Positions 1 to 64,000 of a stretch of 64,000 bases of DNA are shown here, piece after piece. The notes below the pieces were generated by a model. The model ran no database searches. It was not told the origin of the DNA and saw only the letters and a program-made list of their open reading frames with translations. How positions within the stretch are numbered: position 1 is the first letter of the stretch; the number at the start of each line of letters is the position of its first letter. The position numbers were made by a program, and so were the translations under genes. The DNA comes from Odiellus spinosus (taxonomy: Eukaryota; Arthropoda; Arachnida; Opiliones; Phalangiidae), in contig OY987226.1 in the NCBI GenBank assembly GCA_963920705.1, positions 32,229,686 to 32,293,685 of the forward strand, read 5' to 3'.

Positions 1-3000
1 AATTTGATCAAATGCCTCAAAAAATGAAATAAATTTGATCAAATACCTCAAAAAATGAAATAAATTTGATCAAATGCCTCAAAAAAGGAAATAAATTTGA
101 TCAAATGCCTCAAAAAATGAAATAAATTTGATCAAATGCCTCAAAAAATGAAATAAATTTGATCAAATACCTCAAAAAATGAAATAAATTTGATCAAATA
201 CCTCAAAAAATGAAATAAATTTGATCAAATGCCTCAAAAAATGAAATAAATTTGATCAAATGCCCCAAAAAATGAAATAAATTTGATCAAATGCCTAAAA
301 AATGAAATAAATTTGATCAAATGCCTCAAAAAATGAAATAAATTTGACCAAATGCCTAAAAAATGAAATAAATTTGATCAAATGCCTCATAAAATGAAAT
401 AAATTTGATCAAATGCCTCATAAAATGAAATAAATTTGATCAAGTGCCTCATAAAATGAAATAAATTTGATCAAATGCCTCAAAAAAATGAAATAAATTT
501 GAGCCAATGCCTCAAAAAATGAAATAAATTTGATCAACTGCCTCAAAAAATGAAATAATTTTGATCAAATGCCTCATAAAATGAAATAAATTTGATCAAA
601 TGCCTCAAAAAAATGAAATAAATTTGATCAAATGCCTCAAAAAAATGAAATAAATTTGTGCCAATGCCTCAAAAAATGAAATAAATTTGATCAAATGCCT
701 AAAAAATTAAATAAATTTAATCAAATACCTCAAAAAATGAAATAAATTTGACCAAATGCCTCATAAAATGAAATAAATTTGATCAAATGCCTCAAAAAAA
801 TGAAATAAATTTGATCAAATGCCTCAAAAAAATGAAATAAATTTGATCAAATGCCTCAAAAAAATGAAATAAATTTGATCAAATGCCTAAAAAATGAAAT
901 AAATTTGATCAAATGCCTCGAAAAATGAAATAAATTTGATCAAATACCTCAAAAAATGAAATAAATTTGATCAACTGCCTCAAAAAAGGAAATAAATTTG
1001 ATCAAATGCCCCAAAAAATGAAATAAATTTGATCAAATGCCTAAAAAATGAAATAAATTTGATCAAATGCCTCAAAAAATGAAATAAATTTGATCAAATG
1101 CCCCAAAAAATGAAATAAATTTGATCAAATGCCTAAAACATGAAATAAATTTGATCAAATGCCTCAAAAAATTAAATAAATTTGACCAAATGCCTAAAAA
1201 ATGAAATAAATTTGATCAAATGCCCCAAAAAATGAAATAAATTTGAGCCAATGCCTCAAAAAATGAAATAAATTTGATCAACTGCCTCAAAAAATGAAAT
1301 AAATTTGATCAAATGCCTCATAAAATGAAATAAATTTGATCAAATGCCTCAAAAAAATTAAATAAATTTGTGCCAATGCCTCAAAAAATGAAATAAATTT
1401 GATCAAATGCCTAAAAAATTAAATAAATTTGATCAAATGCCTCAAAAAATGAAATAAATTTGACCAAATGCCTCATAAAATGAAATAAATTTGATCAAAT
1501 GCCTCAAAAAAAATTAAATAAATTTGATCAAATGCCTCAAAAAAATGAAATAAATTTGATAAAATGCCTCAAAAAATGAAATAAATTTGATCAACTGCCT
1601 CAAAAAAGTAAATAAATTTGATCAAATGCCTCAAAAAATGAAATAAATTTGATCAAATACCTCAAAAAATGAAATAAATTTGATCAAATACCTCAAAAAA
1701 TAAAATAAATTTGATCAAATGCCCCAAAAAATGAAATAAATTTGATCAAATGCCTAAAAAATGAAATAAATTTGATCAAATGCCTCAAAAAATGAAATAA
1801 ATTTGACCAAATGCCTAAAAAATGAAATAAATTTGATCAAATGCCTCATAAAATGAAATAAATTTGATCAAATGCCTCATAAAATGAAATAAATTTGATC
1901 AAATGCCTCATAAAATGAAATAAATTTGATCAAATGCCTCAAAAAAATGAAATAAATTTGAGCCAATGCCTCAAAAAATGAAATAAATTTGATCAACTGC
2001 CTCAAAAAATGAAATAAATTTGATCAAATACCTCAAAAAATGAAATAAATTTGACCAAATGCCTCATAAAATGAAATAAATTTGATCAAATGCCTCAAAA
2101 AAATGAAATAAATTTGATCAAATGCCTCAAAAAAATTAAATAAATTTGATCAAATGCCTAAAAAATGAAATAAATTTGATCAAATGCCTCAAAAAAATGA
2201 AATAAATTTGATCAAATGCCTAAAAAATGAAATAAATTTGATCAAATGCCTCATAAAATGAAATAAATTTGATCAAATGCCTCAAAAATGAAATAAATTT
2301 GATCAAATGCCTCAAAAATGAAATAAATTTGATCAAATGCCTCAAAAAATGAAATAAATTTGATCAAATGCCTCAAAAAATGAAATAAATTTGATCAAAT
2401 GCCTCAAAAAATGAAATAAATTTGATCAAATGCCTAAAAAATGAAATAAATTTGATCAAATGCCTAAAAAATTAAATAAATTTGATCAAATACCTCAAAA
2501 AATGAAATAAATTTGACCAAATGCCTCAAAAAAATGAAATAAATTTGATCAAATGCCTCAAAAAAATGAAATAAATTTGATCAAATGCCTAAAAAATGAA
2601 ATAAATTTGATCAAATGCCTCAAAAAAATGAAATAAATTTGATCAAATGCCTAAAAAATCAAATAAATTTGATCAAATGCCTCATAAAATGAAATAAATT
2701 TGATCAAATGCCTCAAAAAATGAAATAAATTTGATCAAATGCCTCAAAAAATGAAATAAATTTGATCAAATGCCTAAAAAATGAAATAAATTTGATCAAA
2801 TGCCTAAAAAATTAAATAAATTTGATCAAATACCTCAAAAAATGAAATAAATTTGACCAAATGCCTCAAAAAAATGAAATAAATTTGATCAAATGCCTCA
2901 AAAAAATGAAATAAATTTGATCAAATGCCTAAAAAATGAAATAAATTTGATCAAATGCCTCAAAAAAATGAAATAAATTTGATCAAATGCCTAAAAAATC

Positions 3001-3420
3001 AAATAAATTTGATCAAATGCCTCATAAAATGAAATAAATTTGATCAAATGCCTCAAAAATGAAATAAATTTGATCAAATGCCTCAAAAATGAAATAAATT
3101 TGATCAAATGCCTCAAAAAATGAAATAAATTTGATCAAATGCCTCAAAAAAGGAAATAAATTTGATCAAATGCCTCAAAAAATGAAATAAATTTGATCAA
3201 ATGCCTAAAAAATGAAATAAATTTGATCAAATACAGGTCAAAAAAATAAAATAAATTTGATCAAATATCTCAAAAAATGAAACAAATTTGATCAAATGCC
3301 TCAAAAAATGAAATAAATTTGATCAAATGCCTCAAAAAATGAAATAAATTTGATCAAATGCCTAAAAAATGAAATAAATTTGATCAAATGCCTCAAAAAT
3401 TGAAATAAATTTGACCAAAT
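1..3420. repeat. 31-bp satellite array, about 110 units
   Basis: Head-to-tail array whose unit is close to AATTTGATCAAATGCCTC followed by an A-run and TGAAATA, 31 bp with small changes in A-run length. Variants (CCTAAAAAA, CCTCATAAA, TTTGACCAA, GAGCCAATG, GATCAACTG) recur in the same order in distant blocks, for example about 241-560 against about 1710-2010, and about 2430-2700 against about 2770-3040 (shift about 340 bp, 11 units). This is higher-order structure laid over the monomer. The array runs off the left edge of the window. No coding potential. Confidence 0.97.
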
Positions 3421-3600
3421 GCCTCAAAAATCTCATAAAATTCGATCGTTTGAAATTCTTTTCTTTAAGAATCAAATTCGACCATTTGAAATCTTTGTCA
3501 GATTCAATCATTTTCTACTCTTTTTTTATCAAATTCGATCATTTTCTACTCTTTTGAAATTCGATCAATTGATCATTAATTCAAATGTGTCACCGTTGGA
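3420..3600. repeat. Decayed edge of the 31-bp satellite
   Basis: The unit degrades into diverged words such as AATTCGATCATTTTC and AAATTCGACCATTTGAAAT with irregular spacing. This is the usual look of an array edge where homogenisation has stopped. The short open frame here has no other support. Confidence 0.7.
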
Positions 3601-4450
3601 TGGATTGCCTTTCGGTAAAACGACGCTATAGTTTTAAGATTATATCTTATCTATTTTCGATAAGTAGGTAGGCCTTTACGAGAATTTCTACCAGGGACGT
3701 CACGTGACGCTCGCCATATTTTTGACGCTTTATATCAGATTTTTTTTTAAACTCAGCATGAAGAGCTTGATACTCGCGAACGTTTCTATTCTTATGTTAT
3801 ATTTCTCGCACACCAACAAATATTAGTTTCAAAAATAAAATAAGTACTTAAAAGGATCTGCCTAATTTCAATTTTTCAAATGCTGGATCATTAGCACGAA
3901 CGAAGTAATTGTACACCTATATTCTTGCTTATAATATATTGAAAACAATATCCTCGGCTTGGCCATTTCGCGATCTTAGTCTTACTGAGCGTATTCAGTG
4001 TTAAAAAGAAATTGCAATGCGTTCGTACTGGAATTCAACTACATAATTAAAATAAATACAAGAATTGCAACCAATTTTGGTTTGTTTATCGTAAATATAT
4101 CATATATCAATTTTAAAAAATAAAAAATATTTTGTTTCAGATTAGATTAGCCTAGGTTATATTTGGTTAGGTTTGGTAACGTCACTCGGGGAAGCAGTGG
4201 CGCCGTTGCGTGTGTTGGCACCTGGGGCGGTTTTCTATTGAGCACCACAACGTAAAACCACGAAAACTAAACGTGCTTAAGCGACTTTACTGTGCTAAAA
4301 CATTCACATTATTTCGACTGTTACTGAATTATTCGCTTATGTACCATTGGGTCGAATCCCAATCGACCACCAAAACCGAACTTTGGCGGATTTTGGATTC
4401 GGTCTAATGGGACAGTCCCATTGCACCGAAAACCGCGCACTTCTCCAGGT
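3600..4450. other. No gene seen
   Basis: AT-rich sequence without a convincing exon, RNA gene or repeat array. The open frame at 4210-4407 lacks recognisable motifs. The motif near 4349 that resembles a tRNA B box has no matching cloverleaf. Confidence 0.5.
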
Positions 4451-4454
4451 TAGC

Positions 4455-4786
4455 ATTCGGTCCAGGCTGAGAAATAAGGATTATTTTTGAACTGGACTTG
4501 TGGCCAGTAGGGCCCAAGCAGTTTTATTAAAAAACTGGACATTGGCCACTAGACTCCCCCTTTAGGACAATCGAATCGACTAAGAAGATAGGAGACTAGG
4601 TCAATTAAGCAATGTGGAAGCAAAGAACAAAGAATTGTATCGAGTCTAACTTAATATTATTTTATTTAAGAAAATTCTCAATAAAAAAAGTAGACCCAAA
4701 GCATTTAATTTTTAAACTGGCCCAGCTAATTTTTTAACTGGACTTTTGTCCAGTGAAACCGCCTTATTTCCCAGCCTGATTCGGTC
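4455..4786. mobile_element. hAT-type MITE with 8-bp target-site duplication
   Basis: The element occupies 4463-4778 (316 bp). It begins CAGGCTGAGAAATAAGG and ends with the inverse of CAGGCTGGGAAATAAGG. It is flanked by the perfect 8-bp direct repeat ATTCGGTC (4455-4462 and 4779-4786). Terminal CAG and an 8-bp duplication are the known hallmarks of the hAT superfamily. The inside has more inverted motifs (ACTGGACTTTTGTCCAGT) and no ORF, so it is non-autonomous. A related left part lies at 51327-51409, and a faint relative at 18370-18460. Confidence 0.9.
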
Positions 4787-5119
4787 CATTGGGACAAAAA
4801 TCTTTGCTTAAATATACCCGATGGAATTTTATAAAATAAATTCTCGGAAACGCAAAGATTATATCTTTACCAGTAAAAGATCTGATTGATTTATAATAAT
4901 TTGATGGCTAGGTCAAATGAGCACTAGAGCCAAATATTTTGTAAACTAATAAGCAAAAATTATTGTTTAGAATAGAAAAATGATTTTAAATCACTGAAAT
5001 ATAACTTAACAAAGCGAATTGCTGATTATTATTTATATTTTAGTCATATTCATACGCAACAAATAAGACAGGCCAAACATCTTATCAAAACTCACGAAAA
5101 AGAAATTAGTGGATAAATA
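4787..5119. other. No gene seen
   Basis: AT-rich spacer between two TIR elements. No motif or exon could be supported. Confidence 0.5.
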
Positions 5120-5388
5120 TTAAATCATCGGCCAAGAAACGATGAATCCAGGACATGACTCTAGAGTCTACTAAAAGAAACAGGCTACGTCATCACCGTG
5201 CCGTGATGACACGTTTCTTGGGGTCAATTTTGTACAGTCAAAAAGCCATGGCGTTTTGGGAGCAAAGTGACGTCATATGACGTCACACGCCGTACGAAGG
5301 CTGTTTGTTTGGCCGACCGAGAATTTTATTCGCTCATACAGAGAAGAGTCATGTCCTGGATTTATCGTTCCTTCGCCCTGATTAAATT
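5120..5388. mobile_element. Foldback MITE with about 40-bp inverted ends
   Basis: Left end (5120-5163) and right end (5343-5388) are inverted copies sharing AATCCAGGACATGACTCT and a longer diverged outer part. The outer boundary and the target duplication are ambiguous because the flanking TTAAAT-like words are also partly inverted. Inside are a hairpin around GTCATCAC...GTGATGAC and the perfect palindrome at 5267-5286. No ORF. Confidence 0.7.
5267..5286. promoter_or_regulatory. 20-bp perfect palindrome with two CRE octamers
   Basis: GTGACGTCATATGACGTCAC is a perfect palindrome. It contains TGACGTCA, the known CREB/ATF binding octamer, twice with 3 bp between. It lies inside the MITE at 5120-5388. 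The sequence match is certain; binding is inference. Confidence 0.4.
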
Positions 5389-6080
5389 AAGCCCGAATAA
5401 ATTAGATTTTTTTCAAAAAGAGTGAATTGCTGTTGCCAATGAGAGTTCGTCTTGGAACCAAAAGAAATGGTGTTAGAAACAAGTTAAACAACACACGCGC
5501 AAAAGGTAAATCTTGGTTCAAGTGCCATATGGCATCAGCAACTAATTTTTAAATAGTGTGTCTGTTTAGCTAACTATTTCGTAGTCCTATAACATTGTGT
5601 CCTTTACTTAATCCGGATTGTTTACGCGAAAGTGGCAAAAGCGGCAAAAGAAATGGGATATTGGGTACAAAAAGGGAAGCAAGCGCGAGAAGGCCTAAAG
5701 TGAGGGTGAAAAATACCGAGTCAAGATGAGTGTGAAAAGAAAATCTCGTCAAAAATAAAAGTAATTTAATATAATTTATTCAATAATGAGTAGTTTCTAC
5801 AGACTATAGAAGTAGCGAAATCAATAAATAAAGTGAAAAGTCGTGTTTAAAGTTATATTATTGAGTCTAAAAGTAGATGTAGTAGAAGTAATAATGACAG
5901 CAATAGTCGCTCAAAACGATTTAAAGGGACATTCACAAAAGGTTAAAATTTAAAATCTCTTTTACACAAGTGCAATACTAGTTTTTATTATATTACTTAA
6001 GAAGCTACACTATTTACCATGCCTTTTTTTTTCATTCTTAAATTTCTTGAAAATGAATTTAGGCATAGTGAGACTGGTTG
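5389..6080. other. No gene seen
   Basis: AT-rich non-coding sequence. The minus-strand open frame at 5570-5752 is hydrophobic but has no start context, splice sites or family motif worth calling. Confidence 0.45.
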
Positions 6081-6099
6081 CCCCGCGATTCGTTAGAAA

Positions 6100-6215
6100 A
6101 CATTAGCCCAACTCCCATTTCGCCCAATCTCAATTGGCCCAATCCAAACTGGCCCAATTCCCACTTAGTCCAATTCACTTAGCACAATCCCGAATATCCC
6201 AGAACTAATCGTTCC
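6100..6215. repeat. CCCAATT-type minisatellite fragment
   Basis: Short degenerate tandem of 12-14 bp words such as GCCCAATTCCCA and GCCCAATCTCAATTG. It is related to the inverted blocks at 10985-11425. Confidence 0.65.
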
Positions 6216-6296
6216 AATATTTAAAAAATTTTCAAGGAAAGGCATTTTCACTGCTTATTTTATTATTCAATTTCCAAATATACATAATTTTAGCAA

Positions 6297-6830
6297 AAAG
6301 AATAAAAGAAACCAAGTAAATTCAAACCGAAAATTAATAGACTTGAAACAAAGGTGGTAATCTACAAAGTAAATTGTAAAACATGTAACGATTCTTACGT
6401 AGGGGAAACAAAAAGAACTATTAAAATAAGACTTAATGAACACAAATACGCATGCGTAAAAAACGATGAACTAAATGGCCTGGCAAAACGCCTAATCAAT
6501 ACTAATTTTAAGCGTTATATTGATTAGGACTAAACAGAAATACTGCAACGGAGAAAAAAATTCTGTAGGCGGTAATTCATTGAAGACATCTTATTAGAAA
6601 CAGAGATAAAGGAGGCCTTAACCTGGAGGACGGGAATGAGCAAGGGATGCGGTGGGGGTAATCACGTGATCTATCGGTACTTAGTGTGTTTTTTTATTTG
6701 AGTTTCGCTGTCGCGAATAATGTGTTGTAAATTGCATTATTCATTATGCCTGATGAAGACTGCCTGGACAGTTGAAAGCTTGCAGGAGTTAATTTATATT
6801 TAATAAAGATATAAAAATATTTTATCCATG
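6297..6830 (+). pseudogene. Penelope-like retroelement, GIY-YIG endonuclease end
   Basis: From 6357 the frame reads VIYKVNC, then KTCNDSYVGETKRTI and KIRLNEHK. This is the start of a GIY-YIG nuclease fold: VYK-NC, a YVGET core, and the R...L.EHK helix. After a stop at about 6525 the frame resumes near 6551 with another internal stop and reads FIEDILLETEIKEAL and TWRTGMS, matching the end of the endonuclease domain. Downstream, CCTGATGAAGACTGCC followed by CAGTTGAAAGCTTG and an AATAAAGATATAAAA tail looks like the 3' end of an animal Penelope element. The reverse transcriptase part is absent, so this is a 5'-truncated dead copy. The upstream residues (LIDLKQR) fit the linker before the domain. 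Confidence 0.8.
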
Positions 6831-6889
6831 AGACCCTTCTTTCAAAACATTTTAACATATAAATCACCGTGTATCTACCTACGTACGAA

Positions 6890-7085
6890 TGTACAAATAT
6901 TGTGGGATGGATGGGCTAGTTGGAGCAATGGGTTAGCTCGAGGGATTAATGAACCTAACTTTACCTAAAAAAATTACTAGAGGGACGGGCTATCCCCAAG
7001 GGATTAAATAGTTGAAAGGATTGGCTAGTTCGAGTTATTAACTAATCTAAACTAACCTTACTTAAAAAAAATCTAGTGGGATTGG
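6890..7085. repeat. GGTTAG/CTAGTTG-type degenerate minisatellite
   Basis: Degenerate units of about 50-70 bp built from GGGATTAA, GGCTAGTT(G/C)GAG and TAACCTTACTTAAAAAAAA. The same words in the opposite orientation form the array at 17070-17520. Confidence 0.6.
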
Positions 7086-7418
7086 CAAAATAGAGTTAAG
7101 ATGGCCATACTAAAAACAAACATGATGGGGTCATTGAGATTTATAGTATATAGTAGAGATGGACGAAATATATTAGAAATGCTTAAACGAAAGCCCACAT
7201 TGTTTGAGCATATAGAGTTAGCTTGCTGTCTTTCCAACGAAAGCGTATTTAACAACAAACAACAAATTATATTGTAAACGAAGGGGAGCATATTTTTTCT
7301 AGCGTATGCGAGTGTTTTTGACAGGGCAAGGGGCGGAAATGTCCTCATAAGCGATGAAAAAAAATTGGGCGGATTGTTATAGTTAAGGGTTTAAAATAAT
7401 TGAAATAAGAGAACTCAC

Positions 7419-7628
7419 AAAAACCGATTCGAATTTAGTTCCGTAAAATGTGATTGGAACTTTGAGTGGTATCTCGGGCGAACTGCTATCATCCACATCC
7501 GCATTAAGAGGGGTATCGAAGGAAAACCCATAAGGATACAATTCCGTTTTGTCAATCGCGTTACAAGTGCGCGAGAAAGCGAAAAGAAGTAAAATTAAAA
7601 TGTGGTTATATCCTTTTTCATTGAACAT
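7419..7628 (-). CDS. First coding exon of a NIDO-domain secreted protein
   Basis: Starting at ATG 7628 the minus strand codes exactly 70 residues. First comes a signal peptide (MFNEKGYNHI then LILLLFAFSRTCNA). It is followed by LYPYGFSFDTPLNADVDDSS, SPEIPLKVPITFYGTK and FESVF. LYPYG, the DDSSS turn, the alternating strand and FYG are the known beginning of the NIDO domain of nidogen, tectorin and mucin-4-like extracellular proteins. The exon ends at a good donor (GTGAGT, GT at 7418-7417) in phase 0, just before the expected V-N-NG strand. The next exon must lie at lower coordinates, but none was recognised between here and the satellite, so the intron may exceed 7 kb or the gene may be broken. 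The domain call is fairly sure; which family member it is cannot be told. Confidence 0.72.
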
Positions 7629-7639
7629 CTTGATTCGTG

Positions 7640-8720
7640 AAAGCGCGGAACTCCGCTAACTAAATATTTATCAGTAAACAACAAGTAGAATAGCGGCAGA
7701 ATATGTAGGAATTGAGTCTTGGTGTAACAGGCACCAGAGAATCTTTCGACCTCCTAAGTTCGAGACTCGACGACGACCGCCTTAGTTTTCGTACTAAAGT
7801 TCTTTAACTGATACGCTAATGAAGGATCAAAGTTCCAAGTGGAATTTCTTATAACTGTATCACGGGAAGGCTCTTTTTGCTCTTTTTTGTTATCGTTCGA
7901 CGGAACTATCATTTAAATGCGTTCGATTTGTACTAAAGCCAGTTATGTAGGAGATGATTATTGGATAAGGGAAAAAAATTCTTTCAACACAAGGTCGATA
8001 CCCAGAAAGAAATCTTAAGAAAGACTATTTGGATCTCGAGCTTTTTTGGTCAACACTTGAACACGTTATTTTTGATAAGGATACAAATTTTATCTGCAAT
8101 GCCTAATGCTTTGAGATTCCGTCAGTAGAAGCTTAACTCTACAGACTTTGTTCTTCGGAAAAAAGGTGGCCGACATTGCCCTCTATTAACTCTCGCTTGA
8201 TAGGCGAGTTATAATGAAGTTTCCGCAAGTTCCCTGACTTTCCTCTTGCATTCTTATATTCGAAAGGATTTTTTTCCACCAGCCCGCCCCTAAGATCTGA
8301 CTCGTGTCTTTCAACCACACTCTGCTCCGCACTCTGCTACAGTAGGAATGTCGGTTGCTACCGTGATACAGTAAATCGACTAGATGAGCTGGAAACTACT
8401 AAGATCCAGGTGTTGCCTGTAAATAGCGACCCTCCATTTTCAGAGCTGAACAAAATCTTATAATATTTAATGGGTACTAACCAACCCGAAATTTGGTTAG
8501 TTATCTTAAAAGCCAATTTGTTATCGTTTGCCTTTTTTTATTTTTGATTTAAGGATCACTAATTTAAATAGTAATTTTAGATATCGTTTTTGAAGCAGGT
8601 CAAAACGACTACTACACTATGATTTTTACATTTTTGTGCTATTTAATATTTTACACTCATATAAAACTAAGAGCAGTGAATTGAGTAAATGTTTTTTAAA
8701 GTACACATGCAACCTGTCTT
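7640..8720. other. No gene seen; upstream region of the NIDO exon
   Basis: This would hold the promoter and 5' untranslated sequence of the minus-strand exon ending at 7628. No TATA/initiator pair, repeat array or exon stands out. Composition is AT-rich. Confidence 0.4.
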
Positions 8721-8724
8721 AATT

Positions 8725-9115
8725 CGTGCCTCGTATCTCGCCAAACACGTGATTTTTCCTTTTCAAGAATTGAACAAATGCCCCAATGGTGCCGGCACGC
8801 GAGTGACGTCAGTTTTACGATTGAATTTACTCTCGCATTAGAAAATAACGCTAAAAAGTCCGTTTCGATTCGCGGTTCCTGGAAATTTTTAACGAAAACG
8901 TATCGCGCTATTTTTATAAATATTAACTAGATCTTTAACTATAATATTATCTAACATTAAAATAATGGCCGAAATACAGCCCTATACGTGTTTGATCTCG
9001 AAAGAGACACAAATAATGAGAATTCTGATCAAAATGATTATAGTTCATCGGAAGTTGAACCATCCGATGATGATCACGTGTTTCTAGAGCTAGTCGTAGA
9101 AATTGGTAAGTAGAT
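8725..9115. repeat. Left arm of a long inverted repeat around the DD41D relic
   Basis: Matches the reverse complement of 10700-10970, with an extra block of about 120 bp at about 8776-8880 missing from the other arm. Both arms keep an acidic reading NDYSSSEVE.SD. In this arm it continues to a possible donor GGTAAGTA near 9111. The coding appearance suggests the N-terminal exon of some mobile-element protein, but the family is not recognised. Confidence 0.7.
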
Positions 9116-9159
9116 TAGTATTATTTTTGGATATAAACAAATTTTTGTAAACCTAATAG

Positions 9160-10267
9160 AAGAGGCGGAGAAAAATACTCACCATTCTCGACGAAGATCC
9201 AGGAACAAGCACCCGGCGAGTTGGGCGCCAATTGGGAGTAAGTCACATTCTTATCTGGCGAATACTCCGAGGACATCAGTTTCACCCTTACCATCTACAG
9301 AAGGTCCAAGCCCTTAACGAAACGGATTACCCGAGAAGACTGGACTTTTGTCAGTGGTTTATCGCTCAACATCAAGACATCAACTTACCCCAAAACCTTT
9401 TAGTTACGGATGAGGCCAATTTTTCCCGTGATGGCATATTGAACATGCACAACAGGCATCAGTGGGCGCAACAAAACCCCCACGCTACAAGTGTTAGGGC
9501 TCACCAAGTTCAATTCAGCTTAAACGTCTGGTGCGGGATTGTTGGTGACCATTTAATTGGACCATTCTTTTTGCAGCCAAGGCTTAATGGTGAGGCATAT
9601 CTCCTATTTCTTCAAGACAATCTGTTCGATCTTCTTGAAGACGTACCATTGGCCTTGAGACGAGACATGTGGTTTATGCGCGACGGTGCACCACGTCGTT
9701 TTTCTCTCCTAATTAGGGCCTTCCTTAATGAAACATTCCCTTTGAGGTGGATTGGTCGTGGTGGAACGGTTGCGTGGCCAGCCAGATCTCCGGACCTAAA
9801 CCCTTGTGATTTCTTTCTTGGCCACCTTAAGGACTTGGTTTATGTTAGTGAAGTGCGTGACATGGAAGATCTACGTCAAAGGATTATTGATGCCTGCGAA
9901 ACCATACGCAACACTCCAGGGATCTTCGAACGAGTTTGACAATCATTTATAAAGCTGGGTTTTCAAAGGAGCGGGTAGCGGGCAAAAATCCAGCGGGTGC
10001 GAGAAAATGAAAGCGGAGCGAGAATATCTAATCGAGTCAGATCGGAGCGGGTAGCGATATTTTACCCTCTTTCCCGCGATTTACACGCTATCGCGCAAAA
10101 ACTCGCTTTTATGAAAACGGGCTTTTGCTTAGTGGGAGCGAAAATTTTTAGTTTTTTCTCGCACCCGCTGGATTTTTGCCCGCTACCCGCTCCTTTGAAA
10201 ACCCAGCTTTAGACGGGCTCAAGTGTGTATCAACGCTGACGGTATGCATTTCGAACAATTTTTGTAA
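9160..10267 (+). pseudogene. Tc1/mariner-group transposase, DD41D type, broken
   Basis: The readable frame starts after a stop at 9157-9159 and gives a helix-turn-helix end (TRRVGRQLGVSHILIWRILR) and an RNase H-like DDE core. First D in LLVTDEANFSRDG, second in MWFMRDGAP, third in ARSPDLNPCDFF. Exactly 41 residues separate the second and third D, the spacing known for the DD41D group in arthropods. At FERV a TGA replaces the expected arginine codon. A 258-bp MITE with TA duplication sits at 9952-10209. One base is missing after it. The conserved C-terminus (CINADGMHFEQFL then stop) is found at about 10229-10267. The N-terminal DNA-binding half is missing. The only recognisable transposon end is the right one, near 10655-10677. 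Confidence 0.85.
9950..10211. mobile_element. 258-bp MITE with about 57-bp perfect TIRs, TA duplication
   Basis: Element 9952-10209 begins AAGCTGGGTTTTCAAAGGAG and ends with its exact inverse. The inverted match runs about 57 bp without mismatch, and TA is duplicated on both sides (9950-9951, 10210-10211). It interrupts the transposase coding footprint. Perfect arms indicate a recent insertion, younger than its host. TA duplication fits the Tc1/mariner group. No coding capacity. Confidence 0.9.
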
Positions 10268-10654
10268 ATACTTCTGATTCCGATTATTAAACAATTGATA
10301 ATTATAGTAATTAATAGTGGCTTCTTGTAAAATTCCCTTTTCAACATCCGAAACACACGTAATAAACCACACTTTGAGTTCAAGTACTTCTGACCAAAGT
10401 TAATGATTGCGCACTCCTTTTTTTACTTAATAAACACCTTGTTTCACTTATCTCTCGATAATTAGCTTATGCACAATTAAATTGAAAAACAATAATGGTC
10501 AAAGGCACAATCTTACATACACCTTTCGGTCGTTTGTCGTATTTTTGAGGACTATTTTCAAGGGCTCATAACTACGCAACGCAGCGCGTGAGACTAAAGG
10601 TTCATAAACCTTTTTCACTCCGCCTGACCCCATGAAAAACCCCCTTCATTTTTT

Positions 10655-10679
10655 CCAGACCTTTCAGAAACACCCTGTA
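10655..10679 (-). mobile_element. Right terminal repeat of the DD41D element
   Basis: Read on the minus strand the end is CAGGGTGTTTCTGAAAGGTC, next to a TA. This form of TIR is typical of this transposase family in insects. No matching left end was found upstream of 9160, so the copy is truncated. Confidence 0.55.
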
Positions 10680-10699
10680 TTATTAGAATGCCTATTTAT

Positions 10700-10970
10700 C
10701 TAAAGAATACTCTACTAGTTTTAGAGACACGCTACATATCACGATTATTATCGGATGATTCAACTTCTGATGAACTATAATCATTTCAATGATGAAAATT
10801 CTCATCATTCGTGTCGCTTTCGAATTCAAACACTATTGTTTTTAAAACTTTAAATGTTGGATATTATTATAATTTAAGATCTAGTTAGTATTATTAAAAA
10901 TACCGCGAAACGTTTTCTTTTAGACTTAGGCGGGGTTTTTTTTGAAAAGGAAAATCGCGCGAGACGAGGC
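10700..10970. repeat. Right arm of the long inverted repeat
   Basis: Reverse complement of much of 8725-9115, including the stretch reading NDYSSSEVESSD on the minus strand. A stop codon lies upstream of that stretch in this arm, so it is the more decayed copy. Confidence 0.7.
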
Positions 10971-10984
10971 CCGAATAAAGACGG

Positions 10985-11425
10985 TTCTACTCCGATTCGC
11001 CCAAAACATTTCGCCCAATCTCAATTGGCCCAATTCCCAATCAGCCCAATTCATTCAATCTAACCCAAACCAACCTAACCCAACTCAATCTTAAGAACTA
11101 TTTTCTTTTTTAATTTTGGTAACCTAACCCAACCGAACCGAACCCAACCTAAACCTACTTTAACCTAACCCAACCTAACAGTTTAAGGCGAAACCGGAAA
11201 AGGAATTTGTAGGTTGAGCGAAATGGAATAAATAATTCTGAACTAACTGATAAAACGATTGGGCGAAGTGGGACTGGGAAAATTGGGACAAGGGAATTTT
11301 GGTTTGGGCGAATTGGGAATCGATAACTTTGGGCCAAATGATAATACGTTTGGGTGAAGTAGGATTGGGCGAAATGGGAATAGATAATTTTGGGAGAAAT
11401 ATTTGGGCGAAATGGGAACAAACCA
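10985..11425. repeat. Inverted CCCAATT minisatellite pair with an AACCTAACC core
   Basis: 10995-11060 carries CGCCCAATCTCAATTGGCCC. 11190-11420 carries the inverse words (GGGCGAAATGGGA, GGGCGAATTGGGA) at 12-30 bp intervals. Between them lies a telomere-like AACCTAACCCAACC run. The minus-strand open frames at 11155-11430 are products of the repeat. Confidence 0.65.
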
Positions 11426-11501
11426 TACAAGGGACAGGTTGAATGTGTATTTTAATCTAAAATAATATAATAAATGGAATACTTTAGTGCAACAATATTA
11501 A

Positions 11502-11521
11502 AAAAAAAAAAAAAAAAAAAA
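11502..11521. repeat. Poly-A tract
   Basis: Uninterrupted A-run of about 20 bp. Possibly a retroelement tail, but no body was recognised to its left. Confidence 0.6.
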
Positions 11522-11701
11522 CAGCCTGGGGGTGATTTCTCGGAATGAATGGACATTGAATGAAAATAGTTCCGAGTAGGCCTAGCGTTTTTTTTTTTTT
11601 GTCTAAAAAATGTTGGCTTCTTTCGTAAATTTTAGTTTTAGCTATGTTAAATGTTTTTATATTTTTGCCGTATTCACTTTGAAGTTTCTTAAGAATGATT
11701 T

Positions 11702-12180
11702 AACCTCCCCCCCCCCCCCACCTGTCCGTGCGCAGGGTGGGGGTAGTGTTCCATCTTTGTCGTAGTGAGGGGGCCCCGCGTTCTATGATCCGTCCTAGTT
11801 CCGCGAATTGGAACACGGCCGTCTCGCCCCAACCCGGCCGGCTCGCGGGGGTCGTCTTACCCGTTCCTACGGGGTACGGCCTCAGGCAGTTCCCCTCTGC
11901 CATTGAGTCGGTCTTGTTGGTTACGGTGACATAATAGGGGCCGTAAGGCACTGCTCTGTGGGTTCTGGTTGCCAAGCCGTTTCTGCACCTTCTGCTGCCT
12001 TAGTCCCTCGGCACGTGTGTGCGGGAGCACTAGTCTGGTTAACTTCGGTTCTCGCTCTTTGGCCTTGCTTCCCGTTCCGGGCGTGGTTTTGCGTGCGGCA
12101 CTTAAGCGGACAAATGATTAGTCGCATGGATTGGCGGGGTGTTGTGTACTCTGTTTACGGTGCACCCCCTTAACAATTCA
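11702..12180. other. GC-rich island after a poly-C tract
   Basis: About 480 bp of markedly GC-rich sequence opens with a C-run (11706-11719) in an otherwise AT-rich region, and ends at ACGGTGCACCCCCTTAACAATTC. Open frames exist on both strands, but no protein motif is recognisable. It may be the 3' part of a GC-rich retrotransposon or SINE-like unit on the minus strand. That is a guess from composition and sharp edges. A comparable poly-C plus GC island occurs at 53150-53460. Confidence 0.45.
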
Positions 12181-12189
12181 CACTGATGA

Positions 12190-13460
12190 ACCTAGAGGTA
12201 TACAATTCTAAATCTGACGTTTTAATGGTACAATAAAATAACAGTGGCAGCGGCTCGATTTTAACTGGTAACACTCAAAACTGAATTCCACGAGAGATAT
12301 ATATATACAGGTTTTAATAGGTTTAAAAGAATACAGCTCCTAATGACGATTTAAAATTTCCGCGTCGCTTGGGCATAGAACCCGTGAAGGAATCCTCATT
12401 TTGAAGGAAATCGTCGATGACTGGCTCGATAGCGCTAATTCCGCATTTCCCCGTTAAATTCGCATAAGATATCCATTGGTGACACTCGTTTCTCGATTTA
12501 AGGCGCGGAAGTGGTTCCATTAATATTTTTTGGGAGTTATTCGTATATTTAAGCGCGTCGTTAATAATTAGAAATTCTTAGACATATTTTGAAATTACGT
12601 TTTCGCGAAGAGTTTGTGGCCAAACTTTGGGTTTGAGAAGTTTATTTTGTAGCGGGAAACTTAAACTTTACGAAGAAATCGAGCGTATAATTTCCGAAGC
12701 TCGTAAAACATTATTTCCTGGACCCTAAAGTGAAACATTCCCTTTAAAGTTTCTGTGATACCAAATTTTGGGGCTTATTCTATATGTATACGTTGGTGAT
12801 TCCCTAAAAATTTCACTAAAATTGGAGGTGGACCTTTTTCGGCATTAATTGTTAATTGCCACCCCACTAATTAGCGCTAAAACTTGAGTGTATAGAGCTA
12901 AACAGATTTCAAATTCAGACTCGGGACACGTTTTTAGCTAGGGTTAACCAATTTCAGATGTTTAAAAATAATACCGGCCAAGATATATAACTAAATGTGA
13001 GCCAAGTAAGCAAAGATTAGAAAATGGGCCATAAACTTTAAAAAATCATAACTTTAAAAATTTTCATTTTAAAGTGGCTAAACTTCCGGAGTCTCTTCAT
13101 TACTTATGGTAATGGACCCTAGAAAAAAGTTGCATGAAAATTCGTAATTTTCGACCAGCATGGGTTTGATGATTTGAATCAAGATTCAGTCCCAACCCGG
13201 CTAAATATTCATCATATATATATTTTGGATAGTTTTTAACGATGTTACCTCGAATGGTACTCAATTTCCATTTGGAAATAATGAAAAATTCGTGACAGGC
13301 TCGCTTTAAATATCGCGTATTTTATAATTTTTATACGTCATTCGTATTTGTAAAAGTTGATCGTGATCTATTTCATAAGTTAACAAGAACGAATTGATGC
13401 CTTATGAACTTCTTCAGTCAACATTTTCCGCAACTTTATCGTAAATAAGCGTTTGCTAAT
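12190..13460. other. No gene seen
   Basis: AT-rich sequence. The 65-codon minus-strand frame at 12323-12520 has no motif or splice context. No repeat was noticed. Confidence 0.45.
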
Positions 13461-13462
13461 TT

Positions 13463-13540
13463 ATTGGCCTCGCCTCACCATGGCCAACTTAGATCAGCTC
13501 CTCCGTAGATCGAAGTTGGCCGTAGGGAGCCGGTGCCAAT
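13463..13540. repeat. 78-bp imperfect hairpin
   Basis: Outer ATTGGC...GCCAAT pairs with an inner GGCCAACTT...AAGTTGGCC stem of 9 bp, on a loop containing AGATC and TAGATCG. It could be a small foldback element or a structured RNA; no promoter elements are evident. Confidence 0.5.
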
Positions 13541-13549
13541 GAATAAGCG

Positions 13550-14225
13550 GAGTTCGTTTTACTATGATACCAGTCTAAAAATATCACCCAAAGTAAGAAG
13601 TTAAATTCGACTGATCTTGAAATTATACGTAAAATCCAAATTAACAAGTTTTCTCTGATTTTTATACGAATCCTATCACCATTATCTTCTTACACGACCT
13701 CTATCCCAATTTATGGTCAAATTCTATTAAACTATTCTATCGTATAAATGGTTGTGCCTTGTCATAGTTGTTAATAATTATATTCAGGCGCGATTTAAGC
13801 GAAGAGGTTTTCAAAAAGCTGGTTTTTCCAAGCGCGGGACTACTTGTTTCGCGATGTAGAATTCAGAATTGTGAGATCTCGCACAAAACCCCGCCCTAAA
13901 ATATAGCTCTATAAGCCAACCTAATAATTCATAGGGCCACGCTAATATGTCGTTAAACTTTGCTATCTCGTTATTATAATGATGATAAATATTCACGTAC
14001 GTGGCTTATTCTTCCAGCTTGCCAGACATCCTTCGGATTGATTCCACATTCCTCAAAAAAATATTTTACAATGGGAGTCATGGGACCCGTAGAAAAAAAC
14101 ATTATGTAGGGGTCGCTGGTCCTAAGGACCAGTTTATTTTTTTAGACCAAAGGGTCACTAATCCTGAGGACTAGTTTAAAAAAATTGCTTATTTCCAGGA
14201 CTGATTTCGAAAGGTTTTGGTTAAT
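13550..14225. other. No gene seen; short duplicated words
   Basis: Two degenerate copies of a GGTC..CTAAGGACCAGTTT / GGTCACTAATCCTGAGGACT word occur at 14107-14190. Otherwise no exon, RNA or element could be supported. Confidence 0.4.
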
Positions 14226-14229
14226 TGTA

Positions 14230-14365
14230 AGTTATTTCTAAATATATTATTTGTCCATGGCAAGTTGGGTTAAAAATAATATCTGACCATTGTTAGTTAT
14301 AGTAAAACGTATATTTGCCCATTGTTAGTTGTATTAAAAATTATATTTGGCCCTTGATAAGAGTA
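14230..14365. repeat. About 42-bp tandem repeat, three to four units
   Basis: Degenerate units carrying ATTTG(T/C)CCATTGTTAGTT followed by an A/T-rich run (TAAAAATTATA). Small local array, no further meaning evident. Confidence 0.55.
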
Positions 14366-14631
14366 ATAAGGAGAGAAATACCAATCTCCTTCTCGTTAAC
14401 AATCGAGGTTTTTGGATAATTAGATAGTGGTGAAACCAGAGATACGCTGCGCTATTAGAGTTCTACATCAGGGTAAATACCGTGGTACATTTCTCTCTTA
14501 TGAGAAAATATGTCTAAAATAAGTTCAAAACTAACGTTTTAACTCACTTCAAGGCCGCTTTTATACCTTTTGGTCTAAAACTAGTCCAGAGGACGTGAGA
14601 AGAATTGAAATACCTACAAGCCACGGACACG

Positions 14632-14809
14632 TAGGTCGGCGTTTGGACAAAATAATATTTGTTTGTTTTATCTTTAATCATAATTTGAAATTATCCACGG
14701 GTAGTCTATGATAAATGAAACGTAATCGCTAATATTAAACTGATTATTATTTATAATTAACTGATTAACCAAATATCTATGGATTATCTTGTCCAAAGCC
14801 AGACCTCTA
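14632..14809. mobile_element. 174-bp TA-MITE, copy 1
   Basis: Element 14634-14807 between TA dinucleotides (14632-14633 and 14808-14809). Ends are inverted copies of GGTCGGCGTTTGGACAA and GAGGTCTGGCTTTGGACAAG. Homologous along its length, in the opposite orientation, to 41727-41880. No coding capacity. Confidence 0.82.
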
Positions 14810-14910
14810 ACTTCTCACAGCTATCCCTCTTTCTTAAGGCAATGATAGTGCCTTGTATTTCACCGTGAAAAAGAAACTTGTTAAAACAAGAAAGTATGAA
14901 ACTGATAAAG

Positions 14911-15263
14911 TTATACCAAGAATAGATTTAACACAAGAATATGGAAGAGCTATACCTTTGTCCGCGCGCTAGTCTCAAGCGGGTGGAGCCTATGGGGATC
15001 TTATGCCGCGCCTCATGTAACGTGCACAGGAAGCGGTTGGCGGTTTTCTACGATAAGTGCGGGGGGGAGGATATCAGGCTGCGGGGAAAGGCGCTGCCGG
15101 TAGAGCTAGCTCTCTGTCGCGGACCTCGAAAGCTCGTGATAGGGTGAAAATCATAACGCATATAACGTCAAATCTAGTAAGCTCCTCCCGTTCGAAACTA
15201 GCGTTATACCAGAGGCATAGCGTTCGGTTCGATATTCCTGTGTTGAATCTATTCTTGGTTATA
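14911..15263. mobile_element. 343-bp TIR element with 5-bp duplication TTATA, copy 1
   Basis: The element spans 14916-15258. Its ends are inverted copies (CCAAGAATAGATTTAACACA and CCAAGAATAGATTCAACACA, about 31 bp), flanked by a perfect 5-bp TTATA (14911-14915, 15259-15263). The interior is much more GC-rich than the surroundings (GCGGGGGGGAGGATATCAGG). A second copy in the opposite orientation lies at 60803-61141 with a different perfect 5-bp duplication. The short ORFs inside are not shared as proteins. The superfamily could not be assigned. Confidence 0.88.
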
Positions 15264-15343
15264 CTTGGTAGAAGAAAGTAGAAGGAACCCCACAAATAAT
15301 TTCGTATTTCAAATCTACTCAAAAACCGGAAAATTTTACTTTT

Positions 15344-15380
15344 AAGATATTCAAGATATTCAAGATATTCAAGATATATA
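15344..15380. repeat. 9-bp tandem AAGATATTC
   Basis: Four units of AAGATATTC in a row, then AAGATATATA. Simple local repeat. Confidence 0.8.
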
Positions 15381-15529
15381 TTTTAGACAAAAGCAAAATT
15401 TAAGTTTGAAATGATAGAAATGACATAATAAAGATTAGTGATAAACGCGCGTTCACAACTCCGCCAAAATTCACGGTAAACGATTAACTCATCGAGGTTG
15501 ATTGTTATTTTCTGCCAATATTACGTGAC

Positions 15530-16170
15530 TTTAGTAGGATAAACACGTTCGTGTTTATCCCTTTATCTAAACTCGAATTTCATCAGAAACTGAAATCGTC
15601 GTCGTCGTCGTCGTTTCCCTCTTCCCACCGTCCACTGAATTCGAATTAATACAGACAAAGGTACTTTTGAAAAAATTTGATAAGACTTCGTTCGGGTACA
15701 AGAGTATCTCTAGTTAAACACAGATTTCATTAATGAAATGTTGATTAAGTATACGAAGTAATAGAAAGTAAGGTGCCTGAATGGGTTGCAAAAGGGTGAG
15801 ATGTTAAGCTTAGCCGAGCTTTACTAATTGCTTCAAAATGATAAACAAAAATTTTATTTCTTAAACAGTAGATTGATAAGGAATATCCATCGAATTCGAG
15901 TTAATAGAAAGAAAGGTGCCTGAATGGGTTACAAAAGGGTGAAATCATAAGCTTAGCCGAGCTTTATTAATTGCTTCAAAATGGTAAACAAAATTTTATT
16001 TCTTAAACAGTAGAATGATAATGAATATCCATCGAATTCGAGTTAATAGAGAGACAGATGGCTGTATGGGTGACGAAAAGGGTAAAACATATAACTAGCC
16101 GAGCTTTATTAATTGGCTTTAAATTGATAAACAAAAATTGATTTTATTAAACAGTTGATAAGCTTTTTTT
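15530..16170. repeat. Block of about 125-bp tandem repeats, inverted relative to 34090-34690
   Basis: Opens with the hairpin AAACACGTTCGTGTTT (about 15541-15556) and a GTC triplet run (15597-15614). Three degenerate units of about 125 bp follow, each with AAAGGTGCCTGAATGGGTT, TTAAGCTTAGCCGAGCTTTA and TTATTTCTTAAACAGTAG. The whole block reappears inverted at 34090-34690, next to a palindromic MITE. It looks like an arm of a foldback-type element with subrepeats. Confidence 0.75.
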
Positions 16171-16174
16171 AATG

Positions 16175-17065
16175 GCATTTTTTATCGTTAACGGAAAATT
16201 GCATTTATTGGGTTCTTTTACTAGGGTAGCCCTCTTCAGCCGTCTAATTTTGACTATTATGTCATATCATGAGTATCCCATTATATTCACCCTAATTAAA
16301 AAGTTGGCATGATTTTCTTATCATTTGATTTTTTAACTTTAATAATACATCTCTTCTCGGCCTATATAAACGAGATTTGCAGATTCAGTACTCACAGATG
16401 AACCGTACCAATGGGTGGTTTAAGTTAGCGTTTAAAATTGTGGCGAACCCTCTCGTTTGTGCAATGGTGACGTCTTTGATTGTTTAGGCAATCGTTTCTC
16501 ACCTATATTTCGGTGATAAGAGACCTATTTCTCACGATCTTTTGGGTAGAGTACTCGAATAAAGCGAGGCGATTGAATGTAAATCGCATTACCTAGAAAT
16601 GTGGCCAATTTAATATATTTAGTCACTGTAAAAACATTTCACAATGAGAGTTCTAGGGATTAAATATCATTTGAGTTGGACTTCATATCCTGCCAAGTGC
16701 TCGATTACACATGAAATTTATAGTTTAACGTTCTCAATCTCTACTCTATTTTTTAAAATACTTGAGTTTTGCGACTAGGATGTGCTTTTGATCCAATAGC
16801 TTCGTCATTACTACTACGTAATAACGTTGCTATTAAGTCGTTGGCCAATTATTGAAGTCTGTATCTAAAGCACGTCTAACTTGAGTATAATAAAAAATAA
16901 AGATTTAGAATGTTAAATAGGATGTACGAAACGGAAATTGATGTCGGCGAGTTAAATAAACGGCCACATACTTCTGGTCTCCTGAATTATGTTCTCTTGC
17001 TTTAAAGAATTGTTTCGCTTTCCATGCTCATATTTTGTCGATGCGATTCAATATTATAAATTTAA
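16175..17065. other. No gene seen
   Basis: Apart from the tentative core promoter at 16363-16390, no exon, RNA gene or repeat could be supported. Confidence 0.4.
16363..16390 (+). promoter_or_regulatory. Possible TATA/initiator pair
   Basis: CCTATATAAACG (16361-16372) followed by ATTCAGTACTC, an arthropod-like TCAGT initiator, about 23 bp later. The spacing is shorter than usual and no coding exon was recognised downstream, so it is tentative. Confidence 0.22.
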
Positions 17066-17069
17066 TCTC

Positions 17070-17520
17070 TAGCTCGGTCTAGCCCGTCCCTCTTGTAATA
17101 TTTTAGGTAAGGCTAGGTTAGTTAATCCCTCGAACTCCCCCGTCGATCTGGTAATCTTTAAGGTGAGGTTAGGTTAGTTAATCCCTCTAATTAGCCAATC
17201 CCTCCAACTAGTTAATCCTAAGCTCGGGCTATTTGTATTATTTTAGGTAAGGCTAGGTTAGGTTAGTTAATTCCTCGAATTAGCCCATCGTTCCAACTAG
17301 TTAATCCCTCGGGTTACCCATTCCATCAAGTAATCTTTAAGGTTAAATTAGGTTAATTAAACCCTGGAAAACCCATCCCTCCAACTGGGTAATCCCTATA
17401 ACTCGGGCTAACCCGTTCCTCTTGTAGTATTTTAGGTAAGATTAGTTTAGGTTAGTTAATCAATTGAACTAGCCCATCCCTGTTTTACAACTTAGGTAAG
17501 GTTAGGTTAGTTAATCTCTG
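17070..17520. repeat. Degenerate minisatellite with GGTTAGGTTAG words
   Basis: Units of roughly 55-75 bp built from TATTTTAGGTAAGG(C/T)TAGGTTAG, TTAATCCCTCGAACTAGCCC and CCATCCCTCCAACTAG. Related to 6890-7085 in inverse orientation. GGTTAG words resemble the insect telomere unit but are not a perfect array. Confidence 0.65.
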
Positions 17521-17686
17521 CCTTTCGAGATTTGTACCAGGGTCTCAATTACGAATAGATTGAAGCCTCAATTAAACGCTTTAATTTTTATTCAGCATTA
17601 GTAAGAATTAAGGTTCAATAAACCTATAAAGCAAAATAGTGAAATGTGGAAAAGGTGTATATTTTTGGTGAAAAAAGGACAGAAAT

Positions 17687-18193
17687 TATACAAAAAAGAG
17701 GTTGCTTCGCACCCTTAAAAAAAACTCTTTATCTAACTCGAATCAAACCCGTGAAGGGACAGAAATTATTTGTAAGAGAAAGAGCAATTTCATATCTTTA
17801 AAATTATAGTTAGTAGGTTTAGTCTACTACTTCAAAGATTTTATTACTATTATATATTTTCCAAAAAACGGATAAAGACGACCTAGTTAAACTTCCTCTC
17901 CCATTGATGTTAATTTTAAATTCTATCAGTATCACTAATAAAATTAGCTAAAGATGGAGTTCCTTTAATGTATATATATATTTATCATTAGTCCTAGGTC
18001 GGCTTTATCCGTTTTTTGGAAAATATATAATAGTAATAAAATCTTTGAAGTATTAGACTAAACCTACTAACTATAATTTTAAAGATATGAAATTGCTCTT
18101 TCTCTAACAAATAATTTCTGTCCCTTCACGGGTTTGATTCGAGTTAGATAAAGAGTTTTTTTTAAGGGTGCGAAGCAACCTCTTTTTTGTATA
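17687..18193. mobile_element. 503-bp palindromic MITE with about 200-bp TIRs, TA duplication
   Basis: Element 17689-18191. Left arm 17689-17892 and right arm 17996-18191 are near-perfect inverted copies (TACAAAAAAGAGGTTGCTTC at each end) around a roughly 105-bp centre. Flanked by TA (17687-17688, 18192-18193). A second copy at 33747-34095 has the same arms with the centre flipped, that is, it is inserted in the opposite orientation and has lost its outer right arm. No coding capacity. Confidence 0.87.
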
Positions 18194-18364
18194 ATACCAT
18201 TTACGCTCTCGAATTCTCTCATTTATTTAATACATTATAAAATCATAAGTAAATTAAACCTCTAAGTAGCGAAATGGCGGTGTTCTCCGAGGCATTGTCT
18301 CCCATTTTTTGGACACTTGTTCACTAAGCCACCTTCACCGTTTCAAAGTTACGGGAGAGTAAGT

Positions 18365-18475
18365 CTATTTTCTTATCGGACAAATGTCCAGTGATCTTTT
18401 CTCGAAAATGAAAAGTTACGGGACCTTCGGAAAATATATCGGACAATGTCCAGTGGCAAGTGCTTATTTAAGTCC
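18365..18475. repeat. Relic resembling the hAT-type MITE interior
   Basis: Two copies of ATCGGACAA(A)TGTCCAGTG, 63 bp apart, followed by a TTATTTAAGTCC word. Similar motifs occur in the MITE at 4463-4778. Too short and diverged for a firm call. Confidence 0.35.
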
Positions 18476-18766
18476 ATGGATTACGGCAGTGCCCCTACAC
18501 TTTTACTTTCGAGATCAATTATATAGAAAGGTAGGCTGCATTTTTACGAGGCAAATATAGATTAGTCACGCGAGCTCGGGTATCTGGAATAATTATACTT
18601 AGTAAAACGGTACCTTTTTATGCTACAATCTATTTCATAAAAGGAAAAATTTAAATATAAACTAAACCCGCAAGATTTTAACATAAACTGTAAAGAACAT
18701 TTAGCAAAATGTATAACTATTATTTTGAAAAATTGATTTAAAGATTCAAAAGGGTTTGAAAACGGC

Positions 18767-19592
18767 TTAAAGGGAGAATGAAAGGTCGAAACAACCTATT
18801 TTTAATCGATTAAAAATGCGAAAATAATGAGAAAAACAATAATATAACTCACCAAAAATATTTCCTTATTTTATAATCAATTCCCAAGGCTCCGAAACTT
18901 GCAGATGCTAAGCCTTGGCTGCCTAGCTCGGCGAACTAGGCGAACACGACCAGTATTTATTTTCAAATTCGCGTAAGAACTGGTAGCCAATCACGAGAGA
19001 ATACGCGTATTTTATCGTCAGCCACTCAGAACGCGCGCGATGAATTTCTACCAACTTTACTTTTGTTTACGTTTTTCGTGCCTATTCCAACGAGTTTTGA
19101 CCTCATATCCAAGTAAATCAACTAAAGTAAGTTGTTTTTTCTGATGATTTGAAATTTATACTAGTTTTTAAATCAAACTAAAACAATTACTGATATTTTA
19201 AGGGCTAAATGTCGGCGGAGATGAGTTCGTGGCAAGGCTTAGGGCCCGCGGGGTTCAACCATACAATTTGACCCTTTACTCCTCGATCACGCGCTTCGGC
19301 GCTCGGTGATCGAGGAGGCTATGGGTAGAAATTCATTCTGAGTGGCTGACGATAAAAAACGCGTACTCGCTCGTGATTTTCGACAAGAACAGCCGCGAAT
19401 ATTATAAAAAAAATACAGATCGTGTTCGCCTAGTTCACCGAGCTAGTCAGCCTAGGCTTAGCATCGGAACTTTGGAAATTGATTATAAAATAACGAAATA
19501 TTTTAGGTGAGTTATATTATTGTTTTTCTCATTATTTTAGCATTCTTTATCGATTAAAAATAGGTTTTTTGGGCCTTTCATTCTCCCTTTAA
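18767..19592. mobile_element. 818-bp long-TIR element with TTAA duplication
   Basis: Element 18771-19588 starts AGGGAGAATGAAAGGTC and ends with the inverse. Inverted arms of about 290 bp run from 18771 to about 19060 and from about 19325 to 19588. TTAA is duplicated on both sides (18767-18770, 19589-19592). TTAA target choice is known for piggyBac and Kolobok elements; the ends do not decide between them. A paralogous unfilled site at about 22825-22870 (GATTCAAAAGTGTTTGAAGA, then GGTTTCAAAGTC) supports the boundaries. The centre (19200-19320) is GC-richer with a palindromic CTCCTCGATCAC...GTGATCGAGGAG. No transposase ORF. Confidence 0.85.
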
Positions 19593-19625
19593 AGTGTCTA
19601 GCGCGAACGTAGCTCGGCCAACTCT

Positions 19626-19763
19626 TAAGCCTCATTTTCATGGTCGCTTGTAAGCTAAATTTTTACACGCTACAAGCGAATATCTAAATGAAAAAGATAT
19701 TTCACGCGCACGCCATAGCTTCGAGCGCTGCTAAATTACGAGCGGAAAAATACGCTAGCAGTT
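19626..19763. mobile_element. Truncated Harbinger-like MITE
   Basis: Begins AGCCTCATTTTCATGGTCGC after TTA and matches the reverse complement of the complete copy at 54797-54982 up to ACGCTAGCA, where it stops. The other terminus is lost. Confidence 0.75.
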
Positions 19764-20115
19764 TTTCATCGATTCCAATCTACTTAAAAGCTTGTTTTTC
19801 GAAACGACACACATACACGGAACAGCACGAACTAGGAAAATATTTTTTCGGGTAAAATATTTGAGGCAGCCACTGTTCAAGCGTAAAGTATGTGGTTCTG
19901 TCTCTAGGCTTTCAAGGTGGAGAAGATTGTATACAACTTCACTGCCATGATGGATCCTTACAAGGTATAATCGTGGCATGTTTCGTACATTTAATACTGG
20001 CGTTCAAGAGCAGTTGGAATGGACTAATTATTTTCGCAATGAGGTTAAATGTTGCGTTAAAATTCACTTTGTCTTTGGTCATTTTGTAAAGTGCTCTTGA
20101 ACAAAAGATATATAC
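19745..20115 (+). repeat. Diverged duplicate, copy 1 of 2 (partner 23005-23360)
   Basis: Aligns with 23005-23360 through shared words such as TTTTTCGAAAC.ACAC.CATA, CACGGAACAGC and ACTGGCGTTCAAGAGCAGTT. One reading frame is open in both copies across the core and gives FQGGEDCIQL here against FQDGEHCVQL there, then LAFKSSW in both. This may be a coding remnant, or only a low-divergence duplicate that happens to be open. No family is recognisable. A short Met-led frame ending at a GT (GGTATA) is an alternative reading. Confidence 0.55.
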
Positions 20116-20139
20116 GCGATAAATTGAGGGGTCGGTCAA

Positions 20140-20290
20140 TCAACGAAATCCCGTACGCTATCCGCGAAATCCAACTTTAAAATTCCGAAATATATTTTGG
20201 TGGTTTTTGAAATCGGATAAAGATTCCAAAATCAGTAACGAAAACACGAAATAACTTACAAAATCACGAAATCCGAAACCAAATCACGAT
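20140..20290. repeat. ACGAAATC-type degenerate tandem
   Basis: Short words AAATCCCG, CGCGAAATCC, CACGAAATAAC and CACGAAATCCG recur every 12-30 bp. The inverse words form the larger array at 51540-51820. Confidence 0.5.
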
Positions 20291-20299
20291 AAAATGACA

Positions 20300-20969
20300 A
20301 CGATAATATTTAATGCTCGTTCGCACGGGTATCTAAGTTAAAAATTAATAAATATTCGATATGAAGCCACGTTCACACGTGTATCCAAGATAAATTAATA
20401 AAGATTAGATATAAATCCGCGTTCAGACTGGTATCAAAGAAAAATTAAGATTAGATATAAAGCCGCGTACACACGGGTATCCAAGATAAATACATAACGA
20501 TTAGATATAAAGCCGCTTTCACACGAGTATCCAAGATAAATTAATAAATATTAGATATAAAGCCGCTTTCACACGGGTATCCAAGATAAATTAATAAAGA
20601 TTAGATACAAAGACGCGTTCACAGGTAGCCAAGTTGAAAAACCTGATTTGAAAAACCTGATTTGAAAAACCTGATTTGAAAAACCTGATTTGAAAAGCCT
20701 GATTTGAAAAAGCTGATTTGAAAAACCTGATTTGAAAAACCTGATTTGAAAAACCTGATTTGAAAAACATGATTTGAAAAACATGATTTGAAAAACATGA
20801 TTTGTAAAACTTTACGCAACTTCGTGTTTAAAGGAATCTCGAAACGCTATTAAAATTGTTCAAAGAGCGTTTATGCATGCATAACAAGCCCCTGCTATAA
20901 CATAATTCTTTTCAGCCTCTTTTACAATGTCATGGGTCTAGCTATTCCTATGGGCTTGACCATCTTGTT
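20300..20969 (-). mobile_element. Minisatellite-bearing element, copy I
   Basis: Three parts in order. First, about six units of about 60 bp (GATTAGATATAAAGCCGCGT, then TCACACGGGTATCCAAGATA) from 20300 to 20630. Second, twelve or so 14-bp units GATTTGAAAAACCT/AT (20640-20805). Third, a conserved terminal block of about 165 bp (TTTACGCAACTTCGTGTTTA ... GGGCTTGACCATCTTGTT). The terminal block and the 14-bp array recur in copies at 27122-29460, 32120-33387 and 59890-60482. A conserved end plus variable tandem core resembles non-autonomous Helentron/HINE elements. That assignment is inference. Confidence 0.75.
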
Positions 20970-20979
20970 AGTATATATG

Positions 20980-21630
20980 TGGTGCTTAAAAACTACCAAA
21001 GTTAAATGAATATTTTAATAGGGATGGTGCTAATTCTATAAAAATTAAGTGAAAACGTTTTAGGAACTGGGAAAATCTTCGCACTGTTTTAATTTAGAAT
21101 GAGATATTATTTGGTTTACACCCTTTAATTTCAGTAATTCTCCTAGAGGCAAAAAGGCGGACCGACCCCCATATTCTTAAACATGACCTAACCTAACCCA
21201 AATTTTTAGATTAGCTTTAATTATTATAATTTAAATATAATCACGAATACAACTAATTGTTAAAGTTAATCTTAACCTTAATTAAAATGACGAGAAAGAA
21301 TCTTTTCTTTTACTTAAAACGTCTACGCATTGCCGCGCAACTTTTTGCGCAGACGTGTACTTTATAAAAAAAAACGTTACGTCATGAGTAGTTCGGCACG
21401 TGCGATTTTCGTCTGCTATTATAATCTCGCGAAGGCTTAGAGCAAGAAGAAAGCTGGATAAAACAGTTATCTGGAGGCTATGTCTTGAGAAATTAAATTC
21501 AACCCCAAAAACTGTAAAACCGCTGCGAATAATAACAACGGCCGCAAAACATATATTACATCCATTTGGGAAAGGAATGAAACGTATATCTTTTTGCTTA
21601 CTAACCTTCGGGAATCACTTTGACATTTGA
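20980..21630. other. No gene seen
   Basis: AT-rich. Includes a short CCTAACCTAACCC run near 21187. The open frames at 21400-21655 show no recognisable motif. Confidence 0.4.
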
Positions 21631-21635
21631 ACGCG

Positions 21636-22548
21636 CATCGTTTTACCATCGACAAACTACTACCAGGACTAGTAATGTAAGCTTATAAAACTTCGTCTCA
21701 AAACGCCGCGGTAAAACCCCTCTAGCGACATTGATTGGAGTTAAAAATTTAGTACAAGATGGCGGCGTCCATGGAATTGGAGATCAGGATATTGAAAGGT
21801 AAAATAGTATTGAATTTACAATATTATTTTATTTAAAGTAAGTTTGACCTTAATATCTTCAGTATTTATGTGCGTGTTAAACCAACGTTGAATAAGGTTC
21901 GCGAAATATATTCTTCGCCGAGGCAGGGGTCGAAATCATCGCCCGTTTTAGATCGTAAAGACGAAAACCGTTAGTAAGCCTAGGCTTCTTCCGTTCCGCC
22001 TAAGGCTGGCCGCTGTTGCGGCGTCGCCCGTCTCCACGAAAAACGACGGCTAAGAGAGGAGAGAGCGTCGCCGCTCTCCGTAGTCGTTGATCGCCGGCCG
22101 ATAGGCTTACGCGGAACGGAATAAGCACGAACGCCGGGAGCGCCAGACCAGCGCGCCTAGGCTTTTTAACGCGGAAGGCCCGTTCCCCCGTAAAAGTCTT
22201 GAAGGTCTTCGCGAGCGAAGTGAAATTTGGTGATACCACGGTTTTAATTCGACGAAAAAGTATTAAGAAAGCCGCGGAAGGCAACTGAAAAATTAGAGAA
22301 ATAAAAGGAAAGAAAAACCGGATTTATCTTAAAATTAATTAAAAAATATTAAATACGAAAGCGAGGCTTATCTCCATTGGGAATACGGTATAGCAGTAGA
22401 AGAGTATCTTGTACTACATATATGACTCCATTCGATAACGCACGGTGGCGCTCTCATCGATAACCGCGGCACTTAAGAGAAATTTTCTCTATGGGGGCTC
22501 AGTATAACATTACAAGTCCTGGTAGTAGTTTGTCGATGGTTTTACTTT
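21636..22548. mobile_element. About 0.9-kb element with about 40-bp inverted ends and GC-rich core
   Basis: Left end (about 21636-21680) and right end (about 22505-22548) are inverted copies sharing CATCGACAAACTACTACCAG and GACT.GTAATGT. The core at 22000-22220 is GC-rich (GGCCGCTGTTGCGGCGTCGC) and partly palindromic. Target duplication could not be fixed. No transposase motif. Confidence 0.65.
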
Positions 22549-22559
22549 CCCCATATTCT

Positions 22560-22815
22560 TGAATTAAGTTAAGTGTAGAAATTGATTTTCACCATTTATT
22601 TGCAAGCCACAGGCTACCATTTATGAGTTTCCGAATTAAGTAAAAAGTAATTCGTAGAGATCAAATGAGCAAGGTTTAGTAAACTTAGCGAACCTATATT
22701 GAAGCGGCCATTTCATTTGTTTATACAGAAGCGGATCGTGTGATCCACTTTATTTCAGAAACGTTAACACGTTAGACGTCATTATGTTTATCGTCCCTCT
22801 AGATAGCCAGTTCCT
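22560..22815. other. No gene seen
   Basis: Short AT-rich spacer before the duplicated segment. Confidence 0.4.
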
Positions 22816-22819
22816 GATT

Positions 22820-23360
22820 TGATGATTCAAAAGTGTTTGAAGACGGTTTCAAAGTCTTTAGAGCGAACGTGGCTCACGTATCTCTCAACGCGTGACGCCA
22901 TATACCCGCGTGTTCAAGGAGAGTCGGTAACTAACACTCTTATCCCAATGAGATTTAACATTTTGTATCATTCCACCTTACCAACTCTTCTTGAAATAAG
23001 TCTTCATCGATTCCGTTCTACTTCGTTAAAGGTTGTTTTTCGAAACTACACGCATACACGGAACAGCGCCAAACAGGAAAAGATACTTTCGGATCGAAAT
23101 CTCGAGGCGGCCGCGATTCAAGCCTAAAGAAGACTTTTTCTCAACGCTTTCAAGATGGAGAACATTGTGTACAACTTGACTACAATAATGATACCTTTGC
23201 AGGTATACTCGAATCGCGTTTCGAACATATAATACTGGCGTTCAAGAGCAGTTGGCATGGACTATTTAATTATTTTATCATTAAAGTTAAATAACCTCGC
23301 GTAGAAATTGGCGTTAGCTTTCCTCATTTTGTAAACTACTCTTGAATAGAAGTAATACTT
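22820..23360 (+). repeat. Diverged duplicate, copy 2 of 2 (partner 18740-20115)
   Basis: The start (22820-22870) matches both flanks of the 818-bp TTAA element at 18740-18770 and 19593-19625, so it preserves the unfilled site. 23005-23360 matches 19745-20115. The intervening 22880-23005 differs from copy 1, where the truncated Harbinger-like MITE sits. A frame across the core reads RFQDGEHCVQLDYNNDTFAG, then HIILAFKSSW, parallel to copy 1. Confidence 0.6.
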
Positions 23361-23364
23361 GTAT

Positions 23365-24546
23365 AAATAGTTTAAAAACAAGTTTAACGCTGCAGGAGAA
23401 GCCTTGGCTAGAGCCGTACGATTCATCAGCTAGGATGAATTACTACTTGTTCGAAAACAACAAACGCCTGAAGTATTACGCGAATGCCTCAAAAATAGAG
23501 CGTTGAGTGCTGCGATACGAAACTTCAAATAATTTATATTTTGAAAATTATTACAGATACATTTATATATCGGAGGACGAACTCGAAAAAAGAAAGGTAT
23601 GATAATCACAGCAAGGTGCAATGGAAAAATAAGAGGCGGATAGATACACAATGTGAAATTTCATAGGGAAAAAGTAGTTTGGGAACACTTCACGAAGGGG
23701 GATACTGGTTTTGGGGTCTCGGAAGATTAGCCAGCTATGCAGACCGTAGAGATGGGCACCAGACCAAAAAGCCTGTCCAACACAGCTCTTCGGTTACAGT
23801 TTATTTTTCTACTAGCAAAAACCTATGAAAAATCACATTTCCAGACCTTAGAACTTTCAAGCATTTTCTTCAATTTTCTAGACCTCTCCGCACATTTGAA
23901 AGGGATAATGAAGCTTATATTAAAATTGGGTTCCTGTACAAAGCCCATAGTTTTGAAAGATTTTTTATCACGCGAGTTTCGTTAAAGGATCAAATATGAA
24001 TTAAAACCCAGTTAAGCTGTCAACTAGAAGAGATGGCTATTTGTGACAGATATGGCAGATAATAAATTACATCTTGGAATGGACAGACAAAACCTTTTAT
24101 TACAACTCAGAATGCGCAAATATTAAATTTTCAAAGCAGCGCGATTCAGAAAATTTTTTCAAAACAATATTTTAATTTATTCCATAACGTAGAATGTCAC
24201 GCGACGATTTAAAATTTTATTTAATAGTTCCTTTAAGAAAAATAATGCGGCTTACGAAAGACAACATATTAAAATAAAGGGCAGAGTTATTTGTGAAAGG
24301 TTTGGCTGAATTAAACACTCAGAATCAGGTTCAAATATCAGCCAGTAAACAAGTATAACCTACCTTTAATCTATACTCGTAGAGTTAACATTTCAAATCT
24401 GTACTCCCAACGTCAGAATGACAAAGCTCTGGCAAGGAAAAAACGATGTTTTTAACGCGATTGCACCAATCACAGAATCACTTGTCAGCTTATTATATTT
24501 GGGCTTTCATGGATTGATCTAAGCGAGTTTTATTACGCGGTAATAG
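23365..24546. other. No gene seen; upstream part of receptor gene A expected here or further left
   Basis: Exons for the start of S1 and the N-terminus of receptor gene A must lie upstream of 24547, but none could be recognised. A fragment after an acceptor-like GCTGCAG at 23386-23392 is open for about 37 codons with no motif. Confidence 0.35.
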
Positions 24547-24738
24547 ATTATGGAAGATGACATGGACATAATTCTGGCAATGGCTAAATATCCCGGCGGA
24601 AAGAATATGCTAGATTTTAACGTAACATTCACTGTACCAGTCGCGGAATCTTGTATCAGACTTTTCTCCGCAAAGAACGAGACGGTGATAATGGAAGCCC
24701 CTGGATTGTTCGACGAAATTCTCAAGATGCCGGTCGAA
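24547..24738 (+). CDS. Ionotropic receptor gene A, S1 exon
   Basis: Receptor gene A codes a ligand-gated cation channel of the arthropod ionotropic receptor (IR) type, derived from ionotropic glutamate receptors and used mainly for smell and taste. This exon follows an AG at 24545-24546 and ends at a GT (GAA|GTAACG) in phase 0. It gives DDMDIILAMAKYPGG, LDFNVTFTVPVAE and SCIRLFSAK, the late S1 lobe of the ligand-binding domain, ending in LFDEILKMPVE. The next exon begins IWIG, so the junction gives the expected run into M1. The donor is weak, so a nearby alternative is possible. Upstream exons were not found. Confidence 0.72.
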
Positions 24739-25321
24739 GTAACGTCAAATTTATGTAATATAAGAATCGTGCGAAAGGATAGTACCACATCATCTTAGAC
24801 ACTTTATTACCGATTTAGGGAACGCTTCCATGATCAAGTAAATCTGATTTTAAAAATGATTTGTACTATCCTAGTCATTAGCTTATTGATATTTCTCGAT
24901 AGTAAGCCACTTAAATGAAATCATTCGTGAAATCAAAGCTATTTGATTGAAGAAAAAACCTCGCCCGCAAAAAAAAAAAAAAAAATATATCGCGAAGTCC
25001 AACGATTCTATTTTTAAAATAGTCTTCTCGTACCAGAAAAATTGTTTAGAGAAAATGTTGGAGAAAGTATTAAAATCCAATCCAATATTTTTAAATTTAA
25101 AACAAATTTTTGGTATAAGGGCTAATTTTCATCCGGCAGATTGTGCGGAGAAAAGCAAAAACGAAAACATACTTACGCCACGCTATCGAAAAAAACACTT
25201 TCATTAAAAATTTCCCGCCACCAAAAAAAAAAAAAAAAAAAAAAAAAATCTTTGCTCTCTGTACAATTTTGTTTTCGTTGCTAGTCTGAATAGTCAATAA
25301 CGCGAGCATTTTTAACATTAG

Positions 25322-25750
25322 CTTGCAGCAGAGGTATATAATAACCCCCTTAAGGGGGAAGTATGAAAGCCCCTATACTACCAATGCTAAAAATCACGAA
25401 CAACAAGAGCCCGCTACTGACTATCTAGGCCACTAGCTCGCGCTGGACTTCTCAATGTCGCTACTCTAGTAAATGGTCTTTGTATAAACAAGACGGCTCG
25501 ATTTGTGTTTAGAACTTCCTGTCTCAGGAGTCAGGCTGTCTGTTAAAATCGAGTCGAAGGTTGACTTCAGCTCGCAAGTTCCGGAAGTGTGCGTAGGGAA
25601 AATTTAGTGAGGTTCAAAATGGAGTAACTATTTTTTGGGAGTAAAGCGGTGTGTCGATCCGCCGCGATTTACGCCGGGCACTTGTTCGTCGATTTTGCCT
25701 ACCTTTCATACTTCCCCCCGATGGGGGTTATTATATACCTCTGCTTGCAG
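25322..25750. mobile_element. 415-bp hAT-like MITE in the first known intron of gene A
   Basis: Element 25329-25743 begins CAGAGGTATATAATAACCCC and ends with its inverse. It is flanked by CTTGCAG (25322-25328, 25744-25750), 7 bp perfect, or 8 bp (GCTTGCAG) if one G is shared with the end. CAG termini and a 7-8 bp duplication point to hAT. A further hairpin CCCCCTTAAGGGGG lies just inside the left end. Confidence 0.85.
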
Positions 25751-26020
25751 GAATTCCTATGGGATGTTAGAATTCTTCTTTCTCAACATTTCTTCGATTT
25801 ATTACCAGGGAAATAAGAGAATAATTTGGAAAAAACATACAGGTTATTCTTTGTTGAAAGGAATTATTTTCATCCCATTTTAAATTTGCCAAGGTTGTGG
25901 TACAATCCCTTGAACGATAGTCATTGGTTACGGAGTGAGGCCCCCTCCGATAACAGTGAATAATCGTAAATTAGTCGAACTGCTTTAAGAATTTTTATTA
26001 AAGACACTACACAATGGCAG

Positions 26021-26162
26021 ATTTGGATCGGAATTGCCTTGGTGTTTATTTTTTTGACTACGATTGAGATTATCGAAAAACGAATCTTGGGAATTCGAAG
26101 AAATATTATCAGTTGCGCCTATGATAATCTATTTCAACAGTTTGCGACCGTTTTGGGAAAAA
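26021..26162 (+). CDS. Ionotropic receptor gene A, M1 and pore-loop exon
   Basis: Begins after AG at 26019-26020 in phase 0 with IWIGIALVFIFLTTIEII, a membrane segment in the M1 position. It then has a short polar loop and NLFQQFATVLGK, the pore-loop helix (IRs commonly have LLGQS here). It ends at 26162 with GT (A|GTAAGC) in phase 1. The leftover A joins GT of the next exon to code serine, giving LGKS. The intron is 289 bp (26163-26451). The corresponding exon of gene B (63081-63219) starts and ends in the same phases, which supports both models. Confidence 0.82.
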
Positions 26163-26451
26163 GTAAGCATCGTTTAAAGGTGGCGGGAGTTCCGAATCAA
26201 TTTCTTACAGTTACCAAAAGCCTGGCTCGAACACTATATTACTGTTACAACATCGCCAGAACGGCAGGACAAAACCCCCTGATGAACAAGGCCCCCTTTT
26301 CCCCGTCGATTAGGCGCGAATGTGGCGGTAAACTGGTGGTACAAATTCAACGTTTCTGACTGAAGTAGCGAGAATACTTTGGAAGCTTCAGCGCGTTTGG
26401 CGAACTCGTCTCAACCCAAATAAACGGACTATGCTTATTTATTTTGACAAG

Positions 26452-26669
26452 GTTACGACGTCTCCCGATTGCCGGCTATCAGAATTGTCACCGGGCCCTG
26501 GCTTCTACAAGTTGTGGTTCTGTTCACCTTAATATGCGCGCTTCTAACGGCGAATTTCTCGAGAAAACAAGAAAAAAGCATCGACTCCGTTAAAGACTTC
26601 TTCGCAGGTTCATCGTATCTCAATCTCTTCTTTATCGCTGATGATGTCGAAAACGAAATTTTTCATTCG
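26452..26669 (+). CDS. Ionotropic receptor gene A, M3 exon
   Basis: Begins after AG at 26450-26451, completes the serine codon and reads YDVSRLPAIRIVTGPWLLQV, then VVLFTLICALLTANFSRKQE. R..TG.W followed by a hydrophobic segment ending in a degenerate SYTANL-like motif (LLTANF) is the M3 region of IRs. KSIDSVKDFF follows, the usual start of S2. The donor is TCG|GTAAGA at 26670 in phase 0. The next exon (40321) starts in phase 0 about 13.65 kb away, so the intron holds the 14-bp array element, the P relic, a second array element, a palindromic MITE and the Copia relic. Confidence 0.82.
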
Positions 26670-26790
26670 GTAAGAGGAAAAAATCATTTCCATTTTCCTA
26701 TTTTACTACTCCGTGAATTTGCCATTTTCATTCACAGATATATTTAACACCGAAGGTCTATCACTTTATTCCATAAAAGTAAACGTCCCG

Positions 26791-26832
26791 TTTGCTGATA
26801 GTATTAGGCTATAGCTTAATACTATCAGCAAA
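26791..26832. repeat. 42-bp near-perfect hairpin
   Basis: TTTGCTGATAGTATTA pairs with TAATACTATCAGCAAA around GGCTATAGCT. Intronic in gene A. Could be a foldback remnant; no other copy noticed. Confidence 0.7.
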
Positions 26833-26834
26833 TT

Positions 26835-27120
26835 AGAGCCGGGTAGACGGGCGCGTTCAGACTATCCAACTTTAGTCAGCTGACAAAGTCTGACTGACCA
26901 GTCGGTCCAGTTTGTCAGGCAATGTGAACGTTTCACCCGACCGTACTATTGTCAGGTCGAAGCTCGCATTTTAATCGGGTATATAGGTAGGCGATTTGTG
27001 TCGGGCCGACTATAATCGGAGAGGAAGCAAACCAATCAAAATAGGCGAAAACATTACGTCAAGGGACGTGTCGTTTTTTTCCGCGAGAGAGAGGTTCAAA
27101 ATAGCTATAATTAAATTAAA
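26835..27120. other. No gene seen
   Basis: Intronic spacer. Contains a GACTGACCAGTCGGTCCAG palindromic word near 26892 but no supportable feature. Confidence 0.35.
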
Positions 27121-27121
27121 A

Positions 27122-29467
27122 AACAAGATGGTCAAGCCCATAGGAATAGCTAGACCCCTGACATTGTAAAAGAGGCTAAAAGGAATGATTCTATAGCAGG
27201 GGTGTGTTATGCAGGCATAAACGCTTTTTAAACAATTTGAATGGCGTCTCGAGATTCCTTTAAACACGAAGTTGCGGAAATTTCTCGAGCCGACTATATG
27301 ACCGTGATCGTTTTTATGCGATATATTGAAAAAGACGAATATCCCCGCAGTCATTGCATTCAAATAATGTTTTCCAAATCATGTTTTCCAAATCATGTTT
27401 TTCATGTTTTTCAAAACATGTTTTTCATGTTTTTCATGTTTTTCAAAACATGTTTTTCATGTTTTTCAAAACATGTTTTTCATGTTTTTCAAAACATGTT
27501 TTTCATGTTTTTCAAAACATGTTTTTCATGTTTTTCAAAACATGTTTTTCAAATCATGTTTTCAAATCATGTTTTTCAAATCATGTTTTTCAAATCATGT
27601 TTTTCAAATCATGTTTTTCAAATCATGTTTTTCAAATCATGTTTTTCAAATCATGTTTTTCAAATCATGTTTTTCAAATCATGTTTTTCAAATCATGGTT
27701 TTCAAATCATGTTTTTCAAATCATGGTTTTCAAATCATGGTTTTCAAAACATGTTTTTCAAAATATCGCAGTCATTGCATTCAAATAATGTTTTCCAAAT
27801 CATGTTTTCCAAATCATGTTTTTCATGTTTTTCAAAACATGTTTTTCAAATCATGTTTTTCAAATCATGTTTTTCAAATCATGTTTTTCAAATCATGTTT
27901 TTCAAAACATGTTTTTCAAATCATGTTTTTCAAATCATGTTTTTCAAAACATGTTTTTCAAATCATGTTTTTCAAAACATGTTTTTCAAATCATGTTTTT
28001 CAAATCATGTTTTTCAAAACATGTTTTTCAAAACATGTTTTTCAAAACATGTTTTTCAAAACATGTTTTTCAAAACATGTTTTTCAAAACATGTTTTTCA
28101 AAACATGTTTTTCAAAACATGTTTTTCAAAACATGTTTTTCAAAACATGTTTTTCAAAACATGTTTTTCAAATCATGTTTTTCAAATCATGTTTTTCAAA
28201 TCATGTTTTTCAAATCATGTTTTTCAAATCATGTTTTTCAAATCATGTTTTTCAAATCATGTTTTTCAAATCATGTTTTTCAAATCATGTTTTTCAAATC
28301 ATGTTTTTCAAATCATGTTTTTCAAATCATGTTTTTCAAATCATGTTTTTCAAATCATGTTTTTCAAATCATGTTTTTCAAATCATGTTTTTCAAATCAT
28401 GTTTTTCAAATCATGTTTTTCAAATCATGTTTTTCAAATCATGTTTTTCAAATCATGTTTTTCAAATCATGTTTTTCAAATCATGTTTTTCAAATCATGT
28501 TTTTCAAATCATGTTTTTCAAATCATGGTTTTCAAATCATGGTTTTCAAAACATGGTTTTCAAAACATGGTTTTCAAAACATGTTTTTCAAAATATCGCA
28601 GTCATTGCATTCAAATAATGTTTTCCAAATCATGTTTTCCAAATCATGTTTTTCATGTTTTTCAAAACATGTTTTTCAAATCATGTTTTTCAAATCATGT
28701 TTTTCAAATCATGTTTTTCAAATCATGTTTTTCAAATCATGTTTTTCAAATCATGTTTTTCAAAACATGTTTTTCAAATCATGTTTTTCAAATCATGTTT
28801 TTCAAAACATGTTTTTCAAATCATGTTTTTCAAAACATGTTTTTCAAAACATGTTTTTCAAAACATGTTTTTCAAATCATGTTTTTCAAATCATGTTTTT
28901 CAAATCATGTTTTTCAAAACATGTTTTTCAAAACATGTTTTTCAAAACATGTTTTTCAAAACATGTTTTTCAAAACATGTTTTTCAAAACATGTTTTTCA
29001 AAACATGTTTTTCAAAACATGTTTTTCAAATCATGTTTTTCAAATCATGTTTTTCAAATCATGTTTTTCAAATCATGTTTTTCAAATCATGTTTTTCAAA
29101 TCATGTTTTTCAAATCATGTTTTTCAAATCATGTTTTTCAAATCATGTTTTTCAAATCATGTTTTTCAAATCATGTTTTTCAAATCATGTTTTTCAAATC
29201 ATGTTTTTCAAATCATGTTTTTCAAATCATGTTTTTCAAAACATGTTTTTCAAAACATGTTTTTCAAAACATGTTTTTCAAAACATGTTTTTTATTACTG
29301 ACAGACTAGAACTCAACACGCATAAGCTCCCTTACTATTTCGCTCGCGACGACTTGTTTATTGTTTTCGAGTTTTCATTACTGACAGACTAACACTCAAC
29401 ACGCATAAGCCCCCCTTACTATCTCGTTCGCGACGACTTGTTTATTGTTTTCGAGTTTTCATTACTT
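27122..29467 (+). mobile_element. Minisatellite-bearing element, copy II, with a 1.9-kb 14-bp array
   Basis: Opens with the conserved terminal block in the orientation opposite to copy I (AACAAGATGGTCAAGCCCAT, then ATAAACGCTTTTTAAACAAT, to about 27290). Then an array of about 138 14-bp units CATGTTTTTCAAAT/AA (27360-29290). It ends with two 85-bp units (TTACTGACAGACTA.AACTCA ... GACGACTTGTTTATTG) to about 29460. The array has higher-order structure: a GCAGTCATTGCATTCAAATA header recurs at about 27347, 27769 and 28600. The 248- to 686-codon open frames here read FSNHVFQIMFFKSC with 14-residue periodicity and are products of a 14-bp repeat. They should not be called genes. Confidence 0.85.
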
Positions 29468-31351
29468 GCCTCTATTCCATTTCGTACCGTTTTCATCAAA
29501 TGTGGAACGTCAGACACAAAGTAAATATAATCTCCCTGGGAATATAGGTTTTTAGTTTTGTAGCCAATTTCATCAGACTCTCCAACTCGACAGCACATTT
29601 TTATGAGCTTTTGATTAATACCCGCTTTGTCGCATACAACCGTTAGCACTTTGAAACCTCCCAACTAAAGATTTTCAACAGCTTCCCATAATATACTATA
29701 AAGTTCTTCGGCTTTCATTTTATCACAAGGGAAAAATGCGTATGGAAACTTGAAATTTCCTGTTAAACTTCTCACCATTAATTGCATAATGTGGGTGGCT
29801 AGCTGAGGCACGTCTTCTTTGCCTTCGGCATCTTCAACAAATTTTTTAATTTGATTTTGGGAATCTTTGTAATTAGTCACTCCAATTATTTCTCCAGTGC
29901 TATGGCGATATATCAAATCTTGTTTGACGCTCATCTCGTCTATCATTATGGAGATTTCTGATGGTCTTCGAGCTGATCATATTTGATGGTATTTTTCATT
30001 TCCTCTATGGTTTCAGGCCTAAATCCACTTTCACTCCTTAAATCTTTGGAGTAATTGTACAGAGTTCTAGCAGTTGGAAGTGTCATCGCTTGTCGTAAAG
30101 CTTCATAGGACGACGATGATTTACTTTTCAAGTAAAGACACCAATGTATAATTGCTGGATGCCATTTCTTCGGGCGAGTGATGTTGGAATTCGCTATTTG
30201 GAGCTGCTGATGTAAAAGAAACCTTTGAAATTTGGTTGGCGTTTCAAAAGGATTGTCTTTTAATATTTGACTGAGTTCAGCATTTTCTTCATTAGTAAGT
30301 TGTATACCGTTTGTGGCTAACAGGTTGTCAACTTGTTTCCTAAGCGATTTATTTTTCCTTGTTAAAGCCTGGTTTTTTAAGTTTTGTTGCCGTCATTCTC
30401 ATTCTTATTTGTTGCAAGTCTAAATTGCAAAGAGTAGTTTGCTTTGGAGTAATCGCACAATTTTTGAATAAGTTTTGGCGCAAAAGACTACAATTTTTAC
30501 ACCATCCCGTTGATTTTTTCTTGACATACTGGCATTTGATAGACCGGAGACTTAGATTTAGCGAATAAAAAATGAACTTAAAATATTTTTTAAGAGACCA
30601 ATTTCAACGCCATCTAGGATTTTTTTCTCAAAACACAAAACCTTTTACTTCCCCTTAATTTAACTTAACCTAAATATTAACTCAATTTAGCTTACCCTAA
30701 TTATTAACTTAATCTAACTTAACCTACATAGTAACTTAATTTAACTTATCCTAATTTTTAACTTAACTTAAATATCAATTTAAAAATTTGAAGAACCTAA
30801 AAATTTATACAAAAGTTTTACCTAACCTAATCCTATTTTAAACTTACTCTGTTTCTATATCAACTTAATTGTATAAGTTATTTGTACACACTATATACTG
30901 TCCTCTCTCTTGGAGAATTTACATTCAAGAGCTGTAATGGCCTTAGGGCCTTAGCTCTAAACAAAAAACGAAAAAGAAAAAGAAAAGAAAGAGTTTAACA
31001 TGGTATTGCTTTCGGTGTTAATTTCAGGTTCGTGCTTTGAATAGTTTTTCGTTCCAATTTTGTTTACGTTTAATAAATTTAATGGGTCCCGCACAACTTC
31101 ATTAAACAATCGTGAAGGAAAAGGATTTTCCTTCGTTGGTCCTTTTCCATCGACGAAATGCAAATTGCAAACATGGTGATGTTTTTTATCGTTGACACAG
31201 TAATATTTTCACGGTTAATTGATTCAATCCATTTTTGTGAAATATGTATATTTTTCCTTTTCCTACCAGGTTTTGGAACTGGATGAAAAGTTACATTCTT
31301 CTTGCAGCGAGAATCGCTACGACAATTATCGAAACAGCAATATCTCCCCAT
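29468..31351 (-). pseudogene. THAP/P-element-type transposase relic
   Basis: Starts MGRYCCFDNCRSDSRCKKNV, a THAP-type C2CH finger. After a one-base frame change it continues HHHVCNLHFVDGKGPTKENP with the second C and H. Further on are a leucine-rich coiled-coil stretch (LTRKNKSLRKQVDNLLA) and WHPAIIHWCLYLKSKSSSSY, EALRQAMTLPTARTLYNYSK, ISIMIDEMSVKQDLIYRHST and YIYFVSDVPHLMKTVRN. IDEM with the preceding LP..RTL and the D-PH-KT-RN block are known parts of the RNase H-like P/THAP9 transposase. At least three frame changes (near 31180, 30375 and 29955) make it inactive. The C-terminal part is cut off where copy II of the minisatellite element ends, near 29467. It lies in the large gene A intron, antisense to the receptor. 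Confidence 0.85.
30655..30860. repeat. TTAACTTAACCTAA-type degenerate repeat
   Basis: Words TAACTTAA(C/T)CTAA, TAATTTAACTTA and CCTAA.TATTAACT recur every 15-30 bp inside the P relic. AT-rich degenerate array. Confidence 0.5.
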
Positions 31352-31516
31352 CAGCTTGGCTAAGTTTGGACACTTTTTGGAAATCTAGCCCCCCTGCATT
31401 TATTACACATGACAGAAGAACGAAACCTTAAGGAAACCTCACTTAGACGTTCTTTATGAGAATCCTAACGTTTTTTTCAATTTTATAAACAGTTAAATTT
31501 AGCTTATAATCATTTT

Positions 31517-31800
31517 TAGCTAGACCCAACCCTAGTGGGGTCTAGCTACTGTATTCACTGCGGCGTCGGCGTGGGCGTTGGCGTTGTACAAGAAGACGAA
31601 ATACGTCTTCGAATCGAAAAACTTTCGTCTTCTTACCTCTCCGAGTGAACTTTTAGTTCACGGAGAGGTTCTGTCTGTTACGTCATCGAATAAGAAAAAC
31701 TTTCGTCTTCTTACCTCTCCGAGTGAACTTTTAGTTCGCGGAGAGGTTCTGTCTATACGTGACGTCAGAAGAAGACGTCATCACCCACGGCGCTTGACTC
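31517..31800. repeat. Repeat with terminal hairpin and duplicated CGGAGAGG hairpins
   Basis: Starts with the hairpin TAGCTAGACCC...GGGTCTAGCTA (31517-31548), then ACTGTATTCACTGCGGCG and a GGCGTC-rich stretch. A segment of about 65 bp follows twice (about 31616-31680 and 31696-31757). Each copy has the hairpin ACCTCTCCG..GAACT...AGTTC.CGGAGAGGT. Relatives: 59516-59600 (same start) and 35856-35892 (one diverged hairpin). Probably the end of a mobile element; no coding capacity. Confidence 0.65.
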
Positions 31801-32119
31801 TCCAATAAAATTCGCATATACAGTTATTAGCTTCTACCTTGCTGTAAACGTATATCCACCAAGTCTCATTGAAGAGCAGCAACCGTTCCTCGCTTGTTAC
31901 TTTATAATGATCAACGAGCGCCTTATATAGTATCTTTTGGATTCGAGTCTATTTTAGCCTTCTGAGGTTATAGCTTTTACTGAATTGAAACGTAATATTC
32001 ATTTAAATTAAAATGAAAACAGATTAAATGATTTAACTTAATCTAAAAACCAATGTTGCTGAAACTTAAATTTAATATAAAAGATATTTTCGAAGATATT
32101 CAATATTTTCTTATAGGTT

Positions 32120-33387
32120 GATTAGATAAAGGCGTGTTTTCACGGGTGTTCAAGATAAAATGAATTAAAAAATTTTAGATATTATGGTGCGTTTTCAGGG
32201 GTATCCAAGATAAGACAATAAAGATTAGATGTAAAGGTGCCTTCACAAGGTAAAAATTAATAAAGATTAGATATAAAGGCGTGTTCACAGGGTATCCAAG
32301 ATAAAATGACTTAATAAAGAAAGACGCGTTTCCAAGATAAATATGACTTAATAAATAGATATTAAGTCCCGTTCGCACGAGTATCCGAGATAAAATGACA
32401 AAGAAAATATATAAATGCCTGTTCGCACGGGTATCTAAGTTAAAAATTAATAAATATTCGATATAAAGCCACGTTCACACGGGTATCCAAGATAAAATAA
32501 TAAAGATTAGATATAAAGACGCGTTCACAGGTAGCCAAGTTGAATAACATTATTTGAAAAACAAGATTTGAAAAACAAAGATTTGAAAAACAAGATTTGA
32601 AAAACAAGATTTGAAAAACAAGATTTGAAAAACAAGATTTGAAAAACAAGATTTGAAAAACAAGATTTGAAAAACAAGATTTGAAAAACAAGATTTGAAA
32701 AACAAGATTTGACAAACAAGATTTGACAAACAAGATTTGACAAACAAGATTTGAAAAACAAGATTTGAAAAACAAGATTTGAAAAACAAAATTTGAAAAA
32801 CAAAATTTGAAAAACAAGATTTGAAAAACAAGATTTGAAAAACAAGATTTGAAAAACAAGATTTGAAAAACATGATTTGAAAAACATGATTTGAAAAACA
32901 TGATTTGAAGAACATGATTTGAAAAACATGATTTGAAAAACATGATTTGAAAAACATGATTTGAAAAACATGATTTGAAAAACATGATATTTGAAAAACA
33001 TGATTTGAAAAACATGATTTGAAAAACATGATTTGAAAAACATGATTTGGAAAAACATGATTTGAAAAACATGATTTGAAAAACATGATTTGAAAAACAT
33101 GATTTGAAAAACATGATTTGAAAAACATGATTTGAAAAACATGATATTTGAAAAACATGATTTGAAAAACATGATTTGAAAAACATGATTTGGAAAAACA
33201 TGATTTGAAAAACATGATTTGAAAAACTTTTACGCAACTTCGTGTTTAAAGGGATCTCGAAACGCCATTCAAATTGTTCAAAGAGCGTTTATGCATGCAT
33301 AACAAGCCCCTGCTATAGCATAATTCTTTTCAGCCTCTTTTACAATGTCATGGATCTAGCTATCCCTATGGGCTTGACCATCTTGTT
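32120..33387 (-). mobile_element. Minisatellite-bearing element, copy III
   Basis: Same plan as copy I: about six to seven 45-65 bp units (ACACGGGTATCCAAGATAAA, GATTAGATATAAAG) at 32120-32535, then 14-bp units GATTTGAAAAACAA/AT at 32550-33230, then the conserved terminal block to CCATCTTGTT at 33387. Unit variants are grouped: AAG-type first, a short GACAAAC run at about 32710-32745, AT-type last. This indicates local expansion. Open frames of 215-265 codons here are products of the repeat. Confidence 0.8.
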
Positions 33388-33477
33388 CTAATGTAACTTA
33401 CACCCCTAAGATTGGACAAAGTAGGGAAAGATTGGACGGGGGTCGTCAAACTTTGGACAGCATAGGACTAACTTTGG

Positions 33478-33515
33478 ACAATGCTTTTTTTATTGCAAAA
33501 AAAAAAAAATAATAA
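33478..33515. repeat. A-rich tract
   Basis: A-run and AATAATAAT stretch after a spacer with repeated TTTGGACA words (about 33412-33482), which resemble the spacer at 31395 and 34765. Confidence 0.4.
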
Positions 33516-33746
33516 TAAAATTGATTCAAAACTTATATTTTTTCGTGTATTGTTCCCTAGAGGTACATTTTCAAATAACTTGAAAAAAAAAATCGGCTAA
33601 TTAGCTTCACTGTTCAGATTCAGTGCATAAAGGACAAATCGAATTAAAAGACTCGCTTTCAATGTCTTTCTTCTCATATCACCCAGACGTCATCTGGTTT
33701 CCTCTTACTCCATAGTGGTTTAATAGACTTTAGTTAACATAAAATT

Positions 33747-34095
33747 ATACAAAAAATAGGTTGCTTCGCACCCTTAAAAAAACTCTTTATCTAACTCGAA
33801 TCAAACCCGTGAAGGGACACAAATTATTTGTTAGAGAAAGAGCAATTTCATATCTTTAAAATTATAGTTGGTAGATTTAGTCTACTACTTCAAAGATTTT
33901 ATTATTATTATATATTTTCCAAAAAACGGATAAAGACGACCTAGGACTAATGATAAATATATATACATTAAAGGAACTCCATCTTTAGCTAATTTTATTA
34001 GTGATACTGATAGAATTTAAAATTAACATCAATGGGAGAGGAAGGTTAACTAGGTCGTCTTTATCCGTTTTTTGGAAAATATATAATAATAATAA
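33747..34095. mobile_element. Palindromic MITE, copy 2, centre flipped
   Basis: Left arm (TACAAAAAATAGGTTGCTTC) and centre match 17689-18191, but the roughly 105-bp centre is in the reverse direction, so the element is inserted the other way round. The right arm stops after GGAAAATATATAATAATAAT and passes directly into the tandem block at 34096. Confidence 0.8.
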
Positions 34096-34690
34096 TACCT
34101 TATCAATCTTTTATTATTGAACTCTTTGTTTAACCAAGAGAGAATTCAATAGTTATTCCTAATCATTCTACTGTTTAAGAAATAAAATTTTTGTTTACCA
34201 TTATGAAGCAATTAATAAAGCTCGGCTAAGCTTAAGATTTCACCCTTTTGTAGATCATTCTGACACCTTTCTCTCTATTAACTCGAATTCAATGGATATT
34301 GCTTATCACTCTACTGTTTAAGAAATAACATTTTTGTTTTAATTAATAAAGCTCAGCTTAGCATGTTTTCACCCTTTTGTAACACATTCAGGCACCTTAC
34401 TTTCTATTACTTCATATACTTTTTCAATATTTCATTATTGAAAGCTGTGTTTAACTAGAGATACTCTTGTACCCGAACGAAGTCTTATCAAATTTTTCAA
34501 AAGTACCTTTGTCTGTATTAATTCCAATTCAGTGGACGGTGGGAAGAGGGAAACGACGACGACAACGACGATTTCAGTTATCAAGCGCCGCGGGTCCATT
34601 GGAAAAGACATTACGGTTTCTGATGAAATTCGAGTTTAGATAAAGGGATAAACACAAACGTGTTTATCCTAATAAACACAAACGTGTTTA
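34096..34690. repeat. Block of about 125-bp tandem repeats, inverse of 15530-16170
   Basis: Reverse complement of the 15.5-kb block: TAAAGCTCGGCTAAGC, AGTGGACGGTGGGAAGAGGG and the AAACACAAACGTGTTTATCC hairpin (here twice) in inverse order. Two to three units. Joined directly to the palindromic MITE. Confidence 0.75.
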
Positions 34691-34699
34691 TCCTAATAA

Positions 34700-35625
34700 A
34701 TATTGGAAGAAAGGAATCTAAAATTCAAAGTGAAAATCTAACATTAATTTAAGAGTTTCCTTACTGTCCAAACTTAGCCACCCCATAAGCCTGTCAGAAA
34801 AAGTGTGTCATACAAATCATTCATTTAAAAGCCAAGGGTTAAGGTTATGAATCGAAATATAATGATTAAATCTACTATAATTCCAAGCCGCTAACAAATC
34901 TAATCGATTGAAAAGAAAAGAGACGTTATTTAAAACAAGTATGAGATGAACATTCCTCAAATTTTAACAAGTTTAATTATGAAAAGTTCGCGTACTTCCA
35001 TATTTGTCCTCTATTTTGGAAACGCGTCTTCCAACGAATTTTTTTTTGGAAAGCTTATTGGTAGGGCTAAATCGTATTACCGAGTTGCCGGAAAAATTCA
35101 GTACCAGATGGTAGTGACAATTAAAATTGTAAAAGTGTCCAAACTTACCCTAACTAACCATATATAGCAGACGAAGTTTATTAACAAAAAACATATATTT
35201 CGAGCTTCTTACGCCTATCATATGATGGCGCTACCTACTATGTCCGTCGATTTTAGCTCGGCTGAGTCAGCCGTAGATGAATCGCGCAGCTCGTGTTGGG
35301 GGAATACAATTTTCTGTTCCAGAGGCACGAGTATTATATTCCTAGGTGAAACGTTGTGAGATATAATGTAAAGCCAAGTCAGTTATTTTTAAATACTTTT
35401 TATGATGCACCCATTCAACAACATTGTCATAAATTGTTTCCTAATTAGTTACCTACATTTACTGACTATTAATATAAGACACTTTATTTCTATAATAAAT
35501 ATAGTCACTTGGCAATCGCGAGGCAACATATCAATTTATTAGCGGTCTGACTCCCAGCAGCGCTTTATTTGTTGCCTCGAAAGAAGAAATACCACCAAAT
35601 TTGGTGGAATAGCTAATTTATATAT
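34700..35625. other. No gene seen
   Basis: Intronic AT-rich sequence. The 73-codon frame at 34946-35167 has no recognisable motif. Confidence 0.4.
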
Positions 35626-35660
35626 ATATGTAGTACATATATATACTACATATGTACATT
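35625..35660. repeat. AT-rich palindrome
   Basis: TATATATATGTAGTACATATATATACTACATATGT-like palindrome built from GTAGTACATATATA words. Simple-sequence hairpin. Confidence 0.6.
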
Positions 35661-35661
35661 T

Positions 35662-35745
35662 ACGGCTTTGGTCGACCATCGTTGGGTATAAATGCACTTT
35701 TTTAGAATTGTGAAGCAAAGCTACGTTTTTGTATAATTTCTGTTT
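35662..35745. repeat. Unfilled relative of the Harbinger-like MITE insertion site
   Basis: TACGGCTTTGGTCGACCATC ... GAATTGTGAAGCAAAGCTAC is the reverse complement of the two flanks of the MITE at 54797-54982. It shows the site without the insert. Confidence 0.75.
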
Positions 35746-35906
35746 GCTTTTTGTCGATTGAAGTTATGAAGTTATGAACTTAAATACGTTAACCCTATAT
35801 AATTAACGATGAGTCGATGATTCGCGTTTAATAACTATAGCGTTTGTTGATTTTTACCTCCACGACTGAACTTTTGGTTCAGGGGCAGGTTTTACACTGG
35901 TCGTGT

Positions 35907-35926
35907 CTGTGTGTGTGTGTGTGTAG
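35907..35926. repeat. (GT)n microsatellite
   Basis: About nine GT units following a diverged CACGACTGAACTTTTGGTTC hairpin related to 31616-31757. Confidence 0.8.
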
Positions 35927-35929
35927 GTG

Positions 35930-37600
35930 TCTGTTTCTTCCGCCGTAACCGGATATCACGTAACCTAGCTCGTGGAGCCAAACGTCTAGAGACGTAATTA
36001 TGCCAGCTTATTGTTCAATTCCGTTTAACGGGAATTACCTCCTTAAGCGTGGCTGCCACATTGAGTTTCAGGTCTCCCACTGCATATTATCGCCTTCCAT
36101 CATCCACTTTACGGTCGAACCTCGATGCTTGACAGTTGAAGACGATTATACGCAATGGGACGTCCGCCACTGTTATAAGCACCTCCGACCATCCCCACAC
36201 CAAGGTCCAACCTCCATTTTCCGATCTCAGCGGGTCATATTAGCGAGGCCACTAATATGGTCCACATAGACCTTTCACTCTCCAAACATCGCCCCACCTG
36301 GGTCAATAAGCGTTGCGAACAAAGCGCCTTTGGTTACGATAAACGTCTAGACATTGAAGGGAGGGGGTTTTCCTCCCAACTTCACTCGATTAATAAAGCC
36401 CTTCGTACGGTTTATATACTACCTTTTTGGAATGAATGCAAATGAGCCTTATAGTGCGATATCGTTTAGGGAAATGAAACGAAATATTAATTTATATAAT
36501 AATTAAATATATCGAAATGGTTAAACTTAATCTTATTAATAATAAATTCGAAAAACCAATTTAAAATTCGAGATAGTTTAGAAGATATTTAAGAAATTGT
36601 CCAAAAATTTAAAGAAATGGGACCTTTTAAAACCAGCTTGGGTTGGCAGCACGCGCTTAGCTGTTTTCCATATATCATTTACTCAAAAAAGCAAAGGTAT
36701 AACGGGCAGTATAGGCTTAGTCATGCTGCAAACTTGGGTTGGATTTAAGAATATAAATAAAGGTGCGTTTACACGGGCACCCAAGATAGAAACGACATAA
36801 GATTTAAAGCTGGGGCGGATTGTTAAACCTCTTAAGAAAAATGATAGTCGTATAAACTCTGCTTGAACAGAAGTACAGAAGGTTTCCCGTGTTTAAAAAA
36901 CAACAATTTTGAATAAAAAATGGGGAATAGATGTTGGAAAAAAAAGGCTTCAGTTTTCTCCACTATGAAACGTACCAAGAAACATTTCCGATTATTTCCA
37001 TGATCAAAAGCAGCCGTGTACAGTGAACTTCGTTAGCAGACCAGGAGACGAGACGAGACCATACCAGACGAAAGATAGCTATAATGACTTAAGTGAGATA
37101 ATCAACCAGCGCAAGATCATCACCATTTGAAGTCAACAGAGCAATGACACGGCTTTCATTTATCAACAGAAAGAGACGGCCTGGCTACGAAGAAAACATG
37201 CAAGCAGTGAGTGTTTTCGGACACGACATATGAGATACCTACAGTCAGTAAAAGCTCGACAGTTCTTCTAAACTTAAAAAAGCTATTCAACTATAAATAC
37301 TAACGGTATGAAAATTAGTCTACTTTCAGTCTTTATGATATTTTTTTTATCATAGGTGTGGAAACTAACGTCTTGTCAGCCGGTTTGGAAAATAACCTCT
37401 CGACTAACTCCATCCTTGGATTCTTCCAATGACTGGGATCACTCGTATGATGAAAATATCAGTAATGGTCCTCTAGTAGCACGACAAAACAAGAATTTCA
37501 GACGAAAACTGTACCGGAAGTAATTGCGAAGCATATACTGAAAACGGGTCGTAAATGGAACATTCAGTGTGGAATATTTCTTGGTTTGTCCAAGAGGAAC
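35930..37600. other. No gene seen
   Basis: Contains a single 60-bp unit like those of copies I and III (36755-36800). The open frames at 36000-36445 show no motif. 37000-37600 directly precedes the Copia relic and may be its foreign 5' junction; no 5' LTR was found. Confidence 0.4.
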
Positions 37601-37624
37601 TTGCTACCATATCTTCGTCGTTTT

Positions 37625-39810
37625 AATTCCTTGTCTTCCTTGCCATCCCAGGCTAAATCAAATCAGACAACAGCAACTTACCTCCAGAACCGGCCTCCAA
37701 GTTCATCGTTGAACAGAACACCATACGAATTATGGAATGGATCAAAACCAAAGATAAAACACATTCGAGTATTTGGATGTAGGCCTTTCTCTCATATTCC
37801 CAAGGACAAACGCACGAAATGGGATGATAAAGCCATGGAAGGAATCTTGGTTGGATTCGGTAACGCGACGAAAGGTTATCGTATATGGAATCCGAAAACA
37901 AAGAAGTTAACCATGAGTAGAACTGTACGATTTGACGAAAGAGAAAACATCGTCACGGACATTAAGCACTCTCAATTCGATTCCTCGAAGATCAAGCAAG
38001 AAGGGGACGAAATTGTAACGGATCACATAATCCCTAGCGTATCCGCTACCGTCTCAGACGAAGAAGATTACGAAACCGTCTCGAAAACGGATGTTAGCTC
38101 AACGTCAGAACACAATTCCTCTTCCACTGACGAAAGAAGCATACCAAGACGCTCCAAGAGAACAAATAAAGGGGTCCCTCCAAGGCGGCTCACGTATAAA
38201 GTAACGACGGAACACGTACGGGTACCTACAAGCTGGAATGATTTAGAAGGTTTACCACTTAGTCAGAAAACGAAATGGATCTCCGCAACCAAAGAAGAAA
38301 TGACGTCGTTGCAACTCCATCAAACCTGGGATCTTGTCGATCTTCTTCACGATCGCAAAACGATAGGATGTAAATGGGTCTTTAAGACGAAATTTGATCA
38401 GAATGGCGAAATCCAGAAATATAAAGCAAGACTAGTTGCCAAAGGATACTCACAGAAATTCGGTGAGGATTACGACGAGACTTTTGCACCCGTCGTAAAG
38501 TACGAAACGGTCAGAATTCTCTTGAGTATTGCTGCAGTTACATCACTCCATGTTCGGCATTTAGACGTAAAGACCGCTTTCATTCATGGGGACATTTCGG
38601 AAGAATTGTATATGGAACAGCCACCTGGATATATCGAACGTGGACAGGAAGATAAAGTCTGCAAACTAAAACACAGTATTTATGGATTGAAACAGGCTGC
38701 AAGATCTTGGAACAAAAAGGCCAATCAAGTACTTCTCAACGAAGGTTTCAAGAGAAGTCAAGCTGATCCATGCCTATACAGTAGACAAGAAAAAAAAAAA
38801 TGAAACGTGGACATACATCCTCTTATACGTCGACGATATGCTGATTGCAAATAGAAATGTTTCTGTCATCAACTCTCTCGCTAAAATTATAAATAAGCAT
38901 TTTGAAATCAAAGATCTCGGAGAGGTTTCATATTACCTCGGTATTCAAATCGAACGAACTGAAGATGGAATCTTTTACATTCATCAAGCAACGAAAATAA
39001 AGCATATGCTTGAAGATTTCAACATGACGCAAGCAAAGCCTTGCAAAACCCCTATGGACCTCGCCTACCAAATATTGGAAGGAGTAGAAGACCAAATGCC
39101 AAACAATACTTTATATCGCAAAGCCATCGGAGTACTATTGCATATTGCATATCGAGACCGGATATCGCCAGTGCAGTAGGAATACTTTGCCGACGAGTAG
39201 CCCAACCCCGAGAACGAGACTGGACTGCTACCAAACGAGTTATGCGATATCTCAAAGGAACTATAAATTTAACGCTAAGTCTTTCTTCAACTCCAGAATC
39301 AATTTTACAAGGATATGTCGACGCAGACTGGGCGGGCGATGAACATGACAGAAAATCCACAAGTGGCTATCTCTTTCAACTAGGATCTAACACAATAGCT
39401 TGGCTCAGCCGCAAACAAACTACTGTGGCATTGTCTTCGACAGAAGCGGAATATGACGCCGCTGCCAATGCCATACAGGAGACTCTATGGCTACGCCAAC
39501 TACTGAAAGAAGTGGGTCACCATTGAAGCTACCAACAGTTCTATATGAAGACAACCAGGGATGCATTAAATTGGCCTTATCCGAAAGAATGCATAGCCGT
39601 ACCAAACATATAGATGGAAAACATCACCTTCTACGAGATATGCAAGAGAACAGAACGATCAGTCTGCAGTATTGTCCGACAGAAGAAATGATCGCGGACA
39701 TCCTGACCAAACCCTTGAATGGAGTTAGACTCGGCTACCTTAGAGTTAAAGCAGGATTAACCGGACACTGTCGAGAAGGGGTGTTAGAAATAAGCGACAG
39801 CGCCCTAAAA
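37625..39810 (+). pseudogene. Copia-type retrotransposon pol relic, 5' truncated
   Basis: Order integrase, reverse transcriptase, RNase H, as in Copia. The end of integrase reads TATYLQNRPPSSSLNRTPYE then HIRVFGC and GILVGFGNATKGYRIWNP. RT reads WISATKEEM, GCKWVFKTKFD, YKARLVAKGYSQ, HLDVKTAFIHGD and LLYVDDMLIANRN with the YVDD active site. RNase H reads GYVDADWAGD, STSGYLF and LSSTEAEYDAA, and the C-terminus has YEDNQGCIKLA, TKHIDGKHHLLRD and ADILTKPL. Frame breaks occur in the A-run near 38790, near 39160 and near 39525. Gag, protease and most of integrase are missing. It lies in the large gene A intron in the same orientation as the receptor. Confidence 0.93.
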
Positions 39811-39985
39811 AATGAGACCTAAACCTGTTCTATTATTATTATATATTCTGTTTACATTATATTTTTTATTGATCATGTTTATACCTATAAAAGAGTATAC
39901 ACTGCTGTTATCTTGTTCAGTTGTCATTAAATAAGTTACGCCGTTAATATCGTTTCTTTCTTTAAGTTAGTTCAAATTTTCAACA
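39782..39985 (+). repeat. 3' LTR of the Copia relic
   Basis: Begins TGTTAGAAATAAGCG directly after a purine-rich tract GAGAAGGGG (39772-39781), and ends TTCAAATTTTCAACA, so TG...CA, 204 bp. It contains TATAAAAG (39886-39893), an initiator TCAGT 31 bp later (39917-39921) and ATTAAA (39926-39931), a compact promoter and polyadenylation layout. The beginning overlaps the end of the pol frame. No 5' LTR is present for comparison. Confidence 0.75.
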
Positions 39986-39989
39986 GCTA

Positions 39990-40320
39990 ACATAAATGGC
40001 TTCAATCGCTTAAAGCCAGCGTCAGACTGCAGCGCCGACTACCGGCGGCTATAAGAATCCTTTTTAAAGTATATCCATAAAAATGGATCATGTATTCTGT
40101 AGAGGGACCCACAGCGACGGTGGCTAAATTCCCGGCACTACGGCCCTCTAGTTAGTCCTACACAGAACTAATCTCTTCCCTACGTCTCCATACCGCGACC
40201 ACATCGCGTCAACAGCGAACTAAATAATAGCCGGGACTTTATAACTCAAACAAAAAACTATGGGGCTAAGTACTAGTGATATTATTAAAATTATCTGATA
40301 ATCTAAAATTTTGGTTCCAG
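39990..40320. other. Intron sequence upstream of the S2 exon
   Basis: No feature supported. It ends in the acceptor TTTGGTTCCAG used by the exon at 40321. Confidence 0.4.
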
Positions 40321-40562
40321 ACTAATGAAGAGCTGAAAATGTTTGGCGAATCCATCCGAAAGAGGATGAAAATAAGAGGAACTCCAAAAGATTTTATAGT
40401 GCATATCGGACATTTGGCCGATGCCGTTTCTGATTTGGAAAGCCACGGAGCATTTTTCAAAAACCCGATACATATGAGTTCCATCAGATACCATTGTCAA
40501 CTGTTGATGTACCAAGTTGGCCCGAGAATGAATCCAACCGCTTTGAAACTTGTCAACAACAG
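40321..40562 (+). CDS. Ionotropic receptor gene A, S2 exon
   Basis: Follows the acceptor TTTGGTTCCAG in phase 0 and codes 80 residues plus two bases: TNEELKMFGESIRKRMK, GTPKDFIVHIGHLADAVSDL, SHGAFFKNPIHMSSIRYH and NPTALKLVNNR. This is the second ligand-binding lobe, with the usual pattern of a helix, a strand-turn and VNNR at the end. The donor is AG|GTTAGT at 40563 in phase 2. Gene B has the corresponding exon ending LDNR with the same phase. The length (242 bp against 302 bp) shows how far the two have diverged. Confidence 0.8.
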
Positions 40563-40681
40563 GTTAGTTCGTCCTCGCGGGCAACTACCTAGAATACTAG
40601 GTTATGACTCCGAGGTTGCCTAGATAGCCAACATATGGATTGGAATGAAATATATTTTTATCGAGTTAGTCACGCGTTCAA

Positions 40682-40701
40682 AAAAAAAAAAAAAAAAAAA
40701 C
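40682..40701. repeat. Poly-A tract
   Basis: About 20 A in a row in the last intron of gene A. Confidence 0.6.
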
Positions 40702-41279
40702 AAAAAGTATCCTAAGCAAGGAACGAAAAAATATATAAAACCTTAGTCAGCATGCAAAATGGTAGTTCTGTTTAGATTTTCTGCTCAAAAGACGCGCCCA
40801 TAACCCCAAAAACAATATTTGGGATTTTAAGTTACACTAAATTTTACACTAAATTTAATCTATTTTTAATTAAAGGTCTCTCGAAGCTCTACAAGATGAC
40901 ATATTTTCAAAAACGCACTTAAAAGCGAGTTTTTTACACGCGTTTTAAAATTTAAATTATTTTTTTAAATAATTTTTAAGACAATGGTTGTCTCGAAAAC
41001 AAATTATTACGTGTATTTTGGGTTAACTTTTTTAAAAATAGCTTACATCTTATTCATTTACTCGTAGAAAGGCGGTCTTTTACGGACCAAACTTTTTCAT
41101 CGCGCGCGCCACTTTCCTTATTTATTCTCAAGTGATTAAGTTTATTATTTTAAAAAATTGCTAGGCTAGATTAAATTATCGAAATGAAAAAAGAACTCTA
41201 GTTCATATAGTCACAACTCAAGGCGCCATTAGTCAATGTCGTCACTTTAAAGGGCGCGATTTATCAAATTTTTTTTACA

Positions 41280-41590
41280 GTCAGTTAATGGGCTACAGCG
41301 GCTGCCTTTAGGCGCCTTGAGCCCATACAATTTTGGTCGTCGGTCTTGGGAAGGGGAATGGGGGAACAGGTGGGATAAGGGACTACACAGGGAAGAGGAC
41401 CCGGAATTGCCCACGCGATGGATGGAGGAGGGAAAGGGGAAGAGGAAGGACCATACCGTCGCGGACAATGCGCAACACTCCCTATGGTCAAGGGACCCGG
41501 GCGGGAAATTTCAGCGATCGCCCCAACTCGCAGAGAGAAATCTTTACGTGTATGGGTTTGTCGGAAGACCTGCCGACGAAATTATGCTAG
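41280..41590 (-). other. GC-richer segment, possible retroelement 3' end
   Basis: On the minus strand it runs into TGGGCTCAAGGCGCC, AGCCGCTGTAGCCCATTAAC, TGACTGTAAAAAAAA. This looks like a structured 3' end followed by an A-rich tail, as in some non-LTR elements. No reverse transcriptase motif is visible. The call rests on composition and the tail only. Confidence 0.35.
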
Positions 41591-41724
41591 CCAAATATTT
41601 ATGAAACATTAAATAAAATTAAAATGATAAAGTAGCATTTGTTCTCTTTGAATTAAAAATAGAAAACAACATCATTACCCCAGTTGCGATTAAAAATAAC
41701 CTTTTTGATTATTTTCAAATTAAG

Positions 41725-41882
41725 TAGAGGTCGGGATTTGGACAAGATAATCTGCAAACATTTGGTTAATCAGTTAAATATTCGCGATTACACGCATTTT
41801 TCATAGACTTCCCGTGATTAATTTCCAATTATGAATAAAGATAAAACAAACAGAAATAACCTTGTCTAAACCCCGACTTCTA
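41725..41882. mobile_element. 154-bp TA-MITE, copy 2
   Basis: Element 41727-41880 between TA (41725-41726, 41881-41882). TIR GAGGTCGGGATTTGGACAAG against GAAGTCGGGGTTTAGACAAG. It aligns with copy 1 (14634-14807) in the reverse orientation. Lies in the last intron of gene A. Confidence 0.85.
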
Positions 41883-42682
41883 AATTAAAGTCTTCAATAT
41901 AACTATTATCACGATAAAATCATAAATATCAATAAGGATAAACGGTTAACCAAACACTTGCCAATCTGCCTAGCCTTTTTAATTATCGTCCGCCGAAAAT
42001 CGCATCGATGGGGTAAAAGTGTAAAATATCTCAGATTAGGTTTTCCCGTGTGTGGCCAAAACGAGCGACCGACCGTCGCTCACCCAGATCGTAGAGATAA
42101 ATCGTCCCCCGAAAATCGCATCGTGTATGGGGCCCTTAATAATAAATAGTTCCAGCCAGCGGTTTTCAAATCTTTAGAATTATATTATCATTATTTACAT
42201 TTTTCACCACGGAGTTTCACCAACAAACCTATACTCGTGTCACCTGACACCACTACCAAAGTCTAGGGGACTCTTACTCTTTGTCTTCTCCGAGAGACCT
42301 ACACTCTGATGACATCACGTGGCGATAGATTTAGTTTCCAGTTTAAAAAACCAAACAAAGGCCTCTTTACAAAGTTTCCATTCTTTATATCTATTTTCTT
42401 TAGTGGAGTAGCACCGGTTTTAATCGTTCTCAACGGCGTCGCGGGGGCCTTTCCACTCACCTCCTGTAGGCTAACCCCTTTGTGGCTCGAGGTTCCCTAG
42501 TTTTTTAAATAGTTCAAGCTAAAGTAGTATAGGCGCTATTTGTCTCGATGTTATGTTCCGCGCAATTGTGAGAATTGATAAGATAAATATATATAAACTT
42601 CAAAATAGGGAAATGGTGGGATTTAAATGGTGACACCGATACGGATTTGTACTATTTAAAAAAAATTAACACTTTTCATGGC

Positions 42683-42902
42683 AGATTGCGTTCGTTCTTG
42701 GAAACCTCCCACATTACTCCCTGGTATCGATATCTCGAGAAAGACTTAAAATTCGACATTCTGCCCAAACCCAGATCGTCAGGAGAAAAAAAACTACGTA
42801 AAATTGACTGGAAAGATGTGGAGATGGCGTTCGTGGTGTGGGCTACTCAACTAGGAGTCGCTTTACTGGTAGTCGTAATAGAGACAATCATAGGTTTCTA
42901 AG
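42683..42902 (+). CDS. Ionotropic receptor gene A, M4 and C-terminal exon
   Basis: The acceptor TTTTCATGGCAG precedes an A that completes the split arginine codon (AG|A) of the S2 exon, giving VNNR-LRSFLETSHI then TPWYRYLEKDLKFDILPK. After a charged stretch comes WKDVEMAFVVWATQLGVALL and VVVIETIIGF with the stop TAA at 42900-42902. The hydrophobic segment with a closing glutamate is the M4 helix typical of IRs. An AATAAA lies at 43228-43233. The intron (40563-42682) is 2.1 kb and holds copy 2 of the TA-MITE. The frame is intact in all five known exons, so gene A could be functional if the N-terminus exists. Confidence 0.85.
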
Positions 42903-42904
42903 AA

Positions 42905-44187
42905 AAATGAAACGACTGAAAAATATGAATGATCCTTCACGCACCGACGCTTTTCAGCACGATTTGTCACGAACTCGCACGCCAAGGTACACAAAGAGTT
43001 CTAATTAAACTTAAACGGTTCTTAAAAATACCACAAATTTATTTTTAGCATATTTAATTCTAAAAACTCGAATTGATATCGCTCAGTAATATTTTTTCTG
43101 GTAATATAATAATATTTATTTCGCAACAATGCCACGGACAACCGTAGCCTACTTAGGGTGGTTGCCAGGATAATACACATTTTACGAGTAATTTAAAAAT
43201 ATAAAGTGTAACGGGATTGAAAGGTTCAATAAACTAAGGACAAATCGTAAATTTTTCCGGAGAAGTCGTTATTGAAGGAGGTTGTTTTGTCAGAGATGTT
43301 TTGTGAAATATGAGAAGTGTTTAGCCACACCAAAGGTGTAGGCTCTTACCGTGCTGTCACAAGTCTGAAGTCAGAAGTCAGATGTCCCCAGAAATGACGA
43401 AAAACGTCATCGAGTAGAAAAATGAGTAATCGCGTAGGTTTAAACCACATCTGGCTTTAATTCGCTTTGTTAGGGTTGTTGTAGTCAAAATATGAAATGG
43501 TCCCATCACTTGGTACATCGGCAATTTCTAGTCCCAGCTCGGAGTTGCTATTGTTCATTTAGTTTTGAAATCTTCCGGTCGCTAGAAGCAAAGGCGCGGT
43601 AGTAACTAAACTCAAGTTGGCTTCGAATGTCTTGTCATGTTCAAGTCCTTGGCGAATTAAAAGAGTGGAATTCAAGTGGTAATCAAAGATTTTCATAATA
43701 GGAGTATTAGGCATGCTGACGATGATATTGAAGAAAATAATATTAAGGTTCTACTAATGAAGATGCAAATTTTCGCTAAGCCAATTTCATTGTTGATTTT
43801 TCACGTATGGAACCGATTACCTCAAATTTAATTCAAAACTAAAACGTGTTTTCTCTTAAATAAGCCTAATTATTGTACAAAAACTAGATTCGCTTCGAAC
43901 TACAATTATACGTAGAGTATAGATCAAATTCGTGAAGGAACAAAAATTAGAAACTGAAAAGAAATAAGAGAGAAAAGGTTATATAGGCGCGAGGGATTTC
44001 GGACTAAAATCCCGTACACTTTCTCTAAAATATCTTTGAAAATCTTAAAATTCCTTCGTAAGTATTAAAATACCTTTCGAAACAAATATATTTCAAATGA
44101 TCGAATGTAGATTACTGAGAAATGAAAATGAATCAAATTTAGAACAGTTTCTTACGTTTCTGTACGATCAAATTACAGAAAAAAAAA
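42905..44187. other. Downstream of gene A, no further gene seen
   Basis: Includes the likely polyadenylation signal at 43228. No exon, RNA or repeat array could be supported to the start of the palindrome. Confidence 0.4.
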
Positions 44188-46181
44188 AATCCAACCAAAA
44201 ACCATTCGGTTAAAAGCAGCAAGGTCCTTTAAACAGAAACGGTACATCCTGCTGATACTCTAGCCCATAAAGGTCGTCAAATCTAATTATGGACAAGGTC
44301 TTTACAGCCCATAAACGTCGTGAAATCAATTTATGGGCAAGGTCTAGATATGTTTGCGCATAATCGTCGATAAATCAGATTAGCCCTGTATATCACATTA
44401 CTAGCCATCCAATATGCTACACCTTGTTTTTACCCGAGTTAAGCTCTCAATTTTATTTAATGAGATTGAGTTAAATTACAATTGAAAGATCAACTGTTAA
44501 AAATTCTGGCCGCATAAGGTGTAGCATATTGGATGTCAGGTGATGTGATATACAGGGCTAATTTGATTTATCGACGATTATGGGCTGTTAAAGGCCTAAC
44601 TTCACTTCTCCCCGTCGAAAAAGGGTTCAAACATCTTTTTTGCTTCCCCCACTTACCCCTCTATTGTAAGCTCGCTCTCCCGTCTTCGGGGCTCGAAGGG
44701 ATTATATTTAGCTTCGTACCTGCTTACCAAAAACGAGAGAGAATAGGTCACTTTTACGTTAAACTGTCAATCTATCTTTGTATCGCGTACGATATTGGCG
44801 ACGAGAAAGGCGATTCTTAACTTTCCGAGGAGAAATATGACTTTCTTTTTTCGAAAATAAAGCGTATATGCGTTTCAAATAAATAAATATTATATAGTCT
44901 AAATAATTCTGGTAAAGTTTTGGTATGTGGCGAGAAAATGGTACTACAGCAGTGAATCCGTGATCTTGGTCATTGTATTAGAGCGGCCGGGAACTCGATT
45001 GGGAGGCGGGGGTAAGGTTACACCATGCCACTTCGGTCAATTCGGCGCCCGATCGTCCATTATATTCAGTGTTTTCGTACTTTCCTGAGTTTCCTCGAAA
45101 CAGCTCGAGCACCGTGAAATACAACGAATTTGAAATCAATAGGCCTTATCATAAAATAACCTTGGCAATGGATAAAAGAGCCGTTAAAAAGAACCCGTTT
45201 GTATTGAAGATGTTACCTTTTTCCAAGGCTGGTTCAAAGTATAGGATTTTCTATACTTTTACCAACCTTGAAACTTACAAAAAGAACCGTTAAATAGAAC
45301 CCGCGTCTACAGAAGATGTTGCCTTTTTTCAAGGTTGCTACAAAGGATATAATTTTTGTTATGTAGTGAGATATACCAAACTAAAACGGATAGATCGTTT
45401 GAGAAATGTAATAAAATAATAAATAAAATATCAACTCATGATATAAAAACTAAATAATAGTTATTGAATAATTTGTTTGAAATTTTGAAAGGCAAGTTTT
45501 ACTAATTTTTATATATTTTCGTTTTTATTCTTTCCTATATATACCTGAATATATTTTCATTAAATTATTCTTTCTTGCATATACCTAAATAATTTTTATT
45601 TATTTGAAACGCATATACGCTTTATTTTCGAAACCTTTCCTCCGCCTCCCAATCGAGTTCCCGGCTGCTCTAATACAATGACCAAGGTCACGGATTCACT
45701 GCTGTAGTACCATTTTCTCGCTTCATACCAAAACTTTACCAGAATTATTTAGCCTACCTATATAATTTTTATTTATTTGAAACCCATATACGCTTTATTT
45801 TCGAAAAAAAGAAGTCCGATATCTCCTCGGAAAGGTATGAATCGCCTTTCTCGTCGCCAATATCGTAAGCGCTACAAAGATAGATTGATCGTTTAACGTA
45901 AAAGTGACCTATTCTCTCTCGTTTTTGGCAAGCAGGTACGAAGATAAATATAATCCCTTCGAGCCCCGAAGACGGGAGAGCGAGCTTACAATAGAGGGGT
46001 AAGTAGGGGAAGCAAAAAAGATGTTTGAACCCTTTTTCGACGGGGAGAAGTGAAGTTAGGCCTTTAAGACCTTGTCCATAATTAGATTTGACGACCTTGA
46101 TGGGCTAGAGTATTAACAGGGCGTAACATTTTTGTTTAAAGAACCTTGCTGTTTTTAACCGAATGGTTTTTGGTTGGATTT
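44188..46181. repeat. 2-kb palindrome (foldback element)
   Basis: Left arm 44188-45018 and right arm 45633-46181 are inverted copies, starting AATCCAACCAAAAACCATTC and passing through GTAAGCTCGCTCTCCCGTCT and GCGGCCGGGAACTCGATTGG. The left arm is longer because a 283-bp MITE is nested in it. The unpaired centre (45019-45632) contains a duplicated AAAGAACC/AAGATGTTGCCTTTTT word but no recognisable protein. Outer target duplication not established. Confidence 0.85.
44302..44590. mobile_element. 283-bp Harbinger-like MITE nested in the palindrome
   Basis: Element 44305-44587, ends CAGCCCATAAACGTCG and inverse of CAGCCCATAATCGTCG, flanked by TTA on both sides (44302-44304, 44588-44590). Its inner arms share GATAAATCAGATTAGCCCTG and GTAGCATATTGGATG inverted. 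The opposite palindrome arm near 46064-46082 carries the same neighbourhood without the insert (AAGGTCTTAAAGGCC on the minus strand), an internal empty-site control. Three-bp TTA/TAA duplication is typical of PIF/Harbinger. Confidence 0.87.
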
Positions 46182-46189
46182 CATACCTT

Positions 46190-46940
46190 TTTGTAACAAC
46201 TTCTTAACTAATTTGAGGGAACTCATGAGTAATATAGTATGTGTTGTTCAACCACTGTCTTTAAGATTACTACGCTTAAAAATGTGTGGAAACTCAATCT
46301 CTATCTACTTTCTATTTGAATATCCAGGCTATTTCGGCACATCAACGTTCCGTAAGAAATATTAATTACATCCTTTTTAATGCCGATAGGGGCTAGTTCT
46401 GACAAGGCATTGTTTCAAAATGAGATATAAATGTAGTTTAGATAAATTGTTTAAATGCATTTAGGTTTATAAACCCTGCTTATAACCGTGTTTTCAATAC
46501 AGAGTATAAGAAGGGAGTTATAAGTAAGGCAATGGTGGTTTTAAAATCTGCACACCGCCATGATGAGCACTCAGAATCAGCTTTAAATTTCAGCGCCTAA
46601 ACAACAATACCCTAGCCTACTCGTAGAGATTACAATTCAGATTTGTACTTGCTGAAATTTCAGCCTGACTCAGTTGGGAAAAGGGAACCGCGGTAAAGAC
46701 CAATTTTTCATTGGCGGAGATGTAACTTACACTGACCAATGAGATTTTTGGTAAAGGCTTACGCTCTAAATACGCGAGTGCTCGTAATTTCGCTGTCAAT
46801 AGTTTTTTCCCATATTTAATCATTTTCTTTGGAAGTGGCAATAAACTTGTACCACCCTTTTGGCGCAATTTACATTACACCCTTCTACCGAAAACTAAGC
46901 ATTTTCGGGAGAAAGGTTTAGGCGTCCGTTAGACATATCC
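46190..46940. other. No gene seen
   Basis: The open frames at 46174-46365 and 46617-46868 have no motif. No repeats noticed. Confidence 0.4.
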
Positions 46941-46947
46941 CTTTACG

Positions 46948-47492
46948 ATTTGGGTCCACTTGATCGACTCCCAAATGATCGACAAGAGGTCCACTTGATC
47001 GACACCCAAATGATCGACTCACAATTGATCGACTCCCAAATGATCGACAAGAGGTCCACTTGATCGACTCCCAAATGATCGACAAAGGGTCCACTTGATC
47101 GACTCCCAAACGATCGACAAAGGGATCAAATGATTGATGCCTAATCCCAAATTACCAACAACAAAGGGTGCATTTGATCGTTTCCCAATTGGTCAACTTC
47201 GTAATAACGATTATAAATAGATTAACCAACCTAACCTAACCTAACCTAACCTAGCCTAACAAACGAGTACTCTGACCCCATTTTCACGGAATAATTAGTA
47301 TTTGAATTTGTTCTTATTTATATACCATAATTTAACCTTTAATAGCTTCTTGCAAAAAAACTTTGACCTATACTCGTTACTCGATAAAAAACTGGGCTGT
47401 CGATCAATTGGAATGGCTTGTCGATCAAATGGGAGTCGATTAAACGGACTCCTTGTCGATCAATTGGAAGTCGAGCAAATGAACCTAAGCCT
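46948..47492. mobile_element. GATCGAC-subrepeat element, copy 1
   Basis: Starts with degenerate 22-25 bp units TTGATCGACTCCCAAATGAT, then a unique part, then a (CCTAA)n run at 47226-47256. It ends in inverse units (GTCGATCAAATGGGAGTCGA, GTCGATCAATTGGAAG). The same layout in the same orientation occurs at 55892-56418. Both ends carry GATCGAC subrepeats in inverse orientation, so it is a TIR-like element with subrepeats. Short frames are products of the repeats. Confidence 0.75.
47226..47256. repeat. Interstitial (CCTAA)n telomere-type repeat
   Basis: Four perfect CCTAA units and one variant. (TTAGG)n is the known telomere repeat of most insects. Here it is interstitial, inside a mobile element. 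A shorter run is in copy 2 near 56140. Confidence 0.75.
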
Positions 47493-47688
47493 CCCTGTAC
47501 ACTATTTTTCGCCGTAAGGTGGTGTCCTTCTGTGACAAATAGGCTAACTAAATTAAAAAAAAAGTATTCAGCGATAAATGCCGGAGGGGTGCGGTTAATG
47601 AGACGGCAGCCTACTGCGCACTTTAGTTTTTATTACTGAACGCGCCTAAATGGAGCGATAAAAATTTGGGCTTTTAATGCTTATCAGA

Positions 47689-47765
47689 AGTGAAATTTAC
47701 AGGGGTATTGTGACTATGGAAGCCCCATGTTTCGTTAGTTAAAAGCTAATACCTAATTATTTACA
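47689..47765. repeat. 77-bp direct repeat, left copy
   Basis: Identical over 77 bp to 49286-49362 (AGTGAAATTTACAGGGGTAT ... CTAATACCTAATTATTTACA). The pair brackets a 1520-bp block made only of tandem repeats. Confidence 0.95.
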
Positions 47766-48300
47766 TTCATATTAAATAATTAATAATTCGTATTAAATAA
47801 TTAATAATTCATATTAAATAATTAATAATTCATATTAAATAATTAATAATTCATATTATATAATTAATAATTCGTATTAAATAATTAATAATTCGTATTA
47901 AATAATTAATAATTCATGTTAAATTATTAATAATTCGTTTTAAATAATTAATAATTCATAAATAGTAATATTTAATTCATAATTAGTAATATTTAATTCA
48001 TAATTAGTAATATTTAATTTATAATTAGTAATATTTAATTTATAATTAGTAATATTTAATTCATATTTAGTAATATTTAATTCATATTTAGTAATAAATA
48101 ATTCATAATTAGTAATAAATAATTCATAATTAGTAATATTTAATTCATATTTAGTAATAAATAATTCATAGTAATATTATATAATTCATAATTCACAATT
48201 AGTATTTAATAATTCATAATTAGTATTTAATGGTTTATTATTAGCAATTAAAGACTATTATTAGTATTTAATGACTCATTATTAGTATTTAAAAATAATA
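47766..48300. repeat. AT-rich tandem array, 19-24 bp units
   Basis: Units TTCATATTAAATAATTAATAA, then TTCATAATTAGTAATATTTAA and similar, grading into GACTCATTATTAGTATTTAA. Almost pure A/T. Confidence 0.9.
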
Positions 48301-48314
48301 AACTTGTTGTAAAA

Positions 48315-48690
48315 GGCCTTTTTGGAAACCATCTTTGTGGTAAATACTAAACCCATAAATTTATGATTAAAACTAACAAATTCATAAAAATGTGATAAAA
48401 ACTAAACCCATCAATTTGTGATAAAAACTAACGTATTCATATATTTGTGATAAAATTCCATTTCTCAAAATCCATAAAACCATCTTTCTCAAAATGCATA
48501 AACGTCTTATAAAAAGCTTTCTTTTCCAAACTAATGAACTTCTTTTAAAAACCAAAATCATAAACTTGTTATAAACCTCTTTTCAAACCCATAACTTTGT
48601 ACTAAAATTAAAGTTAAGAAACTTGTAACCTCGTGAAAAACCAATTTCTCAAAGTGCATAAATCATTGTGATGTATGATAACCCATTATT
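48315..48690. repeat. AACCCATAAA-type degenerate tandem
   Basis: Units of about 28-34 bp with GTGATAAAAACTAAACCCAT, then TTCTCAAAATCCATAAA variants. Follows directly on the AT-rich array. Confidence 0.65.
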
Positions 48691-48763
48691 TTGTACAAAT
48701 AAATCTTCCAGGTTTGCTACTATTTATATAATGAAAGAAGTATCTTTTATTTTCCCGAAAAAT

Positions 48764-49215
48764 ACCTTATATGGTGCCAATTGGTACCTCTAATGGCCGA
48801 AAAGGTATTATTTCGTACCCCTAAAGCGAAGTTTTGAAGTCTGGATAAATACCTTATATGGTGCCAATTAGTACCTCAAATGGCCGAAAAGGTATTATTT
48901 CGTACCCCTAAAGCGAAGTTTTGAAGTCTGGATAAATACCTTATATGGTGCCAATTAGTACCTCTAATGTCCGAAAAGGTATTATTTCGTACCCCTAAAG
49001 CGAAGTTTTGAAGTCTGGATAAATACCATATATGGTACCAATTAGTACCCCTAATGTCCCAAAAGGTCTTTTTTCGAACCCCAATAGTATTTTTTTGAAG
49101 TCTGAAAAAATACCATATATGGTGCTAAATAGTACCCCAAAGGTCTTCATTAATACCCTTAATAGAAGGTATTTTATAATACCCCTAAAGTAGGGTTTTA
49201 ATAAGTACCTAAAAG
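48764..49215. repeat. 87-90 bp tandem repeat, five units
   Basis: Units carry ATACCTTATATGGTGCCAAT, then AAAAGGTATTATTTCGTACC and AAGCGAAGTTTTGAAGTCTG. The first three are nearly identical and the last two diverged. AGGTATT words recur inside each unit. Confidence 0.9.
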
Positions 49216-49285
49216 GGTGCGCCTGGGGTGGCAAGCAGAAATACCTTTAAAGGTATTTATCCGACCTTTTTTTTTGCAGTGCAGG

Positions 49286-49362
49286 AGTGAAATTTACAGG
49301 GGTATTGTGACTATGGAAGCCCCATGTTTCGTTAGTTAAAAGCTAATACCTAATTATTTACA
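49286..49362. repeat. 77-bp direct repeat, right copy
   Basis: Perfect copy of 47689-47765. Just before it is the tract CTTTTTTTTTGCAGTGC. Confidence 0.95.
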
Positions 49363-49364
49363 AT

Positions 49365-50465
49365 CTCGAATGAAAATTAATGATCGATCCAAACATTTTA
49401 AGCAGTAAGAAAATATTAGGTGAAACCTTTCCTGACGGTTCGGATTACGATTACATAAAAAAAAATGGTATTTAAGTATGTGATACACTTGTATTTTTTA
49501 AATGTACATATTAAAATACTTAATAGTTCACCTCGTTTCAAGTTTCTGCTATTTTAAGTTTTTAAAAATGGCTTCACAAGATAATTTTTAAAAAATAAAT
49601 TTTTATTTCCTCAGGGGCCTCTTTTATAAGATCGGCATATGTTCAGTACTACTTGTTTGTTCTTCAATGGTGGTTTTATAAATGCAGTTTTAGCCAAGGA
49701 ATCATTTAAAACTACTCCGGAAGTTCTACGAACAATAGAACAAACGCTATTGCCAATTATGTAGTTTTGGTCGGCCATTTTCCAAGATGGCGTCGAAAGC
49801 ACATGAGGGAGAGTTGTGGAGACTTCACCACGTGCAAGAACGCCCCAAAATACATAAGAAATCGAAGAGAAAAACTATCCTTTAATTAATTCTAGGTCAA
49901 CCTCTAAAATGACTGTACTATAAAGAGAGCCTAAAAGGGAGGAGTATTTGATTCCTTAGGGTCCTTTACGCTAAAAGAATCTTCGTAACGGAACTGGGAT
50001 CTCCGGTCAACAGCGTGGTTAATGCTGAACGTCTGCAGGATTTTGGCGGAGGTTTTAAAGGGAATTAATGTCTAACGCAGACAACTCGGAATTCTTTTAA
50101 TGCATGTTTACAATAAGCTTATAGTGTGATTAAGATGACTTTCAAACAAATGGAACCTGGAATATTTTTTTTAAGAATAAAGGGGATTCAATTTAATTTT
50201 AAACTGGTTCTGTAACTTTTCTTCACGTTTTCCTGCATTTCATGGATTTCGTTTTCAATTTATTTCCATCTTAAGGAATGTGACATTTTCACATGTTAAT
50301 TCTTCCACCCGAAACTTTGTTACTATAAAGACAAAGAAAAGCATCATTTGCCTTTAGAAAGAACATGACTTAGCTTTAAAATTAAATATTGGTTAGACTA
50401 GAATAGGAAAAAGGACCCAATAAATATATAATTATTACTCACAGTAATGTTGTACCTAAAACCAA
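49365..50465. other. No gene seen
   Basis: AT-rich. The open frame at 49611-49802 has no motif. No repeats noticed. Confidence 0.4.
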
Positions 50466-50469
50466 TAAT

Positions 50470-50768
50470 TCATTCAGGTTCCATAAGAATATGGGCGGGC
50501 CGCGATTCAATAACCATCCTCCCAAACTTTGTAGCAAAAGTTCGTGTGCTTCGAATCAATTTTTCAAGTAAATCGCTCCTGACATCTATTATTAAACCAC
50601 GCCACTAACGACCTTGACATAATATTTTGGGTAATAAAAATGGAGCCGACCGAAAAAAAATCTAAGCGTACAAATGTTGGGAAAATTGCGGACGAACTTT
50701 TGTTACAAAGTTTGGGAGGATGGTACCAGAGGCTAAAGCTATGTTCCCATATTCTTATGGAACCTGAT
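50470..50768. repeat. Foldback with about 60-bp arms
   Basis: GTTCCATAAGAATATGGG, then ACCATCCTCCCAAACTTTGT on the left, match inverted copies near 50690-50768. The open frames here straddle the fold and lack motifs. Possibly a small foldback element. Confidence 0.65.
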
Positions 50769-50891
50769 TGGATTCTTGCTAAAATATGTTTCGCTGTGGG
50801 CATCGTAATGAAATGTAAAAAATCACCAATTTTAATTGTAAATATCATTGAGGTGCATACCAATCTTAGCTTGTCAGGCGTGACGTATTAA

Positions 50892-51325
50892 ATACGAACC
50901 GCCCCAGAGTGCGTCTTAATTTTTCAATGCATTGTAGCAAACGTAGTAAATAGATATGGTATATTTAACACCTTTTAAGAATGGGAGTCTAAATATCACT
51001 AGTTGTTCGATTGCGAGCGCCTAGCCTTCCATCTTAGGTAATCCTGGAAATGAAATTTCAATGATGACCCCGCTGTGGTTAAATTGCAAAATTTAATGGA
51101 AATATTCAATTCTAAATAAATCATTCATTACGGTTTATTTTTAATTTTAGTTTATATTTAGTAGCTATTTTAAGCGAAACTTTAATCAATTATTAAACAT
51201 AACTTTTTGAGTAACTGTAAGACTAACTTGTAAGCAGAGGTTGATATCATATTATAAGAAACCGTTGGAATATATTCGTCTGCTTAAGCCCATTGGCTTG
51301 AAAAATTCATCGAACAATGTCCAAC
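50892..51325. other. No gene seen
   Basis: AT-rich spacer without supportable features. Confidence 0.4.
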
Positions 51326-51326
51326 G

Positions 51327-51409
51327 CAGGCTGGATTATTTATCCAACTGGACTTATGGTCAGCAGAGCCCAAGCTGTTTTATTCAAAAACTGGACATTG
51401 GACCTTTAC
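51327..51409. mobile_element. Fragment of the hAT-type MITE family
   Basis: CAGGCTGGATTATTTATCCA, then AACTGGACTTATGGTCAGCA and CAAGCTGTTTTATTCAAAAA align with the left quarter of the complete element at 4463-4778. The rest is missing. Confidence 0.78.
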
Positions 51410-51539
51410 AATTTTCACGAGCTTGACAAACTTTCACTATGGCGTGGTACTATGACGTCGCTATGACGTAAGCTTAGAAAGTTAATGTTACATGTTCTAT
51501 GTACCCCTTCAACCGAGGGGTCCGACATTCCCAAAAAAA

Positions 51540-51825
51540 GTGTGCGGGATTTCGTGATTTCGCCAAAGATTTCGTGATTTCGCGATTTCGCTTCAAAGAT
51601 TTCGTGATTTCGCTTCAAAGATTTCGGGATTTCGCGATTTCACTTCAAAGATTTCGGGATTTCGCGATTTCGCTTCTAAGATTTCGCGATTTCGTCCGAG
51701 ATTTCGCGATTTCATATTCAAATATTTTGGTATTTCATAATTATTTCAAATGTTCAAAACCTTCCTTAAGGTTTCGTCGTTCTCTCAAATATTTCGTCAT
51801 TTCGTCCCTATTTCGTGATTTTTTT
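51540..51825. repeat. ATTTCGTGATTTCGC-type tandem array
   Basis: Words GATTTCGTGATTTCGC, TTCAAAGATTTCGGGATTTC repeat with a mixed 8-, 15- and 23-bp period. The inverse words are at 20140-20290. The 109-codon frame is a product of the repeat. Confidence 0.8.
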
Positions 51826-51839
51826 TAATAGCTCAACAA

Positions 51840-52300
51840 TTAGAACGATCTACCAGATTACAGAAAACAGAGCAATTACGAGCAATTATCTTATAGTAGT
51901 CTACGCATTAGCTCCAAGAATAGCTCTCTCTGAGAATCAGATGACGCTGGGGAGTAAAATTCTATTGGACGACTAGTACCACCAACTTCAAGATAGGCCT
52001 CATAATTTGTCTTAACCTATGAAGATTTCCTATTGTTAAAACAGTCATTTGAGATCATCTAATTAACAGCTATATACCAGTTAAACATCTGATAAAGTTT
52101 TAAACTTTAAGTAAGCCTAATTAGACGCAATTAGTCGAACAATTAGTTTATTAACGAAATAGTTACAAAAATTCGTTTAAAAATACAAAAATTGACGTTA
52201 ATTTTTCTAGACGCATAGTTTATACCGAAAATGCAGCGTTATACAGTTAAATCACTTTTTTTTCTACAATGTCTTAATATCTTTGGATACATTTTCATTT
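51840..52300. other. No gene seen
   Basis: AT-rich sequence ending in an A-run of about 25 bp (52301-52326). Confidence 0.4.
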
Positions 52301-52332
52301 GAAAAAAAAAAAAAAAAAAAAAAAAATCATTT

Positions 52333-53010
52333 TCATAACGTAATCAATTTTCCGGAACAGTACAAAAATACTTTTTCAAATCACAATATCCATGGATAAA
52401 AGCATTGCACAATTTTAAGTGGGTGATTTCACCTTTCGTGACCTCTGTTTCATACCAATTACAAAGAACACCTATATCTTTGGCATCTCTAATATTTGTA
52501 TATGGTGGCGCTCTTCCCAGTCATGCACGGAAATTGTAAAACTCTCCCGATGAGATATTTTTCTTGATATTAAGGCGCATAGGTCACCAACGTTCACAGA
52601 ATAAGACTTGAATGGTTTAATAGAATTTTCGTCGGGTTTTTTAGTTTGGTTTCGAATGGCGTTATGCCTAACTCGTATTAGGCGATCATTGGACAGTGGC
52701 TCGTTTGAGTTTAGTAGCCACAATGCTGTTTTCAATCTGATATATACTGCTTCAGTGAATGGCGAATTAACTTCCCAGTTTGTTTCTAATTTTTGTCTTG
52801 AATCATATATTGTGGAAGGCCACTGTCAAATGAATTACACTTTTTAACTAATTTTACATTATTTTTGATGTATGAATTAGAAATATTTCCTAAATCCTCC
52901 ACATGACCAAAAATATTATGAGTGCTTGTTTCATCTTCTTCTGACGTGGCATTGGCCTCGTAATTACAATTATCTTTCTCGTCGTCGGAATGTTCCAGAA
53001 GTTTTCGATG
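52333..53010 (-). pseudogene. Unidentified coding relic, probably mobile-element derived
   Basis: Read on the minus strand, protein-like sequence continues across several frame changes and an internal stop: SEEDETSTHNIFGHVEDLGN, VKLVKKCNSFDSGLPQYM, then PFTEAVYIRLKTALWLLNSN, EPLSNDRLIRVRHNAIRN, VNVGDLCALISRKISHRESF, and after another frame change APPYTNIRDAKDIGVLCNWY. The consistent protein-like composition over about 220 residues is better than chance, but I cannot name the family. The breaks mark it as dead. It could come from a transposon or an intronless host duplicate. Confidence 0.45.
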
Positions 53011-53149
53011 TTTAATTTAAAACTAGGTTGGTTCGCATTATTCTTCAACATGCTACCATAAGAAAAACGATTACCATAAGTTAGACTCATCCATAGGCGT
53101 AATGTTGCCGGCATTTACCACCTAAACTAGGCGCGCTTACGCATATAGT

Positions 53150-53460
53150 CCCCCCCCCCCCCCGTGAGAGAGATTTGGGTACCACCGAAAAAAGTGGGAA
53201 AAACCACTCAGATGGGGCTGAGGAACTCGAGCACCCCGATGCGGCGGCAGAGACGCATACGTGCATTAAGTAAATACGGCCGCTAGACTAGACTCCGACG
53301 GCGCGAAAAAAAAACCCGGTGGCGTTTTGCATTTATCGCCCGGGGTTAACCGCCGACTGCCGTGATCGGCGGCGGCATCGGAGATTCGGAGTCTACGCTA
53401 GACGAAGCAGTCGCTAGTTGGGGCACGGACCGTGTATATACCGGACTTTTACGTGTATCA
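53150..53460. other. Poly-C tract and GC-rich palindromic island
   Basis: C-run at 53151-53164 followed by about 300 bp of GC-rich sequence. CTAGACTAGACTCCGACGGC pairs with an inverse CGGAGTCTACGCTAG near 53385. Inside are an A-run and a CCGCCGACTGCCGTGATCGG hairpin. Similar in style, though not alignable by eye, to 11702-12180. Confidence 0.45.
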
Positions 53461-53464
53461 AAAC

Positions 53465-54795
53465 TGATGTATATACCAGCCTTCCACCTAGGAAGATGAA
53501 TGGATAGGAACGGTCACCTCATGTTACAACTTGTGTCGTTTCAAAGTCAGCTTCTGCTTTCAATTCCCCCTTTGTTTCCCCCCTTTGCTGATACGTATTT
53601 TCTAATGCGCATCCTTTTTCGCGCACGCTACGTGTAACACTCGTGACTCCTTGCTAGAGAAGGAGCGAGCTATGGATTTTCTCAGCAGGGGTGCCAATTT
53701 ACAATAAGGTTTCGATTCCACCACAGTTTGCACCGCGTAAATATTTACCTTATCCGTTATCCTTACGAATAGTTTATTTATTGGGATATTGAGCGCCTCG
53801 CTTTACGCGCGCTGATCATCACGTTTGGTGACCATTCGCCCGCAGCTGGTTCACTATCTGTGGTTCACCTTAATTTGGCAGCGCGTATAAACCTAATCTT
53901 TCCTTTATTTCTAAGAATTGTTTACTTAGAAATGTAAGGAGGGTTATTGAAAGAGGGTCCCCAACTTCATGTTGTACGAAATTTGTCACCCGCGAATACA
54001 AGGATGACCTTGTACCATTACAATCCGTGAGAGAGCGGACTAAAACACTCCCCAAGCCCACTCTTCCAGGGAAATCCGAAATTATTCAGGTGCAGCTAAG
54101 GCGCCTAGGATATAGCCTGCTGTAATTTGATGCGAGATGATGTAGGTATGTCACGTGAGTGCGCACCAATAAAGCGCAGTTAGCTTCTTTGGACACAGAA
54201 GCGAGAGAGGAAAACTACGTCATCTTCAGACATTTCACGGACGGGTTTTGCTATACTAGTGGCTATTCCTCTCATTCATCTTCCTAGCTTCCACAGTACA
54301 AAAAACCTTCCTGAGCATTGAGCTCCGAAGCGAGAGAGAAAATAGTGGTACAAGGTCGTTTTTTTTCTCGTGACTCTAGTGTCACGTGAGAGCGAAATTT
54401 CAAAGTGGCTATCCTAGCGACTTAAAGACACGCGCCATTTTGAATTTAATAAATGACCTTGTACGATTATTTTATGGGCTCTATTGACAGTCGGTGTACG
54501 GACTACGGAGGCAGAAAAACGAGTGCATTTCTCGTCCGGTATGCACGGTCCGTGGTTGGGGAGATAAATGACGGTTATGACGTTAGAATGATCCAAAGCG
54601 CGTGCTAATTTAGTTTAGTCATGGACAAAATGTTATTTTGTCCACGATTCAAGCAAACGTTGTAAAACCATGTCCAAGCATCAGGAATGGACAAGTTTCT
54701 TGTATTCTTATTAAAAATTTCGCTACTACGTACCAGGCAATCACGGAGGAATAACCTATAATATTACAGAAACGTAGCTTTGCTTCACACTTCTA
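53465..54795. other. No gene seen; fragments of dispersed repeats
   Basis: 53560-53680 shares CTAATGCGCATCCTTTT and TGCTAGAGAAGG words with 56530-56590. AAGCGAGAGAG words recur at 54200 and 54330. No exon or RNA could be supported. Confidence 0.4.
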
Positions 54796-54985
54796 AAGCC
54801 CCGTTTTCATGGTCGCGTGTACGCTAAAACTAGCGTGGAGAAAATGCTAGCGTATTTTTTTCGCTCGTAATTTAGCAGAGCTTGAAGCTATGGCGTCCGC
54901 GTGAAATATCTGTTTCGTTTAGATATTCGCGTGTTGCGTGTAAAAATTTAGCTTACAATCGACCATGAAAATGAGGCTTAAGAAA
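54794..54985. mobile_element. Complete Harbinger-like MITE with TAA duplication
   Basis: Element of about 186 bp (54797-54982), ends AGCCCCGTTTTCATGGTCGC and inverse of AGCCTCATTTTCATGGTCGA, flanked by TAA. The flanks match 35662-35745, which lacks the insert, so the boundaries are directly supported. A truncated relative is at 19626-19763. Three-bp TAA duplication suggests PIF/Harbinger. Confidence 0.85.
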
Positions 54986-55273
54986 GTGTAGTTATACCTT
55001 AGGATGGTCGACCAAAGCCGTAAAGGTATGTCAGAAATTAAAAATACAAAACCGTGAAGGGTCAGAAATTAAAAATTAATGGTTAAAGAAATACGAAAGC
55101 CAAAGTCGTAAAGATTGAAGTTGTCGATGGCCGGAACAGCTAGTTTACTATGAATTTTCGATAGTTGATAGATAATTTAGACATCTTGGTGTGAAATTAT
55201 AGACCATGTTCAGCTAATTTAAAAAAAGACAATTTCCGCTAAGCCATATTTTAAGTTTGAATAGCAATTTGAA

Positions 55274-55275
<2 letters not shown>

Positions 55276-55304
<29 letters not shown>
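55276..55304. repeat. Poly-A tract
   Basis: Nearly 30 A in a row. Confidence 0.7.
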
Positions 55305-55305
<1 letters not shown>

Positions 55306-55486
55306 ACGCAACCGATGTGGCACGAGTTTATCTTTAAGTGGCTTTTAGACTGTCTGTTAAATGTTTAACTCGTTCAATTGTTCTAGTAATGGTAGCAAAA
55401 GTTTATTTAACCTTGGTTTAATTTTGCTTCCACAAAATATCGTGTTTTCCGAATTCACCAAAATAAGTTTTGCAGTTAATGAAATT

Positions 55487-55712
55487 TTAACAGACAATTT
55501 TTAACATTCTTATTAGAATGAAAAATATAATTGAAGTTGGTAGGCCATAGACTATTATTGAAAAGACAGGCATCAAATAGGTGATCGAATACGCCTGAAG
55601 ACCGGATGAAACTACAGATTCAATTGTCGATTTGCAGAGATATTTTTCGATATACATAAACTTATATCGGAGGGTTCCTTCATCTTGTCCAGTCTCAAAA
55701 TATGTAAGAATC
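55487..55712 (-). CDS. Ionotropic receptor gene B, M4 and C-terminal exon
   Basis: The acceptor TATATTATTTCAG precedes a G that completes the arginine split by the S2 exon (AG|G). Then ILTYFETGQDEGTLRYKF, MYIEKYLCKSTIESVVSS and GLQAYSITYLMPVFSIIVYG, LPTSIIFFILIRMLKIVC, stop TAA at 55489-55487. The exon is 226 bp against 220 bp in gene A. The hydrophobic run sits in the M4 position. The closing acid of a canonical M4 is replaced by IRM, a divergence. AATAAA lies at 55407-55402 on this strand. Position, phase and length match gene A, so homology is inferred mainly from gene structure. Confidence 0.75.
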
Positions 55713-55891
55713 CTGAAATAATATAAAAATTAACTTTGTCTAAAGCAAACAACTAATACTAAATCAGTTTTGATATCGTCTGATTACTTAAAATATTTAC
55801 TGGATTGATCATATCAAGCAGTGATTAATTATAGGGACTGTCCATAAACTACGTCACGCGAAAAAGTCCAATTTTTCACCCCCTCTCCCCC

Positions 55892-56418
55892 AGATTTGGG
55901 TCCACTTGATCGACTCCCAAATGATCGACAAGAGGTCCACTTGATCGACACCCAAATGATCGACTCACAATTGATCGACTCCCAAATGATCGACAAAGGG
56001 TCCACTTGATCGACTCCCAAACGATCGACAAAGGGATCAAATGATTGATGCCTAATCCCAAATTACCGACAACAAAGGGTGCATTTGATCGTTTCCTAAT
56101 TGGTCAACTTCGTAATAACGATTATAAATAGATTAACCAACCTAACCTAACCTAAAAAGTACTCTGACCCCATTTTCACGGAATAATTATTATTTGAATT
56201 AGTTCTTATTTATATACCATAATTTAACCTTTAATAGTTTCTTGCAAAAAAACTTTGACCTATACTCGTTACTCGCTAAAAAAACTGGGCTGTCGATCAA
56301 TTGGAATGGCTTGTCGATCAAATGGGAGTCGATCAAATGGGAGTCGATCAAACGGGAGTCGATCAAACGGACTCCTTGTCGATCAATTGGAAGTCGAGCA
56401 AATGAACCTAAGCCCTCC
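55892..56418. mobile_element. GATCGAC-subrepeat element, copy 2
   Basis: Same orientation and layout as 46948-47492, with one fewer unit on the left, a shorter CCTAA run, and two extra GTCGATCAAA(T/C)GGGA units on the right. Differences in unit number show the subrepeats change length independently. Confidence 0.75.
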
Positions 56419-56419
56419 C

Positions 56420-57940
56420 GCATCATCATACTATCGTCTCGAAGCAATCAACATCGCCAACCCCCTAAAATATGAAAACAATGTGACTCAGCTTCGAATT
56501 CACTTTTTTATTCCCCCCTTCAATGCTTGTTACTATACTATCTAATGCGCATCCTTTTCACGCATGCTAGAGAAGGTGAGAGCGGATGAATATTTAGGGG
56601 GATGGACCGGCGGCCCATATAGCCGAACCCCTCCGTTAAAAGTCAGAAGATGACGTATTTTTCCAAATTTATATTTACTTTTATAGAATTTTACCAAACT
56701 TTATGAATTAATTTAAATGCGTTTTAATCATTTAATTTAAAATCAAGAAAACTCTCCCAATGTTTACTTTATCCGATTTAAGTATATATTTTTATATATT
56801 GAACTTTTGCACGTATTTAAAGCTAATTTGCTTTCCATAACTTTGATTCGTGTAAAAGATGAGAGACGTTTTTTAAAGTCAGTCGACGCGGCCAATTCCG
56901 TCCGACCAGTGGCGAGTAATGTCCGTCCACCCGTAGATAATCACAGAATAATGAGTACAATATTCTCTGTACCCAAAATTTAATCCGCTCTATCTGAATA
57001 AAAACAGCCATTGTAAAATTTAATTTTCATATTACGCGTTTTTTATTACAAACAAATTATAACAAATTTCAGCTTTAAATATTAAATTCATAATATTTTA
57101 CTCAGTTTCAAAGGCAACTAAAACACCCACACGAGCATTTTCCATTTGTACACAGTCAAAAACCGCGCCATATTATGTTAAACTAAGCCTTTGTTTAAAG
57201 TATTGTAATGGAACACTACCGTCCTCTATACTGAATTCGCGTTAAAAATATTTCCAGCCCTGAAAGACTGCAGAAAAAAGCGTGAAAAACAAGCAGTCTG
57301 ATTTGAAATGAATTGCCAATAGTTAATAATTTTCAAGCTCGCAAATTTGCGTTTTAATAAGGTATTTTGAAGTTAACGTTAAACTCGACGTTTTTTTCGA
57401 GTGGACGGAATTTGACTCTTCTCGGTAGCTTTTACTAATATTCGATAAAAATAAACTGCGGCGTCAGGATGAGACCGGAGACGCGTATCTTGTAGCTAAA
57501 GTTCTGGGTTTTCGAGTGGTATCGGGTTCGTATCTGTACAAGGTTTTTAATCCTTATTTCTGGACTCATAAAGAGCTTCATTCCATTAAATTGGCATGAA
57601 TTTAATCGCGGTAAATTGGTACTTCGTTAATCATAGTAGTATCTTAGCCGAACCTTATCCTATGACCGCGATATTTTTTTTTTCTGACGGAGCGTTTATC
57701 AGGATCTAATATAGGTTTTTGACGTTAAATTTGAGCAACCCAAGTTAATGATTTTTAAACCAAAGTGGACGGAATTACCGGCCACCACCCTAAAACGTGT
57801 TTCGAATAGTTTTTTTGGATTGATGTTTCCGAAAATAAATACAAAAGCTCTTCCAAGTTTTCCTTTAATTAATCTAATATTGAAATATCTATTTAATGTT
57901 TTGACCCAAATGAGATAAATTTTCTTTTTTTAAAGGTCAC
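56420..57940. other. No gene seen
   Basis: Downstream of the gene B S2 exon and upstream of its M4 exon on the minus strand would read through 55713-58516, so this is intronic. The open frame at 56823-57011 has no motif. No repeat array. Confidence 0.4.
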
Positions 57941-57944
57941 CATG

Positions 57945-58457
57945 CAGCGTTGCCATCCGTACGATAACTATCGTATTTGTACGATATTTCGAGCTCAAGT
58001 ACGATGTACGATAGTGGGTCGACTATCGTACGCAAAACATACGATAATTTCAAATTTTCAAATTATCGTACGCGAAACGTACGATAATTTGAAAACAGGT
58101 TAAGTCCAGACTATAAATAAATATGACATTGCATAAAGAACACGGTTAATATTGTTATATACCTTCTAGCCGGCAAGGTAAATCAGTCTAGATCTAGAGA
58201 CTAGAGGGCAAAACATCTCATGAGCAGTGAAGGAGTAAAAAACTACATGTTTAAGTTCTTTTAAAATTCTTGCAGGCCGCTTTTTTCCATTAAATAGACC
58301 GGCTAGAGCTAAGACAGACTTACAGCTCCAGCTTGTATTGCTCAATGCGCATAAACGCTTTTTTCTAGCACTTTTACGCGTACGATAATTTTAGCAAAAA
58401 TACGATAGTTTCGAGCCCTTGGTACGACAATCTATTGTTCAAAGGTTGGCAACGCTC
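57945..58457. mobile_element. Possible hAT-like element with GTTGCCA ends and TACGATA words
   Basis: Ends CAGCGTTGCCATCCGTACGA and inverse of GAGCGTTGCCAACCTTTGAA. Many TACGATA and TATCGTA words form local hairpins near both ends, as in GTACGATAGTGGGTCGACTATCGTAC. No target duplication was found, so boundaries are approximate. Lies in an intron of gene B. Confidence 0.55.
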
Positions 58458-58516
58458 AAAGTGCCAAGCATTAACATTTTCATATAATAAGCGTGTTTCA
58501 CTCTGCGTGTAAATAC

Positions 58517-58818
58517 CTGTTGTCTAATTTTTCTCCCATTATTTGGGACATGTTTTTGCTTCTCACAAAAGTTCCAATTTTCCACAAGCCAGCCGCGTAA
58601 TCTTCGCTTATCAAAACCTGTTTTCCTCGAATGTAGTCTTTATTATAAGTTAGAAAACCATTCATGGCCAAGTTTGTAGTAAATGAATCTTCAACAATAA
58701 CGGTTTTTCCGTCAAAGAACTTTTGCCTCTTACTGTCGCTAAAATGCTTATCCCATATGCTAGAGTGTGAAGTCCTTGTTAATAGCTCTTTGAATTTTGG
58801 GTTGATTGAACTTTGAAA
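58517..58818 (-). CDS. Ionotropic receptor gene B, S2 exon
   Basis: Follows a strong T-rich acceptor (T-run then AG at 58820-58819) in phase 0. It codes FQSSINPKFKELLTRTSH, SSIWDKHFSDSKRQKFFDGK, TVIVEDSFTTNLAMNGFLTY and VLISEDYAAGLWKIGTFVRS, ending MGEKLDNR. This is the S2 lobe of an IR: np.f..L....., a D-G-A/T strand with EDSF, then the W-containing helix. The donor AG|GTATTT is in phase 2, as in gene A (VNNR). The frame is intact over 100 codons. Confidence 0.85.
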
Positions 58819-58824
58819 CTAAAA

Positions 58825-59510
58825 AAAAAAAAAAAGTATGCCAACAGTTATGTCATAGAGCATTCTGCGTTGTGCCTCGGGTACTATAGATTATTTTAAT
58901 CGAAGGATACAAATGGTAATATGAGACCCTATTTAAAATCAGAAAAGGATCTATAACGCGTAGTACTTTGAATTTAATTAACAACTAAGAATATCCAAGG
59001 TTTACATCCTTATATTGAATTATTCTGAGGAAAAGAGATCAATCAGCGAGAAAGATAGGTAAATGTAAAGAAAGGAGTTAACTATTCTCGCAGCGGTAAT
59101 ATTTTGATTTTCTCATTTATAGTTTGCCTTTTTGAAAGATGAGGTTAGCTTTGCGAATAATTGTCGTCACAGTGATAGATCGTTTAAATGGATTTCTGAG
59201 TCTTTCTATCCATTATCCCTGTCTCGTGGATAGTGCCACCCAAAGAGGCATATCTCTATAGCGCCGCATTCGGGCTTCCATCAATTTCCATAAACGTAGA
59301 GGAATAATGTCTTAAGATTATAGGAGTTTTATAGTATCGAAGGTAGACTATTCCCAACTTGATAAGCAGTCATCACGACCTTGGGCATAACTCAGTATAA
59401 TTGAGTATATTTAATAGATTGGAGTATAAATTTTCAGCGCGTCGACAACAATAGACCAAAGCAACCAGCAATATTTATTTTCTCATGACAACCGTATTCA
59501 TTTGATTATA
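58825..59510. other. Gene B intron, no feature seen
   Basis: AT-rich. No element boundary could be recognised. Confidence 0.4.
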
Positions 59511-59515
59511 GTTTT

Positions 59516-59595
59516 TAGCTAGACCCAAGTCTAGCTACTGTATTCACTGCTGCGTTGGCGTTGGCGTCGGCGTCGTGCAAGAAGACGAAATCCGT

Positions 59596-59634
<39 letters not shown>
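59516..59634. repeat. TAGCTAGAC hairpin repeat and (TA)n microsatellite
   Basis: TAGCTAGAC...GTCTAGCTA (59516-59537), then ACTGTATTCACTGCTGCGTT and AAGAAGACGAAATCCGTCTT, matching 31517-31610. Then about 18 TA units at 59598-59634. Confidence 0.75.
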
Positions 59635-59637
<3 letters not shown>

Positions 59638-59639
59638 CC

Positions 59640-59885
59640 TTCGTCTCTTTTCCACCAGACGTCACGACGTGATGCCCGAGACAAATTTAAAATTTTTATA
59701 TATATATTTTTTTTTTCAATATCGATTTTCCATCCAAGTGGTCTTCCAAAAATCCAAAATTACCGAGTCGCGCTCGCCACTGCATAGCTTTACGATCGAG
59801 TGTTAGACGCTCATCCCCGTTACCACAGGTACATGGTTAAACTTTGGCGAAAAACTCCTTATATCTTCATAGATATACAATACAG
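59640..59885. other. Gene B intron, no feature seen
   Basis: Nothing supportable beyond a T-rich tract near 59707. Confidence 0.35.
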
Positions 59886-59889
59886 AAAA

Positions 59890-60482
59890 CAAGTCGCCGT
59901 TAATAAGAGGTCGTCGCGAACGAGATAAAAAGGTAGCTTATGAATGTTTCGGTTTTAGTCTGTCAGAAATGAAAACTCAAAAACAACAAAAAAAAAGTCG
60001 TCGCGAACGAGATAATAAGGGAGCTTATGCGTGTTGGGTTTGAGTATGTCAGAAATAAAATATTTCATTTGAAAAACATGATTTGAAAAACATGATTGGA
60101 AAAACATGATTGGAAAAACATGATTGGAAAACATGATTAGAAAAACATGATTGGAAAAACATGATTGGAAAAACATGATTGGAAAAACATGATTGGAAAA
60201 ACATGATTGGAAAAACATGATTGGCAAAACATGATTGGCAAAACATGATTGGAAAAACATGATTGGAAAAACATGATTGGAAAAACATGATTGGAAAAAC
60301 ATGATTTGAAAAACACGATTTGAAAAACTTTACGCAACTTCGTGTTTAAAGGAATCTCGAAACGCCATTCAAATTGTTCAAATAGCGTTTATGCATGCAT
60401 AACAAGCCCCTGCTATCATCATTCTTTTCCTCTTTTACAATGTCATGGGTCTAGCTATTCCTATGGGCTTGACCATCTTGTT
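59890..60482 (-). mobile_element. Minisatellite-bearing element, copy IV
   Basis: Two 85-bp units (GTCGTCGCGAACGAGATAA, then TCTGTCAGAAAT) at 59905-60060 match the far end of copy II. Then about eighteen 14-bp units GATTGGAAAAACAT (60068-60320), then the conserved terminal block ending GACCATCTTGTT at about 60482. Open frames of 66-115 codons are products of the repeat. In the gene B M3-S2 intron. Confidence 0.82.
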
Positions 60483-60797
60483 TTTAATTTCATATGACTA
60501 AAATATATATAGGAGTTGTAGGATACATTTTTAAAATATTGGATATTAAGTGATCATCTTGAAAATATAGGATACTTTAGGATCCATAGATACCGGGTTA
60601 GATCTCTGGTCTTAAGCTTAACAGTTAATATACACATTCAGTAAAAACTAACTCGTTATATACATTTCTTTTTCTAGTTTTAAATAGTGAAACCCTTTTA
60701 TTTTTTACGGCTTATTTATTTATGAACACCATGACATCTGAATTAACCGCTTATTTTCCCTGTAATAATTGATTCTAAAAAGAATTGTTCTTACATG

Positions 60798-61146
60798 CAA
60801 TACCAAGAATATATTTAACACAATAATATGGAACCGTACGCTATAGCTGTAGTATAACTCTAGTCACGAACGGGAGGAGCTTACTAGATTTGACGTTATA
60901 TGCGTTATGATTTTCACCCTATCACGAGGTTTCGAGGTCCGCGACAGTCAGCTAGCTCTGCCACCAGCGCCTATCCCCGCAGCCTGATATCCCCCCGCAC
61001 TTATCGTAGAAAACCGCCAACCGCGTCCTGTGCACGTGACATTAGGCGCGGCGTAAGACCCCCATAGGCTCCGCCCGATTGTGACTGGCGCGCAGACAAA
61101 GGTATAGCTCATCCATATTCTTGTGTTAAATCTATTCTTGGCAATA
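60798..61146. mobile_element. 339-bp TIR element with 5-bp duplication CAATA, copy 2
   Basis: Element 60803-61141 flanked by perfect CAATA (60798-60802, 61142-61146). Reverse orientation relative to 14916-15258 and similar along its whole length, including GGTTGGCGGTTTTCTACGAT read on the minus strand. Confirms the 5-bp duplication rule of this family. Confidence 0.88.
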
Positions 61147-61636
61147 CTGTAGAAATTTAATATGATTTAATTTAATCTACGTAAATTTAAATTTTATACT
61201 CGAATATTTGGTTTTTTCATTTAAATGAAAAATATTAAAATCTCGTGAGGTACCCCAAGCTTTTCGCGTATTTTATTGCTACTGCTTTACTATAGTGTAT
61301 TTAACAGTATATATTGTTTTAACACAAGAACATTTTGCCGTTTGTCGGCAGTGAAATATTTTTCGCTTATTTTAAAGGACTTATATAAAACCGGAGAGCG
61401 ACATGGATATTCACGTGCTGGCTAACTTTTATCAAGCTTGACCATGTTTGCCTGATAGAATCTAAAACTTATTTTTGCGATGAGGTCAACTTTAATCGTC
61501 TTTCAAAATATGTAGATTGGTTTGATTTCCAGTCGATTTCGTGGAAATTGTTTTCATAGTCAGTGAGTATTAATTTAAATTAGATCTTCTCTGTATCTTA
61601 TGAAAAAAAAATCCAAAATATAATTTGATCACTCAC

Positions 61637-61848
61637 TTTAAGAGCTGAGTAGACTGGCGCGTTCTTCCGTACTAGGACCCGAAGGTTTGGTTTCTTTAAT
61701 ATGTCATCGATAGTTCTTACGTAATTGTTTTTCAACACAATGGTTTCGCTGCTCAAATTTCCAGAATAGCACTTGAGAATTATACAGAACATAATACAAC
61801 AAACACATGAGAAAATCCTCGAGTTTGTCTGGGTAAATTCGCAGGGCA
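61637..61848 (-). CDS. Ionotropic receptor gene B, M3 exon
   Basis: Starts after TGTTTTTTAG in phase 1 (C|TG gives leucine) and reads PCEFTQTNSRIFSCVC, CIMFCIILKCYSGNLSSETI and VLKNNYVRTIDDILKKPNLR, then VLVRKNAPVYSALK. CYSGNLSS lies in the position of the SYTANLAA gating motif at the end of M3, here better kept than in gene A. The R.I.DIL start of S2 follows. The donor AAA|GTGAGT at 61636 is in phase 0, as in gene A. The intron to 58818 is 2.8 kb and holds a TIR element and copy IV of the minisatellite family. Confidence 0.88.
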
Positions 61849-62173
61849 CTAAAAACACAAATAAATCTAAAATCACCTAAGAAAATTATTAAATAGCCTG
61901 ACATTTTATAAAGTAGCAGTCTCCTCAATAATTCAAGTGTAAAATTACCTATAGAATTTATATTTGTCTTTAAGAAGAGTTAGAATATTTTCAAAGATAT
62001 TTAAAATTATGAGCCAATGAGACTAGAAAGAAGTATCTTCTAGCATATTGCCAATATTGATAGAATATTACTTTCAAATGTATTAAAAACAGTAATTGTT
62101 AAGTTAAGTCAGTTTATCTAAAATTTTCAAACTCTTTCGTTTTCAACATTGATTAAAATTTTATTTAAAACAA

Positions 62174-62621
62174 CCTAACTCAGGGTGACCACTTTTCCTA
62201 TATTTCCTATTTTTTCCTATATTCTCACCACCTTCCTATTTTCTCCTATAATCTCCTATATTTCTACTCAAAATCTCTAGTTAAAGGTAAATTTCTAAAT
62301 CATACTGTCAGTTGTGGCTGTATAAGATTATTTTAGCTTAACTGTACATTTTGCAGTTAAAATAGTCTGTAAAATTCCATACTATTTAAGCAATTGGACC
62401 ATGTTTAAACCAGTGGCGAGAGTTGTGATGCAATAATAAACATGGTTACTACTTTTAATTAATTATTTTCCTATTTTATCATATATTTTACACTTATTTC
62501 TTTCTATTTTATCCTGTATTTTACATAAAATTCTTACTATATTTTACTATATTTCGCAAAGAAATTTCCTATATTTCCTATATAGGATTTTCAAATTTTC
62601 AGTGGTCACCCTGCCTAACTT
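62174..62621. mobile_element. 433-bp hAT-type MITE in the gene B M1-M3 intron
   Basis: Element 62181-62613, ends CAGGGTGACCACTTTTCC and inverse of CAGGGTGACCACTGAAAA. The repeat CCTAACT (7 bp, 62174-62180 and 62614-62620) flanks it, probably an 8-bp duplication with one change. CAGGGTGACCA ends are known from hAT elements. TTTCCTATATTTCCTAT subrepeats lie inside both ends. No ORF. Confidence 0.85.
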
Positions 62622-63080
62622 CGCCGCTAAGAGATGCGAAATAAGAGTTTTTTCATATTCACTTTTCTCTTGTCAAAAGAAGACAATGTGATACCATTTA
62701 AAGAACTATAACAAATCTGTAATGATGCTTAAAATTTGTCATTCTGAAATAATAGCTGTCTTAATTAAACCATGATTTTTATGTGTTTTAGCATTAAGAT
62801 AAATAACGAGACGTCTATTCATCACGATCAATTGGTAAATATACAAAGCAATCTCTTTATATATACAAATATCGGTTAAAAATAAACAAAATGGTGATAG
62901 CTGCATAAAAAAGCGTGTACAAGATTCTATGTGCAATCGCTCTATTCCGCTATTTTATAATATAAATCATGTAAACCAACTTTAAACCAAAATATACCAG
63001 AAAGTGTGCACGATTGTCTAAGTCGTCTTTCGTAACGCATAATCAAAGGAAATGAATGTATAAAATAAATTTTTACTTAC

Positions 63081-63219
63081 GGCCACTAAATATTAAAATT
63101 GTAGTTATCCAAATTGAGTCAAGAAAAGTGTACGGTGAGAAATTAAAGTATCTTTTGCATTTTAAAAGGGTAAAGGTAATCGCCACCATTAAGATTGTGA
63201 TTGAGAATGCCATCCACAC
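63081..63219 (-). CDS. Ionotropic receptor gene B, M1 and pore-loop exon
   Basis: Acceptor TATTTACAG (AG at 63221-63220), phase 0. Reads VWMAFSITILMVAITFTLLK, then CKRYFNFSPYTFLDSIWITT and ILIFSG. VW plus a hydrophobic run is M1, and the short loop with SIWITTILIFSG is the pore region, where IRs usually have LLGQS. The donor C|GTAAGT is at 63080 in phase 1, completing leucine with the next exon. Start and end phases equal those of gene A (26021-26162). Confidence 0.85.
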
Positions 63220-63480
63220 CTGTAAATAGGAGGTTTAGTTTTTAATAGACCCGACATATATACAACCTGCAGTTAAGAAACGGTTCTTAAAATATTTCCT
63301 TTAACTGTTTTTACACTAATTCTTGACAGCATTGTGTCCAATGCTTTCCCTAGCACCGAAATTTTCTATAACCAATCTCGATCCTTATCAAGGAGAAATA
63401 CGATCAAAATGTCACTGTTTGGTGCTATTCACGCCAAAAATATCTTACCCAGCTATCTCCAGCCGAGGAGGGTTACTTAC

Positions 63481-63570
63481 GAAAAGGCTCGAGTCCAGGG
63501 CTTTTGTAATTATCACTCCTATACGAAAATTTAGCTTTGGTTACGCGTATACTTCCCAAATATTGGGGTA
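63481..63570 (-). pseudogene. Ionotropic receptor gene B, probable S1 exon remnant with stops
   Basis: A strong donor (TTC|GTAAGT, GT at 63480) in phase 0 ends the reading NFRIGVIITKALDSSLF, which would join VWMAF of the M1 exon (intron 261 bp). Upstream in the same frame is IVYPNIWEVYA, resembling the T-Y-P strand of S1. But the frame has a TAA (63543-63541) between the two parts and a TGA before IVYP. Either gene B is a pseudogene, or these bases are not all exon. The N-terminal exons would lie beyond, possibly outside the window. Confidence 0.4.
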
Positions 63571-63574
63571 CACA

Positions 63575-64000
63575 ATTCAAAATTTATGATCTGGTGGTCG
63601 GGGGGACACATTAAACGGAAACTATCAGTTAAACATTTAACGGCTTTTGAAATTGTTTTCCGAATCACTATGATAAAAAACGTATCCGAGAATTGTTCTG
63701 ATGTATTCCGTAAACCCGGGATGCGATTTCAGGCCGTGAATTCTGACACTCGATTCGAGGTGCGGAATTTCGCAAGGAGCTAAGTTAGAGCTCCCGTAGT
63801 GGTAATTTTAAATCTAGCTTTCGCAACGAATTATGGGGAGATTTTAGGTTATGCGACTGACCTTTTGTAGCGGAAAACGCGAACTTTCCATATGCGACTT
63901 TTACTTAAAATTGGAATTTTACATAAGTTCGAAAAACCTTATATCCCGGGGCCTAAATGGTAACTTCTCCTAAAATTCGTTCAAATTAATTATTCAAATT
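63575..64000. other. No gene recognised to the window end
   Basis: The plus-strand open frames at 63323-63783 are mostly opposite the gene B region and lack motifs. More of gene B could be here but was not identified. Confidence 0.35.

Follow-up and report, generated by a model that had tools for sequence, protein, structure and literature searches.

A transposon-split gene of Odiellus spinosus likely to encode a divergent ionotropic receptor

Analysis of the window, that is, the whole stretch of 64,000 nucleotides of Odiellus spinosus DNA considered here, reveals five short exons that join into an open frame of 336 residues when the last of them is begun at position 42685. These exons are:

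24547..24738, + strand: exon D (exon 1 of the earlier note), end of S1 and linker before M1; phase 0 out
26021..26162, + strand: exon E, M1 and pore loop (IWIGIAL...FATVLGK), hydrophobic peak; phase 1 out
26452..26669, + strand: exon F, M3 (LICALLTANF) and beginning of S2; phase 0 out
40321..40562, + strand: exon G, middle of S2; phase 2 out
42685..42901, + strand: exon H, end of S2, M4 (hydrophobic peak) and stop TAA at 42899-42901; acceptor kept in paralogues

The earlier note had described a gene of five exons in phases 0, 1, 0, 2, and this arrangement holds, with GT-AG at all four junctions and the frame open given the corrected start of the last exon. The order S1, M1, re-entrant pore, M3, S2, M4 with three membrane spans is present, and the hydropathy of the joined protein peaks at M1, M3 and M4 only. 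It is also correct that no long ORF betrays the gene, the exons being short and the ORF list containing no long frame. The start of exon H is set by an acceptor conserved among the paralogues (CATGGCAG before the boundary and A after it, and like forms). A last exon beginning at 42609 was rejected, as it breaks the frame and the paralogues place the start at 42685; the notion of a pseudogene due to a frameshift at junction 4 falls once the acceptor is corrected in this way. A start of exon E at 25990 was likewise dropped, since the frame breaks.

Nine paralogous loci were fetched from the 443-Mb genome and further ones are listed, which indicates a paralogous expansion within this genome; judged from sequence, the window gene is no singleton, its subfamily counting at least ten loci here. 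Seven of the nine were spliced and compared with the window gene. L049, whose last exon is interrupted, and L051, in which the edge of exon F was unclear at the time, were left out of splicing and nonetheless included in the tally of pore sequences (10/10) given below. All seven spliced paralogues have exons, phases and an open frame in common with the window gene, at 60-70% identity, and the exon set is therefore taken as settled. Exon D was found at 9/9 fetched loci. At no fewer than five of them (L046, L047, L048, L049 and L055) its acceptor AG lies six bases further in; in the window gene mutation has removed this usual AG, and its role falls to the AG at 24545. Exon E is 51-83% identical to its counterparts across the exon (9/9 loci), and exon G is the most variable exon.

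Upstream of exon D, three further exons in matching phases (0, 2, 0; 23155-23596) probably belong to the window gene, as suggested by their sequence:

23155..23202, + strand: probable upstream exon A, S1 (MENIVYNLTTIMIPLQ); phase 0 out; 5' edge uncertain
23396..23472, + strand: probable upstream exon B, S1 (EKPWLEPYDSSARMNYYLFENNKRL); phase 2 out
23557..23596, + strand: probable upstream exon C, S1 (YIYISEDELEKRK after a split codon); phase 0 out

The edges of exon A (CAAG before, GTAT after) are kept in L045, L050 and a second copy within the window at 19917-19964, and its codon-position pattern is mixed. Those of exon B (GCAG and GTATTA) are conserved in L045 and L047 and present in L050; third-position differences lead in the pairs g1-L045 (3/4) and g1-L047 (5/8), not in L045-L047 (2/5). 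The edges of exon C (ATTACAG and GTATGATAA) are conserved in four copies, and its codon-position pattern lends no support. The block around exon B yields no convincing Pfam match (best E 0.41). A conserved VQGES/VQGEL piece near 22.93 kb has unclear splice edges and was left out as an earlier first exon. The N-terminal start, or first exon, of the window gene was not found, and no ATD is seen in the 55 residues recovered upstream of exon D, which do not reach the true start.

The greater part of the locus is occupied by the third intron, stated earlier to be of about 13.65 kb and measured at 13,651 bp. All of the contents attributed to it (two minisatellites, a P-type transposase and a Copia relic) were located, both mobile elements being broken:

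26670..40320, + strand: intron 3, 13,651 bp, with repeats and mobile elements inside
27359..29292, no strand assigned: 14-bp minisatellite, about 141 copies
29419..31384, - strand: pieces of a broken P-type (THAP) transposase, several short frames
32356..33227, no strand assigned: second minisatellite block, 50-bp and 14-bp units
37466..39822, + strand: pieces of a broken Copia polyprotein, several short frames

Three frames of the P-type pieces, searched apart, gave TNP-like RNaseH (5.9e-16), THAP (2.4e-5) and P-element HTH (0.05 only). The profile search of the Copia pieces covered 37466-38803 and gave RVT_2 (2.5e-56) and SH3; past 38803 the Copia label rests on frames assigned by eye. The description of a gene hidden in an 18-kb, transposon-filled locus is thus true, but not as something special: in a paralogue at C2:24.68 Mb, intron 3 measures about 18 kb and the frame is open, and for this reason the transposon-filled intron is regarded as ordinary. 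It may act as a passive sink for mobile elements, which would be taken out by ordinary splicing.

The earlier note had assigned the gene to the ionotropic receptors (IRs) and proposed a search against the Pfam family Lig_chan (PF00060), for which the curated cut-off is 30.8 bits and the reporting level used here E 0.01. The match was obtained in all eight spliced members of the subfamily, Lig_chan being the sole Pfam family at E <=0.01 (best 6.1e-5, 23.3 bits), and the curated cut-off was passed by none of the eight. The window gene itself scores 4.8e-4 (20.4 bits, under the cut-off), 7.5e-4 when the three upstream exons are added, and 0.0099 for exon F alone. Reversed sequences of two members match nothing at E 0.01. 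When a profile of the family was compared with the PDB, the top chain was GluA2, a weak match (E 0.36) that is collinear over M1, pore, M3 and M4 and aligns GAILGKGYDIS of the profile with GAFMQQGCDIS; the runner-up, a subunit of ATP synthase and unrelated, follows closely (E 0.49). The pore and M3 are far from textbook forms, as had been remarked, LGKS and LLTANF replacing MQQG and SYTANL of GluA2. No glutamate receptor was found by phmmer with the single window protein (in a version with the wrong start of the last exon), hhalign comparisons with seven other IRs and with six pieces of iGluRs each returned P 0.09, and tblastn of the exons gave no firm match to other IR types. NCBIfam holds no match for the window gene, and a beta-lactamase model at 0.097 in one of the eight members is taken as chance; megablast of 22-44 kb against phages found no match.

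Other IR-like genes are present in the same genome, one of them in the window:

58517..58818, - strand: second IR-like gene, S2 exon; phase 2 out
61637..61848, - strand: second IR-like gene, M3 exon (KCYSGNLSSE); phase 0 out
63081..63219, - strand: second IR-like gene, M1-pore exon; phase 1 out

This gene (58.5-63.2 kb) has the same intron phases as the window gene and matches Lig_chan at 3.1e-6 (27.5 bits). No suitably placed M4 exon for it emerged when an HMM built from ten M4 exons was run over reading frames of at least 22 residues in the window and in nine flanking pieces of 10 kb. Among the other IR-like genes of the genome, the intron after the pore is readable in phase 1 in 6/6 examined; of three that were re-spliced, two score above the Lig_chan cut-off (39.5 and 42.6 bits) and one below it (25.4 bits). 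Homology to Lig_chan is weak for the window gene itself and firm through its relatives, and the IR assignment is backed by the profile, the topology, the collinear GluA2 match, the shared intron phases and the conserved paralogous subfamily.

In a codon alignment with L045, both frames being open throughout, none of nine coding indels is out of frame, as against 17/21 in the flanking sequence, and simulated random substitution keeps the frame open in 7% (62 changes) and 3% (82 changes) of trials. Over seven pairs including the window gene, the interval of dN/dS lies below 1 in only two of ten tested regions, the end of S2 (0.34; 0.19-0.65) and exon D (0.61; 0.37-0.89). Against the nearest paralogue dN/dS is 1.00, and the 17 silent and 45 replacement changes on the branch of the window gene do not differ from neutral (P 0.18). 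In the first half of exon G, dN/dS is 1.05 (0.70-1.59; 28 pairs) and dN exceeds intron-2 divergence in 19/21 pairs; positive selection is not claimed, as dS of this half is raised alongside dN, and regional mosaicism or conversion therefore fits equally well. The near-neutral values would suit a recently dead IR pseudogene, the exons being true relics of a protein no longer made, as would the mutated acceptor of exon D, the 13.6-kb intron, the missing first exon, the interruption in L049 and the commonness of pseudogenes in IR families (43.8% in Blattella germanica, PMC6175461). Yet the five-exon frame has neither stop nor frameshift and every splice dinucleotide is intact, the coding indels are all in frame, a substitute in-frame AG stands six bases upstream of the lost acceptor, and the paralogue at C2:24.68 Mb keeps its frame open across a still longer intron; we thus regard the pseudogene as unlikely, though a serious contender. 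It is very improbable that the subfamily is an unrelated membrane family with three hydrophobic segments resembling Lig_chan by chance: the scores under the cut-off and the weak PDB and hhalign matches would allow it, but no other family reaches E 0.01 in any of the eight members, reversed sequences match nothing, M1-pore-M3-M4 is collinear with GluA2 and the intron phases are those of firmer IRs of the same genome. That chance ORFs were joined into a false gene, as short exons and the lack of a long ORF might suggest, is refuted by the paralogues and has practically no probability left, because all five exons recur in the same order and phases at several other loci.

We therefore retain, as the likely reading of the sequence, an intact multi-exon divergent IR, most likely working as a tuning subunit. 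S1 and S2 would make up a clamp of two lobes that binds the ligand through altered contacts, and its closure would pull on M3 and open a pore built together with co-receptor subunits in a chemosensory neuron; co-receptor assembly, chemosensory role and ligand are what we infer for such a gene. The least ordinary feature of the window gene is its pore, where Gly-Lys stands at the place of Gln-Gln in GluA2, which we take to be the Q/R site plus the next residue. Of the copies of the subfamily examined, 10/10 have Gly-Lys, as against 0/6 of the further IR-like genes in the genome. A ring of lysines could conceivably, though this is improbable, make these receptors calcium-impermeable, weakly anion-permeable or silent partner-tuning subunits; a literature search by titles and opening lines of abstracts gave nothing relevant on a pore lysine in IRs. 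Were it true, ion selectivity would have changed in this IR branch, alongside a fast-changing binding domain (first half of exon G, dN/dS about 1), and the subfamily would serve as a natural test of IR pore evolution; without an effect of the lysine on ion flow, its addition to chemoreceptor catalogues is routine. The gene is a sound find of an ordinary kind, a fast-evolving IR of the glutamate-receptor superfamily, and with it a genome rich in iGluR/IR-like loci gains a subfamily of divergent IRs that carry introns. TTAGG-type repeats, together with the IR family, point to an arthropod. The find also indicates that a gene of five exons, interrupted by an intron of 13.65 kb and invisible to an ORF scan, is recoverable by reading the sequence alone.

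Comparison with known systems places the subfamily as follows. With GluA2 and other iGluRs it shares the collinear M1, pore loop, M3 and M4 and, in the family profile, the pore pattern GAxxxxGxDIS; the window gene differs from GluA2 in having LLTANFSRK where the latter has SYTANLAAF, and Gly-Lys for Gln-Gln, and the recovered sequence, which stops short of the start, contains no amino-terminal domain such as that of iGluRs. According to Croset 2010 (PMC2924276), the divergent IRs of insects and other protostomes resemble the window gene in the order S1-M1-pore-M3-S2-M4 and its subfamily in a variable LBD, in having expanded within a single genome and in sharing very little identity with other IRs. 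In Drosophila, by the same paper, by far the most divergent IRs have a single exon, whereas four coding introns are established in the window gene and a further three are probable. The median dN/dS given there for Drosophila is 0.149, against 0.4-1.1 in the present subfamily, a comparison of orthologues with paralogues and hence not like for like. The genome of Blattella germanica likewise houses a large IR family, of 897 genes (PMC6175461); the massive clade there is for the most part without introns, whereas the Odiellus subfamily has kept its introns.

The gene at 24547-42901 (plus strand) of the window, C2:32,229,686-32,293,685 of a 443 Mb genome in 286 contigs, is a real gene, its earlier interpretation as an ionotropic receptor (IR) is correct, and its kind is ordinary. 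After rebuilding of the exons, the five-exon join of the earlier note (D, end of S1; E, M1-pore; F, M3; G, middle of S2; H, end of S2 and M4) holds, given a last exon from 42685: the phases are 0, 1, 0 and 2, GT-AG is present at every intron, and the spliced gene is a 336-residue open frame with the stop TAA at 42899-42901. A last exon from 42609 was ruled out because it breaks the frame and the acceptor conserved in the paralogues is that at 42685. Nine paralogous loci were fetched and seven were spliced, L049 (last exon interrupted) and L051 (exon edge unclear) being left out; all seven, 60-70% identical, preserve the four junctions with their GT-AG sites and have an open frame. At least five of the nine loci carry an AG six bases into exon D; it is mutated in the window gene, where the AG at 24545 gives the frame back.

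Comparison with the paralogues points to three probable further exons upstream, proposed because their splice sites are conserved and their phases 0, 2 and 0 run into exon D:

23155-23202, plus strand, probable exon A, phase 0 out, reads MENIVYNLTTIMIPLQ
23396-23472, plus strand, probable exon B, phase 2 out, reads EKPWLEPYDSSARMNYYLFENNKRL
23557-23596, plus strand, probable exon C, phase 0 out, reads K-YIYISEDELEKRK

Their codon pattern is mixed. Third-position differences lead in exon B between the window gene and L045, its nearest paralogue (3/4), or L047, another paralogue (5/8), and not between L045 and L047 (2/5); in exon A they lead in the three pairs that include the window gene but in none of the remaining three, and exon C has no overall lead. 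A partial second copy of the exon A region lies 3 kb farther upstream, at 19765-20124 (with VEKIVYNFTAMMDPYK at 19917-19964), and may be what is left of a tandem duplicate.

The IR reading is supported by the Lig_chan profile (PF00060), found in all eight family members with no other Pfam family at E ≤0.01, by a collinear match to GluA2, by shared intron phases, and by a topology in which only M1, M3 and M4 have membrane-spanning hydrophobicity. The profile match proposed earlier for the joined translation was obtained at E 4.8e-4, its 20.4 bits staying under the curated cut-off of 30.8; the value is 7.5e-4 with the three upstream exons added, the best member reaches 6.1e-5 (23.3 bits), and the more distant paralogue L051, a partial sequence, 3.7e-6 (27.3 bits). 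Reversed sequences of two members gave no Pfam match at E 0.01. When the eight-sequence family profile was run against 177,635 PDB sequences, GluA2 ranked first with a weak E of 0.36, aligned collinearly over the pre-M1 linker, M1, pore and M3, then again at M4; the sole other match up to E 1 was an unrelated ATP synthase subunit (E 0.49). Single-sequence phmmer, with a query carrying the incorrect last-exon start, returned no glutamate receptor among its matches, hhalign returned P 0.09 both against six iGluR pieces and against seven other IRs of the same genome, and no other IR type was matched firmly by tblastn at the level of exons. The genome search with the window gene, using the protein with the incorrect last-exon start, yielded 114 matches with E of 10 or less, counted per exon and including its own exons. 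With 150 of its 314 candidates scored, the PF00060 profile recovered at least 77 places at E ≤0.001; iGluR/IR-like exons are therefore numerous in this genome.

The window also contains a second IR-like gene, whose phases 1, 0 and 2 are those of the corresponding exons of the window gene:

63219-63081, minus strand, M1-pore exon, phase 1 out
61848-61637, minus strand, M3 exon, phase 0 out
58818-58517, minus strand, S2 exon, phase 2 out

Its joined protein matches Lig_chan at 3.1e-6 (27.5 bits). It may be cut short, since an HMM of ten M4 exons, run on reading frames of at least 22 residues in the window and nine 10-kb flanking pieces, found no M4 exon suitably placed for it. Among other IR-like genes of the genome, L029 is a relative of this second gene (M3 exon match 2.9e-10, 51% over 43 residues) and scores 39.5 bits with Lig_chan, above the cut-off; L028 scores 42.6 and L032 25.4. 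For the post-pore intron, a reading with a phase-1 donor and open frame is available in all six of L023, L028, L029, L031, L032 and L051, with one alternative junction, also phase 1 and open, in each of L051 and L031. These common phases thus tie the window gene by its structure to clear IRs. L023 (1908-8538), about 46 kb before the window, has S1-M1-pore, M3-S2 and M4 exons. About 20 kb past the window, an M4-like reading frame (flanking piece L027, 681-956, minus strand; E 1.5e-4) is perhaps another IR fragment. Matches to the second gene at C17:9.34-9.52 Mb and 9.15-9.25 Mb, nine equal-scoring on one strand and four further equal-scoring on the other, probably belong to a tandem array of recent origin.

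The pore ends in Gly-Lys in all ten copies (window gene, L045-L052 and L054), a pair that the family profile aligns with Gln-Gln of GluA2 and that is absent there from the second gene, L023, L028, L029, L031 and L032. A review describes the glutamine of the GluA2 pore as controlling calcium permeability and as retained in IR84a (PMC7882480); any effect of the lysine in the window gene subfamily is a matter of inference.

Selection was estimated by region as dN/dS with bootstrap intervals over the 28 pairs of eight genes. The interval lies below 1 for exon D (0.68, 0.43-0.99), the M1-pore exon (0.45, 0.27-0.79), the second half of exon G (0.56, 0.33-0.93) and the end of S2 (0.38, 0.24-0.60); it spans 1 for the M3 exon and both its halves, whole exon G, its first half (1.05, 0.70-1.59) and M4. 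When the seven pairs that include the window gene are taken alone, just two of ten regions (exon D and the end of S2) have an interval below 1. Whole-gene dN/dS against the nearest paralogue is 1.00, and the 17 silent and 45 replacement changes on the window gene branch show no difference from neutral (P 0.18). Out-of-frame indels against that paralogue number 0/9 in coding sequence (counted from the codon alignment, both frames being open from end to end), 17/21 in flanking sequence and 4/4 in intron 2. Under simulated random substitution the frame stays open in 14%, 7% and 3% of cases with 45, 62 and 82 changes. The open frame was maintained until recently and, judged from sequence, the gene is likely functional at present.

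The intron of about 13.65 kb reported earlier, with two minisatellites, a P-type transposase and a Copia relic, was recovered with all four components: intron 3 measures 13,651 bp, and its P-type (THAP and TNP-like RNaseH) and Copia (RVT_2 and SH3) pieces are each split over several frames. Its repeats are:

27359-29292, 14-bp minisatellite
32356-33227, second repeat block

Intron 3 measures 1,654, 2,566, 1,543, 4,381, 428 and 2,070 bp in paralogues and, for the gene at C2:24.68 Mb, the L052 and L053 coordinates put it at about 18.2 kb; the large intron of the window gene is therefore ordinary accumulation. Similar 14-bp minisatellites occur in at least four places of the window (20634-20810, 27359-29292, 32540-33227, 60067-60328), and by eye the copies at 27.2-29.4 kb and 60.5-59.9 kb have flanking sequence in common, as would be expected of a minisatellite forming the core of a mobile element. 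Elsewhere, positions 1-3430 hold a 31-bp satellite (about 111 copies, higher period 340 bp). Short TAACC (TTAGG-type) arrays at 11120-11179 and 47223-47260 presumably resemble internal telomere repeats of insects, and we take the ORF at 9160-9939 (plus strand) to be transposase-like. The exon-like ORF at 7383-7655 (minus strand), without Pfam match up to E 1, resembles in our assumption the start of a NIDO-domain protein.

Published accounts describe the divergent IRs of Drosophila as single-exon for the most part, with a median dN/dS of 0.149 (PMC2924276), and the huge IR clade of Blattella as largely intronless (PMC6175461). In contrast to both, the window gene subfamily retains introns and, compared with the Drosophila divergent IRs, it is fast-changing, dN/dS here being between paralogues; retained introns and fast change together indicate variation inside a known family.
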